From contig NZ_JAGSXH010000032.1 in assembly GCF_018283645.1 (NCBI RefSeq), forward strand, positions 1 to 55,425: a DNA stretch of 55,425 nt, read 5' to 3'. Both the position numbers and the translations under genes were made by a program. The stretch is from Actinocrinis puniceicyclus. Its GTDB lineage: Bacteria; Actinomycetota; Actinomycetes; Streptomycetales; Catenulisporaceae. Numbering within the stretch: the first letter of the stretch is position 1; the number at the start of each line of letters is the position of its first letter. The notes under the pieces were generated by a model. The model was given only the letters and a program-made list of their open reading frames with translations, did not search any database and had not been told where the DNA came from. Shown here one piece after another: positions 1-55,425 of this stretch.

Positions 1-3000
1 GGGTTTGACCGTGCCGGGGGTCCAGTCCACGTGCGGGCTGGGCGCGTCCAGGTGCAGGTTCCCCGGCAGCGCGCCGTGGCTGATCGCCTGCACCATCTTG
101 ATGACCCCGGCGACACCGGCCGCGGCCTGCGTGTGGCCGATGTTCGACTTGATGGCCCCGATCCACAGCGGGTTCTCGGTGCTGCGATCCGGGCCGAAGA
201 CCGCATGCAGCGCCTGCGCCTCGATCGGGTCGCCGAGCGCGGTCCCGGTGCCGTGCGCCTCGACCGCGTCGACCTCAGCCGGCCGCAGACCCGCCGAAGC
301 CAGCGCCTGGCGGATCACCCGCTGCTGCGCCAGGCCGTTCGGCGCCGTCAGACCGTTGCTCGCACCGTCCTGATTCACCGCCGAACCACGCACCACCGCC
401 AGAACCCGGTGACCGTTGCGCCGGGCGTCGGAAAGACGCTCGACCAGCAGCAGTCCGACACCCTCACCCCAGCCGGTGCCGTCGGCCGCCGCCGCGAACG
501 GCTTGCAACGCCCGTCCGGGGCCAGACCGCGCTGGCGGGAGAACTCGACGAAAAGCGTCGGAGTCGCCATCACCGTGGCGCCACCCACCAGAGCCAGACC
601 GCACTCGCCCGAACGCAGCGCCTGCGCCGCCAAGTGCAGCGCCACCAGCGACGACGAACAGGCCGTGTCCACCGTGACCGCCGGGCCCTCAAAACCGAAG
701 CTGTAGGCGATACGGCCCGACGCCACCGAAGGCGCGCTGCCGGTGCTGATGTAACCCTCGAATTCCTTCGGCGCATTGTTGAGCAGACGCGACCCGTAGT
801 CGTCGTACATCACGCCGACGAACACCCCGGTGGCCGACCCGCGCAGCGTCTCGGGATCGATCCCGGCGTCCTCCAGCGTCTCCCACGCGGTCTGCAACAG
901 CAGCCGCTGCTGCGGATCGATCGCCAGCGCCTCCCGCGGCGAGATCCCGAAGAACCCGGCGTCGAAACCAGCCGCGTCGTGCAGGAACCCGCCCTCGCGC
1001 GCGTAGGACGTGCCGGGCTGCTCGGGATCCGCGCTGAACAAGCCGTCAAGATCCCAGCCGCGGTCCGACGGGAATGCGGACACTGCGTCTCGACCCGAAG
1101 CGACCAGCTCCCACAGGTCCTCGGCGCAACGCACACCGCCCGGATACCGGCATCCCATCCCGATGATCGCGATCAGGTCCCGGCCCTCGCGATCGCCGCC
1201 ATCAGACGCCTGATCGCCGCGGACCCGGGCCGCACTCGCAGCCGGCGTTGTCGAGGTGCCGCCGCTGAGTTCTTCGACCACGTACCGAGCCAGCGCCTCG
1301 GGCGTCGGGTGATCGAAGACCAGCGTCGCCGGCAGGCGCAGGCCGGTCACCGAGTTCAGCCGGTTACGCAACTCCACAGCGGTCAGCGAATCGAATCCGA
1401 ACTCCCGGAACGCACGCCGCGTCTCGATCGCCGTCACGTCATGCCCGACCACCGCAGCAGCCTGAGAGCGCACGAGGTCGATCGCCGCCTCGATCCGCTC
1501 GGCCTGCGTCATCCCCGCCAGGCGGTGCTTGAGCGACGCGCCCCGGCCGCCCTGCTTCGCACGCCGTGCCGATGCCGGGACCAGGTTGCGCAGCATCGGC
1601 CGCAGCGTCCCCTCGGCAGCCAGCCCCCGCAGCACTGCTCTGTCCAGCGCGGCGCCGATCAACGCCCGGCCTCCGGATCCGGATTGGAGCCCCGCATCGA
1701 ACAGCGCCATGCCCAGTTCGTCGGGCATCGGCCGCAGCCCCTCACGGGCCAGTCGAGCGAAGTCGCTGCGCGCGAGCCCGCCGGTCAGTCCCGAACTGCG
1801 CTCCCACAGGCCCCAGGCCAGCGACACCGCCGGAAGCCCGGCCGCGCGCCGGTACCCGGCCAGAGCGTCAAGGAACTGATTGGCTGCCGCGTAGTTCGCC
1901 TGTCCCGCGGTGCCGAGCACACCTGCGAGCGACGAGTACACGACGAACGCGGTCAGATCGAGACCGCTGGTGAGCTCGTGCAGGTTCCATGCCGCATCCA
2001 CCTTGGGCCGCAGAACACGGTCGAGTTGCGGCGCGGTGAGGGCGGTGACGGTCGCGTCGTCGAGGACGCCGGCCGTGTGGACCACGCCGGTCAGCGGATG
2101 CTCGGCCGGGATACTCGCCAGCAGCGCGACCAGCGCCGGGCGATCGGCGGCGTCGCAGGCCGCGACGCGGACCGACGCGCCCGACTCGGTGAGATCGAGA
2201 GCCAGGTCGGCGGCGCCCGGCGCGTCCATCCCGCGCCGCGACGCCAGAATCAGATGACGAACTCCGTGCGCCGCGACCAGATGCCGCGCCGCCAGGGCGC
2301 CGAGCGTGCCGGTGGCGCCGGTGATCAGAACCGTGCCCGCTGGATCGAATACGACCGGGGCCGCCGGGGCGCTCGCGTCAACGTGCGTGACGCGAGGCGC
2401 GAACGGCCTGCCGCCGCGCACCGCGACCTGCGGCTGTGCGCAAGCCAAGGCGGTCCGCACAGCGTCCGCGCTCGGCGCCGCGTCGAGATCGAGCAGCACG
2501 AACCGGCCCGGATTCTCGGTCTGGGCGCTACGCACCAGCCCCCACACCGCGGCACCGGCCAGATCCACGTCCACGGCTGCTTCGGCCGCCGGGTCAACCG
2601 CCGCATCGGCCGTCGTGTCCGCTGCTGCGGGTGTCGCAGTGGACTGGGAAACTGCCATGCTCTCGCCGTCGTCGACTTCGACGGCGTCCCGCGTCAGCAC
2701 CACCAGCCGGGTCTCGTCGAAGCGGTTGTCCCCGAGCATGTCCCGCACCGGCGCGAGCACGTCGCTCAGTGCGGTGCGCACCCGCGCCGGAACGCCGCCG
2801 GACGGCTCCGGCCGCGTCGCGAAGCAGGACACGATGACGACCGCCGGCGCCGCGTCGCCAGCGGCCACCGCGGCCTTCAACGCGGCGAAGTCCGTGAACA
2901 CCCGCGCCTGTGCCTGCTCGGCCAGCGCCGCGCACTGCTCGCCGTCGCGCGCCAGAACCGCCCAGCGTTCCACGCGTGCAGCACTATCGCCCGCGTTACC

Positions 3001-6000
3001 TGTGTCGCCCGCATCGCCCGCGTTACCTGTGTCGGCCGCGTTACCTGCGTCGTTCGGCTCCTCGACGGCGACCCACCCGAGCCGCAGCAGCGCCTCCCGC
3101 CCGGCCCGATCCGGCGAGCGCAACTGCTCGACCGCGATCGGCCGCACCGCCAGCGACCGCACCGACACCACCGGCCGGCCCGCCTCGTCCGTCAGCGCCA
3201 GGCGCAGCGCACCGCCCGCGAGCCCGGACATCTCGACGCGCACCGCATCGACCCCCCGCGCGTGCCGGACCACACCGCCCCAGGAGAAAGGCAGCCGCAC
3301 CAGGCCCGTGGCGTCGCCGGACGAGGCGAGCAGCAGCGGATGCAGCGCGGCGTCCAGCAGCGCCGGGTGCACGCCAAAGCCGGAGGCGTCCGCGTCCTGC
3401 GGGAGCCGGACCTCGGCGAACAGCGTGTCGCCCGCGCGCCAGGCCGCCGTCACGCCCTGGAACATCGGCCCGTACTCGTATCCGCGGTCGGCCAGAACGT
3501 CGTAGAGGTCTTCCACGCCCAGCGCGACGGCCTCGCGCGGCGGCCAATGCTCCGCCGCGACCGCACCGGCCACCGCGTCATCATCGTTCTCTGCGATGCC
3601 AATGGTGCCCGTGGCGTGCCGGATCCAGTCGCTCTCGCCTTCCCCGGCTCGCGCGTGCACGGACACCGAGCGCCGGCCCGTTTCGTCCTCGGGGCCGACG
3701 AGAACCTGGACCCGGACTTCGCCCTGCTCCCCGGACGGGTCCGGCAGGATCAGCGGCGTGTGCAGCGTCAGTTCGTCCACCTCGTCGCACCCGACGCGTT
3801 CGGCGGCCTCCAAAGCCAGGTCCAGGAATGCCGTACCGGGCAGCAGCACGCAGCCCGCCACCGCGTGATCGGCCAGCCACGGCAGCGCCTGCCGGGAGAG
3901 CCGGCCGGTCAACACGACCCGCTGCCCGTCCGCCAGGTCCACCAGCGCGTCGAGCACGCCATGCGCCACCGGCTCCAGACCGAGATCCGCCGCGTTCGCC
4001 GTCGGGGCCGCGTCCAGCCAGTACGAACGGTGCTGGAACGGGTACGTGGGCAGATCGATGCGGCGTCCGCCCGGCAGCAGCGCGGTCCAGTCCACCGGCC
4101 GACCGTTCACGTGCAGCGCGGCCACCGCGCTCAGGAACCGGCGCCGATCATCCCCCCGCCGCCGCAGCGTGCCGGTGACTACCGCGTCCCGCACCGTCTC
4201 CTCGATGCTCGGCACCAGGATCGGATGCGGGCTGGCCTCAACGAACGTGCCGAAGCCGTCCGCCTGAAGCGCGCGCACCGTCTGCTCGAACAGCACGGTC
4301 TCGCGCAGGTTCTCATACCAGTACTGCGGCGTGAGCGTCGCGGTGTCGACAGGCGCGGCGCGCACCGTCGAGTAGAAGGCGATCTCGGCTGTGCGCGGCT
4401 CGATGCCCGCCAGCTGCTGCATCAGTTCCTCGCGCAGGGCCTCGACGTGGCGCGAGTGCGAGGCGTACTCCACCGCGATCCGCCGTGCCCTGATTCCCTC
4501 CTGCTTCACCGCCGCGAGCAGTTCGTCCAGGGCGTCGCGGTCCCCGGAGACGACGCTCGCCGCCGGACTGTTGACGGTGGCGACGCTCAGCCGGCCGTCC
4601 CAGGCTTCCAGCCGCCGCCGCGTCTCGTCTGCCGGCAGCGCCACCGAGACCATGCCGCCGGCTCCCGCCAGCCGGCCGAGCAGCCGGCTGCGCAGCGCCA
4701 CGATCCGCGCGGCATCGTCCAGCGACAGCGCGCCGGCCACGCACGCCGCCGCGATCTCGCCCTGCGAGTGCCCGATGACCGCGTCCGGCCGGACACCGGC
4801 CGACTCCCACAGCCGCGCCAGCGACACCATCACCGCGAACAGGACCGGCTGCACGACGTCGTCCCGGTCGAACCCGGGAGCCCCGGGCTCCTGCCGCAGG
4901 ACGCCGAGCAGCGACCAGTCGATGTGCGGAGCCAGAGCCGCGGCGCAGGCCTCGATCCGCTCGGCGAACACCGGGCAGGTGTCCAGCAGCCCGACGGCCA
5001 TGCCAGGCCACTGCGAACCCTGCCCGGGGAAGACGAACGCGGTCCGGCCGCCGTCGCCCGCGACCGCGGCCACGACGTCGGCCGAAGGCTCCCCGGCGCA
5101 CAGCGCCCGCAACGCGCCGCTGAACTCGTCCCGGGACTGCGCGACGAGCACGGCGCGGCGGTCGAACACCGAACGGGTCGTCGCCAGCGAATAGCCGATG
5201 TCAGCCAGCGCGACCCGCGGATCCGCGGCCACCGCGGCAAGTCGCGCGGCCTGCGCCTGGAGGGCGGTCTCGGACTTGGCCGAGATGACCCAGGGCATGG
5301 CGATCCCCGGCCCGCCGGCATCCCACGGCGTGTCAGAGCTCTGGCCATGAGCCGTGTCAGGGCTCTCCATCTGCTCGGCGCCGCGCGCGGCGACCGGCTC
5401 GGCGCCGGGCGCCTGCTCCACGATGACGTGCGCGTTCGTTCCGGAGATCCCGAACGAGGAGACCCCGGCGCGGCGCGGGTGGCCGTTCGCCTCCCACGGC
5501 ACCGCCTCGGTCAGCAGCCGCACACTCCCCTCGGACCAGTCGACGTGCGGCGTCGGCTCGGCGGCGTGCAGCGTCGCCGGAAGCAGCCCGTTGCGCAGCG
5601 CCATCACCATCTTGATGACACCCGCGACGCCGGCCGCCGCCTGGGTGTGCCCGATGTTCGACTTCAGCGATCCCAGCCACAGCGGGCGCTCGCCGGCGTG
5701 CCCGGGGCCGTAGGCGGCGATCAGCGCCTGCGCCTCGATCGGATCGCCGAGCGTGGTGCCGGTGCCGTGTGCCTCGACCGCGTCGACGTCGCACGGTTCC
5801 AGTCCCGCCGAGGCCAGCGCCTGCCGGATCACCTGCTGCTGCGAGGGCCCGTTCGGCGCGGTCAGCCCGTTGCTCGCGCCGTCCTGATTCACCGCCGAGC
5901 CGCGCACCACCGCCAGCACCGGGTGCCCCTCGCGCAGCGCGTCGGAGAGCCGCTCGACCACGAGCACGCCCGCCCCCTCGCCCCAGCCCGCGCCGTCGGC

Positions 6001-9000
6001 GCCGGCCGAGAAGGACTTGCAGCGGCCGTCGACGGCCAGGCCGCGCTGGCGGCTGAAGGCCACGAAGATCCCCGGCGTGGCCATCACCGTCACGCCCCCG
6101 GTCAGCGCCAGGTCGCATTCGCCGGTGCGTAGCGCCTGGCAGGCCAGGTGCAGCGCGACCAGCGAGGAGGAGCACGCGGTGTCGACGGTGATCGCCGGGC
6201 CCTCCAAGCCCAGCAGGTAGGACAGCCGGCCGGAGGCCACGCTGCCGCGGCTTGAGGTGGCGAAGTAGCCTTCGAGCCCGGCGGAGGGCCGCTCCAGCAG
6301 CCGGTTGCCGTACTCGTCGTACATCACGCCGGCGAACACGCCGGTGCGGCTGCCGCGCAGCGCCGCCGGGTCGATCCCGGCGCGCTCCAGCGCCTCCCAC
6401 GCGGTCTCCAGCAGCAGCCGCTGCTGCGGGTCGGTGGCGAGTGCCTCGCGCGGGCTCATCCCGAAGAACTCGGCGTCGAACCGGTCCGCATCGGTCAGGA
6501 AACCGCCGCTGCGGGTGTAGACCTTGCCCGGCTTGTCAGGGTCCGGATCGTAGAGCCCGGCCAGGTCCCAGCCCCGGTTCGCAGGGAACGGGCCGATCGC
6601 GTCCCCGGCGGCGGCCACGAGCCGCCACAGGTCCTCCGGCGAGGCGACCCCGCCGGGGAAACGGCAGCCCATGCCGACGATCGCGATCGGCTCGTCCTGC
6701 GCGGCGCGGGCGACGGCCGTCACCGGGGCGCGCCCGCCGTCGCGGCCGAGCAGCCGGTCGCGGATGCAGGCGGCCAGTGCGGCGGGGGTCGGGTAGTCGA
6801 ACACGAGCGTGGTCGGCAGCCGCAGACCCGTGGCCGCACCGAGCCGGTCGCGCAGATCGACCGCGGTCAGCGAGTCGAAACCGAGCTCGGTGAACGGGAT
6901 GAGCGGGGCGAGGGTGCGGCCGTCGGCGTGCCCGAGGACGATCGCGACCTCGGACCGGACCAGATCGAGGGTCAGCCGGTCCCGATCCGCCGGGGCAGCC
7001 GCCGCGATGCGCCTGACCCACGCGTTCGAGCCCTGTGTATTCGCACCCTGGGATACTGCCACGGTCGAGGCGGCGGCTCGCCGCGCGGGCGCCTTGACCA
7101 GCGCGCGCAGCATCGGCGGCACCGCGGCGTTCCGGGCGCGGGACCGCAGCGCGGCCGGGTTCAGCAGCGCGGTCACCGTGATCGGCTCGCCGGCGCGGCA
7201 GGCGGCGTCGAAGAGCTCCAGTGCCTGCTCGGCGGTCATCGCCTCCAGACCGGAGCGTGCCATCCGCGCGCGGTCCGCGTCGTCCATGTGGCCGGTCATC
7301 CCGCTCGCGTCCCCCCACAGGCCCCAGGCCAGCGAGGTCGCGGGCAGGCCGAGCGCGTGCCGGTGGCAGGCCAAGGCATCAAGGTACGCATTCGCTGCCG
7401 CGTAGTCGCCCTGCCCGGCGCCGCCGAGGATGCCGACCACCGAGGAGAACAGGACGAATGCGCGCAGCGGGAGGTGCCGGGTCAGCTCGTGCAGGTGCCA
7501 TGCCGCGTCGACCTTCGGCGGCAGCACCCGGTCCAGTTGCCGCGCGGTGAGGGAGGTGATGGTGCCGTCGTCGAGCACACCAGCCGTGTGGATGACCGCT
7601 GTCAGCGGCGCTTCGGCGGGCACGGCGTCGATGAGGGCGGCCAGCGCCTCGCGCCGCGTCACGTCGCAGGACTCGAATCTTATGTGTGCGCCGAGGTGCG
7701 TGAGCTGCGCTGCCAGCGTTGTGGCGCCTTCCGCGTCCGCGCCGCGCCGCGAGGCCATGATCAGGTGCCTGACGCCGTAGCTGGTGACGAGGTGCCTGGC
7801 CAGGATGGCGCCGAGGGTTCCCGCGCCGGTGATCAGGACGGTGCCCTCGGGGCTGAACCTCGGCGCGCCGGTGTCGTCCGCGCCGGTGTCGTCCGCGGCG
7901 GCCGTGTCGGCGGCCCGCGTCGCGAGGCGCGGCACGCGGACGGCGCCGTCACGCAGCGCAAGCTGCGTCTCGCCGGACGCCAGGGCGGCGGCCGGGATCT
8001 GCGGCGCGCCGGACAGTTCGTCGACGTCGAGCAGGATGAAGCTGTCCGGGTTCTCGGTCTGCGCGGTGCGCACCAGACCCCAGATCGCGCCGCCGGCCAG
8101 GTCGGGCACGCCTTCGCCGGGCGTCGTGGCGATCGCACCCCGCGTGACGAGCACGAGCTTCGACTCCGCGAAGCGGTCCTCGGCGAGCCAGCTCTGCACG
8201 ATCCCGAGCGCCCGCGCCGTCGCGGCGCGCACCGCCTCGGGAGAGGCTTCGAGCGGCGAGGAAACGCTGGCATACACGTACCGCGGCGCGGGAGCGTCGC
8301 TGTGGCAGACCTCGTCGACGTCGACGAGGACGGCGGGAGTCGGATCGCCGAGCGCCAAAGCGGTCCAGTCGATGCCCAGCGCGCCCTGCTTCCTGCGCGC
8401 GGCCGACAGCTGCCCGGCGGCGACCGGCCGCAGCGCCAGCGACTCGACCGTGAGCACGGCCGTGCCCTCGGCGTCGACCAGGGCCAGCGACACGGTGTCC
8501 CGGCCGGTGATCCGGGCCCGCAAAGCGGCCGCGCCGGTGGCGTGCAGCCGCACGCCGCTCCACGTGAAGGGCAGCAGCATCGACCCCTCGGCATCGCGGC
8601 CCACGACGGGATGCAGCGCCGCGTCCAGCAGCGCGGGATGAATGCCGAAACGCTCGGCGCCGGGCGCCGGCTCGCCGGCCAGGCCCAGCTCCGCGAACCA
8701 GCCGTCAGAGTCCTGCCACAAGGCCTGCACGCCCTGGAACGCCGGGCCGTAACCGTAGCCCTTCGCGGCGAGGCGGTCGTAGAGCCCGTCGACATCGACC
8801 GCCTCGGCGCCGGCCGGCGGCCACTGCGCGTCGAACGCGGCCTCACCGGCATGGGCGGCGGCACCGGTATCGGCGCCGCCGCCGGCCGCGTTCGTCGGGC
8901 CGAGCAACCCTTCGGCGTTGCGCGTCCACGGGCCCGGGACGTCCGCAGGCCGAGAGTGGAAGGAGGCGGTCCGCCGCCCCGCCTCGTCACCCGCGCCGAC

Positions 9001-12000
9001 ACAGATCTGAAGCTGAACGGCGCCGTCGGCGGGAAGAAGCATGGGCGCGTGGACGGTCAGCTCCTCGACGCCGTCGCACCCGGCGCGGTCGGCGGCCTGG
9101 AGCGCCAGCTCCACGAACCCGGTCCCGGGAAGCAGCACCGTGTCCTCGACGGCATGGTCAGCCAGCCAAGGGTGCGTGCGGACGGAAAGCCGCGCGGTAT
9201 GCACGACAGCCTGCCCGTCGGCGAGCTCCAGCGACGCCCCGAGCAGCGGGTGCGCGGGCGCTTCGAGCCCGGCCGCCGTCACGTCCCCGGACGCCGGGGC
9301 GTCGAGCCAGAACCGCCGCCGCTGGAACGGATACGTCGGCAGGTCGACGGCGGCGGCCGGGTATCCGCCGACCACGCCAGGCCAGTCGACGGCGGTGCCG
9401 TGCACATAGAGCTGCGCGGCGCAGTTCAGAACCGCCTGCCACCCGCCGTCGTCCCGGCGCAGGGTGCCGACGACGACCGGTGCGCGCTGCGCGTCGGCCA
9501 GCGTGTCCTGGAGCGCGCCGCCCAGGATCGGATGCGGGCTGACCTCGACGAAGGCGCCGTGCCCGGCCTCCCACGCGGTCCTGGCGGCCTGGCCGAACAG
9601 CACCGTCTGCCGCAGGTTGCGGTACCAGTACTCGGCGTCCATGACGGCGGTGTCGATGCGGTCGCCGGTGACGGTCGAGAAGAACGCGGTATCGCAGGAC
9701 CGTGGTTCGATGCCCGCCAGTGCTTCGAGGACGTGCTCGCGGATCGCCTCGACATGGGCGCCGTGCGAGGCGTAGTCGACCGCGATTCTGCGTGCCCTGA
9801 TCCGGTCGGCTTCGAAGCGTTCGAGCATCTCGTCGAGCGCGTCGCGGTCCCCGGAGACGACCGTGGCCGCCGGGCCGTTGACGGCCGCGATGCCAAGCCG
9901 TCCGCTCCACGCGGCCAGCCGCCGCGTCACCTCGGCGGCGGGCAGCGCGACCGAGGCCATGGCGCCGATCCCGGTGATCCGCGCGAGCGCCTTGCTGCGC
10001 AGCGCGACCACGCGGGCCGCGTCCGGCAGGCTGAGCGCCCCGGCGACGTACGCCGCCGCGATCTCGCCCTGCGAGTGCCCGATGACGGCGTCCGGGCGCA
10101 CGCCGAGCGAGCGCCAGAGCGCCGCCAGCGAGACCATGACCGCGAACAGCGCCGGCTGGATCACCTCGTCGCGCTCCAGGACGGGTGCGTCCGGCGCGCC
10201 GCGCAGCACGTCGAGCAGCGAGAAGTCCACGTGCGCGGCCAGAGCGTCGGCGCACATCGCGACGTGCCGCGCGAATACCGGCGACTCGTCGAGGAGCTGT
10301 GCCGCCATGCCGGCCCACTGCGAACCCTGGCCGGGGAATACGAACACCGTCTTACCCGGCGGTTGCGCCGTCCCGCGCGCGCCGTACGCCGCGGCCCCGC
10401 CCTCACTCAGCGCCCGAAGACCCGCCTCGAAGTCGCAGGGCTCGGAGCCGACGATCACCGCGCGGTGGTCGAAGGCGGCGCGCGTCGTGGCCAGTGCCCG
10501 GGCGATCGCGTCGACCCGCACGGCGGGCTCGGCCCGGACCAGGCCCAGCAGCCGGTCCGCCGCGGCCGTCAGCGCGGCCTCGTCCTTGGCGGTGAGGATC
10601 CACGGGACGGCGACGGCCGCAGCGGGCGTCGGCGCGGCCGGCAGCGGCGGCTGCTCGGCCTCGTCGAGCTCGACCTGCTCAAGGATCACATGCGCGTTGG
10701 TCCCGGAGATCCCGAACGACGAGACTGCGGCGCGCCGCGCACGCCCGTTCTCCGGCCACGGCACGGCATCCCGCAGCAGCGAGACGGCACCCGCCGACCA
10801 GTCGACGTGCGGCGAGGGCTCGTCGATGCCGAGAGTGCCGGGCAGCAGGCCGGCCCGCAGCGCCATCACCATCTTGATCACGCCGCCGACACCCGCGGCG
10901 GCCTGCGCGTGCCCGATGTTCGACTTCAGCGATCCGAGCCACAGCGGCCGCCCCGGATCGCGCCCGGGGCCGTAGGCGGCGATCAGCGCCTCGGCCTCGA
11001 TCGGGTCGCCGAGCTCGGTCCCGGTGCCGTGCGCCTCCACCGCGTCGACCTCGGCCGGCTCCAGGCCCGCCGACGCCAGCGCATCACGGATGACCCGCTC
11101 CTGCGACGGGCCGTTGGGCGCGGTCAGCCCGTTGCTCGCGCCGTCCTGGTTGACCGCGCTGCCGCGGATCACGGCGAGCACCCGGTGGCCGCGGCGCCTG
11201 GCGTCCGAGAGCCGCTCGACCAGCAGCATGCCCACGCCCTCGGCCCACGCGGTGCCGTCCGCCGCCGCCGCGAACGGCTTGCACCGCCCGTCGGGGGCCA
11301 GCCCGCGCTGGCGGCTGAACTCCACGAACATACCCGGCGTGGCCATCACGCTCGCGCCGCCGGCCAGCGCCAGGTCGCACTCGCCGTACCGCAGCGCCTG
11401 ACAGGCCAGGTGCAGCGCCACCAGCGACGAGGAGCACGCCGTGTCGACGGTGACCGCGGGCCCCTCCAGCCCGAGCGTGTAGGCGATCCGGCCGGAGATG
11501 ACGCTCGTGGTGTGGCCGGTCAGCAGGTATCCCTCGAACCCGTCGGCCGCCTCGTGCAGCCGCGGCCCGTACTCCTGCGCCATGGCGCCCGCGAACACGC
11601 CGGTGCGGGTGCCGCGCAGCGTTCCCGGGTCGATGCCGGCGCGCTCCAGCGACTCCCACGCCGTCTCCAGCAGCAGCCGCTGCTGCGGCTCCATGGCGGC
11701 GGCCTCGCGCGGGCTGATGCCGAAGAACGCGGCGTCGAAACGGTCCGCGTCGTACAGGAAGCCGCCCTCGCGCGCGTACGTGCGCCCCGGCTTGCCCGGC
11801 TCGGGATCGTAGAGCCCGTCCAGATCCCAGCCGCGGTTGGCCGGGAAGGGACCGATGGCGTCGCGGCCCTCGGCCACCAGCCGCCACAACTCCTCCGGCG
11901 TGGCCACCTCGCCGGGGAACCGGCAGGCCATCGCGACGATCGCGATCGGCTCGCCGTCGTGGGCGCCGCGCGAGGCCGCGAGGGGCGCCGGGTCCGGCTC

Positions 12001-15000
12001 GCCGCCCGGCGTACCGGCCAGCCGCTCGCGTAGATGCCGCACCAGCGCGGCCGGGGTCGGGAAGTTGAACAGCAGGCCCGCGCCGAGGCTCAGACCGGTC
12101 GCCGCGCGAAGCCGGTCGCGCAGCTCGACCGAGGCGAGCGAGTCGAACCCGAGGCTCTTGAAGGAACGCGCCTCGTCCACGGTGTCCGGCGTGACGTGGC
12201 CCAGCACGATCGCCACGGTGGTGCGCACGAGCTCGGCGAGGCGGGCGTCGAGCCCGGCGGGGGAAAGGCCCGACCACTGCGCGCCCGGCAGTCCGCAGGC
12301 CGCCGACGTGTCCTCAGTGTCCTGATCCGCAGCGCCTGCTCCTGCGGGCAGCGCCGCGCGCGCCGCGGACGCCGCGGCGTCCGCGGTCAGCCAGTGGCTC
12401 TGGCGCTGGAAGGGGTAGGTCGGCAGCGGCACCCGGCGCGCGCCGGTTCCCGCGAACACCGTTTCCCAGTCCACTGCGACGCCCGCGGTGTGCAGTTGCG
12501 CCAGCGACGAGGCGAACCGCGCCCAGCCGCCCTCGCCCCGGCGCAGCGTGCCGAGCGCGACCGGCCGCGCGTCCGTCGGCTCGGCGCCGTCGAGCGTGTC
12601 GCGCAGCGCTGAGATCAGGACCGGGTGCGCGCTCACTTCGAGGAAGACGGTGAATCCGTCCTGCGCCAGCGCGCGCGTCGTGGCTTCCATTTGCACCGGC
12701 TCACGCAGGTTGCGGTACCAGTAACCTGCGTCGAGGCGGTCGGTGAGCGGCCCCGCGGTGACCGTGGAGTAGAACGCCGTGCGCGGTTCGCGGGCGTCGA
12801 CCTCGCCGAAGGCGTTGAGCAGGCCGTCGCGGATCTGTTCGACGTGCGGGGAGTGGGACGCGTAGTTGACCTGAACCATGCGTGCCTTGACATCCCGCTG
12901 CGCCAGGTGCGCGATCAGATCGTGCGCCGCCTCCGGGACGCCCGCGACGACCGTCGAGAACGGGCTGTTGTAGACGGCGATGCACAGCGCGCCCTGCCAG
13001 CGGGGGATCAGGGTACGGACTTCATCGGCGGGCAGCGGGATCGAGACCATGACGCCGCCGTGCGCCAAGGTCGCCAGCATCCGGCTGCGCTCGACCACGA
13101 TGCGCGCCGCCTCGTCCATGCTCAGCGCGCCGCTGACGCAGGCGGCCGCGATCTCGCCCTGCGAGTGGCCGGTCACCGCGTCGGGGTGGACGCCGAGGCT
13201 CTCCCAGTACCCGGCCAGCGCGACCATCACGGCGAACAGCACCGGCTGGGTGACCTCGTCGCCGTCCAGGTCCGGCGCGCCGGGTTCGCCGCGCAGCACG
13301 CCGAGCACGGACCAGTGCGTGTGGTGCTCCACCGCCGCAGCGGCGGCGTGCAGCAGGCCGCGGAAGACCGGCGAATCGTCGAACAGTTCCAGCGCCATGC
13401 CGCTCCACTGCGCCCCCTGGCCGGGGAACACGAAGACGACCTTGGGCTCCTCCAGCGCCCGGCCGGCCACCGCGTGCGCGGCGTCCTCGCCTCGGGCCAG
13501 CGCCGCCAGACCGCTCAGTGCTTCCTGCCGGTCGCCGGCCAGGACGACGGCGCGGTGTTCGAAGGCGGTGCGGGTCGTCGCCAGCGAATATCCGAGGTCG
13601 CACACGGCGGGGCCGGCGTCCTCGTCGGCCGCCGTCGCGGCGATGCGGGCCGCCACGCGTTCGGCCTGGGCCCGCAACGCGGCCGGGGTGCGCCCGGAGA
13701 CCGGCAGGGCGACGAGCCGCGCCGCCGGGCCGCCGGGTTCGGCCACCGTCGCGTCAGCCTCCGTATGCGCCGCCGCCGAAAGCGCCGCGGCCGAAAGCGT
13801 GGCGGCCGGCCGCGGCGACGCCCCGGGCGCGGACCGCGGCGCCTCGCCGACGACGACGTGGCAGTTCGTACCGCCGATCCCGAACGAGCTCACCCCGGCC
13901 AGCAGCGGGCGCTCGGCGTGCGGCCACGCACCGGTTTCCCGTTGCACCCGCAGCCGCAGTCCGTCCAGCGGGATCGCCGGGTTCGGGGTCCGGAAGTGCA
14001 GGCTCGCGGGCAGCTGCCGGTGCCTGACACTGAGCACCGTCTTGAGCAGCCCGACGACGCCCGCGGCGCCCTCCAGGTGGCCGAGGTTCGTCTTGACCGA
14101 GCCGACCGCGAGCGGGTCGCCGGCCGCGCGCCGCGCCCGGAACACCGCGCCGAGCGCCTCGGCCTCGATCGGGTCGCCGACCGGGGTCCCGGTACCGTGC
14201 AGTTCGATGTACTGCACGCGGCCGGGACGGATCGCCGCCTGAGCCAGCGCGTCGCGCACCACCTCGGCCTGAGCGGCCCCGTTCGGCACGACGAGCCCGT
14301 CGCCGCCGCCGGTGCCGTCGTTGTTGACCGCGCTGCCCAGGATCACCGAGTAGATCGGGTCGCCGTCGGCGAGAGCGCCGGCCAGCGGCTTGAGGACCAG
14401 CGCCGCGCCGCCCTCGCCGCGCACGAAGCCGTTGGCGCGCGCGTCGAAGGTGAAGCACCGGCCGTCCGGCGACAGGCCGCCGAACCGTGCCGCACTGACG
14501 GCGCCCTCGGGGATGAGGTTCAGTTGCACGCCGCCGGCGATCGCCAGCGCCGTCTCGCCGCGCCGCAGGCTCTCGCAGGCCATGTGCACGGCCACCAGCG
14601 AGGAGGACTGCGCGGTGTCCACGGTCAGGCTCGGGCCGTGCAGTCCGAAGGTGTAGGAGACGCGGTTGGCGATCAGGCCGCGGCGCACTCCGGTGAAGGA
14701 GTGCCGGCCGATCGCGCCCGGCCCGTGCTGGTAGAGCAGGGTCGCGTAGTCGTCGCCGATCGCGCCGACGAACACGCCGGTGCGGCTGCCGCGCAGCGCC
14801 TCGGCGACCAGCCCGGCGTCCTCCACCGCCTCCCAGCTCAGCTCCAGCATGAGCCGCTGCTGCGGGTCCATCGCGCCGGCCTCGCGCGGCGAGACGCCGA
14901 AGAACCCCGCGTCGAAACCGTCGACCCGGTCCAGGAACGCGCCGTGCCGCGCGGCCAGGCGCACCGGTTCGGGCACGTCGTCGCCGAGCGCGTCCGGATC

Positions 15001-15177
15001 CCAGCGCCCGGCCGGGACCTGGCCCACGGCGTCGACGCCGTCGCGCAGCAGCCGCCAGAACGCGGCGGGGTCCTCGGCCCCGGGCAGCCGGCAGGAAACA
15101 CCGATCACGGCGATCGCGCCGTCGGGCTGCGGGCGCGAAGCGGCGGCCCGAGCGTTGGAGACGCGCTTTCCCGTCAT
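1..15177 (-). CDS. Modular type I polyketide synthase: KSQ loading module, two extension modules, start of a third (3' end outside window)
   Basis: A single reading frame runs from ATG 15177 (AAGGAG about 10 nt upstream) to the left edge, 5059 codons with no stop. Loading module: KS residues ~20-440 with the active-site Cys replaced by Gln190 (DTAQSSS), AT ~580-860 (GHSQGE, YASH), ACP Ser1013. Module 1: KS ~1074-1496 (Cys1248), AT ~1610-1900 (GHSQGE, YASH), DH His2008/Asp2185, KR ~2445-2600 (LDD motif, Tyr2592), ACP Ser2769. Module 2: KS ~2828-3270 (Cys3002), AT ~3383-3670 (YASH), DH His3771/Asp3942, KR (LDD, Tyr4429), ACP Ser4597. Module 3: KS from ~4667 (Cys4840) to the edge. No ER fits between DH and ACP in either module. 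From family knowledge, KSQ decarboxylates the loaded extender, GHSQGE/YASH ATs choose methylmalonyl-CoA, and LDD KRs are B-type. I therefore infer a propionyl starter and two 2-methyl-enoyl extensions. It is the last gene seen in the tetronate operon. Confidence 0.95.
2987..3049. repeat. Three 18-nt imperfect repeats inside the PKS, module 2 DH-KR linker
   Basis: Copies at 2987-3004 and 3014-3031 are identical (TCGCCCGCGTTACCTGTG); a third at 3032-3049 differs at two positions. On the coding strand they give a Gly/Asn/Asp/Ala-rich stretch at about residues 4043-4064, between the DH and KR domains. The period is a multiple of three, so the frame is kept. This looks like replication-slippage expansion of a flexible linker. 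Confidence 0.85.
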
Positions 15178-15312
15178 GGCGGCCTGACTCCTTCTCTGCG
15201 TGCGGTCTGTACCGTGGGCGGCGGCGCCGGGAGCACGGCGAAGCCAGGGAGCTGATACGAGGGTGCTGATGTGGGAGTGCGGTGCCGGGCGGGGCGCGGC
15301 GGTGTCCGAGCC

Positions 15313-16101
15313 CTACCTGTGGTCGGCGCCCGCCGCGGCCAGGTCGCGGCGCAGCATCGCGAGGAACTGCTGCGGCGGGTCGCGCACGAACAGATGGCCG
15401 CCGGGGACCGTGCGCAGTTCGAAGCCTGAGTCGCCGTGCCGGGCCCAGCCCGCCATGGCGTCGGCGGCGATCAGCGGGTCGCCGTCTCCCGAGTAGGCGA
15501 GGATCGGCCGCGGCAGCGGCTCGCGGCGGCCGACCACGTGGCTGTTGCACAGCTGCAGGTCGTCACGCAGCAGCGCCACCGCCGCGTCGACCCAGTCCGG
15601 GTACTTGAGCAGCATCGGCGACATGCCGCCGGCGTCCAGCAGCCACTGGACGAGCCCGTCGCGCGACAGGTCCTCGGTGCCCGCGGACACCGGCGGCACG
15701 TCCGGCGGATTGCAGGCCCCGACGATGAGTGCCTCGGGCGGCCGCGCTCCCGCGGTGATCCGGGCGTGCACCAGGTTGAAGGAGATCAGGGCGCCCATGG
15801 AGTGCCCGTAGAAGACGTGCGGCGATTCCAGATGCGGGCCGAGCTGCTCGCACAGCACGCGCACCACCTCGCTCATCTCGGTCAGCCGCCCGTCGCGCAC
15901 CCGGCGTTCGCGGCCCGGCAACTGCACCGCAAGCACCGACACCGACGGGCCGAGCGCCTGCTGCCATTCGGCGAACATCGAGGCGCCGCCGCCCGCGTGG
16001 TGCAGGCAGAACAAACGCAGCGGCGCCTTCGGGTCGGGCGCCGCGGTCAGAAACGGCGTCAGCGCCCCGGTCGTGCGGCCGGCTGCGGCGTCCACGGTCA
16101 T
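15313..16101 (-). CDS. Type II thioesterase
   Basis: Alpha/beta-hydrolase of 262 residues of the stand-alone type II thioesterase family, which removes misprimed or stalled acyl groups from PKS carrier domains in the cytoplasm. Visible marks: the N-terminal LFCLHHAGGGAS segment, the nucleophile elbow YGHSMGAL, an Asp in the SGDGDPLI segment and a late His in GGHLF. ATG 16101 follows a GGGGAGA-type ribosome-binding sequence and overlaps the TGA of the upstream hydrolase gene (ATGA, 16098-16101), so the two are translationally coupled. The PKS gene starts 135 bp further on. Length and motifs are normal for the family. Assignment to editing rather than chain release is inferred from its discrete form. 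Confidence 0.93.
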   Translation of the reverse strand: MTVDAAAGRTTGALTPFLTAAPDPKAPLRLFCLHHAGGGASMFAEWQQALGPSVSVLAVQLPGRERRVRDGRLTEMSEVVRVLCEQLGPHLESPHVFYGHSMGALISFNLVHARITAGARPPEALIVGACNPPDVPPVSAGTEDLSRDGLVQWLLDAGGMSPMLLKYPDWVDAAVALLRDDLQLCNSHVVGRREPLPRPILAYSGDGDPLIAADAMAGWARHGDSGFELRTVPGGHLFVRDPPQQFLAMLRRDLAAAGADHR

Positions 16102-17225
16102 CTCCCCGCCCCCCTGACCGCTCGACGCGCTCGCAGGGCCCGCCATACGGCGCCGAGCACCACTCGCTGCGGATTGCGGACCCGGCGCATCCGCAGCACG
16201 GACAGCACCGTCCATATGCGGGTCTCGGTGACGTGGAGCGGCGAGCCGTGCACATCGTCGTTCTCGACCAGACGCAGGTCGGCCAGCCGCTCGCGCAGCA
16301 GCGCCGCCTCCGCGCCCGGGATGATCTCGTCGCGCCGGCTGTTGAGGTAGGCGACCGGGATCCGGATCGCGTCGAGCTGCTCGTCGCTCAGTGCCAGCGG
16401 CGCGAGCCGGCCGGCCAGGTCCCCGGCCGGGTCCCCGGGCCGGGCGCCGGTCAGCCGGGCCAGGGTGTCGGCGGTGATCCGCGGCACCCGGGCCAGCCAG
16501 TCGCGGTCCGTGAAGAACACGCGCACCGGCGCTCCGGCGGTGACGACGCCGCGGATGCGCGGGTCCTCGGCCGCCGCGCGCAGCGCGAGCTGCCCACTGA
16601 AACTCAGAGTATTGGCATAGGTGTGGTGCACGTCGGCGCGGTCCGCCACCGCGTCCAGCAAAGCCGGCAGCATGCGCCAGCTGTCCGCGTCGTAAGGCAG
16701 GGTGTTCTCGCCGACGCCCGGAAGCTCGGCGGCGATCCCGGCCATCCCGAACTTCTCGACCAGCGGCAGGACCGAGGCCCACTGCTCCTTGACGCTGACG
16801 ATGCCGCCCATGATCAGCAGCAGCGGGCGCGGCCGGTGCGCCGACAGGCCCGCCGCCCAGCACCGCAGCGGGCCGACCGAGGTCTCCAGCTCCAGCCGCT
16901 GCACCTGCGGCGCCTTCTGCCGGCACCATTGGCCGAACGCCGCGACGCAGGCCAGAGCGGCACGCTCGCGCGCCGGGCCGTCGGGGTAGGGGAAGCGGGC
17001 CATCGCGTAGTGACGGCAGGCTTCCAGCGCCCGGCCCCGGGCCAGCAGCGCGTCGGCCGCACGGCTCCATTCCCCGGCCCAGCTGCCCTCGCCGTCGCCG
17101 AGGTCGGTGCCGATCCGGTCCAGTATCGCCCGGTAGCCGGGGATGGCCTGCGCGCGGGCGTGCAACTCAATGAACTGCTTCAGCTCCCGCACGTCGTTGA
17201 CGGCCGGGTTCACGGGTGCGCTCAT
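16098..17225 (-). CDS. Alpha/beta hydrolase of the tetronate cassette (Agg5-like, predicted acetate-eliminating enzyme)
   Basis: A 375-residue protein with an all-helical N-terminal third (about 1-110) followed by an alpha/beta-hydrolase core, an FrsA/DUF1100-like layout. The oxyanion-strand region reads LLLIMGGIVSVKEQW, and a late His-Gly (DDVHGSP) could supply the catalytic His. The expected GxSxG elbow reads TLSFSG (residues 206-211), so both flanking glycines are replaced around the presumed nucleophile Ser208. The gene lies directly after the E2-like acyltransferase gene with ATGA overlap (17222-17225). In agglomerin-type clusters a hydrolase in this position removes acetate from the O-acetylated tetronate to make the exocyclic methylene. 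That function is assigned from context and recalled family resemblance, not from a catalytic signature. Confidence 0.8.
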   Translation of the reverse strand: MSAPVNPAVNDVRELKQFIELHARAQAIPGYRAILDRIGTDLGDGEGSWAGEWSRAADALLARGRALEACRHYAMARFPYPDGPARERAALACVAAFGQWCRQKAPQVQRLELETSVGPLRCWAAGLSAHRPRPLLLIMGGIVSVKEQWASVLPLVEKFGMAGIAAELPGVGENTLPYDADSWRMLPALLDAVADRADVHHTYANTLSFSGQLALRAAAEDPRIRGVVTAGAPVRVFFTDRDWLARVPRITADTLARLTGARPGDPAGDLAGRLAPLALSDEQLDAIRIPVAYLNSRRDEIIPGAEAALLRERLADLRLVENDDVHGSPLHVTETRIWTVLSVLRMRRVRNPQRVVLGAVWRALRARRAVRGAGR

Positions 17226-18160
17226 GACCGGCTCGCCGCCTTTTCTGCGCCGGCCGCGGCCGGCTCGCGCGTCGCGGGCGGTGCCGGGTGCCCGGCATCC
17301 GGGACCGCCGGGAAGTTTTCGAGCCCTGTTTTGATCTCGGCGAGCACGTCGGCCGCCTCGGCGCCGTCGATGACCCGGTGGTCGAAGGTCAGCGAGAGGC
17401 GCAGCACCGGCGCGATCACCACCGCCGAGCCGCGCGCGACCGGCCGCTGCGCGATCTGCCCGAGGCCGAGGGTCACCGTCGTGCCGCCGATCGAGTAGAA
17501 CCCGTCGATCGGACGGTGGCCCAGGGAGCTGACGGCGAAGGTGCCCAGCAGCGCGGCGCGGCGGCGCAGCGGTCGCGTCGCCATCCGGGAGAGCAGCCGG
17601 CCGTTCGGCACGGGCAGCTTGTGCAGCATCCGCGCGCCGGCGAACTCCTTGAGTTGCTCGGGATCGCCGTCGCGCAGCCGGTCGACCTGCTGCTGGATCT
17701 CGTCGAGGGAGCAGTTCGCCAGGTCCGGCAGCACGGCGGTGAGCACCACCCGCACTCCGCCGAGCGTCCGGTCGAAGGCGAGCTTGCCGTTCACGGTCCC
17801 GTAGCGGGCGACGCGCGGCCGCAGCCGGCCGCGGATGGCGCCGTTCGCCTCCGGGTGCGCCGCAAGGACGCGGGCGGCGGTGTGCAGCACGTAGCCGGAG
17901 ACCGAATACGAGTGCTGATCCGCGCGTGCCGCGGCCCGGTGTTCCAGGACGGCGCCCATGTCGACCTCGGTGTCGAGGAATACCGGCGCGAAGTCGCGCA
18001 GCCCGGCCAGGAAGTGCAGGGTGTGCCGGCGCTGCCTGGGCAGGGCCCGGATCGTGACGGCGGGCGCGTCGCGCGCGGTGCTCGCCGTGCCCGTGCCCGT
18101 GCCCGTGCCCGTGCCCGAGCTCGTGCTTGTCCTCGTGCTCGCATTGCCCGCGGCGCTCAC
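17222..18160 (-). CDS. 2-oxoacid dehydrogenase E2-type acyltransferase (Agg4-like, tetronate O-acetylation)
   Basis: The protein has 312 residues and holds only the catalytic acyltransferase domain of the dihydrolipoamide acyltransferase family; no lipoyl or E1/E3-binding domain is present. The active-site motif DHRVIDG is intact (His259, Asp263). In tetronate pathways such free-standing E2-like enzymes acetylate the primary hydroxyl of the glycerol-derived tetronate before acetate is eliminated. GTG 18160 overlaps the ACP stop (GTGA, 18157-18160). Residues ~8-26 are a Ser/Thr/Gly tract encoded by a CCGTGC hexanucleotide repeat, probably disordered. The neighbours (ACP before, hydrolase after) fit the agglomerin-type order. 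Confidence 0.9.
   Translation of the reverse strand: MSAAGNASTRTSTSSGTGTGTGTGTASTARDAPAVTIRALPRQRRHTLHFLAGLRDFAPVFLDTEVDMGAVLEHRAAARADQHSYSVSGYVLHTAARVLAAHPEANGAIRGRLRPRVARYGTVNGKLAFDRTLGGVRVVLTAVLPDLANCSLDEIQQQVDRLRDGDPEQLKEFAGARMLHKLPVPNGRLLSRMATRPLRRRAALLGTFAVSSLGHRPIDGFYSIGGTTVTLGLGQIAQRPVARGSAVVIAPVLRLSLTFDHRVIDGAEAADVLAEIKTGLENFPAVPDAGHPAPPATREPAAAGAEKAASRS
18085..18114. repeat. (CCGTGC)5 hexanucleotide repeat in the E2-like gene
   Basis: Five exact head-to-tail copies of CCGTGC. On the coding strand they encode an alternating Gly-Thr tract near the N-terminus. The six-base period keeps the frame, so copy number could change without breaking the gene. Confidence 0.9.
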
Positions 18161-18390
18161 GACGTCACCGCCGCGTAGATCTCGCCGAGGGAGCGGGCCC
18201 GCAACAGCTCGACCATCGGCACGCTGCGCCCGGTCTGCCGCTCCAGCGCGGTCACCAGCCACAGCAGGTGCAGCGAGTCCCAGCCGGCGATCTGGTCCAG
18301 GTCGCGGTCGACGTCCTCGGCGGTCACCGGCAGGCCGAGCCCGTCGGCGATCAGCTGGACGAAGTCGTCCACGGTGGTCACGGTGTTCAC
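18157..18390 (-). CDS. Discrete acyl carrier protein for glyceryl units
   Basis: A 77-residue carrier protein with the phosphopantetheine site GWDSLHLLWLV, preceded by the acidic AEDVDRDLDQIA segment usual for such ACPs. It starts with GTG 18390, with AAGGAGA upstream, overlaps the FkbH stop (GTGA, 18387-18390), and ends overlapping the E2-like gene. Lying between an FkbH-type enzyme and the acyltransferase, it is expected to carry the D-3-phosphoglycerate-derived glyceryl unit, as Agg3-type ACPs do. It is the only free-standing ACP in the left operon. Confidence 0.93.
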   Translation of the reverse strand: MNTVTTVDDFVQLIADGLGLPVTAEDVDRDLDQIAGWDSLHLLWLVTALERQTGRSVPMVELLRARSLGEIYAAVTS

Positions 18391-20354
18391 GAGTGGTCTC
18401 CTTGCGGGCCGTGGTTGCCGTTCTCGGTGGCGGCGCCGGGCAGGTCGCCGAGCGACTCGTCGAGGTGTACGTGATCCGGGGTGCCGACGATCTCGGCGAG
18501 GTCGTGGCGGAACCGTGTGGTGCCGTCCTCGTCCGCCGCGAGCCGGGTGAAGCCGTAACGCGGGTAGAGGTCCTTCACTCCGGAGTTCTTCGCGGTCGGC
18601 CGGTATGCGCCGAACACCGCGGTCGCACCGGTCCGCCGCGCGTGGCGCAGCACCGCGGCCAGGCAGGTCTGCTCGATGCCGCGCGCGAACACCCGGCAGC
18701 TGAGCAGGAAGTTCTCGATGTGCAGCGCGTCCCCGGCGCGGCGCGCGAAGATCGCGCCGACCAGTCCGTTCTCGCCGAAACGGTCGCCGGAGTGGATGGT
18801 GAGCACCAGTTGTGCGGGGTCGCCGGCCAGCGCCCGCACCTCGGCGGGCTGCATGCGGCGCGTGGTCAGATTGAACTGGTTGGTGCGCTGCGTGAGCTGC
18901 GCGACGCGCGGGACGTCCTGGTCGCCCAGCCGGGCGAGGCGGACCCGGACGCCCAGCTCGCGCAGGTAGTCCGCGAGGGAGTCGAAGCTGCGCAGGAAGT
19001 CCTCGCGGGCCAGTTCGTCGGTGTACCTGGCGGCGCGGCCGCGGTCCTCGTCGGTGAGTTCGAGCACGTCGAACCAGCCGTCGGCGAGCAGCCGCTCCAT
19101 GTGCCGCGCGGGTTCGTCGTCCACTGCGACGACGGACACCTGCGGCAGTTCCCGCTCCACCAGGCCGCGCTCGTACGGGCTGTCGTCCACGAACACGATG
19201 CTGTCCACACCGAGGTTGAGCGCCCCGGCCAGTTCGGCGAGGTTCTCGTGCTTGGGCCGCCAGTTGGCGCACACGCGCACGAAGTCCGCTTCGCGCAGCG
19301 TCTGCTGCGGGTGGTCGCGCAGCACCGCGCGCACCGGCTCCACATCGTTCTTGCTGACCGCCGCCAGCAGCACGCCCTGGGACCCGATCTGCTTGACCAC
19401 GCGCTGGAAGGCGCGGAACGCCTCGCCGCGGTAGCCGTCGGCCACCTCGATGCCTTCGGCGCCGTCCTCGCCGAGGATGCCGCCCCACACCGTGCCGTCC
19501 AGGTCCAGCGCCAGGCACTTCTTCGTGCGGCCGGTCAGGTGGCGGGCCAGGTGCGCGACCTCGCGGGCGTAGGCGGCCAGCAACTCAGGGGACAGGTGTG
19601 CCTTCGCGTACACGCTCATCCGCGCGTCCTCGGCCGCGATCCCGCCGGCCAGCAGCGGATCGAGGTCGACGACGATCACGCCGGGCCGCTCGCCGAGCCG
19701 CAGCAGGGCGGCGTTGCCCTCGTGCCAGATCGCGCCGAGCCGGGCCCGGGAGCGGTGGTCGAGCAGTTGCGCGCTGTGGCGGCGCGGCAGCGGCAGGGTG
19801 TTGAGAACCAGGGTGCCGCGGCTGTTGGCCGCGAACGCGGTCGTCAGGCCCTCGACGAGTCGCAGCTTCTCGCCGAAGACCCGCTCGACGTCCTCGGGCC
19901 GCCACGGCGCCGGCACCTCGTCGAACACGATCTGCGGGTCGAGGACGCACAGGGTCAGCCCGGGGCCGGCCGCGTAGAGCGAACTGCCGGGATCACCGAG
20001 GTCGAAGACGTAGCCGTCGAAGTCGGACAGGCGGATCCGCGTCAGCAGGCCGTGCCTGGCCGTGTGCGCGGTCAGCGCGGGGACGAGCGCGGCCAGGGTG
20101 CCGTGCCCGGTGACGGCGATGTCGAGGGTTGCGACGCTCGGGTGCAGCCGGGTGACCTCGTCGGCGGACAGGCGGCTGAGCAGTTGCCCCGCGGCGATCA
20201 GGTCGGCGTCGGACAGGTGCCGCAGCAGGCCGGCGACCAGAGGGTACTGCTGCACGAGGCGTCCGGCGCGATGCAGCGCCACCAGGTCCCAGGATGCGTC
20301 CTGGACCGGGAACGACGCATCGGCGGCGCCGGAGCGGACGGCGGTCATCGGCAT
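18387..20354 (-). CDS. FkbH-like HAD-superfamily enzyme, glyceryl-ACP synthase
   Basis: The FkbH family takes 1,3-bisphosphoglycerate, removes phosphate and loads the glyceryl group on an ACP. An N-terminal region of ~270 residues precedes a HAD domain with LDLDGTVWGG (nucleophile Asp near residue 284), SKND and VDDSPYER motifs. A GNAT-like C-terminal part follows (QRTNQFNLTTRR, then CRVFARGIEQ). I place the start at ATG 20354 because GAAAGG lies 5 nt upstream; ATG 20372 adds six residues but lacks a ribosome-binding sequence. Length is about 655 residues. Next to an ACP, KAS III, E2-like enzyme and hydrolase, this supports tetronate formation. No methoxymalonyl partners (FkbG/FkbI types) are visible. 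Confidence 0.93.
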   Translation of the reverse strand: MPMTAVRSGAADASFPVQDASWDLVALHRAGRLVQQYPLVAGLLRHLSDADLIAAGQLLSRLSADEVTRLHPSVATLDIAVTGHGTLAALVPALTAHTARHGLLTRIRLSDFDGYVFDLGDPGSSLYAAGPGLTLCVLDPQIVFDEVPAPWRPEDVERVFGEKLRLVEGLTTAFAANSRGTLVLNTLPLPRRHSAQLLDHRSRARLGAIWHEGNAALLRLGERPGVIVVDLDPLLAGGIAAEDARMSVYAKAHLSPELLAAYAREVAHLARHLTGRTKKCLALDLDGTVWGGILGEDGAEGIEVADGYRGEAFRAFQRVVKQIGSQGVLLAAVSKNDVEPVRAVLRDHPQQTLREADFVRVCANWRPKHENLAELAGALNLGVDSIVFVDDSPYERGLVERELPQVSVVAVDDEPARHMERLLADGWFDVLELTDEDRGRAARYTDELAREDFLRSFDSLADYLRELGVRVRLARLGDQDVPRVAQLTQRTNQFNLTTRRMQPAEVRALAGDPAQLVLTIHSGDRFGENGLVGAIFARRAGDALHIENFLLSCRVFARGIEQTCLAAVLRHARRTGATAVFGAYRPTAKNSGVKDLYPRYGFTRLAADEDGTTRFRHDLAEIVGTPDHVHLDESLGDLPGAATENGNHGPQGDHS

Positions 20355-20472
20355 CAGGGCCTTTCGGGGCATCGGGATCTGCCGGGAGAGTCAGACGTGC
20401 TCGAAGGCGCGCTGTTCAGGCTTCGCAGTGCTCTTCGGGCTTCGCAGCGATCTTCGGGACGCGCAGCACTCT

Positions 20473-21504
20473 TCACTGCTTTTCGAGCGCGAAGCCCGCC
20501 TTGATCCACTTGCTGGACTCGATCGTCACGCCGACCGCGCGATCGCCCTCGACCATGCGCGGCAGCAGCCGTTCGAGCTGGAAGAAGGGCAGTGCGTTGG
20601 CGGTGTTGCCGGTCTCGGCCACGCAGCTGATCTCGCGCGCGCCGGAGACGCTGAGCCGCTCGGTGATCCGGCGCGTCATCGTCCCGGACAGCTGCGGGGG
20701 CAGCAGGTAGTCGACCTCTGACTTCTTCCAGTCCAGCTCGTCGAGTAGTTCCGCGAACACCTCGTCGGCCATGCCGGGAACGTGCTGCTCGATCGCCTTG
20801 TAGTCCTCGCTTCCGGCGGGCAGGTCGGCGAGCCGGTCGGCCAGGCCGAACCACTCGACGGTCTGCGCCGGCGCCCGGCCCAGGCCGACCAGTCGCACGA
20901 GGGTGCGCCGCAGCACGGCCGAACCGGGGCCCGGCCGCGTCCCGAGCACGGCCGCGCCGGCGCCGTCACCGAACAGCACGACGTTGACCAACTGGCCCGG
21001 CGGCATGGCGGCCAGGTCCAGTCCGACGTCGAGGTGCTTCGCGCACACGTCGCCGCCGATGACCAGTGCGGTGCGGTGGTCCGCGCAGCGCAGCAGCCCT
21101 TCGGCCACCTGCAGCGCCTGCACCGCGCCGGTGCACCCGGATTGCAGCTGGTAGGCCGGGACCTGGTCGATGCCGAGCCGGTCGGCGACCATCGTCACGG
21201 TCGCGGGCATCAGCTTGTCCGGCGTCGCGGTCGCCATCACCAGCAGATCGACGTCCTGCGGGCCGAGGCCCGCGGACCGCAGCGCCTCGGCTCCGGCCTG
21301 CGCGGCGAGATCCGCGAGAGTGGCCGTGGCCTGCCCCGACTCCAGGTCGACGACCAGGTGCCGGCCGCTGGTCCCGACGAAGGCGTCGATCCACTGCTCG
21401 AACGCCGCCGGCATGCCGAACCGCCGCGCCAGCGCGGCGTTGTCGATCTGTGGCCCCGGCAGGACGCCGGATGCCGACAGGACGTGTACTTCGCTGGTAC
21501 CCAT
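20473..21504 (-). CDS. KAS III-like enzyme of tetronate ring formation (Agg1-like)
   Basis: A 343-residue thiolase-fold protein of the FabH type. In tetronate pathways this enzyme joins the polyketide beta-ketoacyl thioester with glyceryl-ACP, forming the C-C and C-O bonds of the ring. The active Cys is present (SGCTGA, Cys124), and so is an Asn in ETGNTAN (Asn300). The place of the usual catalytic His, in the FabH PHQAN motif, reads PPQLS (Pro270), so the Cys-His-Asn triad is incomplete. ATG 21504 follows a strong AGGAGG sequence. The gene begins 31 bp after the beta-barrel gene and ends ~118 bp before the FkbH start; that spacer carries imperfect CTTCGGG/CTTCGCAG repeats. Confidence 0.9.
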   Translation of the reverse strand: MGTSEVHVLSASGVLPGPQIDNAALARRFGMPAAFEQWIDAFVGTSGRHLVVDLESGQATATLADLAAQAGAEALRSAGLGPQDVDLLVMATATPDKLMPATVTMVADRLGIDQVPAYQLQSGCTGAVQALQVAEGLLRCADHRTALVIGGDVCAKHLDVGLDLAAMPPGQLVNVVLFGDGAGAAVLGTRPGPGSAVLRRTLVRLVGLGRAPAQTVEWFGLADRLADLPAGSEDYKAIEQHVPGMADEVFAELLDELDWKKSEVDYLLPPQLSGTMTRRITERLSVSGAREISCVAETGNTANALPFFQLERLLPRMVEGDRAVGVTIESSKWIKAGFALEKQ

Positions 21505-21535
21505 CGGTGCGATCCCTCCTGGTGAATCCGGGGTC

Positions 21536-22084
21536 TCAGGAGCCCGTGTCGTCGCCGCCGCACAGCACGATCTGCTCCTGCACCGGCCACGGCGCGGTGT
21601 GGCTGGTCATGCGCCACCGCCAGATGCCGTGCTTGCCGGCGTAACCGCCGCTGACACCGTTGATCGGGGCCTCGACCCAGGCGCCGGACAGGATCTCGGT
21701 GCGGTCGTAGACGCCGGTCGAGACGAGCGCGCCATCGGAGAGCTGAAGGGTCTCGGAGATGCTCTCGATGGTGTGGCCCGCCGAGTCGCGCTTGAGGATG
21801 TCCAGATGCCCGGCAGTGCTGCCGACGCTCTGCCCCGAGGCGTCCTGCAACGGATCCAGATATACGGCCATCGCGCCGACGGGCGGATTCGCCGGGTCCG
21901 TGATCGGCTCGTTGGCGTAGATCCGCACCGTCGGCTCGGTGACCTCGATCCGAGTGCAGCCGGGCCGATCAGACGCAGCGGCCGCGGCCGCACTGTGGGG
22001 CGCGGCCGCAGTGACACCGCCGCCGACCGCCGCGACGGCCAGACCCGCGGCCAGCAGCCGCCGCCTCTTGTATCCGGAATTCAC
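21536..22084 (-). CDS. Secreted AbyU-like beta-barrel protein, candidate spirotetronate [4+2] cyclase
   Basis: The gene encodes 182 residues from GTG 22084, with AGGAGGT ~9 nt upstream. Residues 6-37 form a signal peptide: KRRR, a hydrophobic Ala/Gly/Val run, then a poly-Ala cleavage region, possibly Tat type. The mature part looks like an allene-oxide-cyclase/dirigent-type barrel: VGSTAGHL (88-94), LQLSDGALVSTG (113-124), then GVSGGYAGKHG and WRWRM (143-159). From memory this matches the AbyU pattern GTSSG...LSDG...GVSGRY.G..G..QWRM. It has exactly two cysteines, Cys43 and Cys175, at the two ends of the barrel, so a disulfide after export is plausible. It is the first gene of the operon, 31 bp before the KAS III gene. 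The cyclase role is inferred; a secreted, non-enzymatic barrel protein is the alternative. Confidence 0.75.
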   Translation of the reverse strand: MNSGYKRRRLLAAGLAVAAVGGGVTAAAPHSAAAAAASDRPGCTRIEVTEPTVRIYANEPITDPANPPVGAMAVYLDPLQDASGQSVGSTAGHLDILKRDSAGHTIESISETLQLSDGALVSTGVYDRTEILSGAWVEAPINGVSGGYAGKHGIWRWRMTSHTAPWPVQEQIVLCGGDDTGS

Positions 22085-22834
22085 GCTTCCGTACCTCCTA
22101 CGCAGTGGGCTTCGACGCGTGAGTACGCCGACGTCTCGATCCTGGGCGAGCGCTCTTGTGCCGCTCTAAGACACCGCTGAGCCGCGCGCGCCGGCAGGCG
22201 TGCGTCCGCGTACACGTGCGCAGTGCAGACGACTACCGGGGGAGTAGATATGGCGAAACAGGCAGTTCTTGGAGCGAATTGCTCAGCAGCTCGTTCAGCG
22301 CGCGTTTCTTCGTGCGCGCAGGCGCATCCACGCGCCCGGTCGCGGCCTTCTGTACGAGGGCCTCGCCTGCAAATGCCCTGCGTCAGCCCGCGGTCCGCGA
22401 AGGCCCTGTCCGTGCTCGCCGCGGTGGCGGGAGCGCGTCCACGGTCCTGTGCCTGTGACCGAGTGCACCGGGCGTATCAGCCTTATGTCAGTAAGGCTAC
22501 GAACCGGGAGGCGACCGTCATACCCCAAACCTGCCGAGCTTCCGTCTCGCTGGGGCTCAGCGGCGGCGGGATGGGGTGTCCACGCGCCGGTCAGGGGTGC
22601 GGGTGGGCGCCGACTCGGGGTCGGACACCGGGGTACCGGCCGCGCGCCGCCATCCGCGCCGGGCGCCGCCCCGGCGCACCTCGCGCGCTCAGCGGCGCGT
22701 CGATCTTCCCAGGTCCCGGCGCACCGGGGATCACCCCCGCGTGGCCGGCGCGAGCCGGATCGACTCCGCCTCGTTCGAACCTGTGCCGGATCATCAGGTA
22801 TCGGATATGGTGGTTCCGGCGAGCGGGCGGCCGG
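22085..22834. other. Divergent intergenic region between the PKS operon and UbiA gene
   Basis: 750 bp between two outward-facing starts, so it must hold the promoters of the left operon and of the UbiA gene. I find no convincing -35/-10 pair. A GGGGGAG sequence sits 5 nt before an ATG at 22250 that is in frame with the UbiA gene, but the following codons have low third-position GC and the middle section does not read as protein. I treat it as non-coding or a decayed leader. Confidence 0.5.
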
Positions 22835-23773
22835 GTGTGGGACCGCGCGGCTTGCCACGGACGGTCGTTCCTGCGGAGGATCGAGGGGCTGCTGATCGGC
22901 GCGCGCGTGCTCACCGCGTTGGGCCGGTGCCTGGTCGAGGCGCGGCCGGTGGTGCAGGTGGTTTTCCTCATGCGGTTCGCCTCGGGCGCCGCGCTCGGCA
23001 CCGGACGGCTGCGGCTCGGCGCCGCGCTGCTCGGTGCGCTCGGCTGGTCCCTGGCCACCTGCGCGATCTACCTGTGCAACGGGATCGCGGACTACGCCGA
23101 GGACGTGGGCAACGGTTCGCGCCGGCCGATAGCGAGCGGCGCGCTGCCGCTGGCGTTCGCCCGGCGCGTCGTCCTCGTGCTCGCGTTTGCGGCACTCGTC
23201 CAGGCGATGATCGCAGGACCGTGCCAATTCGCGGTGATGCTCTCTTATTTGACGGTAGGTTATGCGTATTCCGGGCCTCCGTTTCCGCTCAAGCGCCGCT
23301 ATTACACGGCGAGTCTCGGTGGTGCGGCCCTCGGCCTGCTGACATATCTCGGCGGCGCCGTGGCGTCCGCGCGCGCGATCAGCGCGCCGCTGCTGGTTTT
23401 CGCGCTCGCCATGACCGCGTGGATGGGCGGCGTCGGGGGCATCGCCAAGGACCTCTCCGACGTGACGGGCGACCGGCTCGCCGGCCGGCGCTCCTGGCCG
23501 CTCGTGCTCGGCCCGCAGCGGGCCGGCGGCCTGATGCTGCTGGTCGCCTTCGCGGTGGCCGCGGGATTCACCGCGGCGGCCGCCGTCGCGGGGCACGGGC
23601 TGCTGCTGCCGGCCGCGGCCGTGGCCGCGGGCGCCGTGGTGCTGGCGGTGGTGACCGCGCGCGTACCGCCGGACGCGAGCCGCCGAGTGCGCCGTCGCCC
23701 CTATCGGGTGTTCATGGCGGTGCAGTATCTGGGGCACGCCGGGCTCGTCCTGGCCCTGCTCGCCCCGTTGTAG
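22835..23773 (+). CDS. UbiA-family prenyltransferase (integral membrane)
   Basis: About 312 residues with a chain of hydrophobic helices from ~residue 25 onward. Two Asp-rich diphosphate-binding motifs are visible: NGIADYAEDVGN (usual NDxxDxxxD, here NGxxDxxxD) and KDLSDVTGDRLAGRRSWP. The family transfers prenyl groups to aromatic or other acceptors, and some members are membrane terpene cyclases; the substrate cannot be read here. The start is uncertain: GTG 22835 gives normal length, GTG 22907 is also in frame, and an open frame extends to ATG 22250 without coding character. It is transcribed divergently from the tetronate operon, and a role in either natural-product pathway is unproven. 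Confidence 0.8.
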   Translation: MWDRAACHGRSFLRRIEGLLIGARVLTALGRCLVEARPVVQVVFLMRFASGAALGTGRLRLGAALLGALGWSLATCAIYLCNGIADYAEDVGNGSRRPIASGALPLAFARRVVLVLAFAALVQAMIAGPCQFAVMLSYLTVGYAYSGPPFPLKRRYYTASLGGAALGLLTYLGGAVASARAISAPLLVFALAMTAWMGGVGGIAKDLSDVTGDRLAGRRSWPLVLGPQRAGGLMLLVAFAVAAGFTAAAAVAGHGLLLPAAAVAAGAVVLAVVTARVPPDASRRVRRRPYRVFMAVQYLGHAGLVLALLAPL

Positions 23774-24330
23774 CGACCGCGCTGGAAAACGCCCGCGCAT
23801 CGCGGCGCCGAAATCGCGCACCGGCAGGAAGAGGGCTCTGGCTCGTTCCAGTCCGATGCCGTATGATTGGCCTGGTATCAGTAGGCTGAGCATTTCCGGT
23901 CTACGCCGTCGCAAGTGAAGATCGTTTGTGAATGACCGTGCGGGCGGCGTGCGAAAACGCGGTCGCACGGCTGGGAGTGATGCTCAAGCGATCGGGGATG
24001 CAGAAGCGTTGAGGACGGCGAACCCGCGTTCGGACGGGGCGCACAACCTGTCGCGCCCGATGTCAATGCGCTTGTCTAAACCGCCTGACCTGCAAGTTCG
24101 GGACATCTGACGCGGCATGCGCCATGCCGCCGGTACCTCGGTGTCCGTAGTCTCCTTTTCGTCCCGTCATGGTCCATTTCATCGGCTGATCAAGTGACGA
24201 TCGAAAAAGTTCATTGAATACGGCGGTTGAATCTCGGCGATTTCACGCGATAGGCACAAACACGTGTGAAAATCGGGTATGCGGCTTCACCGGCGAACCG
24301 TTGGTGTGTCGAACGAGGGGACGCAGTTGC
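23774..24330. other. Intergenic region upstream of the sensor kinase
   Basis: 557 bp with lower GC than its surroundings. It contains a good -10-like TATGAT at 23862-23867 but no matching -35 at 17 bp, and TTGAAT at 24227-24232 with TAGGCA 18 bp downstream. I cannot choose a promoter. I see no small gene or clear terminator. Confidence 0.4.
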
Positions 24331-25431
24331 ATGGAACCTAAGGGTGAGCTCGCGGACGCCGAATGGTTGGCGACCCTCATCCGGGCGGACCGCGACTCGA
24401 TACTCGGTCAGTACGGTCGGCAGCTTCGATCTCTGGACAACGCGATCGCGCACGACGACAACGCGCTGGTGCAGGCGCTGGCGAACGCGGGGCAGATCCT
24501 GGACGACGTGTGCGCGAGCCTGCGCTCCGGCCGGGTCCTGGTCGGCGAGGGCTACCAGATGATCGCCTGGGACATCGGCTTCAGCCGCGCCGCCGAGGGC
24601 GTGCACCCGAGCGAGTCGTTGCAGGCGTCCTCAGTGTTCTTCTGTACCGTGCTGGACAACGTCGGGCGCCGGCTGGCCGACCGCCCCGACGCGCTGGGGC
24701 TCCTCGTGCAGAGCGCGATGGCGCTTGAGCGAAGCATCACGCTGCGGGTGCGCACCGCCATCGCCGGCTACACTGGCTACCTGCTCAACCAGGTGCACGA
24801 CGCGCAGGTCAACGAGCGCCGCCGGATCGCCCGCGACCTGCACGACCGGATCGGGCACTGCATCAGCGTGACGCACCAGCAGCTGGAACTGTTCAGCCTC
24901 TACGTCGAGACCGACGCGGGCAAGGCCAGCCAGAAGGTCGAGGCCGCGCAGCGAGCCGTGCTCGAATCCATGCAGAACCTGCGCGCCTTCACTTCCGACC
25001 TGTACGGCTTCAACCCGCTCAAGAGCCTGGACACCGCGCTCAAGTACTACATCGACAGCGCCGCCGGCGACGACGTGCACGTCCAACTGCGCGTCAACGG
25101 GAACGAGGGCTGGGCCGCGCCGGAGGTCATGGACGAGGCCTTCCTCGTGCTGCGCGAGGCCGCGCGCAACGCGCTGCGGCACGCCCACCCGTCCACGCTC
25201 GTCATCAACGTGGACATCACCCCGCAGGAGCTGCGCGCGTTCGTCGAGGACGACGGCGACGGCTTCGACGTGCACAACCAGGCCCGCGGCGACGGACTCG
25301 GCATCAGGTCGATGCGCGAGCGGGCCCGCCTGCTGGGTGGCACGCTGCACCTGCGCAGCCGGGTCGGGCAGGGCACGCACGTGGACCTGGCCATTCCCCT
25401 GGACGGGCGGGGCGATGACTACGCGGACTGA
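24331..25431 (+). CDS. NarL/DesK-type sensor histidine kinase without membrane segments
   Basis: A 366-residue protein. The HisKA_3 phosphoacceptor segment reads ERRRIARDLHDRIGH (His near residue 172). The GHKL ATPase follows, with an N-box REAARNALRHAH, a G1 box DDGDGFD and a G2-like GLGIRSMRERARLLGG. The N-terminal ~150 residues are helical and hydrophilic with no transmembrane helix, so it probably senses a cytoplasmic signal or partner. ATG 24331 is preceded by GAGGGG at a somewhat long distance. Its last 17 nt overlap the response-regulator gene, so the two form one unit. Regulation of the adjoining biosynthetic genes is inferred from position only. Confidence 0.92.
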   Translation: MEPKGELADAEWLATLIRADRDSILGQYGRQLRSLDNAIAHDDNALVQALANAGQILDDVCASLRSGRVLVGEGYQMIAWDIGFSRAAEGVHPSESLQASSVFFCTVLDNVGRRLADRPDALGLLVQSAMALERSITLRVRTAIAGYTGYLLNQVHDAQVNERRRIARDLHDRIGHCISVTHQQLELFSLYVETDAGKASQKVEAAQRAVLESMQNLRAFTSDLYGFNPLKSLDTALKYYIDSAAGDDVHVQLRVNGNEGWAAPEVMDEAFLVLREAARNALRHAHPSTLVINVDITPQELRAFVEDDGDGFDVHNQARGDGLGIRSMRERARLLGGTLHLRSRVGQGTHVDLAIPLDGRGDDYAD

Positions 25432-26092
25432 CGGCAAGATCGCGATCGTCCTCGTCGACGACCACGTGCTGGTGCGCGAGGGCATTCGGGAGATCCTCTC
25501 CGCGGAGGGGGACATCGTGGTGGTCGCGGAGGCCGCCAACAGCGAGGAGGCGATCGGCAAGGTCGTCCAGCACCGGCCGGACATCGTCCTGCTGGACGTT
25601 GAGATCCCCGGACGGCAGGCGGCGGAGACGGTGGCCCGGATGCGGCTCGCCTCGGCGACCAGCCGAATCATCATGCTGAGCATGTACGACGCGCCGATCG
25701 TGCTGCGCAAGCTGATCGCTGAGGGCATCAGCGGCTATCTGCTCAAGAGCGTCGATCGCAAGGAACTGGTAGCGGCGGTCCGCAGCGTGTACCAGTCGCC
25801 GGAGCGGATGGTGCTCTCCATCTCCCGGGAGAGCCTGGCGCAGCTGCACGGCTCCCATGAGAAGTCCCTCTCGGCGCGTGAGCTGGCCATCCTGCGTCTG
25901 GTCGCGCAGGCGCTGAGCAACAGTCAGATCGCCACGCGGATGCATGTGACCGAGGCGACGGTGAAGCGCCACCTGCACGGCGTGTTCGTGAAGCTGGGCG
26001 CGGTCTCCCGGATCGACGCGGTGAACAAGGCCATCGCCGGCGGGCTGCTCGCCGGGCACGCGCGAGAGGGCGGCTCGATGCGCCGCGACTGA
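25415..26092 (+). CDS. NarL/FixJ-family response regulator
   Basis: A 225-residue cytoplasmic regulator, partner of the preceding kinase. Its receiver domain (about 8-125) has the acidic pair VDDH, the phosphoacceptor Asp in VLLDVEIPG and a conserved Lys in LLKSVD. The C-terminal LuxR-type helix-turn-helix (about 155-215) includes LSARELAILRLVAQALSNSQ and TEATVKRHLHGVFVKLG. ATG 25415 lies within the kinase gene and overlaps it by 17 nt. Target sites cannot be read from the sequence. Confidence 0.94.
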   Translation: MTTRTDGKIAIVLVDDHVLVREGIREILSAEGDIVVVAEAANSEEAIGKVVQHRPDIVLLDVEIPGRQAAETVARMRLASATSRIIMLSMYDAPIVLRKLIAEGISGYLLKSVDRKELVAAVRSVYQSPERMVLSISRESLAQLHGSHEKSLSARELAILRLVAQALSNSQIATRMHVTEATVKRHLHGVFVKLGAVSRIDAVNKAIAGGLLAGHAREGGSMRRD

Positions 26093-26468
26093 GCTCAAGA
26101 CGCGGGTCGCCGAGGTCGCCGAGGTCGCCGGGATCGGCGGCCGGTGATGCAGCGGCTCGGGACTGTTGCGGTATCGTCCCGGTGGTGGGGTGCGGTGTGA
26201 TGGCCACGGCCTGGGCGCCGCCTCGCGCGTCAGACCTCGAATCTCAAGCTTGGACGGCGTTCGGTCCGGTTCGTCGGCGGGGGCCCGATCGCCGGAGGCC
26301 GTCTCCGGCCGATCAGCCGCCGTATCAGACCAGGAATCCGCACCACGCGACCTCTCACCAGCTCGTAGGGGTGTCGGGTGGTGCACCCGGGGTTGTGACC
26401 CCGCCTCGGGCGACCATACGTTCGGCGGGATGCCACAGCACATGATTGACACAGCACGAGGAGGCGGC
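26093..26468. other. Intergenic spacer with short tandem repeat
   Basis: 376 bp. Just after the response-regulator stop, GTCGCCGAG-type nine-base units repeat three times (about 26106-26132). An AGGAGG at 26459-26464 serves the next gene. I see no other gene or clear promoter. Confidence 0.5.
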
Positions 26469-27293
26469 GTGGAGCACCGCGCGCAGCCGTTGCGACTGAC
26501 CATCCTGGGCGCGGGGGTGACCGGTGCGAACCTGGCCTGCCAGGCCGTCGCCCGCGGCATCCCGGTGGTTCTGGTGGACCGGGAGCACAGCGCGCTCGGC
26601 CGGGCCCGCACGCAGCTCGCGCGGGCCGTCGGCGCGAGAGCGGCGGCCGCCGGGGGACTGCTGAGCACGAGCGTGTCGCTGGCGGACGGAGGTGGCGCCA
26701 CGATCGTGGTCGAGGCGGTCACCGAGAGCGCCGTCGCCAAGACCCGCGCGTTCGCTCAGGTGTGCGCGGTCTTCGAGCCCGGAACCGCGCTCGCCTCATG
26801 CACTTCGGCGATCCCGATCGACGAGCTCGCCGACTGGTCCGGCCGGCCCTTCGACCTGGTCGCCACCCACTTCCCGAATCCGGTCTTCCGCAGCCGCACG
26901 GTCGAGGTGTCCCGCGGCCGGCACACCTCCGACGAGGCGATGGACGCGGCGCGCTTTCTCATCGCGGCGCTCGGACTGCGCCTGGTGGAGTCGCCACAGG
27001 CACCGGTGGGTGTCCGGCTGCAGTACCCGATGATCAACACGGCGGCCGGGCTGTTCGGCCACGGGGTTCGCGCGGATGCCGTGGACGCGGCGATGAGCTG
27101 CTGCTACGGGCACGCCGTGGGCCCGCTGCGGGCCGCCGACCTGATCGGCATCGACAGCCTGGTGCGCACCCTCGACGAGATCTACACGCGCACCGGCGAC
27201 GCCGCGAGCCGGCCCTGCCGCGTGCTGCTCGACATGCTCGAAGACGGCGCGCTCGGCTGCAAGGTCGGCCGCGGCTTCTACGAATACGGCTGA
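26469..27293 (+). CDS. 3-hydroxyacyl-CoA dehydrogenase-family protein
   Basis: About 274 residues from GTG 26469, 4 nt after AGGAGG; in-frame ATGs at 26442 and 26430 would add 9-13 residues but lack this signal. The Rossmann motif GAGVTGANLA is at the N-terminus. The family's catalytic His lies in THFPNP and the Glu in VEV; the C-terminal domain ends with the typical GCKVGRGFYEYG. In INTAAG a Thr stands where most relatives have Glu (INEA). The family oxidises 3-hydroxyacyl thioesters with NAD. FkbK-type relatives oxidise glyceryl-ACP, which matters because an FkbH-type system is nearby, but the other methoxymalonyl enzymes are missing, so the substrate is open. Confidence 0.85.
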   Translation: MEHRAQPLRLTILGAGVTGANLACQAVARGIPVVLVDREHSALGRARTQLARAVGARAAAAGGLLSTSVSLADGGGATIVVEAVTESAVAKTRAFAQVCAVFEPGTALASCTSAIPIDELADWSGRPFDLVATHFPNPVFRSRTVEVSRGRHTSDEAMDAARFLIAALGLRLVESPQAPVGVRLQYPMINTAAGLFGHGVRADAVDAAMSCCYGHAVGPLRAADLIGIDSLVRTLDEIYTRTGDAASRPCRVLLDMLEDGALGCKVGRGFYEYG

Positions 27294-27389
27294 CGGGACT
27301 GCGCGGGGCGGGAGGGGTCGTCCGCTGCCGCACCGACTTCGCTATGCTGGCCCGTCGCGCGCCGCGCGTTGATCGGGTGGGAGGGCTCC

Positions 27390-28073
27390 TTGTCCAGGAA
27401 CAGATCGCCGCTGCGCGCTGTCGCAGGCGCCGCAATCGTTGTGCTCGTCTGCTGCGTCAGCGCGTGTGCGGGTCCAGGAGGGGCAGCGGCGACGGCGCAC
27501 TCCGTCTCGTCGGTCGCGGCCAGCGCGAGCGCGAGTGCGAGTGCGAGTGCGTCAGCGGATCTGAGTGCGATGCCGTCCGTCTCCGCGAGTCCGACCGCGG
27601 CAGCGCCGTCACCGACGCCGTCCCGGACGAGTTCCGCTGCGGTGGCCCAGGGCGTCACGGCCAGCACGCCGAAGCCGGTTTCCAAGACGACGAGCGCGGC
27701 CGGTTCGTCCAACCTCAAGGCATCGGCGACAATCACGTACGGCGAGGTCTCGTTCGTCTCGTTCAGTGGTGAACGGCTCTGCCTCTCCGTGCCAGTCACC
27801 GTGTCGAACACGGGCAACGGCCGCGTGTACTACGTCCTGCTCCATGCTTCCGTTTCTTCGTGGGTCTACTGGTCCCCGAAGACCGCGTTAACGGTGCCGG
27901 CGGGAAGTTCGCGGCAAACGACGTTCTCATTCTGCTATTCAGGCTTCACTCAGCCGGACTCGACCTGCTACTCGGCTTTGTTGGGCACCAGGTACTGGGG
28001 CGACCCGGACCCCGCGCTGGCTGATTTGGGGGCGGGTGGCACGGGCAGTTTCTGCATTCCGCACCAGCCGTAG
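27390..28073 (+). CDS. Putative lipoprotein, Ser/Ala/Thr-rich, unknown function
   Basis: About 227 residues from TTG 27390 (GGGAGGG ~5 nt upstream; TTG 27369 is an alternative). The signal peptide ends in a lipobox VSAC with Cys26, so a membrane-anchored extracytoplasmic protein is expected. A Ser-Ala repeat (AGCGCG/AGTGCG hexanucleotides, 27522-27551) and a Thr/Ser/Pro linker lead into a ~115-residue C-terminal domain, which looks beta-rich with several cysteines (ERLCLSV, SFCYSG, STCYSA, GSFCIP). The domain family is not recognised. An in-frame TTA codon at 27888-27890 suggests bldA-dependent translation if the host is streptomycete-like. Confidence 0.75.
   Translation: MSRNRSPLRAVAGAAIVVLVCCVSACAGPGGAAATAHSVSSVAASASASASASASADLSAMPSVSASPTAAAPSPTPSRTSSAAVAQGVTASTPKPVSKTTSAAGSSNLKASATITYGEVSFVSFSGERLCLSVPVTVSNTGNGRVYYVLLHASVSSWVYWSPKTALTVPAGSSRQTTFSFCYSGFTQPDSTCYSALLGTRYWGDPDPALADLGAGGTGSFCIPHQP
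27522..27551. repeat. AGYGCG hexanucleotide repeat in the lipoprotein gene
   Basis: Five consecutive units (two AGCGCG, three AGTGCG) encode alternating Ser-Ala. The reading frame is kept because the period is six. Confidence 0.85.
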
Positions 28074-28330
28074 TGCGTGGAAACTCTCGCCTGTGCCGAG
28101 AAGGCTTATGCGGAACGTTCGGTGCGCTGATCGTGGGCGGTGGTGCCGCCTGGCTGTGCGGATGTCGTGGTGGATCGAATGCACTGGTCGAGTGCGTTGA
28201 AGGCATGGGCTTGATGAAGCCCCTAGCGCCGGGTCCGGCGCCACTATCGGCCCGGACCCGCCGGGGCGCGACCCCGGAGAATGCCCGTCAGGGTTCTGCG
28301 GCGCATGGGCGGGTGCTTACGCTGGTGGGC

Positions 28331-29092
28331 ATGGACAGCAATCAGACCCCGCCCGCGCGGCCACGCCGCCGCGGTCCGGGCCGGGCGTTGATCGAGGAGA
28401 TCGTGCCGCCGCCGGCCGAGTGCGCGGACACCCGCGAGGACCTCGACGAGCAGTTGCTGCCCGGCGAGCACGAGTACGTCGCCCGCGCGGTGCCCTCCCG
28501 GCGTGCCGAGTTCGTCACCGCACGCGCCTGCGCCCGGCTCGCTCTGGCCCGGCTCGGCGTGCCTCCCGGTCCCATCCTGTCCGGAGGCCGCGGCGAGCCC
28601 CTCTGGCCGCGCGGGATCATCGGCAGTATCACGCACTGCGCGGGTTACCGCGCAGCGGTCGTCGCCCGCTCCGTGCAGATCGCCGGACTCGGCATCGACG
28701 CCGAGCCAAACGCCGCGCTGCCCGGCGGCGTGCTGGAAGCCGTCAGCCTGCCGCGGGAACGCCTCTGGGTGGACCGGCTCGCCCGCACCCGTCCCGCGGT
28801 CCGCTGGGACCGGCTGCTTTTCTGCGCCAAGGAATCCGTATATAAGACCTGGTACCCGCTCACGCGCCGCTGGCTGGACTTCGAGGACGCCGCGATCGCC
28901 GTGGACCCCGAGCAGGGGCAGTTCACCGCGCGGCTGCTCACCGCGGGACCGGTGCTTCAAGGCAGGGAATTGACGGAGCTCACCGGACGCTGGGTGGTGC
29001 GCGACGAGCTGATCCTCACCGCGATCGTGCTCTGCGCGGCCGGCGCGGCGCAGCGCCCGCCGGCGGCCGAAAAGGTACCTGTGGGGGCATAA
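28331..29092 (+). CDS. 4'-phosphopantetheinyl transferase (Sfp/EntD type)
   Basis: A 253-residue enzyme that converts apo carrier proteins to holo form using CoA. Diagnostic motifs are GSITHCAGYRAA (residues ~97-108), GLGIDAEP (Mg/CoA-binding Asp and Glu) and FCAKESVYKTWYP (catalytic Glu and Lys). The length agrees with EntD-like actinobacterial members. ATG 28331 was chosen because upstream in-frame sequence has no protein character. The window contains at least eight carrier sites in two natural-product systems, and this is its only such transferase. The red cluster of S. coelicolor also has one (RedU), so it may serve either pathway. Confidence 0.93.
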   Translation: MDSNQTPPARPRRRGPGRALIEEIVPPPAECADTREDLDEQLLPGEHEYVARAVPSRRAEFVTARACARLALARLGVPPGPILSGGRGEPLWPRGIIGSITHCAGYRAAVVARSVQIAGLGIDAEPNAALPGGVLEAVSLPRERLWVDRLARTRPAVRWDRLLFCAKESVYKTWYPLTRRWLDFEDAAIAVDPEQGQFTARLLTAGPVLQGRELTELTGRWVVRDELILTAIVLCAAGAAQRPPAAEKVPVGA

Positions 29093-29221
29093 CTTTCGAT
29101 CCCCGCGGCCGAACCTGTGATCGTCCCGCCATATCGAGTATCGCACTGCCCTTGTTCGCCTCTTCGGCGCCGCTGATGCTTCGGATCAAGGCACCGAGTC
29201 GTGAAACGAGGAGGATGTGCC

Positions 29222-30910
29222 ATGAGCGGGGAAGACGGGCACCGCCGTTACCGGCCTTTTCCGACGGTCGATCTGCCGCAGCGCTCCTGGCCCGGCCGCA
29301 CCCAGGACCGCGCGCCGCGCTGGCTCTCGACGGACCTGCGCGACGGCAATCAGGCCCTGATCGAGCCGATGAGCCCGAAACGCAAGCTGGCGCTGTTCGA
29401 GCTGCTGGTCGAGATCGGGTACAAGGAGATCGAGGTCGGTTTCCCGTCCGCGGACGCCGCCGACCACGAGTTCATCAGAATGCTGATTGAGCAGGACCGC
29501 GTCCCGGAGGACGTGCTGATCTCGGTCCTCGTGCCGGCCCGCGCCGAGCTGATCCGCGGCACCGTCGAGGCGCTGCGAGGAGCCCGCAGCGCGGGTATCC
29601 ACCTGTACAACGCCACCTGCCCCACCTTCCGCTCGGTGGTCTTCGGCATGAGCCGCGCCGAGTGCCGCGCACTGGCCGTCGAGGGGGCGCGGCTGACCGC
29701 CGCCTGCTGCCAGCGGCTGCTGCCCGGCACCGAGGTGCGGTATCAGTACTCTCCCGAACTGTTCAACGAGACCGAGGCCGACTTCGCCCTCGACGTGTGC
29801 GAAGCCGTCATGGACGTCTGGGAACCCGGCGAGGGCCGGGAGATCATCCTCAACTTCCCCGCCACCGTCGAGCGCGCGACGCCCAATGTGTTCGCCGACC
29901 AGATCGAGTGGCTAGAGCGCAACCTGAGCCGCCGCGAGCACGTGTGCCTCTCGGTGCACCCGCACAACGACCGCGGCACCGCCGTGGCCGCCGCGGAACT
30001 GGCCGTGCTCGCCGGCGCGCAGCGGGTGGAGGGCTGCCTGCTCGGGGGCGGTGAGCGAGCCGGGAACGTGGATCTGATCACGCTCGGCCTGAATCTCTAC
30101 ACCCAGGGCGTGGACCCGGGCATCGACTTCTCCGACCTCGACCGGATCAGGGCGATTGTCGAGGAGTGCACCGGGCAGCGGGTCCATCCGCGCCAGCCGT
30201 ATGTCGGGGACCTGGTTTACAGCGCGTTCTCCGGCTCGCACCAGGACGCCATCAACAAGGGCTTCGCCGACGCCGGCGCCCGAACGCTGCACACCGGCAC
30301 CACGCTGCGCAACCAGCAGTGGCGGATCCCTTATCTGCCGATCGACCCGGAGGACGTGGGCCGCTCCTACGACGCACTGGTGCGTATCACCAGCCAATCC
30401 GGCAAGGGCGGCATCGCCTACCTGATGAACGCGCGGCATGGCCTGCGACTGCCGCGCGAGTTGCAGATCGACTTCGCCCGGCACGTACAGGCGGTGGCCG
30501 AGCAGAGCGGCGGCGAGGTGACGCCCGAGCGGTTGCGCGCCTGCTTCGAGTCCGTCTACGTGCGCGTGTGGGACGAGCCGACGCCGCTGACCACCGGTCG
30601 CGAGCCGATCCTCGCCGCGATCTACGTCGATCCGCCGGCCGGCCGCGGCCGGACCCCGCTCGCCGAGGACCTGGTCGGGGCGCTCGCGCCGTGGGGCGTG
30701 CTGATCCGCGAAGTGAACGTGCTCGACGCGTGCCCGGATGCCGGCGCGCGGGCCGGCGACGTGGCCGTCTACGCATCCTGCCTTGTCGACGGACGCACCG
30801 TGTGGGGCGCCGGGCTCCACCGCGACGAGCAAGTCGCCACGTACACGGCGGTGCGCGCCGCGGTGGCCCGCTACGAGGAGTCGATGGCCCCGGTGCCCGC
30901 TTCGATGTGA
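29222..30910 (+). CDS. leuA: 2-isopropylmalate synthase (LeuA type)
   Basis: The protein has 562 residues. LeuA condenses 2-ketoisovalerate with acetyl-CoA, the first step of leucine synthesis. The TIM-barrel catalytic domain holds DLRDGNQALIEPMSP, the metal-binding HPHNDRGT and GCLLGGGERAGN; a subunit-linking segment and a C-terminal allosteric LeuA dimer domain (about 430-555) complete the actinobacterial LeuA length. ATG 29222 has AGGAGG about 9 nt upstream. It sits between a phosphopantetheinyl transferase and a LAL regulator, away from other leucine genes. It may be the housekeeping enzyme or a pathway copy that supplies branched precursors; the sequence does not decide. Confidence 0.92.
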   Translation: MSGEDGHRRYRPFPTVDLPQRSWPGRTQDRAPRWLSTDLRDGNQALIEPMSPKRKLALFELLVEIGYKEIEVGFPSADAADHEFIRMLIEQDRVPEDVLISVLVPARAELIRGTVEALRGARSAGIHLYNATCPTFRSVVFGMSRAECRALAVEGARLTAACCQRLLPGTEVRYQYSPELFNETEADFALDVCEAVMDVWEPGEGREIILNFPATVERATPNVFADQIEWLERNLSRREHVCLSVHPHNDRGTAVAAAELAVLAGAQRVEGCLLGGGERAGNVDLITLGLNLYTQGVDPGIDFSDLDRIRAIVEECTGQRVHPRQPYVGDLVYSAFSGSHQDAINKGFADAGARTLHTGTTLRNQQWRIPYLPIDPEDVGRSYDALVRITSQSGKGGIAYLMNARHGLRLPRELQIDFARHVQAVAEQSGGEVTPERLRACFESVYVRVWDEPTPLTTGREPILAAIYVDPPAGRGRTPLAEDLVGALAPWGVLIREVNVLDACPDAGARAGDVAVYASCLVDGRTVWGAGLHRDEQVATYTAVRAAVARYEESMAPVPASM

Positions 30911-30935
30911 CCTTGGGCCTGTGCCTACACCTACA

Positions 30936-30961
30936 CCTGTGCCTGTGCCTGTGCCTGTGCC
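30936..30961. repeat. (CCTGTG)4 hexanucleotide repeat downstream of leuA
   Basis: Four exact CCTGTG units plus partial copies lie between the leuA stop and the LAL gene start. They are outside any coding frame I accept. The unit resembles the GTGCC-rich repeats at 18085 and near 48650. Confidence 0.85.
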
Positions 30962-31014
30962 GAGCCCGGCCGCCGCGCGCTGAAGCGCCCAACGAGGGGA
31001 ATCGGGAAACCAGC

Positions 31015-33963
31015 ATGGTAGAGCTTGTGGAGCGCGCCGAGGAGTTGGCGCTGCTGGCGGAACTGTACGAGGGCGCCCGTGCCGGGCGCGGCGGGGCGGC
31101 CCTGGTCTGCGGCGCGGTGGCCGTGGGCAAGAGCACGCTGCTCGACGTCTTCGTCAGCCGGGCCGCCGAGGCAGGCGCGCTCACGCTCACCGGCACCGGC
31201 TGTGAGGCGGAGGCCGGCCTGCCGCTCGGCGTGCTCGCCCAGTTGCTGGTCGGCGCGCGCCTTGACGAGCCGGACAGGCATTTCCTGGAGGAACTGGTCA
31301 CCGGCGGCGCCACGCAGTTCGCCGCCGAGACTGAAGCCAACGCTGAAGCCGGGGCCGAGGGTGCTTCCGACGCCGGCGCCGAAGCACGGGGGAGCGCGCG
31401 CCTGTCGCCGGTCAGCGCGCGCGTCGCCGACCGGTTCTGCCGACGGCTCGTCGCGATCGCCGAGCGCACGCCTCTGGTGATCGTGGTCGACGATGTGCAC
31501 CAAGCCGATGGCGCGTCGCTCGCCTGCCTTGAATACCTTCTGCGCCGGATCCCGCGCACCCGGATCGCGTTGGTGTTCGGCCACGGCGGCGACTCAGAGC
31601 CCGTCGACTCCGGATTCCGTCTCAACGTGCTGCGTCAGCCGCACGGCAGGGTACTGGAGCTCGCGCCGCTCACGGCCGCCGGCGTGGCGGAACTGTTGCG
31701 TACCGGACTCGGCGGCGAACCGGGAGAGGACGTGGCCGCGCAGTGCTTCGAGGCCGGCGGTGGCAATCCGCTGCTGACCGAGGGACTGCTCGACGATCAA
31801 CGCGAGTCGGCGCGCCGCGCCATCGCGGCCGACGCCACCCCCAGCGCCGCTACCCCCAGCGCGGCCACGCCCACCGGCACTGCCCGCACCGAAGCCGACA
31901 CCGAAGCCGATGCGCGCAAAGCCCTCTTCGTCGGCGACGGATACGCGCGCGCCGTGCTCGGCTGCCTGCGTCGTGGCAGCTCACTGATGTACGCGGTGGC
32001 GCGCGGCGTCGCCGTGCTCGACGGCGACGGCCCGCTCGACCGGCTGCTCGGCCTCGAACCGGCGGCCGCGGCCGCCGGGCTGCGCGCCCTGAACCGCACC
32101 GGACTGACCGTGGACGGCCGGTTCCGGCATTGCGCGGCCCGCGCCGTGGTGCTCGCCGACGTCTGCGCGCCGGAGCGGGCCCGGCTGCACGAGGCGGCCG
32201 CCGAGATCACCCACGGCGCCGGGCGACCCGTCGCCGAGGTGGCCGGGCACCTGAGCGCCGCGGGCCGGGCCGGCGCCCCGTGGTCGGTGCCGGTGCTGGA
32301 GGAGGCGGCGCGCAGCGCACTGGCCGAGGGCCGGGTCAGCGCCGCGATCGGGTATCTGCGCCTGGCCCGCGCAGCATGCGCAGACGAGACGGTCCGGCCG
32401 CGCCTGACGATGATGCTGATGCGCGCGCAATGGCGGCTGAACCCGGCCGTGCCCGCGCAGTACCTTGATGAGCTGCTCGGCGCGCTCGACGACGGCACCC
32501 TGACCGTCGCCGACGCCACCGTGCTCGGCAGGGCCCTGCTCTGGCACGCGCGCACCGAGGACGCGGTCCGCGTGTTCACACGCGTCGCCGCCGGCGACCT
32601 GTCCGCCGGCCCGGAGAACACCGCCGACCTGCGCGTGCTGCGTTCGTGGCTGCGCTCGTCCTTCGCCCCGCTGCTGAAGTACGTGCCGGAGGCCCAGCCC
32701 GCCGCCGGGCACCGTCCCGCGGCCGCGAGCACGGAACTGCGCCACCGGCTCGGCGCGTGCGCCGCGCTCGACGCGGTGCTCACCCGCGGCCCGTCCGAGC
32801 AGGTCGTCGATGAGGCGGAGCGGATCTTGCGGCGGGCCCGGTTGGAGAGCATGGGCATGGACGCGGTCGAGTCGGCCCTGCTCGCCCTCACCTACGGCGA
32901 GCAGTCGCGCCGCGCCGCGCCCTGGTGCGACAAGCTCATCGAGGCGGCGCGCGAGCGTGAGTCGCCGAGCCGGCGCGCCCGGCTCTGCGCGATCCGCGCG
33001 GAGATCAGTGTGCGTCAGGGCGATCTGCCGGCGGGCGAGCGCTATGCCCGCGAAGGGCTGGCGATCATCCCGGCCACCGGCTGGGGCGTCACGCTCGGTG
33101 CCTGCCTTGGCAGCCTGCTGACGGCGCTGACCGAGATGGGCCGGCCCGAAGAGGCGGCGCAGATGCTGTGCTGGCCGGTGCCGGGCGCGATGCTGGAGAG
33201 CCGCTACGGGCTGCACTACATCAGGGCACGCGGACGCTACCATCTGGCCACCGAGGATCCGGACGGCGCGCTCACGGACTTTCTGGCGTGCGGCGAGCTG
33301 ATGCGCCGGTGGGAGATCGACGCGCCGGGCCTGCTGTCCTGGCGTGCCGACGCGGCCGAGGCGCTGCTGGCCGTGGGCGACCGGGACCGGGCCCGCCGCC
33401 TGCTCGAGGAACAGCTCGAACGCTGCGACCGCAGGACCTTCCCGCGGGCGCACGGTAACGCGCTGCGCGTTCTGGCGGGCAGCTACGAGTTGCGGCAGCG
33501 CCCGCTGCTGCTGCGGTCGGCGGCCGACGCGCTGCAGGAAAGCGCGGACAAATACCTGCTCGCGCTGACGTTGTGCGACCTGACCGTCGCGTACCAGGAG
33601 CTGGGTGAGCCGCGCCGGGCCCGGGTCATCGGGCGTCAGGCCTGGAACATCGCTCGGGAGTGCCGGGCGGAGCGGATCAGCACGCTGCTCGCCGAGGACG
33701 CGGAGCGGCCCGAGCGGGAACCCGCGGACGCGGACACGGCCGCCGGCGTGCTCAGCGACGCCGAGCGCCGCGTCACCGACCTGGTCGTTCAGGGCCTGAC
33801 CAACCGGGAGATCGCCAAGCGCCTGTTCATCACGGTCAGCACCGTGGAGCAGCACCTGACGCACGCCTACCGCAAGCTCGGCGTCGCCGGGCGCGCCGAC
33901 ATCACGCTGGCCGGTTCGATCGGCGCGCGCAAACCCGGCGCCGCTCCCGCCTGGGCCGTTTAG
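31015..33963 (+). CDS. LAL-family transcriptional regulator (large ATP-binding LuxR type)
   Basis: A 982-residue regulator. It has an N-terminal Walker A GAVAVGKS (residues 33-40), a Walker B VIVVDDVHQAD (~160) and a long TPR-like middle region with degenerate helical repeats. The C-terminal LuxR helix-turn-helix reads LSDAERRVTDLVVQGLTNREIAKRLFI and STVEQHLTHAYRKLGV. Such proteins are often pathway-specific activators of macrolide-type clusters. A low-complexity Ala/Thr/Pro stretch (about residues 278-300) interrupts the ATPase-TPR region. ATG 31015 is the first Met with domain homology. It lies between the biosynthetic genes and the polysaccharide genes; targets are unknown. Confidence 0.93.
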   Translation: MVELVERAEELALLAELYEGARAGRGGAALVCGAVAVGKSTLLDVFVSRAAEAGALTLTGTGCEAEAGLPLGVLAQLLVGARLDEPDRHFLEELVTGGATQFAAETEANAEAGAEGASDAGAEARGSARLSPVSARVADRFCRRLVAIAERTPLVIVVDDVHQADGASLACLEYLLRRIPRTRIALVFGHGGDSEPVDSGFRLNVLRQPHGRVLELAPLTAAGVAELLRTGLGGEPGEDVAAQCFEAGGGNPLLTEGLLDDQRESARRAIAADATPSAATPSAATPTGTARTEADTEADARKALFVGDGYARAVLGCLRRGSSLMYAVARGVAVLDGDGPLDRLLGLEPAAAAAGLRALNRTGLTVDGRFRHCAARAVVLADVCAPERARLHEAAAEITHGAGRPVAEVAGHLSAAGRAGAPWSVPVLEEAARSALAEGRVSAAIGYLRLARAACADETVRPRLTMMLMRAQWRLNPAVPAQYLDELLGALDDGTLTVADATVLGRALLWHARTEDAVRVFTRVAAGDLSAGPENTADLRVLRSWLRSSFAPLLKYVPEAQPAAGHRPAAASTELRHRLGACAALDAVLTRGPSEQVVDEAERILRRARLESMGMDAVESALLALTYGEQSRRAAPWCDKLIEAARERESPSRRARLCAIRAEISVRQGDLPAGERYAREGLAIIPATGWGVTLGACLGSLLTALTEMGRPEEAAQMLCWPVPGAMLESRYGLHYIRARGRYHLATEDPDGALTDFLACGELMRRWEIDAPGLLSWRADAAEALLAVGDRDRARRLLEEQLERCDRRTFPRAHGNALRVLAGSYELRQRPLLLRSAADALQESADKYLLALTLCDLTVAYQELGEPRRARVIGRQAWNIARECRAERISTLLAEDAERPEREPADADTAAGVLSDAERRVTDLVVQGLTNREIAKRLFITVSTVEQHLTHAYRKLGVAGRADITLAGSIGARKPGAAPAWAV

Positions 33964-34042
33964 ATGGCGAGCGGTTCGCCGGAGGCGTCCTTGGCAATCG
34001 GTCTCATGCTCGCGGGTAACGCGGTATGAGTCAGACTGATCG

Positions 34043-34058
34043 TGAAACTTGCAGTTTC
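34043..34058 (+). promoter_or_regulatory. TGAAACTTGCA motif within a GAAACT-TGC-AGTTTC inverted repeat
   Basis: TGAAACTTGCA (34043-34053) is the first of three exact copies, all in spacers before glycoside hydrolase genes (others at 39143 and, reversed, 43448). Here it also forms a perfect 6-bp inverted repeat with a 3-nt spacer (34044-34058). It resembles the GAAAnTTTC-type operators of LacI-family xylan regulators in streptomycetes. Confidence 0.6.
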
Positions 34059-34240
34059 CCCCTTCGGTGCCGGCCTCACCCCGCTCGGTGCATCAGTGTT
34101 CATCTATCAATCAGCTGAAGTGACCTCGCGAACCGCGTTGCTACTGCTGCGCAGCCCGCGCGCGCCCGGGAATCTGTTCGGGCGTCCGCCCAGGCCGCTC
34201 GTCAGCGCTATCGCCCGGTCGGGTCCGGCCTTGCGCGTCA

Positions 34241-34269
34241 TTGACCGCTCATACCCCCGGCTCTAGCAT
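34241..34269 (+). promoter_or_regulatory. Predicted promoter for the GH30 gene (TTGACC-17-TAGCAT)
   Basis: A -35 TTGACC at 34241-34246, a 17-bp spacer and a -10 TAGCAT at 34264-34269 fit the vegetative actinomycete consensus. The predicted start of transcription is ~275 nt before the GH30 start codon, which implies a long leader. Confidence 0.5.
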
Positions 34270-34551
34270 CCGCCTGGATCGCAGCAGGGTATCGGTTCGA
34301 CACTAGGACGTAACCTCACAACCGCAGATCTCACCCGGCCCGGCGGCCAGTTGCCGAAGTCCGCGGCTGCGTGACGCCCAGAACAGGAAGAGCGCCCACG
34401 CATGTTCGACACGATATGAGTCTGAAGCTGAGCTACCCGAATCAGAAGTCTTTGCCGGCAGGGATCCTACTCATTTTCCCAGCGCGCTCGCGGCGATCCA
34501 CCTGGTTAGCAGAGGCCTGATGTAAGTCTCGTAGTGGAAAGGAGCGGGAGC

Positions 34552-36726
34552 ATGCCCGTATCGAGAAGACGCACGGATCGCCGCGTAGGCGTGTCACTGA
34601 CGGTAAGCCTGGGCGTGATCGGTGCGTGCGCGCTGGCGGTCGTGCTCCCGTCCGCCCCGGCGTTCGCGGCCGACAGCGCTTCGATCAACGGCGCGACGAC
34701 GTATCAGACGATTGCCGGCTTCGGCGCGTCTGAGGCGTTCGGCCAGGCGAGCGCGGTGATGAACGCCTCCTCGTCGGTGCAGCAGCAGGTGCTGGCCGAT
34801 CTGTACAGCCCGACCACCGGGGCGGGGCTGACCATCCTGCGCAACGAGATCGGCGCGGATTCGGGCAACAGCATCGAGCCGAACAATCCCGGTGGGCCGA
34901 ACGCGACGCCGAGCTACAAGACGTTGGCGCAGACCAACCAGGACCAGGGCCAGTTGTGGTTCGCCCAGCAGATCAAGAGCCGGTTCGGGGTGACGAACGT
35001 GTACGCCGACGCGTGGAGCGCGCCCGGGTACATGAAGACCAACGGTTCGGCCGTCAACGGCGGCCAGGTCTGCGGTACCGCGGGAGCCTCCTGCTCCAGC
35101 GGTGACTGGCGGCAGGCGTACGCGAACTACCTCGTGCAGTACGCCAAGGACTACGCCGCCGGCGGGGTGCCGCTGACCTTCGTCGGCCCCTCCAACGAGC
35201 CCGACTACAGCACCAACTACGACAGCATGACGATGAGCCCGGCGCAGATGGCCAGCCTGCTGGACGTGCTCGGGCCGACGGTGAAGAACTCCGGGCTGTC
35301 CACCCAGGTCTCCTGCTGCGCCCCCACCGGGTGGCCGAAGGCCGGCCAGTACGCCGCCGCGATCGAGTCGGATCCGACCGCGCTGGCGGACACGGCGGTG
35401 GTGACCGGCCACGGGTACAGCGGCGCGCCGACCTCGCCGATTCCGGGCTGGAACAAGCAGGCGTGGGAGACCGAGTGGTCGACCTTCGACGGCTTCAACT
35501 CCGCCTGGGACAACGGCTCCGACGCTTCCGGGATGACCTGGGCCCAGCACATCCACCAGGGCCTGACCGGCGCGAACGTCAGCGCGTACCTCTACTGGTG
35601 GGGCAGCACCTCGGGCAACGGCGACAATGAGAGTCTGGTGCAGTTCAGCGGCGGTTCGGTGATGCCCACCGGCCGGCTGTGGGCCTTCGGCAACTACAGC
35701 CGCTACATCCACCCCGGTGCCGTGCGCATCGGTGCGAGCAGTTCCAACGGCGCGGTGGACCTGAGCGCGTACAAGAACACTGACGGCTCGCTCGCGATCG
35801 TGGCTCTCAACACCGGCAGCGGTGCCGACACGATCACCTACTCGCTGGCGAACACCGGAGTTGCCAACGGCGCCACGGTCACCCCGTACCTGACCAACAG
35901 CTCGAACACCATCGCGGCTCAGGGCACGACGAGCGTGAACGGCGGCGCGTTCTCGGCGACGATTCCGGCGCGTTCGCTGGTCACCTACGTCATCCCGGGC
36001 GGCGTGGTGAGCGGCAACACCGTCACGGTGACCAACCCCGGTGCCCAGACCGGCACGGTGGGTGCCGCGATCGGCGGCGTGCAGATCCAGGGCAGCGACT
36101 CTGCGGCCGGCCAGAGCCTGACCTACAGCGCGTCGGGTCTTCCGGCGGGGTTGTCGATCTCCTCTTCGGGTCTGATCTCCGGTACGCCGACCGCGTCGGG
36201 GACCTTCAACGTGACGGTCACCGCCACCGACACGACCGGCGCGTCCGGGTCCGCGTCGTTCACGTGGACGGTCAGCGGCGGCAGCGGCGGTGGTTTCCCG
36301 AGCGGTTATCACCGGCTGGTGGTCGCGAACGACAGCCTGTGTCTTGACGTGTACGGCAACACCAGCAACTCGGGTGCGGCGATCGACCAGTACACCTGCA
36401 ACGGGCAGTCCAACCAGCAGTTCCAGTTCGTGCCCACTTCCGGCGGCTACGGCGAGATCCAGGCGCAGAACTCCGGCCAGGACGTGAGCGTCGCCAACTC
36501 CTCCACCGCCCAGGGCACCCCGGACATCGTCCAGCAGCCGGTCAGCGGCTCGGCCGCGAGCCAGTGGCTGGCCCAGCAGCAGTCCGACGGCTCCTGGCAG
36601 TTCAAGAACCAGAACAGCGGCCTGTGCCTGGACGTCTACGGCAACGGCAGCAACACCGGCCAACAACTGGACCAGTGGCCCTGCAAGAACGCCCCCGGCA
36701 CCAACCAGGACTTCAACCCGCGCTGA
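34552..36726 (+). CDS. Secreted GH30 glycoside hydrolase with Ig-like and ricin-type domains
   Basis: A 724-residue secreted enzyme: signal peptide (1-41, ending PAFA-AD), GH30 catalytic domain (~45-480), a putative Ig-like (He_PIG) domain (~485-575), and a C-terminal ricin-type lectin domain (~580-724; repeated LCLDVYGN and QW units). The acid/base Glu lies in GPSNEPDY and the nucleophile Glu in WETEWSTF. GH30 members of this bacterial type include endo-beta-1,6-galactanases, which fits the arabinogalactan neighbours, but xylanase activity cannot be excluded. ATG 34552 follows AAAGGAG by ~8 nt. The gene ends just before a strong hairpin and is convergent with the ATPase gene. Confidence 0.88.
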   Translation: MPVSRRRTDRRVGVSLTVSLGVIGACALAVVLPSAPAFAADSASINGATTYQTIAGFGASEAFGQASAVMNASSSVQQQVLADLYSPTTGAGLTILRNEIGADSGNSIEPNNPGGPNATPSYKTLAQTNQDQGQLWFAQQIKSRFGVTNVYADAWSAPGYMKTNGSAVNGGQVCGTAGASCSSGDWRQAYANYLVQYAKDYAAGGVPLTFVGPSNEPDYSTNYDSMTMSPAQMASLLDVLGPTVKNSGLSTQVSCCAPTGWPKAGQYAAAIESDPTALADTAVVTGHGYSGAPTSPIPGWNKQAWETEWSTFDGFNSAWDNGSDASGMTWAQHIHQGLTGANVSAYLYWWGSTSGNGDNESLVQFSGGSVMPTGRLWAFGNYSRYIHPGAVRIGASSSNGAVDLSAYKNTDGSLAIVALNTGSGADTITYSLANTGVANGATVTPYLTNSSNTIAAQGTTSVNGGAFSATIPARSLVTYVIPGGVVSGNTVTVTNPGAQTGTVGAAIGGVQIQGSDSAAGQSLTYSASGLPAGLSISSSGLISGTPTASGTFNVTVTATDTTGASGSASFTWTVSGGSGGGFPSGYHRLVVANDSLCLDVYGNTSNSGAAIDQYTCNGQSNQQFQFVPTSGGYGEIQAQNSGQDVSVANSSTAQGTPDIVQQPVSGSAASQWLAQQQSDGSWQFKNQNSGLCLDVYGNGSNTGQQLDQWPCKNAPGTNQDFNPR

Positions 36727-36838
36727 CGGGTTCAGTCCACGGTCGGGAAGCCGGCGGTCAGGACGGACGGCTGACTGACGCTCCGGCGACGGGAGCGGCC
36801 GCCGGCGCAGCTATATCAGGCAGCTGGTATGCGGTGTC

Positions 36839-36870
36839 CGCGCGGTGGTCGCACTGGCGACCACCGCGCG
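36839..36870. terminator. Bidirectional terminator hairpin
   Basis: A perfect 14-bp inverted repeat (CGCGCGGTGGTCGC and its complement) with a four-base ACTG loop, between the convergent GH30 and ATPase genes. There is no T-run, as is usual for actinomycete hairpin terminators. Confidence 0.8.
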
Positions 36871-36893
36871 ACTCGCGTTCCGCCGTCATGCCG

Positions 36894-37445
36894 TCACGGC
36901 GACGGGGCGGCTCGGCGTTGCGCGCCGGCGGCAACGGCCTCTGCGACCTTCAGTGCGGCCTGGGCGGGCGTGAGATGCGTGGTGTCGATCACCTCGGCCT
37001 CGGCGTGAAGCCACGTGCGGGCCGCCTCGGCGTAGGGCTGGAGGTACTTGAGGCGGAATGCGGAGGGGCCCAGGACGGTGTCCCGCTCGATGCGCGCGCG
37101 GAGGGTGTCCTGGTCGGCGTGCAGGACGAAGTGACGTACCTCGATGGCGTGCCGGGCGAGGCCGGCGCTGATCTCACGCCAGTACTGCTCGACCAGGACG
37201 GTCATCGGCATCACCAGCGTGCCGCCGGTGTATTCGAGGACGTGGCGGGCGGTCTCGACGACGAGCGGCCGCCACGGCGGCCAGTGCTGGAAGTTGTCCG
37301 TGTCGGACAGCCCGGGCCTGATGTCCATGAGGGTCTCGCCGACCTTCTCGGCATCGAGGACCCGTGAATCCGGGATCAACTGCTGCACGAGCGCACTGGT
37401 CGTCGTCTTGCCCGCGCCGTGGGTGCCGTTGAGCCATACGATCAT
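36894..37445 (-). CDS. P-loop ATPase/kinase, TmrB-like
   Basis: About 183 residues starting MIVWLNGTHGAGKTT, with the Walker A motif GTHGAGKT at the extreme N-terminus; ATG 37445 is chosen for this reason over an upstream GTG-type start at 37478. The layout resembles TmrB-type tunicamycin-resistance ATPases and other small nucleotide kinases. The substrate is unknown. It reads convergently to GH30 and downstream of the GH53 gene (73-bp gap), and nothing links it to polysaccharide use. Confidence 0.8.
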   Translation of the reverse strand: MIVWLNGTHGAGKTTTSALVQQLIPDSRVLDAEKVGETLMDIRPGLSDTDNFQHWPPWRPLVVETARHVLEYTGGTLVMPMTVLVEQYWREISAGLARHAIEVRHFVLHADQDTLRARIERDTVLGPSAFRLKYLQPYAEAARTWLHAEAEVIDTTHLTPAQAALKVAEAVAAGAQRRAAPSP

Positions 37446-37518
37446 GGAAGTCCATGGTAGTGCCCCGCGCGCCGTCAAGCCGCCACCCGAGGCGTGTTCG
37501 ATCCCTTATGTCAGGCGC

Positions 37519-38973
37519 TCAGCTTGCCGCGATCGCCGTCCACTGCTGGTTGGTGCTGCCCGTGTCAGCCCACTGACCGAGGTTTGAGCCGTTCGCGGTG
37601 TTGCCCAGCCCGTCGAGGTACAGGCCGGTGGCGCGGTTGCGGAACCGCACGTTGCCGCCGTCGGCGACCTGGGTCCACTGCTGGTTGGTGCTGTTGGTGT
37701 CGCTCCACTGCTCGGCTGGTGCTCCGTTGGAGGTCGCGCCCGCACCGTCGATGTACTGGCCGGTGGCCCGGTTTCTGATCCGCACGTACGAGCCGTCGCT
37801 CTCGACGGACCACTGCTGGTTGGTGCTGTTGGTCTCGCTCCACTGCTCCACGTTCGCTCCGTTGGACGTCAGGCCCGCTCCGTCGATGCACAGTCCCGTC
37901 CGCGCGTTGCGCAGCAGCACGTGGGTCGTGCCCCCTCCGCCACCGCCCACGGCGGTGAAGGCGTTCATGATGGCGGTCGGTTCCCGGGTCGATGAGTCCC
38001 AGGCGCCCATGCCGTAGCCGGTGAACGGGGAGTAGACCTCCGGCTCCCAGTACAGGCAGCCCTGACCGCCGCTGTTGACCAGGGCGGTCAGATAGTTCTC
38101 CACGGTGGTCTCGGTGCCGGACGGGCTGCTGGCCGGGCCGCCTACCTCGACCTGCATGAACGGCTTGCCGTAGGCGTCGGAGACCGATTTCATGTCGGCC
38201 ACGAGGCCGGCCGCCAGGTCGGCACTGCCGTACGAGGAGAAGCCGTTCATGTCCCACTTGCCGCCGTGCGAGCTGTAGGCGCTGAAGAACGCGGGGACCG
38301 AGGAGCGCTGCGGGGAGGCCAGGTGGATCATCACGATCGCGCCGGGGAAGACCTGCTTGACCTCGTCGTAGGCGGCGTTGAGCAGCCCGGTCATCTGCGC
38401 CGGGATCGAGCTGGTGCCCACCGGGTGGCAGATTCCCGAGTTGATCTCGTTGCCGATCTGCACCCAGGTCGGGGTCACCCCGGCATTCTTGATCACGTTC
38501 ATGCTGCTGTTCACGTAGCTCTTCATGGCCGAGAGCATCTGGCTGTAGCTCATGTTCGCCCACGCCGCCGGCGCGTACTGATGGCCCTCGTCGGCCCAGG
38601 TGTCGCTGAAGTGGTAGTCGATGTTGACCGCCATCCCGGCGTCCCGGACACGCACCGCCATGGCCGCGGTCTCGTTGATGCTGCAGTGCCCGTTGACCGG
38701 GTCGCTGGACGGATTGACGAAGGTGCGCAGCCGGATCGCCGAGAGGCCGTAACCCTTGAGGATCGTCAGAATGTCCCGCCGCACGCCGCCGGCGTCGAGC
38801 CAGTAGTAACCCTGCGCCTCCATCTGCGGCACCCAGCTGACATCCGCGCCCTTGTAGAACGCCGCCGCCGCCGCGGCCGGGCGTGCGCAAGCCAGTTGCC
38901 CGAGCGTCAGCGCGCCGGCGCCGAGGGTCGTGGCCCGCAGAAGAGTCCGTCTGCTGATGGACAGCTCACTCAT
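37519..38973 (-). CDS. Secreted GH53 endo-beta-1,4-galactanase with ricin-type lectin domain
   Basis: A 484-residue enzyme that cuts beta-1,4-galactan, the side chain of pectin and type I arabinogalactan. The N-terminus carries a Tat-type signal (SRRTLLRA). The GH53 TIM barrel (~38-340) shows the acid/base Glu in VQIGNEINSG and the nucleophile Glu in FMQVEVGGP. A Gly-rich hinge leads to a ricin B-type domain (~350-484) with three NxxTNQQW-type repeats. ATG 38973 is preceded 17-30 bp upstream by a degenerate copy of the CebR-like operator. It diverges from the GH43 arabinanase gene. Confidence 0.93.
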   Translation of the reverse strand: MSELSISRRTLLRATTLGAGALTLGQLACARPAAAAAAFYKGADVSWVPQMEAQGYYWLDAGGVRRDILTILKGYGLSAIRLRTFVNPSSDPVNGHCSINETAAMAVRVRDAGMAVNIDYHFSDTWADEGHQYAPAAWANMSYSQMLSAMKSYVNSSMNVIKNAGVTPTWVQIGNEINSGICHPVGTSSIPAQMTGLLNAAYDEVKQVFPGAIVMIHLASPQRSSVPAFFSAYSSHGGKWDMNGFSSYGSADLAAGLVADMKSVSDAYGKPFMQVEVGGPASSPSGTETTVENYLTALVNSGGQGCLYWEPEVYSPFTGYGMGAWDSSTREPTAIMNAFTAVGGGGGGTTHVLLRNARTGLCIDGAGLTSNGANVEQWSETNSTNQQWSVESDGSYVRIRNRATGQYIDGAGATSNGAPAEQWSDTNSTNQQWTQVADGGNVRFRNRATGLYLDGLGNTANGSNLGQWADTGSTNQQWTAIAAS

Positions 38974-38989
38974 GATGTCTCCCGGTTAC

Positions 38990-39003
38990 TGTGAACGCTC
39001 CCA
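38990..39003. promoter_or_regulatory. Degenerate CebR/LacI-like operator before GH53
   Basis: TGTGAACGCTCCCA keeps the right half-site (CGCTCCCA) of the 14-bp operator but has substitutions on the left. It lies 17-30 bp upstream of the GH53 start, where it could block transcription. Confidence 0.5.
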
Positions 39004-39142
39004 GAACTGTGGGGGAGCGAGGACCTGCTTCGCAGCATGCTTCCTCGCCCGGCGCGCCGTCGTTTCGCCGGGAGTGTGGCACCAGGGGAACTGGACTGGC
39101 AAGACGTCGGAGCCCGCACAACTCCCACAGGTCTCAGATTGC

Positions 39143-39153
39143 TGAAACTTGCA
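39143..39153 (+). promoter_or_regulatory. TGAAACTTGCA motif, second copy
   Basis: An exact 11-base match to the motif at 34043, located 21 bp before the operator at 39175 in the divergent GH53/GH43 region. Confidence 0.55.
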
Positions 39154-39174
39154 ACAAGGGTCGAACTTGAATTG

Positions 39175-39188
39175 TGGGAGCGATCCCA
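39175..39188. promoter_or_regulatory. CebR-like LacI-family operator
   Basis: TGGGAGCGATCCCA is a near-palindrome that differs at one base from TGGGAGCGCTCCCA, the CebR site I recall from streptomycetes. It is identical to the sites at 43366 (reversed) and 43638, all in spacers of the hydrolase locus. Confidence 0.8.
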
Positions 39189-39592
39189 GCGGCCGCCGCA
39201 CCGGGCCGCGGGCGCGCGGAAAGGGGCGGGGCGAGCGTAACTTTCAGGCCGGCCTGCGACGTCGCGCCGTGCTCGGATTCCGGTCGGGCGAGTCGAACAT
39301 CGCGGGCCCGGTTCTGGTCGCCCGCCACCCGGACCGCTCCAGCCGGCGCGACGACGAGCGGGAACGAGCATCGTGCGCGGCGGCCGGACGTCGTCACATC
39401 GCTTCTGCCGCGCACCGTGATCTCACACCGCGCCGTCGCGCGGGCCCGCAGCGGGCCCGGCATGGACGCGGGGGCGGTTGACAGGCCGCGCGAGGTGAGG
39501 CACCGTCCGGCAGAGCCTCGGCCCCTGATTTGCAGGCGGGCCCCGAGCCTCACGACGAGCCGATTATCACCGTGTACCGCCGCGCCGCCGGA

Positions 39593-39606
39593 TGTTAACG
39601 CTAACA
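39593..39606. promoter_or_regulatory. Second LacI-type palindromic operator
   Basis: TGTTAACGCTAACA is a near-perfect palindrome with the central CG typical of LacI-family sites and a sequence distinct from the TGGGA-type operator. It lies ~220 bp upstream of the GH43 arabinanase start. Confidence 0.6.
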
Positions 39607-39825
39607 ATCGGTGGCCGGCGGTAGGTCCGGGGTCTGGTCAGGGCGGGGCCGCGGTGGTGTCTCGTTCCGCTGCGATCGAGGGATACGGGCGCGCGCCTCG
39701 CAGCCCGCGGACGTCGTCCGCGGGCTCCTGCCACCGACGCCCGTTCCGCGGGAGCGGCGGTGCTCGCCAGCGCGCCTCAGCACAGGTCTTACCGTTCCGG
39801 CACTTTCACAGATCAGGAGTGACCC

Positions 39826-41256
39826 ATGCATGTTCCGCGACGACCCGGGCTGCTGCGCGGTGGCGCAGCGCTGCTGGGCGGCGCCGTGCTCAGCGCACTC
39901 GCCCTCGTTCCGGGCCTGACGACCGCCGCTTCGGCCGCTTCGTATCCGTACCCTGAGACAATCTCCGGTTCGACGTACGCGCACGACCCGTCGATGGTGA
40001 AGACCGCCGACGGCCGCTACTACCTGTACTACACCGGCGGCGGCATCCAGATCAGCACCTCCACCGACCGCAAGAACTGGTCCGCCGACGGTCAGGTGCT
40101 GCCCGGCGGTGCGGGCTGGGCCACGGCCTACGGCGGCTGGAACGACCTGTGGGCTCCGGATGTCTCGTACCACAACGGCGTGTACTGGCTTTACTACGCC
40201 GTCTCCTCTTTCGGCTCCAACCACTCGGCGATCGGCCTGGCCACCAGCAGCACCGGCGCTCCCGGCTCCTGGAGCGACCACGGCCTGGTCTACTCGTCGC
40301 AGTCCGGCGGCGACTACAACGCGATCGACCCCGCCCTCACGGTCGACGGCTCGGGGCGTTGGTGGCTGTCCTTCGGCTCGTTCTGGTCCGGGATCAAGAT
40401 GATCCAGATCGATCCGGCGACCGGCAAGCAGTCGGCGGGCAACACCACCCGCTACAGCATCGCGCAGCGGCCGAGCCCTGATGCGCTGGAAGCCGCCTAC
40501 ATCTACCCGCACGGCGGCTACTACTACCTGTTCACCTCCTTCGACTACTGCTGCAAGGGCACCGCCAGCACCTACCGCATCATGGTCGCCCGCGCCACCA
40601 ACCCGACCGGCCCCTTCACCGACGAGAGCGGCGTCGCCTCGACCTCCGGCGGCGGAACCCAGATCCTGGGCACTCACGACTACGTGATCGGCCCCGGCGG
40701 GCAGAGCGTCATGCACGACAGCGACGGCGACGTGCTCGTCTACCACTACTACGACGCCAACCTGAACGGCACCGCGCAACTCGGCCTCGACCATCTGGCC
40801 TGGGGCTCGACCGGCTGGCCGACCGTGGTGAACGGGAGCACCGGCGGCGCGGGAGGCGGCAGTACGGGAGAACTTCACGCCGTGGCGGCCGGCAAGTGCC
40901 TGGACGACCCGAACGGCACCACGACGCAGGGTACGCAGATGCAGATCTACTCCTGCGACGGCGGCGCGAGCCAGACCTGGACGCACACCTCCGCGGGCCA
41001 GTTGACCGTCTCCGTCGGGGGAAGCACCTTCTGCCTGGACGCGAACAAGAAGGGCACGACGAACGGGACCGAGGCGATCATCTGGTCGTGCAACGGCGGG
41101 AGCAACCAGCAGTGGCAGCTCAACTCGAACGGCACGGTCACCGGCGTGCAGTCAGGGCTCTGCCTCGATGTCACCGGTGGCTCGAGCGCTGACGGCGCGC
41201 CGGTCGAGCTGTGGACCTGCAACGGCGGCGGCAACCAGCAATGGACGCTCGGGTAA
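39826..41256 (+). CDS. Secreted GH43 endo-alpha-1,5-arabinanase-like enzyme with ricin-type domain
   Basis: A 476-residue secreted enzyme. A signal peptide (1-38) is followed by a GH43 five-bladed propeller (~40-335): base Asp in YAHDPSMV, a middle Asp in AIDPALTV, acid Glu in ALEAAYIY. A C-terminal ricin-type lectin domain (~345-476) carries KCLDDPNG, FCLDANKK, LCLDVTGG and QW repeats. The family cuts the alpha-1,5-arabinan backbone of pectin side chains, although related GH43 members act on other arabinosides. ATG 39826 has AGGAG ~7 nt upstream. Only 15 bp separate it from the next hydrolase gene, so they are co-transcribed. Confidence 0.9.
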   Translation: MHVPRRPGLLRGGAALLGGAVLSALALVPGLTTAASAASYPYPETISGSTYAHDPSMVKTADGRYYLYYTGGGIQISTSTDRKNWSADGQVLPGGAGWATAYGGWNDLWAPDVSYHNGVYWLYYAVSSFGSNHSAIGLATSSTGAPGSWSDHGLVYSSQSGGDYNAIDPALTVDGSGRWWLSFGSFWSGIKMIQIDPATGKQSAGNTTRYSIAQRPSPDALEAAYIYPHGGYYYLFTSFDYCCKGTASTYRIMVARATNPTGPFTDESGVASTSGGGTQILGTHDYVIGPGGQSVMHDSDGDVLVYHYYDANLNGTAQLGLDHLAWGSTGWPTVVNGSTGGAGGGSTGELHAVAAGKCLDDPNGTTTQGTQMQIYSCDGGASQTWTHTSAGQLTVSVGGSTFCLDANKKGTTNGTEAIIWSCNGGSNQQWQLNSNGTVTGVQSGLCLDVTGGSSADGAPVELWTCNGGGNQQWTLG

Positions 41257-41271
41257 GAGAGGACACCCACC

Positions 41272-41740
41272 ATGTCAGGACCCACCGGGCGCCCGGTCGG
41301 CCGGTTCGGCGCGGCGCCCCCGGCGCGCAGGCGGACGGCCGTCGCGATCGCCTCCGTGCTCGTCGCCAGCGGGCTGGCCACGCTGACCCTCACCACGACC
41401 GCGAGCGCCGCCAGTGGCTGTCAGGTCTCGTACACCACCAGTACGTGGTCGGGGGGTTTCACCGCGAACGTATCGATCACGAACCTCGGCTCGCCGCTGA
41501 CCGGCTGGACGCTCGGCTTCACCCTGCCCGGCACGGAGTCGGTGGGCCAGGGCTGGAGCGCGACCTTCAGCCAGTCCGGCCAGAACGTGACCGCGACGAA
41601 CGTCTCCTACAACGGCACGCTGGGCACCAACGCCAACACCGGTATCGGTTTCAACGGAACCTACACCGGTTCGACCTACCCCGGTGACCCGACCTCCTTC
41701 ACCCTGGACGGCACCACGTGCACCGGCGCGGTCGCCACGG
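41272..41740 (+). repeat. Long direct repeat, copy A (signal peptide + CBM2 module)
   Basis: About 470 bp, roughly 90% identical by eye to 45943-46407. The similarity starts at the ATG and stops at the linker, and the sequences upstream differ. This marks a copied secretion-plus-binding module joined to different catalytic domains. Confidence 0.85.
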
Positions 41741-43269
41741 CTTCGGCGACGCCCAGCCCCACGCCTACGGGTGCTTCGACGCCGACTCCCACGCCCACGC
41801 CCACGGAAAGTTCAGGTCCGAGCACGAGCCCGAGCCCTAGCACGAGCCCTAGCCCCACGCCTTCCTCAGGTTCCGCCGCGGCGACGCTCCAGAACGATGT
41901 CTTCTGGAAGGACACCTCCGGCAACCCGATCTACTCCCAGGGCGGGGGAGTGCTGAAGGTCGGCGGCACGTACTACTGGTACGGGGCGAAGTACAACGGC
42001 GCGGTCACCTACTACGACAATCCCGCCGCAGGGAAGAACAGCGACGTCTCCTTCAACGCGATCACCTGCTACTCCTCCACGGATCTGGTGCACTGGAAGT
42101 TCGAGGGCGACGTGATGACCGCCTCGGACGTGGGCGGTGGCAGCTGGGTCGGCCGGATCGGCGTCGCGCACAACCCCAACACCGGCAAGTACGTGCTGGT
42201 CTCCCAGCTGGGCAGCGGGCTGATGTTCGCCACCGCCGGCACGCCGACCGGTCGCTTCGCCCTCGCGGGCACCCAGTCGAGCATCGGGAACGTCTCCACC
42301 GGCATGTCCGGCGACCAGTCGGTCTTCGTCGACGACGACGGGCAGGCCTACCTGGCGTTCAGCAACAAGAACGGCCGCGCCAACCTGTACGTGGCACGGC
42401 TGCGGCCCTCCGACTTCCTGCAGGTCGAACCCGCCTCGAACATCTACAACAGTTCCTCGGGCGGGCGCGAGGGCAACATCATGTTCAAGCACGCCGGAAC
42501 CTACTACTTCTGCTCCTCCGACCTGCACGGCTGGAACGCCTCCCACACCTACTGCATCACCTCCTCGAAGGTGGACAGCTCGTATTCCGCCGAGTTCGTG
42601 ATGCAGGGCACGGACGCCGACTTCTCGCATGTGACGCAGACCGGCCTGGCGATCGCGGTGAACGGCTCCGCCGGGTCGTTCGTCGTCTTCGGCGGCGACC
42701 GCTGGAGTGACTTCGCCGGAAACGGCATCGGCTACAACCAGTGGCTGCCGGTCACCTTCAACGGCACCACCCCCACCTTCCATTCGCTCAGCCAGTGGAA
42801 CCTCGACGCCGCCGCGGGCACCTGGTCCGTGGGGGCCGGCAACAACTACGTGCTGAATCCGAGCATTGAGGCCGACCGGGTCTCGCAGAGCACGATGGCC
42901 GGATGGACCGGCTCCGCGAACGTCGGCAACCACCTCGGCGGGCACACCGGCCGCTGGTCGATGCAGGAGTACTCCTCCTCCGGCTACACCGCCGACATCT
43001 ACCAGAACATCTCCCTGCCCGACGGCACCTACACGCTCTCAGCCTGGATCAAGAGCAGCGGCGGCCAGAAGAGCGCGAACCTGCTCGCCAGGAACTTCGG
43101 CGGCAGCGAGCTGGACCGCTCGATCAGCCAGCCCATCGGCGGCTGGACGCAGGTGAGCATCCCCGGTATCACCGTGACCGACGGAACGATCCAAGTCGGC
43201 GTGGCCTGCGATGCGAACGCGGGCAACTGGGTGTATGCCGACGACTTCGACCTGGTCAAGACCGGCTAG
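41272..43269 (+). CDS. Secreted CBM2-GH43 enzyme, exo-beta-1,3-galactanase-like (GH43_24 type)
   Basis: A 665-residue secreted protein in this order: signal peptide (1-46), CBM2 (~48-150, with CQVSYTTSTWSGGFTANVSI and GWTLGF), a Pro/Thr/Ser linker (~152-202), a GH43 propeller (~205-520) and a C-terminal carbohydrate-binding module (~525-665, NPSIEADRV to WVYADDFDLV). The GH43 start, GGGVLKVGGTYYWYGAKYNG, resembles the beta-1,3-galactanase subgroup that releases beta-1,6-galacto-oligosaccharides from type II arabinogalactan. The subfamily is inferred. It is encoded 15 bp after the arabinanase gene. Its signal peptide plus CBM2 segment is nearly identical in DNA to that of the GH2 gene at 45943. 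Confidence 0.87.
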   Translation: MSGPTGRPVGRFGAAPPARRRTAVAIASVLVASGLATLTLTTTASAASGCQVSYTTSTWSGGFTANVSITNLGSPLTGWTLGFTLPGTESVGQGWSATFSQSGQNVTATNVSYNGTLGTNANTGIGFNGTYTGSTYPGDPTSFTLDGTTCTGAVATASATPSPTPTGASTPTPTPTPTESSGPSTSPSPSTSPSPTPSSGSAAATLQNDVFWKDTSGNPIYSQGGGVLKVGGTYYWYGAKYNGAVTYYDNPAAGKNSDVSFNAITCYSSTDLVHWKFEGDVMTASDVGGGSWVGRIGVAHNPNTGKYVLVSQLGSGLMFATAGTPTGRFALAGTQSSIGNVSTGMSGDQSVFVDDDGQAYLAFSNKNGRANLYVARLRPSDFLQVEPASNIYNSSSGGREGNIMFKHAGTYYFCSSDLHGWNASHTYCITSSKVDSSYSAEFVMQGTDADFSHVTQTGLAIAVNGSAGSFVVFGGDRWSDFAGNGIGYNQWLPVTFNGTTPTFHSLSQWNLDAAAGTWSVGAGNNYVLNPSIEADRVSQSTMAGWTGSANVGNHLGGHTGRWSMQEYSSSGYTADIYQNISLPDGTYTLSAWIKSSGGQKSANLLARNFGGSELDRSISQPIGGWTQVSIPGITVTDGTIQVGVACDANAGNWVYADDFDLVKTG

Positions 43270-43285
43270 TCCGATCGTGCGCGCG

Positions 43286-43311
43286 GGGTCCGTCGGTACG
43301 CTGACGGACCC
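43286..43311 (+). terminator. Terminator hairpin after the GH43 pair
   Basis: A nine-bp inverted repeat GGGTCCGTC/GACGGACCC with an 8-nt loop, 17 bp after the stop of the CBM2-GH43 gene. Confidence 0.65.
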
Positions 43312-43365
43312 GGCGTCGGGCCGGGGCAGCGCCTTCGGCGGCAGCGTGAAAAGGGCTTACCAGTT

Positions 43366-43379
43366 TGGGATCGCTCCCA
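43366..43379. promoter_or_regulatory. CebR-like operator, reversed copy
   Basis: TGGGATCGCTCCCA is the exact reverse complement of the operators at 39175 and 43638. It lies 20 bp before a TTGACA at 43399. Confidence 0.8.
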
Positions 43380-43447
43380 GCGTAAAGGCGCGTCTGCCTT
43401 GACAACGCTGAACAGTAAGCGACATCGAAAGCGGTCGAAACCTCACA

Positions 43448-43458
43448 TGCAAGTTTCA
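43448..43458 (-). promoter_or_regulatory. TGAAACTTGCA motif, third copy (reversed)
   Basis: TGCAAGTTTCA is the exact reverse complement of the motif at 34043 and 39143, placed between the two operators upstream of the pectate lyase gene. Confidence 0.55.
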
Positions 43459-43589
43459 TCTCCGTTTCGCCGCGCGTCGCGTCCGACCATGCCGCAGGCA
43501 TTGTTTCCAGGCCAGGTCAACCCGGTAAGGAGGCGCCGGCGCCCGGAATCGCCGACCACCCTCCAGGCGGCTGGGGCGTTGATTGGCGA

Positions 43590-43618
43590 TTGACAGTCCG
43601 GCGGCCGGTAACCAAACT
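43590..43618 (+). promoter_or_regulatory. Candidate promoter for the pectate lyase gene (TTGACA-17-CAAACT)
   Basis: A consensus -35 TTGACA (43590-43595) is followed after 17 bp by CAAACT (43613-43618), a weak -10. The operator at 43638-43651 would then sit near +14, a position suited to repression. Confidence 0.4.
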
Positions 43619-43637
43619 CAAGCCTCGTCAAGAAGGC

Positions 43638-43651
43638 TGGGAGCGATCCCA
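43638..43651. promoter_or_regulatory. CebR-like operator, third exact copy
   Basis: TGGGAGCGATCCCA, identical to 39175-39188, about 20 bp downstream of the candidate -10 at 43613. Confidence 0.8.
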
Positions 43652-43908
43652 TTCGGTGCAGTCACGTCTCACCGGGTGGTGCAGGGGGCGCCGTTGAGGC
43701 CCTGGGCTCGTTTGAAGCCGGCCCGCTGATGTTCACGCTTCAGCCATGCGCGAGGCATGGGAACGCTCGCGGTAACCGTGGCGCGAACGTCGCCCCGTCA
43801 CCGCCCCCGGATTCGCCGGTCCACCCGGGCGGCGCCACCGCCGGTTCGGTGTGCTCGCCGGCAACACACTGCTTCACGCGCTGTCGTAGTCAAAGGAGCC
43901 TGATCACA

Positions 43909-45774
43909 GTGTCAGAACGAAACATCGAATCCCGCGGCGGGGGCCACGGCAGCACCCAGGTAAGAGCGCTGATTCGCCGGGCGCTGCTGGCCGGCGCGGT
44001 CGCGGCCGGTTCCGGTCTGCTGGTCGCGGGGACCGCGGGCGTGAGCAGCGCGGCCGGCGCGAGCTACTATGTCGCGCCGGGCGGCAGTGACAGCGCGGCG
44101 GGGACGATGTCCGCCCCCTGGGCGTCGTTCGCGCACGCGCAATCGATCGCCCAGCCCGGCGACACGGTCTACTTCCGCGGCGGTACGTACACGTACACGC
44201 ATGCGGACACCGGCTGCTCAAGCCAGACCGCGATCGTGAACGCGATCACCGTGAACAAGAGCGGCGCGTCGGGGAATCCGATCAACTACTTCGCCTATCC
44301 CGGCGAGCACCCGGTCTTCGACTTCTCGAGGGTGAGCGACGACTGCCGGATCAAGGGCTTCGACGTGACCGGCAGCTACGTGCACCTCAAGGGCCTGGAA
44401 GTGCAGGGGGTTCCGCAGAACAACAGCCTGAACCACGAGTCCTGGGGGATCTGGATCACCGGCAGCGACAACGTCTTCGAACAGTTGAACCTGCACAACA
44501 ACATGGGGCCGGGCCTGTTCATCCAGAACGGCGGCGGCAACCTGGTGCTCAACTGCGATTCGCACGACAACTACGACCCGCACAGCTCGGACGGGGCCGG
44601 GCAGAACGCCGACGGCTTCGGTGCGCACATCTCCGCCAACCATCCCGGCAACGTCTTTCGCGGCGACCGCGCCTGGTGGAACTCGGATGACGGGTTCGAC
44701 CTGATCAACGCCTACTCGTCGGTGACGATCCAGGACTCGTGGTCCTGGCGCAACGGCTACCTGCCGGAGAGCACCACGCCGGCGCCGTCGGGCAACGGCA
44801 ACGGATTCAAGGCCGGCGGTTACGGCGGGGTGTACGTCTCCAACGGCGTCAAGCACACCGTCGAGGACAGCGTCGCGTTCGACAACTCCGCCTCCGGGTT
44901 CTACGCCAACCACCACACCGTGGCCGACGACTTCTTCAACAACACCGGCTACGCCAACCACCCCGACTTCAACATGCTGGGCATCTCCTCGTCCGGCGCG
45001 GCGATCGGCATCGGGACCCTGCGAAACAACATCGCCTACGGCGGCACCCTGACCTCGAACATGGGCGGGACGAACGCCTCGTACAACTCCTGGAACCTGA
45101 ACGTGACCATGTCCAACGCGCAGTTCCAGAGCGTGTCGACGACCGGTTGGAACGCCGCGCGCCAGGCGGACGGTTCCCTGCCCGCGCTGCCCTACCTGCA
45201 CCTGGCCGCTGGCAGCACCCTGATCGACAGGGGAGTCAACGTCGGCCTGCCCTACAACGGTTCGGCACCGGACCTCGGCGCCTTCGAAACCGGGTCGGGT
45301 TCACCGTCGCCGAGCCCGTCGAGCAGCCCGTCCGCGTCGCCGAGCCCGTCCAGCAGCCCGTCGAGCAGCCCGTCCGCGTCGCCGAGCCCGTCGAGCAGCC
45401 CGTCGAGCAGCCCGTCGAGCAGCCCGTCGAGCAGCCCGTCGAGCAGCCCGTCCGCGTCGCCGACCAGCGCGCCCCCGGCCGGCGCGTGCGCGGCGGCGTA
45501 TCAGACCCAGAATTCCTGGCCGGGCGGGTTCCAGGGGCTGGTGACGGTGACCGCGGGCGGCGCGGCGATCAACGGCTGGACGGTGAAGTGGACGCTGAGC
45601 AGCGGCCAGGCCGTCACCCAGCTGTGGAACGGCACGCTCAGCAGCAGCGGATCGGCGGTGACGGTGACCAACGCCTCCTATAACGGCTCGCTGTCCGCCG
45701 GCGCGTCGACGACCTTCGGGTTCACCGCCACCGGCTCGCCCTCCATCCCGACCCTCACCTGCACCAGCCCGTGA
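43909..45774 (+). CDS. Secreted PL9-like pectate lyase with CBM2
   Basis: A 621-residue secreted protein. The signal peptide ends near residue 46 (SSAAGA). A right-handed beta-helix domain (~47-463) carries marks of polysaccharide lyase family 9: NADGFGAH, RAWWNSDDGFDLI (calcium-binding Asp cluster) and GNGFKAGGYGG with the candidate catalytic Lys. A Ser/Pro linker built of near-exact repeats (~464-522) connects to a C-terminal CBM2 (~525-621, CAAAYQTQNSWPGGFQG). The family cleaves pectate by beta-elimination; RG-I activity is possible. GTG 43909 follows AAAGGAG by ~10 nt. The stop codon lies inside a 14-nt tandem repeat. Confidence 0.87.
   Translation: MSERNIESRGGGHGSTQVRALIRRALLAGAVAAGSGLLVAGTAGVSSAAGASYYVAPGGSDSAAGTMSAPWASFAHAQSIAQPGDTVYFRGGTYTYTHADTGCSSQTAIVNAITVNKSGASGNPINYFAYPGEHPVFDFSRVSDDCRIKGFDVTGSYVHLKGLEVQGVPQNNSLNHESWGIWITGSDNVFEQLNLHNNMGPGLFIQNGGGNLVLNCDSHDNYDPHSSDGAGQNADGFGAHISANHPGNVFRGDRAWWNSDDGFDLINAYSSVTIQDSWSWRNGYLPESTTPAPSGNGNGFKAGGYGGVYVSNGVKHTVEDSVAFDNSASGFYANHHTVADDFFNNTGYANHPDFNMLGISSSGAAIGIGTLRNNIAYGGTLTSNMGGTNASYNSWNLNVTMSNAQFQSVSTTGWNAARQADGSLPALPYLHLAAGSTLIDRGVNVGLPYNGSAPDLGAFETGSGSPSPSPSSSPSASPSPSSSPSSSPSASPSPSSSPSSSPSSSPSSSPSSSPSASPTSAPPAGACAAAYQTQNSWPGGFQGLVTVTAGGAAINGWTVKWTLSSGQAVTQLWNGTLSSSGSAVTVTNASYNGSLSAGASTTFGFTATGSPSIPTLTCTSP
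45301..45470. repeat. Ser/Pro linker repeat in the pectate lyase gene
   Basis: Short units of the types CCGTCGAGCAGC and CCGTCCGCGTCGCCGAGC alternate many times and encode PSSS and PSASPS tracts between the catalytic domain and CBM2. The frame is kept. Confidence 0.85.
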
Positions 45775-45840
45775 CCGCCAGCCCGTGACCGCCAGCCCGT
45801 GACCGCCAGCCCGTGACCGCCAGCCCGTGACCGCCAGCCC
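45771..45840. repeat. Five exact 14-nt tandem repeats spanning a stop codon
   Basis: GTGACCGCCAGCCC is repeated five times without spacers (45771-45840). The first unit contains the TGA stop (45772-45774) of the pectate lyase gene. The period is not a multiple of three. There are no unique spacers, so it is not a CRISPR. Confidence 0.93.
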
Positions 45841-45942
45841 GTGCCGCGCCCTGTGCCCGGACGCGTCCCGAGACAGGATCGGGCGCGTCGGCCGGGGCGC
45901 GGCACTGCGCGATCAGCTCCCAGAAAAGGAAGAACGCAAACC

Positions 45943-46407
45943 ATGTCAGGACCCACCGGGCGCCCGGTCCGCCGGTTCGGCGCGGCGCCGCCGGCGCGCA
46001 GGCGGATGGCCGCCGCGATCGCTTCCGTGCTCGTCACCAGCGGGCTGGCCACGCTGACCCTCACCACGGCCGCGAGCGCTGCGAGCGGCTGCCAGGTCTC
46101 GTATACCGCGAACTCCTGGTCGGGGGGTTTCACCGCGAACATCTCGGTGACGAACCTCGCCTCGCCGCTGACCGGCTGGACGCTCGGCTTCACCCTGCCC
46201 GGCACCGAGGCGGTGGGCCAGGGCTGGAGCGCCAGCTACAGCCAGGCGGGCCAGAACGTGACCGCGACGAACGTCCCCTACAACGGTTCGCTGGGCACGA
46301 ACGCCAGTGCCAGCATCGGTTTCAACGGTACCTACACCGGCTCCGCCTACCCCGGTGACCCGACCTCCTTCACCCTGGACGGCACCACGTGCACCGGCAC
46401 GGTCTCC
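45943..46407 (+). repeat. Long direct repeat, copy B (signal peptide + CBM2 module)
   Basis: The counterpart of 41272-41740. Both start at the ATG with MSGPTGRPV and end at the Pro/Thr linker; most differences are scattered single bases. Confidence 0.85.
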
Positions 46408-48597
46408 AGTCCGGGGCCGTCGAGCTCGACGCCCACGGCGACGCCGAGTGCGTCGCCCACCCCGACGCCCACCGGCACCGCGACGGGCCCCGGCCAGTCG
46501 CGCATGGTCACCGACTTCGACCCCGGCTGGCTGTTCCACTACGGTGACGCGAGCGGCGCGAGTGCCGCCTCATACGCCGACAGCGGCTGGCGCGGCCTGA
46601 GCGTGCCGCACGACTGGAGCATCGAGGGCCCGAACCCGCCGGCTGACCCCTTCTCGCAGTCGGCGCCCACCACCGGCCGCGACGGTTACCTGCCTTCCGG
46701 CATCGGCTGGTACCGCAAGCACTTCTCGCTCGCCGGCGTGCCGGCCGGCCGCAGGGTGTACATCGAGTTCGACGGCGTGATGGCCGACGCCAGCGTGTAC
46801 GTCAACGGCGCATTCATCGGCACCCACCCCAACGGGTTCACCGGCTTCCGCTACGACATCACCTCCGCGGTGAAGTTCGCCGGCGCGGACAACGTGATCG
46901 CGGTCAAGACCGACACGAGCCTTGAGCCGGCCTCGCGGTACTACACCGGCGCCGGGATCTACCGCGACGTGCGGCTGATCGCCACCGACCCGGTGCATGT
47001 GGACCAATGGGCGACCTACGTCACCACGCCGAACGTGAGCACTTCCGCCGCCACGGTCCACGCGCAGACCACGGTGGTCAACAGCGGCGGCGCGCCAGCG
47101 AGCGTGAGCGTGCAGGGCGTGCTCAGGGATCCGAGCGGCAACGCTCTGCCCGCGGTCACCACGGCCGCGAAGACGATCGCGGCCGGGGCCTCGGCGAGCT
47201 TCAGCTACGACATCCCGGTGAGCAACCCGAGGCTGTGGGACCTTTCCAGCCCGAATATGTACTCGCTGGCGACGAACGTCATGGTGGGCGGTGCCGAAGT
47301 CGACGACGACATCACGCCGGTCGGCATCCGCTCCCTGACCTTCAGCGCGTCGATCGGACTGAGCCTGAACGGCCACGGCGTGAAGCTCAAGGGCGTCGCG
47401 ATCCACCAGGACTATCACGCCCTGGGCATGGCCGCCCCGCAGGAGGCGATGCAGCGGCGCCTCGCGCAACTCAAGACCCTGGGCGTCAACGCGATCCGTA
47501 CCGCGCACGAACCGCCCAGCCCCGCGTTCCTGGAACTGACCGACAAGATGGGCTTCCTGGTCCTCGACGAGTTCTTCGACACCTGGACCCAGCACAAGTA
47601 CACCGACGCCGGCGACTACGCGACCTACTTCAACCGGACCGCCTCCGCGCCCACCGGCACCCCGGCGGTGCCCGGCGCCACCGGATCAGTGCCCTGGTAC
47701 CAGGTCGACGCCACGGGCATCGTCATGCGCGACCGGGACCACCCCAGCGTCGTGATGTGGAGCGCCGGCAACGAGATCCGCGACTCCCTCGCGACGCGTG
47801 AGCCGCTGCTGACCAAGATGGTGTCGATCTGCCACGCGCTGGACCCGTCCCGCCCGTTAACCCAGGCCCTCTTCCGGCCGGCCGACAGCGGCGACGTCAC
47901 CGGCGCCACCCGCACCACCCTGGACGTGTTCGGCGGCAACTACCGGCCCAACGACGTGCTGCAGGCCATGAGCATGTCCCCGCAGCGTCCCGGGCTGCTC
48001 ACCGAGATGGGCACCAGCACATCCGACTGGACGACGGTGCAGAACAACCCCGGCCTGATCGGTGAGTTCCTCTGGACCGGCGCCGACTACCTCGGTGAGG
48101 CCGACGGGCTGTGGCCGACCGTGGGCAGCACCGCCGGGCTGATGGACGCGGTCGGCACCGTGCGGTCCATCGGCTACTCCTGGCAGGCCACCTGGGGCGC
48201 GCCCCATACCTCCCCGCCGCCGACCGGCACCGCCGCCGCCCGGGTCCTTCTCACGCCCGACCACGCCGCGGTGTCCACGGACGTCAATGACGTCGACTAC
48301 GTCAAGGCGACCATCGCCGACACCTCCGGCCGGGTCGTGACCGGTTCCTCCGCGCCCATCACCTTCACCATCAGCGGACCCGGCGTGATCGTCGCGGTCG
48401 ACAGCGGCAGCCAGACCGAGGAGAGCTTCCGCGGCAACGTACGCAAGGCCGACCAAGGCATCGCCTACGCACTCGTGCGCGCCACCGGCGCGGGCACCAT
48501 AACGCTCACCGCCAGCGCGAACGGACTCACCCTCGGTACCACCACCATCACGGGCTCCACCGCGCCATTCGTCCCCTGCACCGGAAGCTGCAACTGA
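45943..48597 (+). CDS. Secreted CBM2-GH2 beta-galactosidase-like enzyme
   Basis: The protein has 884 residues: signal peptide (1-46), CBM2 (~48-150), a Pro/Thr/Ser linker, then the GH2 sugar-binding (~185-330), immunoglobulin-like (~335-440) and TIM-barrel (~445-755) domains, with a further beta-rich C-terminal domain. Typical GH2 sequence includes PHDWSIEG, GWYRKHF, RYYTGAGIYRDV and NAIRTAHEPPS. The acid/base Glu is in WSAGNEIRD and the nucleophile Glu is probably in LLTEMGTS. A secreted beta-galactosidase would complete arabinogalactan breakdown, although GH2 also includes other exo-enzymes. ATG 45943 has AAAAGGA upstream. An in-frame TTA codon lies at 47857-47859. It likely follows the pectate lyase gene in one transcript. 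Confidence 0.88.
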   Translation: MSGPTGRPVRRFGAAPPARRRMAAAIASVLVTSGLATLTLTTAASAASGCQVSYTANSWSGGFTANISVTNLASPLTGWTLGFTLPGTEAVGQGWSASYSQAGQNVTATNVPYNGSLGTNASASIGFNGTYTGSAYPGDPTSFTLDGTTCTGTVSSPGPSSSTPTATPSASPTPTPTGTATGPGQSRMVTDFDPGWLFHYGDASGASAASYADSGWRGLSVPHDWSIEGPNPPADPFSQSAPTTGRDGYLPSGIGWYRKHFSLAGVPAGRRVYIEFDGVMADASVYVNGAFIGTHPNGFTGFRYDITSAVKFAGADNVIAVKTDTSLEPASRYYTGAGIYRDVRLIATDPVHVDQWATYVTTPNVSTSAATVHAQTTVVNSGGAPASVSVQGVLRDPSGNALPAVTTAAKTIAAGASASFSYDIPVSNPRLWDLSSPNMYSLATNVMVGGAEVDDDITPVGIRSLTFSASIGLSLNGHGVKLKGVAIHQDYHALGMAAPQEAMQRRLAQLKTLGVNAIRTAHEPPSPAFLELTDKMGFLVLDEFFDTWTQHKYTDAGDYATYFNRTASAPTGTPAVPGATGSVPWYQVDATGIVMRDRDHPSVVMWSAGNEIRDSLATREPLLTKMVSICHALDPSRPLTQALFRPADSGDVTGATRTTLDVFGGNYRPNDVLQAMSMSPQRPGLLTEMGTSTSDWTTVQNNPGLIGEFLWTGADYLGEADGLWPTVGSTAGLMDAVGTVRSIGYSWQATWGAPHTSPPPTGTAAARVLLTPDHAAVSTDVNDVDYVKATIADTSGRVVTGSSAPITFTISGPGVIVAVDSGSQTEESFRGNVRKADQGIAYALVRATGAGTITLTASANGLTLGTTTITGSTAPFVPCTGSCN

Positions 48598-49282
48598 AAC
48601 ACCGACGACCGGGCGCGCGCACTCTGAACCACCGACGACCGGTGCGCGTGCCCGTGCGCGTCTGTGTCTGTGCGCGTGTCTGTGCCCGTGCGTGTGCTGT
48701 GTCAGTGCCCGCCCGCGTTCGCCAGACACCGTAGGCGGATGCGGGCTGCAATGACTCCCCGGCAGCCCGCGTCCGCCAGTTCGCCGGCCGATACCGCGTG
48801 CTCGCGTCGTGCTCGCGCCGTCCTCGCTTCCGGGACGGCGTCAGGGCCGCAGCCGGTTCACCCGCTGTTCGCGGACCATTGGATCACCCCTCTCGGCTGA
48901 ACGCCCGCCGGCTCTCGGCGACGCGTCGCAGCGCCGGCCGGAAGCCTCCCGGTGAGTACCGGGCGCCGGCGCGCCTTCCCCGCTGTGACTTCAAACCGGC
49001 GGCCCTCGCGCGCGGCCGGTCAGCAACAGGTCAGCGATTGGTCAGGCGACTCCGCGACGCTGGCTGCCTGCACGGGAATCGAGGACACCCCTGCGGACCC
49101 TGTCGAGCGGGAGCAGGCGTCGCTCGGGAGCAGGCGCGCCGCGGCAAAAGCAGCAGGTGTCACGGCACCGCACCGCGCTCCCCGCGTCCTCGGCCCGGCT
49201 CACGCGACGACCCGCAGCACCAGCTGCCCGACCTGCCTCGCCCCGACCGCAGCGCACCGAGGAACACCGGATCGAGGAGCCC
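48598..49282. other. Intergenic region upstream of the red-like operon
   Basis: 685 bp. Near the GH2 stop lies a direct repeat of ACCGACGACCGG (about 48600 and 48630), followed by GTG-rich hexanucleotide-like repeats (about 48641-48695). Three GGTCAG heptamers occur at 49018-49046. I see no protein-coding gene, and no hairpin terminator after GH2. Confidence 0.6.
49018..49046 (+). promoter_or_regulatory. SARP-type direct heptamer repeats
   Basis: GGTCAGC (49018), GGTCAGC (49029) and GGTCAGG (49040) are spaced exactly 11 bp apart, one helical turn, as in binding sites of Streptomyces antibiotic regulatory proteins. GACGCT at 49056-49061, nine bases after the last repeat, is a possible -10 in the position SARP promoters use. 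It lies ~240 bp before the redO-like gene. The red cluster activator RedD is a SARP, which fits the context. Confidence 0.65.
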
Positions 49283-49543
49283 ATGACGATCGCACAGTCA
49301 CTGCTCACCTACATCGCCGACACCTGGATGAAAGGCGACGCCGCCGGGCTGGACGAGAACGTGCCCCTGCTCGAGTTGAACATCATCGACTCGACCGAGA
49401 TCTTCGACCTCGTCCATTACGTGCAGTCCGAGTACCGGGTCACCGTGCCGCTTCGGGAAGTCGCGCCGGACAACTTCCGCACCGTGGGCGCCATCGCGGC
49501 CCTCGTCGAGCGGCTGCGCGCGGAGAGCGGGAGCCTGCGATGA
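49283..49543 (+). CDS. redO: Peptidyl carrier protein, RedO/PigG-like
   Basis: An 86-residue carrier protein with its phosphopantetheine Ser37 in LNIIDSTEIF, the IIDST form typical of prolyl/pyrrolyl carrier proteins rather than LGxDSL. In prodiginine biosynthesis this protein carries L-proline, which is oxidised to pyrrole-2-carboxylate. ATG 49283 follows GAGGAG closely. Its stop overlaps the next start (ATGA, 49540-49543). Identity rests on the motif, the size and the order of the genes behind it (carrier, tandem-ACP oxoamine synthase, prolyl-AMP ligase, fatty-acyl ligase). Confidence 0.85.
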   Translation: MTIAQSLLTYIADTWMKGDAAGLDENVPLLELNIIDSTEIFDLVHYVQSEYRVTVPLREVAPDNFRTVGAIAALVERLRAESGSLR

Positions 49544-51591
49544 CCGGCACGGCGAGCCTCGACGCCCCCGCTGCCGCCCCGTCCGCGGTCTATCGCAGGG
49601 TCGTGGACATCATCGCGATGCACACCCTGTACGACACCGCCCACCTCCAGCCCGACAGCCACCTGGAGGGCGAACTCGGCATCGACTCCGTCGTGCTCGA
49701 ATCGATCCTCGCCGAGGTGCGCGAGCAGTTCGGCCTCGCCGACGGCGCCGCCGCGCCGCGCGGGCCCGCGACCATCCGCGAGCTGGCCGACGCGGTCGAA
49801 CTGGCCGTGGACGCAGGGGCGCTGAACGCACCCGCCCCGGTCAGCCGGCCGGGGGCCGACGAGGTACTCGACGCGGTGCTCACCGCGGCCGTCGCGCACA
49901 CCCACTATCCGCGCCACCGCCTGGACCCGGAAGCCGACCTGGAAGGCGACCTGGGCATCGACTCGGTGGTGCTCGCGGCGATCGCCGCGGACGCGCGCCG
50001 GGCCCTCGATCTGCCGCAGAGCGCCGCGGTCGCGCTGACCGCCCGTACCCTGCGCGAGCTCGCCGACCAGCTGACCGGCACCCGGCCGGCCGGCGCGCCG
50101 TCGCCCGCGCCCGCGCGCCGCCCGGAACCGGCACGCGTGCCGGAAGCCGGATCCGAATACGAGTACGAGTACGAGAACGCGCACCGGACCGAGTATGGGT
50201 CCGGATACCGGCCCGCGGCCCGGCCGGAGACGAGCCCCGAACACCGAACCGAGCCGCGGCCCGAACGCGCGCCCCAACCCGCCGCGCTCCCGGGCGCCGT
50301 GGGCGGCCCCTGGGACCCGCGCTCGATGAAGGACTTCGTCGAGCAGCGCGACCCGGACCTGTTCGCCAAGGCCCGCAGCTTCGGCGCCTACCGGCGTCAG
50401 CGCGAACGGGAGCAGCTGTACTGGTACGGCATGCCGCTCCAGTCGCGCTGCCAGAACCGGGCCGTGATACACGACGAGCTGACCGGGCGCACCCGCGAAT
50501 ATCTGATGTTCGCATCCAACAACTACCTGGGGCTGGCCAACCACCCGCACGTCATCGACGCGATCTGCGACGCCACCCGGGTCTACGGAGCCACCAACAC
50601 CGGCTGCCGCCTGATCGGCGGCACCAACGTGCTGCACAAGGAGCTCGAACGGCGCCTCGCCGCGTTCAAGCAGCGTGAAGCCTGCATCGTCTTCCCGGGC
50701 GGCTACTCGGCGAACCTCGGCACGATCGCGGCCCTGGTCAAGAACTACGACACGCTCGCCGTGGACAAGCTCAACCACATGAGCATCGTGGACGGCGGCC
50801 GGCTGGCCGGCGCCGCGCGCCGCATCTATCAGCACAACGACATGGCCGACCTGGAGCGCGTCCTGGAACGAGGCCAGGGCCAGGGCACCGGCACGCTGAT
50901 CGTCACCGACGGGGTGTTCAGCATGCACGGCGACATCTGCGAACTGCCCGGGATCGTGCGGCTGGCCAAGCGTTACGGCGCGCGCGTCCTGGTCGACGAC
51001 GCGCACGCCACCGGGGTGCTCGGCGCGCGCGGGACCGGCACCGCGGAGCACTTCGACCTCAAGGGCCAGGTCGACCTGGAACTGGGCACCATGAGCAAGA
51101 CCCTGGCCGGCATGGGCGGCTTCGTCGTCGGCGACGAGGACGTGATCGAGTACCTGCGCTACTACGCGGACTCGTACGTCTTCGCCGCGACCATCCCCGC
51201 GGGCGTCGCGGCGGGACTGATCGCCGCGATCGACGTGATCGAGGCCGAACCGGAGCGTATCCGAACCCTGTGGTCCAACATCAGGCTGCTGCGGGGCCGG
51301 CTGCTGCAGGCCGGATTCGACCTGGAGCACAGCGACAGCGCGATCCTGCCGATCGTCGTCGGCGACGAGCGGGCCGCGATGGAACTGGGCCGCGCGGTGC
51401 GCGCCCGGGGCCTGTTCTGCCAGACCGTGGTATTCCCCGGGGTCCCGCTCGGCCAGGCCCGGCTGCGCGTCAGCGTCACCAGCGAGCACACCGAGCAGGA
51501 CCTGAACCAGGCCGCTGATATCTTCGTCGACGCCGCGTGCGAGACCGGCGTGCTGCCCGCGCAACGGCAGTCCCGGGCGGCCCTGCGATGA
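49540..51591 (+). CDS. redN: Tandem ACP + PLP-dependent alpha-oxoamine synthase, RedN/PigH-like
   Basis: A 683-residue fusion. Two carrier domains have GIDSVVL sites at Ser50 and Ser142. A ~120-residue linker (170-290) is rich in Ala, Pro, Glu and Arg with an (EY)3 tract. The alpha-oxoamine synthase domain (~290-665) carries NNYLGLANH, VDDAHATGVLG and the PLP lysine in TMSKTLAG (Lys520). In prodigiosin pathways this protein extends pyrrolyl-beta-ketoacyl-ACP by decarboxylative condensation with serine, leading to 4-hydroxy-2,2'-bipyrrole-5-methanol. The two-ACP-plus-synthase layout is distinctive for PigH/RedN. It overlaps both neighbours by ATGA. Confidence 0.9.
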   Translation: MTGTASLDAPAAAPSAVYRRVVDIIAMHTLYDTAHLQPDSHLEGELGIDSVVLESILAEVREQFGLADGAAAPRGPATIRELADAVELAVDAGALNAPAPVSRPGADEVLDAVLTAAVAHTHYPRHRLDPEADLEGDLGIDSVVLAAIAADARRALDLPQSAAVALTARTLRELADQLTGTRPAGAPSPAPARRPEPARVPEAGSEYEYEYENAHRTEYGSGYRPAARPETSPEHRTEPRPERAPQPAALPGAVGGPWDPRSMKDFVEQRDPDLFAKARSFGAYRRQREREQLYWYGMPLQSRCQNRAVIHDELTGRTREYLMFASNNYLGLANHPHVIDAICDATRVYGATNTGCRLIGGTNVLHKELERRLAAFKQREACIVFPGGYSANLGTIAALVKNYDTLAVDKLNHMSIVDGGRLAGAARRIYQHNDMADLERVLERGQGQGTGTLIVTDGVFSMHGDICELPGIVRLAKRYGARVLVDDAHATGVLGARGTGTAEHFDLKGQVDLELGTMSKTLAGMGGFVVGDEDVIEYLRYYADSYVFAATIPAGVAAGLIAAIDVIEAEPERIRTLWSNIRLLRGRLLQAGFDLEHSDSAILPIVVGDERAAMELGRAVRARGLFCQTVVFPGVPLGQARLRVSVTSEHTEQDLNQAADIFVDAACETGVLPAQRQSRAALR

Positions 51592-53243
51592 CCGACACGG
51601 CCCTGCTTCACCTGCCCGCCGCGCTCACGCCGCAGCAGGCCGCGCGCCCCGCGTTGGTCGGCCGGGAGACCATGACCTACGCGCAGCTGGCCGCGCAGGT
51701 CAGCGCGCTGAGCCGGGCACTGCGCGGCCTCGGCGCGGCGCACGGCGACCGCGTGGCGATCTGGATGGGCAAGAGCCCGCGTTACGCCGCCGCCATCTTC
51801 GGCGCCTTGCACACCGGTTGCGCCTACGTCCCGCTGGACGGCAAGCAGCCGGCGGCGCGAGTGCACACCATCCTCGCCGACGCCGAGCCGGTCGCGGTGT
51901 TCACCGACCGGGCCCACCTGGCAGACCTGACGGGACAACAGCTTCCTGCTTGCGTCCGCGCGGTGATCGTCACCGACGCGGACGAGGACGGGAACGCGGA
52001 TGGGGACGAAGACGGCGAAGCGGTCGGGCACGCGGAGGCGGGCCCGAGGCGAGAGGCCGACGTTCACGACCCCGCAAGCGCGCCGGTGCCGCTGCGATCC
52101 TGGGCCGCGCTGACCGGGGCGGCCCAGGGTGAGGCCGAGGCCGAGGCGCAGCCGCCGGCCGCCGCCGCGCCCGACGACCTGGCCGCGATCCTGTACACCT
52201 CCGGCTCCACCGGCACGCCCAAGGGCGTGCAGATCTCCTACCGCAACCTGGCCAACTTCGTCGGCTGGGCCCGCGCCGAGTTGGAGGTCGGACCCGGGGA
52301 CGTGTTCGCGAACCACGCGTCCTTCAACTTCGACCTGAGCACCTTCGACCTCTTCACCGCGCTTTCCGTGGGCGCGGCGGTGTGGATCGTGCCCGACGCG
52401 GCGACCCGGGATGTCAATACCCTGGCCGCGGGTATCCGCGAGCACGCCGTCACGGTCTGGTACTCGGTGCCCTCGATACTGCACCTGCTGACCGCCTCGG
52501 GCGCGCTGACCGCCGAGGGCGTCAAATCCCTGCGTTACGTGCTGTTCGCGGGCGAGGTCTTCCCGATCGCGCAACTGCGTGCGCTGGCCGGCGTACTGCC
52601 GGAGCACTGCGCGCTCTACAACCTGTACGGCCCGACCGAGACCAACGTGTGCACGTACCACCGGGTGCGGGCGGCGGACCTGGACCGGGCCGAGCCGGTG
52701 CCGATCGGCACGGCGATCAGCGGCGCGCGGCTGGCCGTGCTGGACGCGGACGACCGCCCGGTCGCCGAGGCCGGCGAGCCCGGCGCGCTCGGCGAACTCG
52801 TCGTCGAAGGGGACTGCGTCACCCCCGGCTACTGGCGGCGTGAGGGCGAACCGGCCGCGCACGACCACCGGGTGCGCCGCCACCGCACGGGCGACCTGGT
52901 CAGCTGGGAGGACGGGCGGCTGGTGTACCGCGGCCGCAAGGACCGCATGGTCAAGCTCTCCGGCTACCGCGTCGAACTCGGCGAGATCGAGGCGGCCGCG
53001 CTGCGGCATCCCGACATCGCCGCCGCCGCGGCCGTCACCGTCGGCGAGGGCGGCGCGACCCGCCTGGCGCTGTACTTCACGCTGCGACCCGGCGCCGCCG
53101 CGCCGAGCCTGCTGGAGATCAAGCGGCACTGCGCGCTGCATCTGCCCCCGTACATGGTCCCGCACCTGGCCACCCGCCTCGACGACCTGCCGCGCAACGC
53201 CAACGGCAAGACCGACTACCGCCGCCTCGGCTCGCAGCCGTAA
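51588..53243 (+). CDS. redM: Stand-alone adenylation enzyme, L-prolyl-AMP ligase (RedM/PigI-like)
   Basis: A 551-residue ANL-family enzyme without a fused carrier domain. Core motifs: LYTSGSTGTPKGV (~195), FNFDLSTFDLF, YSVPSILHLL, LYNLYGPTETNVCTYH, RTGDLV and the C-terminal catalytic Lys in NANGKTDYR. The GPTETNVCTYH segment is shared, as I recall it, with the prolyl-AMP ligases of pyrrole pathways (PltF, RedM, PigI). It activates L-proline and loads the redO-like carrier. An acidic insert of Asp/Glu/Gly/Ala (~125-165) before the first core motif looks like low-complexity expansion. ATG 51588 overlaps the redN-like stop. The A-domain pocket code was not computed. Confidence 0.88.
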   Translation: MTDTALLHLPAALTPQQAARPALVGRETMTYAQLAAQVSALSRALRGLGAAHGDRVAIWMGKSPRYAAAIFGALHTGCAYVPLDGKQPAARVHTILADAEPVAVFTDRAHLADLTGQQLPACVRAVIVTDADEDGNADGDEDGEAVGHAEAGPRREADVHDPASAPVPLRSWAALTGAAQGEAEAEAQPPAAAAPDDLAAILYTSGSTGTPKGVQISYRNLANFVGWARAELEVGPGDVFANHASFNFDLSTFDLFTALSVGAAVWIVPDAATRDVNTLAAGIREHAVTVWYSVPSILHLLTASGALTAEGVKSLRYVLFAGEVFPIAQLRALAGVLPEHCALYNLYGPTETNVCTYHRVRAADLDRAEPVPIGTAISGARLAVLDADDRPVAEAGEPGALGELVVEGDCVTPGYWRREGEPAAHDHRVRRHRTGDLVSWEDGRLVYRGRKDRMVKLSGYRVELGEIEAAALRHPDIAAAAAVTVGEGGATRLALYFTLRPGAAAPSLLEIKRHCALHLPPYMVPHLATRLDDLPRNANGKTDYRRLGSQP

Positions 53244-53291
53244 CCGCGTTGCCCACCCGCCGGGAACCGACCTCACGTCACGGAGCCGACC

Positions 53292-55425
53292 ATGACGCTA
53301 GACCCGATCGAAGAGCACTGGCAGGGATCCGAGCCGGACACCGTCGCCGGCCTGCTGCGCCACCACCTGCGCCACAGGCCCGACGCGCTCGCCTACCGCT
53401 TCCTGTCCGGCTCCGGTGACAACGACGCGCACTCGTACACCTACCGGCAGCTCGACCGGCGCGCGCGCACCGTGGCGGTGCACCTGGCCGCCGAGGGGCT
53501 GCGCGGCCGGCCGGTACTGCTGCTGCTGCCCCCGGGCCTGGAGTACGTGGCCTGCTTCCTCGGCTGCCTCTACGCCGGGGCGATCGCAGTACCCGCATAC
53601 CCGCCGGACACGCAGCGGTTCGGGCAGAGCATGCCCCGCCTGGCCGCGATCGCCCGCGACGCCCGCGCCACCCACGCGCTGACCACCGACGCGCTGGCCC
53701 GGTTCGCCGCCACCAAGCGCGAGCAGATCGAGGAACTCGGCCTCGGCGCGCTGCGCTGGGTCGCCACCGACCCGCTCGACGACGCGGCCGCCGACCGCTG
53801 GCCGCAGCCCGGCGCGGCGCCGGCGGACACCGGCGGCTCGCTCGCCTTCCTCCAGTACACCTCGGGCTCGACCGCCGAGCCCAAGGGGGTGATGGTCAGC
53901 AACGCGAACCTCGTGAGCAACCTGCGTTCGATCCACCTGCGGCTGCGGCACGACCGGGACAGCGCCATGGTCTCCTGGCTGCCTCCCTACCATGACATGG
54001 GACTGATCGGCGGCATCCTCTCCCCGCTCTACGGCGGCTTCCCGGCGCACCTGATGGCCCCGATGACCTTCGTGGCGCGCCCGCTGCTGTGGCTCCAGAC
54101 CCTCTCGCGCACCCGCGCCTCGACCAGCGTCGCCCCCAACTTCGGCTTCGAACACTGCCTGCGCCGGGTCACCCCAGCGCAGCGCGACACGCTGGACCTG
54201 AGCGGCTGGCGGCTGGCCCTCAACGGCGCCGAGCCGGTGCGCGCCGACACCCTGGACCGGTTCGCCGAGTACTTCGGGCCGGCCGGCTTTCGCCGCAGCG
54301 CCCTGATGCCCTGCTACGGCCTGGCCGAGGCGACGCTGATGGCCACCGGGGTCGAGGCCGCCGACCCGCCCGCGATCACGCCGTTCGCCGCCGAGCCGCT
54401 CGGCACGGGCCGGGTCGAGCCGGCCGCCGGCCCCGCCCGGGCCGCCACGCGGCTGGTCGGCTGCGGAGCCCCGGTCGAGGACGTGCGCGTCGCGATCGTC
54501 GACGCGGAAACCGGCCGGCGCGCCGCCGCCGACCGCATCGGCGAGATCTGGCTCGCCGGACCGAACATCGCCCGCGGCTACTGGCGCCGGCCCGACGCGA
54601 CCCGCGAGACCTTCCACGCCGCCATCGAGGGCGAGCCGGGCGGCGAGTATCTGCGCACCGGCGACCTGGGATTCCTGCGCCAAGGACAGCTGCACATCGT
54701 CGGCCGCAGCAAGGACGTGGTCATCATCCAGGGCCGCAACCACTACCCGCAGGACGTCGAGCTGACCGTGCAGCAGGCCGCGCCCGCAGTGCGCCCCGGC
54801 GCCGCGGCCGCGTTCGCCGTCGAACTCGACGACACCGAGCAGATGGTGCTGGCCTTCGAGGCCGACGCCCGGCCGCGGGATCCGGCCGCGCTGCTGGCGG
54901 CCGTGCGCGCAGCCGTGCTCGAACAGCACGAGGTCTCCCCGCACGCCGTGCTGCTGCTCAAGCGGGCCACCATCCCCAAGACCACCAGCGGCAAGATCCA
55001 GCGGCACGGCTGCAAGCGCGACTTCCTCGAGCTCGGCCTGACCGTGCTGGCCGCCAGCGTCGCCCGGGAAGGCGCCGCGCCGGCGGCCGAAGGGCCCGGC
55101 AGCGCCGTCAAGCGGCGGCGCGAGCAGGTCGACGGCGCGATCGCGCAGGCGCTCGGCGACGCGCTCGGGCGCCGCATCGAGCCGGCGGCGCTGACGGACG
55201 GCAGCGGCCTGTCCGACCTGGGCGTCGACTACCCGGGCCTGGTGCGCGCGGTACGCGACCTCGAAGCGCGGTTCGCCGCCCGGATCGATCTGGGCGCGCT
55301 CCTGGTCACCGGGCGCATCGACACGCTGCGCGCGCAACTCGGCGTCGATGTGACGCAGGACACTGGGATGAAGCCCACGGCCGTGGCCGCTGCGCCCCGC
55401 GCCGCCGCCCCCGTCCCCGCAGGTC
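53292..55425 (+). CDS. redL: Fatty-acyl-AMP ligase with carrier-like domain, RedL-like (3' end outside window)
   Basis: 711 codons are visible; the gene runs off the right edge. Residues ~1-590 are an FAAL-type ligase: LQYTSGSTAEPKGVM, SWLPPYHDMGLIGG, YGLAEATL, RTGDLGF and the C-terminal Lys in PKTTSGKIQR. Residues ~610-690 look like an ACP, but the phosphopantetheine site reads LGVDYPGLV, with Tyr in place of Ser. An Ala/Pro-rich stretch at the end suggests a linker to further domains, as in RedL, which activates dodecanoate and continues with PKS domains. A shorter TamA-like FAAL-ACP cannot be excluded. ATG 53292 has GGAG 7 nt upstream and follows redM by 48 bp. Confidence 0.85.
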   Translation, partial: MTLDPIEEHWQGSEPDTVAGLLRHHLRHRPDALAYRFLSGSGDNDAHSYTYRQLDRRARTVAVHLAAEGLRGRPVLLLLPPGLEYVACFLGCLYAGAIAVPAYPPDTQRFGQSMPRLAAIARDARATHALTTDALARFAATKREQIEELGLGALRWVATDPLDDAAADRWPQPGAAPADTGGSLAFLQYTSGSTAEPKGVMVSNANLVSNLRSIHLRLRHDRDSAMVSWLPPYHDMGLIGGILSPLYGGFPAHLMAPMTFVARPLLWLQTLSRTRASTSVAPNFGFEHCLRRVTPAQRDTLDLSGWRLALNGAEPVRADTLDRFAEYFGPAGFRRSALMPCYGLAEATLMATGVEAADPPAITPFAAEPLGTGRVEPAAGPARAATRLVGCGAPVEDVRVAIVDAETGRRAAADRIGEIWLAGPNIARGYWRRPDATRETFHAAIEGEPGGEYLRTGDLGFLRQGQLHIVGRSKDVVIIQGRNHYPQDVELTVQQAAPAVRPGAAAAFAVELDDTEQMVLAFEADARPRDPAALLAAVRAAVLEQHEVSPHAVLLLKRATIPKTTSGKIQRHGCKRDFLELGLTVLAASVAREGAAPAAEGPGSAVKRRREQVDGAIAQALGDALGRRIEPAALTDGSGLSDLGVDYPGLVRAVRDLEARFAARIDLGALLVTGRIDTLRAQLGVDVTQDTGMKPTAVAAAPRAAAPVPAG

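Follow-up and report, generated by a model that had tools for sequence, protein, structure and literature searches.

We analyzed a 55,425-nucleotide stretch of DNA from Actinocrinis puniceicyclus (the window), in which a tetronate operon lies on the minus strand. The gene that the initial annotation had placed first in the operon encodes a small AOC_like protein of the AbyU/Cyc15 type (21536..22084, minus strand; 182 amino acids) with a predicted signal peptide. Its stop codon is about 31 bp from the start of the next gene, which encodes a KSIII of the abyA1/RkD type (20473..21504); this is the only RkD-type KSIII in the host genome. There follow, all on the minus strand, genes for an FkbH-type glyceryl transferase/phosphatase of the abyA2 type (18387..20372; TIGR01686, 298 bits), a discrete acyl carrier protein of the abyA3 type (18157..18390; PF00550), an E2-type acyltransferase of the Agg4/abyA4 type (17222..18160, with a provisional start and an open frame extending up to 18262; PF00198), an alpha/beta hydrolase of the Agg5/abyA5 type (16098..17225), a type II thioesterase (15313..16095; PF00975), and a modular polyketide synthase (PKS; 1..15177) that is ended by the contig edge. 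The first six genes match the order abyU-abyA1-A5.

These genes include those expected to make the precursor of a spirotetronate: the neighbors of the cyclase gene are a tetronate cassette and a PKS that would make a diene. The PKS has a KSQ-AT-ACP loading module (KSQ motif DTAQSSS), two KS-AT-DH-KR-ACP modules, and then a KS; because the KSQ loading module is followed by two modules that show DH and KR signatures as well as AT motifs of the YASH type, we predict from these motifs that the chain starts with a terminal, methyl-branched conjugated diene. Exomethylene tetronates are expected from Agg4/Agg5-type pairs, as in the agglomerin and abyssomicin pathways; the Agg5/abyA5-type hydrolase presumably eliminates acetate, which creates the exomethylene. 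Thus, both halves of a Diels-Alder substrate appear to be encoded. We did not recognize an exporter within the window, where the cluster runs off the end of the contig.

Other genes in the window lie beside the operon. A divergent UbiA-type prenyltransferase is encoded at about 22.9-23.8 kb, and the block at 22900-30910 also includes a 3-hydroxyacyl-CoA dehydrogenase, a NarL-type two-component pair, a PptT-type phosphopantetheinyl transferase (28073-29092), and a 2-isopropylmalate-synthase-like protein (29201-30910). Secreted glycoside hydrolases and carbohydrate-binding proteins (34534-48597) separate the operon from a second gene group, with an acyl-AMP ligase and an aminotransferase (48952-55425).

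The start of the cyclase gene seems to be correctly placed. A Shine-Dalgarno sequence (AGGAGG, 22094..22099, minus strand) lies 9 nt 5' of the GTG start codon; a search upstream of the gene for a sigma-70-type promoter found none. We considered whether the N-terminal extension might be due to a start codon that was called too early, but the only other in-frame start falls within the barrel, with 130 codons remaining. No start within the gene would therefore give the whole barrel without the extension, and the extension should belong to any functional product.

The protein is a clear member of Pfam AOC_like (PF18678; E = 2.2e-19, 69.8 bits, with a curated cut-off of 25.9 bits), and its sequence matches in the PDB are Cyc15b, Cyc15, AbnU, AbyU, PyrI4, AbmU, Tsn15, and PloI4. 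The motifs that had suggested AbyU in the first place (KRRRLLAAGLAVAAVGGG..., LSDG, GVSGGYAG, and WRWRM) are all present. In the AlphaFold model, residues 43-175 (21560..21958, minus strand) form the eight-stranded antiparallel barrel of AbyU/Cyc15-type cyclases, mostly with pLDDT above 90. A structural search, which the initial annotation had proposed as a check, placed Cyc15b at the top (Z = 22.2, rmsd of 1.4 over 134 residues; Foldseek E = 3e-12), followed by Cyc15 (Z = 19.7), AbyU and AbnU (about 19), PyrI4 (18.9), and Tsn15 (15.8). Plant dirigent proteins and allene oxide cyclases ranked lower. In a tree with 63 rows, the protein groups with the characterized cyclases: it forms a clade with two proteins from Catenulispora (support of 97/94), and the sister group of that clade is Cyc15/Cyc15b (98/94). 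The proposed resemblance to AbyU was therefore borne out by the profile, the model, the structural search, and the tree alike. The fold, the family, and the expected reaction are of an already known kind, and both the sequence and the model strongly indicate that the gene encodes a spirotetronate [4+2] cyclase of the AbyU/Cyc15 family.

We weighed two other roles for an exported protein with this fold. First, it might catalyze a different pericyclic or ring-forming reaction, in the manner of Tsn15 from tetronasin biosynthesis. Tsn15 has the same barrel and catalyzes a rearrangement rather than spirocyclization (PMC7489565). By alignment, the tryptophan deep in the barrel of AbyU and the glutamate at its head are kept (W124 as W157 and E19 as E50), and the arginine at the barrel head (AbyU R122) is Trp155, which would fit an altered reaction. 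However, by both fold score and sequence the protein is far closer to Cyc15 than to Tsn15, a diene is predicted from the start of the PKS, and we saw no polyether genes in the window, so we give this idea very little credence. Second, the exported barrel might bind or sequester the antibiotic or its precursor, as protection or as a carrier, and not be a catalyst at all. Secreted AOC_like proteins whose role is unassigned do exist outside of tetronate clusters, and two of them (L162, 7534-8079, and L156, about 7254-7844) have the same cysteine pair as the window's protein. These two genes lie beside other modular PKS genes, and there is no tetronate cassette near either of them in the stretch that we read. 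Nevertheless, the nearest kin of the window's protein are proven [4+2] cyclases, its gene leads the abyU-A1-A5 series, and the host genome has no second clear AOC_like protein as a candidate for the cyclase. We consider a role in binding only to be quite improbable. When the protein was used as a single query against 396 genomes from the phylum, it matched itself and otherwise gave weak matches only.

The N-terminus looks like a signal peptide. Residues 1-37 (21974..22084, minus strand) comprise a basic n-region with KRRR (net charge of +4), a hydrophobic core that begins at residue 11 in an uncharged hydrophobic stretch (residues 10-38), and several AxA motifs, and this combination is recognized by our rule-based test. 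RRRLL fits the twin-arginine pattern, and the match to the NCBIfam TAT model is weak and under its cut-off; the related proteins L041 and L042 have no paired arginines. In the AF2 model, residues 1-40 are unfolded, with no helix and a mean pLDDT of 51-54.

Alternatively, the cyclase might act in the cytoplasm or on the inner side of the membrane, and its N-terminus might serve as an anchor that is not cleaved or as a PyrI4-like lid. AbyU, PyrI4, AbmU, and Cyc15 were all assayed as cytoplasmic-type proteins, and in PyrI4 an Ala-rich lid at the N-terminus lies at a comparable distance from the same cysteine. Also, the N-termini of AbnU relatives from Frankia are hydrophobic but lack AxA, and the chain in the solved structure of AbnU begins past that part: it does not include the native hydrophobic N-terminus that is encoded by the frame in L054. 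(The AbnU study describes the enzyme as having no N-terminal lid.) However, most PyrI4-type N-termini have charges of -4 to -7 and a core at residues 30-41, in contrast to the basic start, the core at residue 11, and the AxA motifs of the window's cyclase. As a control, we modeled a PyrI4-type N-terminus with AF2, and it folded into helices with block means of up to 96-97, whereas the cyclase has no such structured helical lid. A lid of the PyrI4 type is thus disfavored, and a cytoplasmic or inner-face enzyme is unlikely overall. Of the earlier proposal of an export signal, KRRR and the hydrophobic stretch hold up, given the sequence features, the start site, the relatives, and the modeling control; export itself is a prediction from the sequence and the model.

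The cysteine pair by itself says little about export. There are indeed just two cysteines, Cys43 (codon at 21956-21958, minus strand) at the start of the first strand and Cys175 (codon at 21560-21562, minus strand) at the end of the last strand, and in the model they are at the outer ends of those strands. Along the sequence of the mature domain they are far apart, one near each end, as the initial annotation described, but probably not in the fold: the first and last strands adjoin in a closed barrel, so the two cysteines should be side by side, and a Cys43-Cys175 disulfide is plausible. All of the signal-bearing tetronate cyclases have this pair at the same aligned positions. However, PyrI4 and its kin carry the same pair without a signal peptide, so the pair is not a specific sign of export, and it supports a structural role instead. 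We also rejected a strict link between the pair and the signal peptide because the PyrI4 type has the pair alone; a phylogenetic pair test had few independent pairs.

We then turned to 80 tetronate loci that were collected by their KSIII, blind to the cyclase. Twenty-seven of these loci carry 30 AOC-like proteins. Signal-type N-termini were found in Catenulispora (L041, L042, and, from a separate search, L144), Streptomyces (L044, L059, L111, and L114), and Actinacidiphila (L100). Like the window's cyclase, these proteins combine a signal peptide with the cysteine pair and have tetronate genes as neighbors, at 25-37% identity; L041 and L042 also share the window's operon order. The rule-based test was positive for 10 of 33 AOC-like proteins, as compared to 1 of 305 neighboring cytosolic tetronate enzymes. 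Signal peptides occur in five branches of the tetronate cyclases (that of the window's protein and four others), and a single clade of signal-bearing cyclases was rejected (AU test, p = 1.3e-5). In one close pair from Catenulispora, dN/dS was 0.18 for the signal region and 0.68 for the barrel, with mostly synonymous changes and few changes overall; we set aside the signal dN/dS of the L111/L114 pair, which had too few changes. In the open papers that we searched, we found no mention of signal peptides on spirotetronate cyclases, so within that literature the predicted export signal is what is new here.

Two other arrangements stood out at these loci. In L054, L063, and L059, two AOC-like genes lie in tandem upstream of the KSIII; only one of the two encodes a hydrophobic N-terminus, and the second gene of each pair is of the AbnU type. 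In each AbyU-type locus examined (L068, L069, L079, L083, L086, L098, L099, L108, L117, L147, L150, L151, L081, and L094), a gene with RHS/YD repeats adjoins the cyclase. The open frame of this gene continues into the cyclase in L099 and L147, which is the reason for names such as "Rhs family protein". We found no RHS/YD-repeat gene beside the signal-bearing cyclases.

The export label on the cyclase and its relatives suggests that the last ring-closing step might occur outside the cytoplasm. Our main reading, to which we give a probability of roughly 55%, is that the window encodes an exported AbyU/Cyc15-family spirotetronate [4+2] cyclase that works outside the membrane, with a linear tetronate as its substrate. 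The PKS, KSIII, FkbH, ACP, Agg4, and Agg5 proteins would build a linear acyl-tetronate in the cytoplasm, with the exocyclic methylene and the conjugated diene at opposite ends. The cyclase would leave via its signal peptide, which would be cut near residues 28-38, and the Cys43-Cys175 disulfide would close the barrel by tying the first strand to the last. A transporter would export the linear precursor; outside the membrane, the barrel would fold it for an intramolecular Diels-Alder reaction, and the ring-closed active product would arise only outside the producer. If so, ring closure would take place beyond the cytoplasm and could serve as self-protection.

Some observations complicate this reading. 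The enzyme might be exported slowly and cyclize its substrate in the cytoplasm before its own departure. Also, the L144 cluster contains a P450 along with an ABC-2 exporter pair, and if the P450 acts after spirocyclization, as AbyV does, then ring closure on the outside would be awkward.

More tentatively, with confidence just short of even, we suggest that spirocyclization moved outside in several tetronate branches, where a disulfide-tied cyclase would convert an exported inactive linear tetronate to the active ring, and that the lid of PyrI4 may be a former signal peptide. In PyrI4 (PDB 5btu), the Ala-rich lid helix at about residues 30-56 aligns with the hydrophobic core of the signal-bearing relatives, and the linker behind it is also similar and leads to the same cysteine, so a signal peptide may have given rise to the lid.

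Spirotetronate cyclases serve as models of Diels-Alderases and have been regarded as cytoplasmic. If this set is exported, then the steps by which these antibiotics are synthesized, exported, and ring-closed need to be put in a new order, the producer would have an evident means of protecting itself, and a Diels-Alderase that is exported, and perhaps tied by a disulfide, would be of use as a biocatalyst.

The closest known systems are Cyc15 (PDB 8of7), which forms a spirotetronate in vitro (PMC10946715), and Cyc15b (PDB 9qp8). These have the same barrel, at 31-35% identity, and form the sister branch, but the solved proteins have no signal peptide, both have the head arginine by alignment, and Cys43 and Cys175 belong to the window's protein. 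AbyU, from abyssomicin C biosynthesis, has the same barrel, conserved W124 and E19, and the same place before abyA1-A5, but it has neither a signal peptide nor the cysteine pair, and its Arg122 is replaced in the window's cyclase. The aby cluster has the gene order abyU-abyA1-A5, and its YD-repeat gene is abyK (PMC3625739). In the AbyU-type loci that we read, the cyclase adjoins the KSIII gene, behind such a gene, which the window's cyclase lacks. PyrI4, from pyrroindomycin biosynthesis, shares the barrel and the N- and C-terminal cysteines, but its acidic N-terminus is folded as a lid, where the window's cyclase has a predicted signal peptide instead. Finally, SfmCy2 (saframycin) and NapU (naphthyridinomycin) are Tat-exported oxidases that carry out the last assembly steps outside the cell, which provides prodrug maturation and self-resistance (PMC11375781); they are unrelated flavoproteins, and their steps are redox reactions, not cycloadditions.
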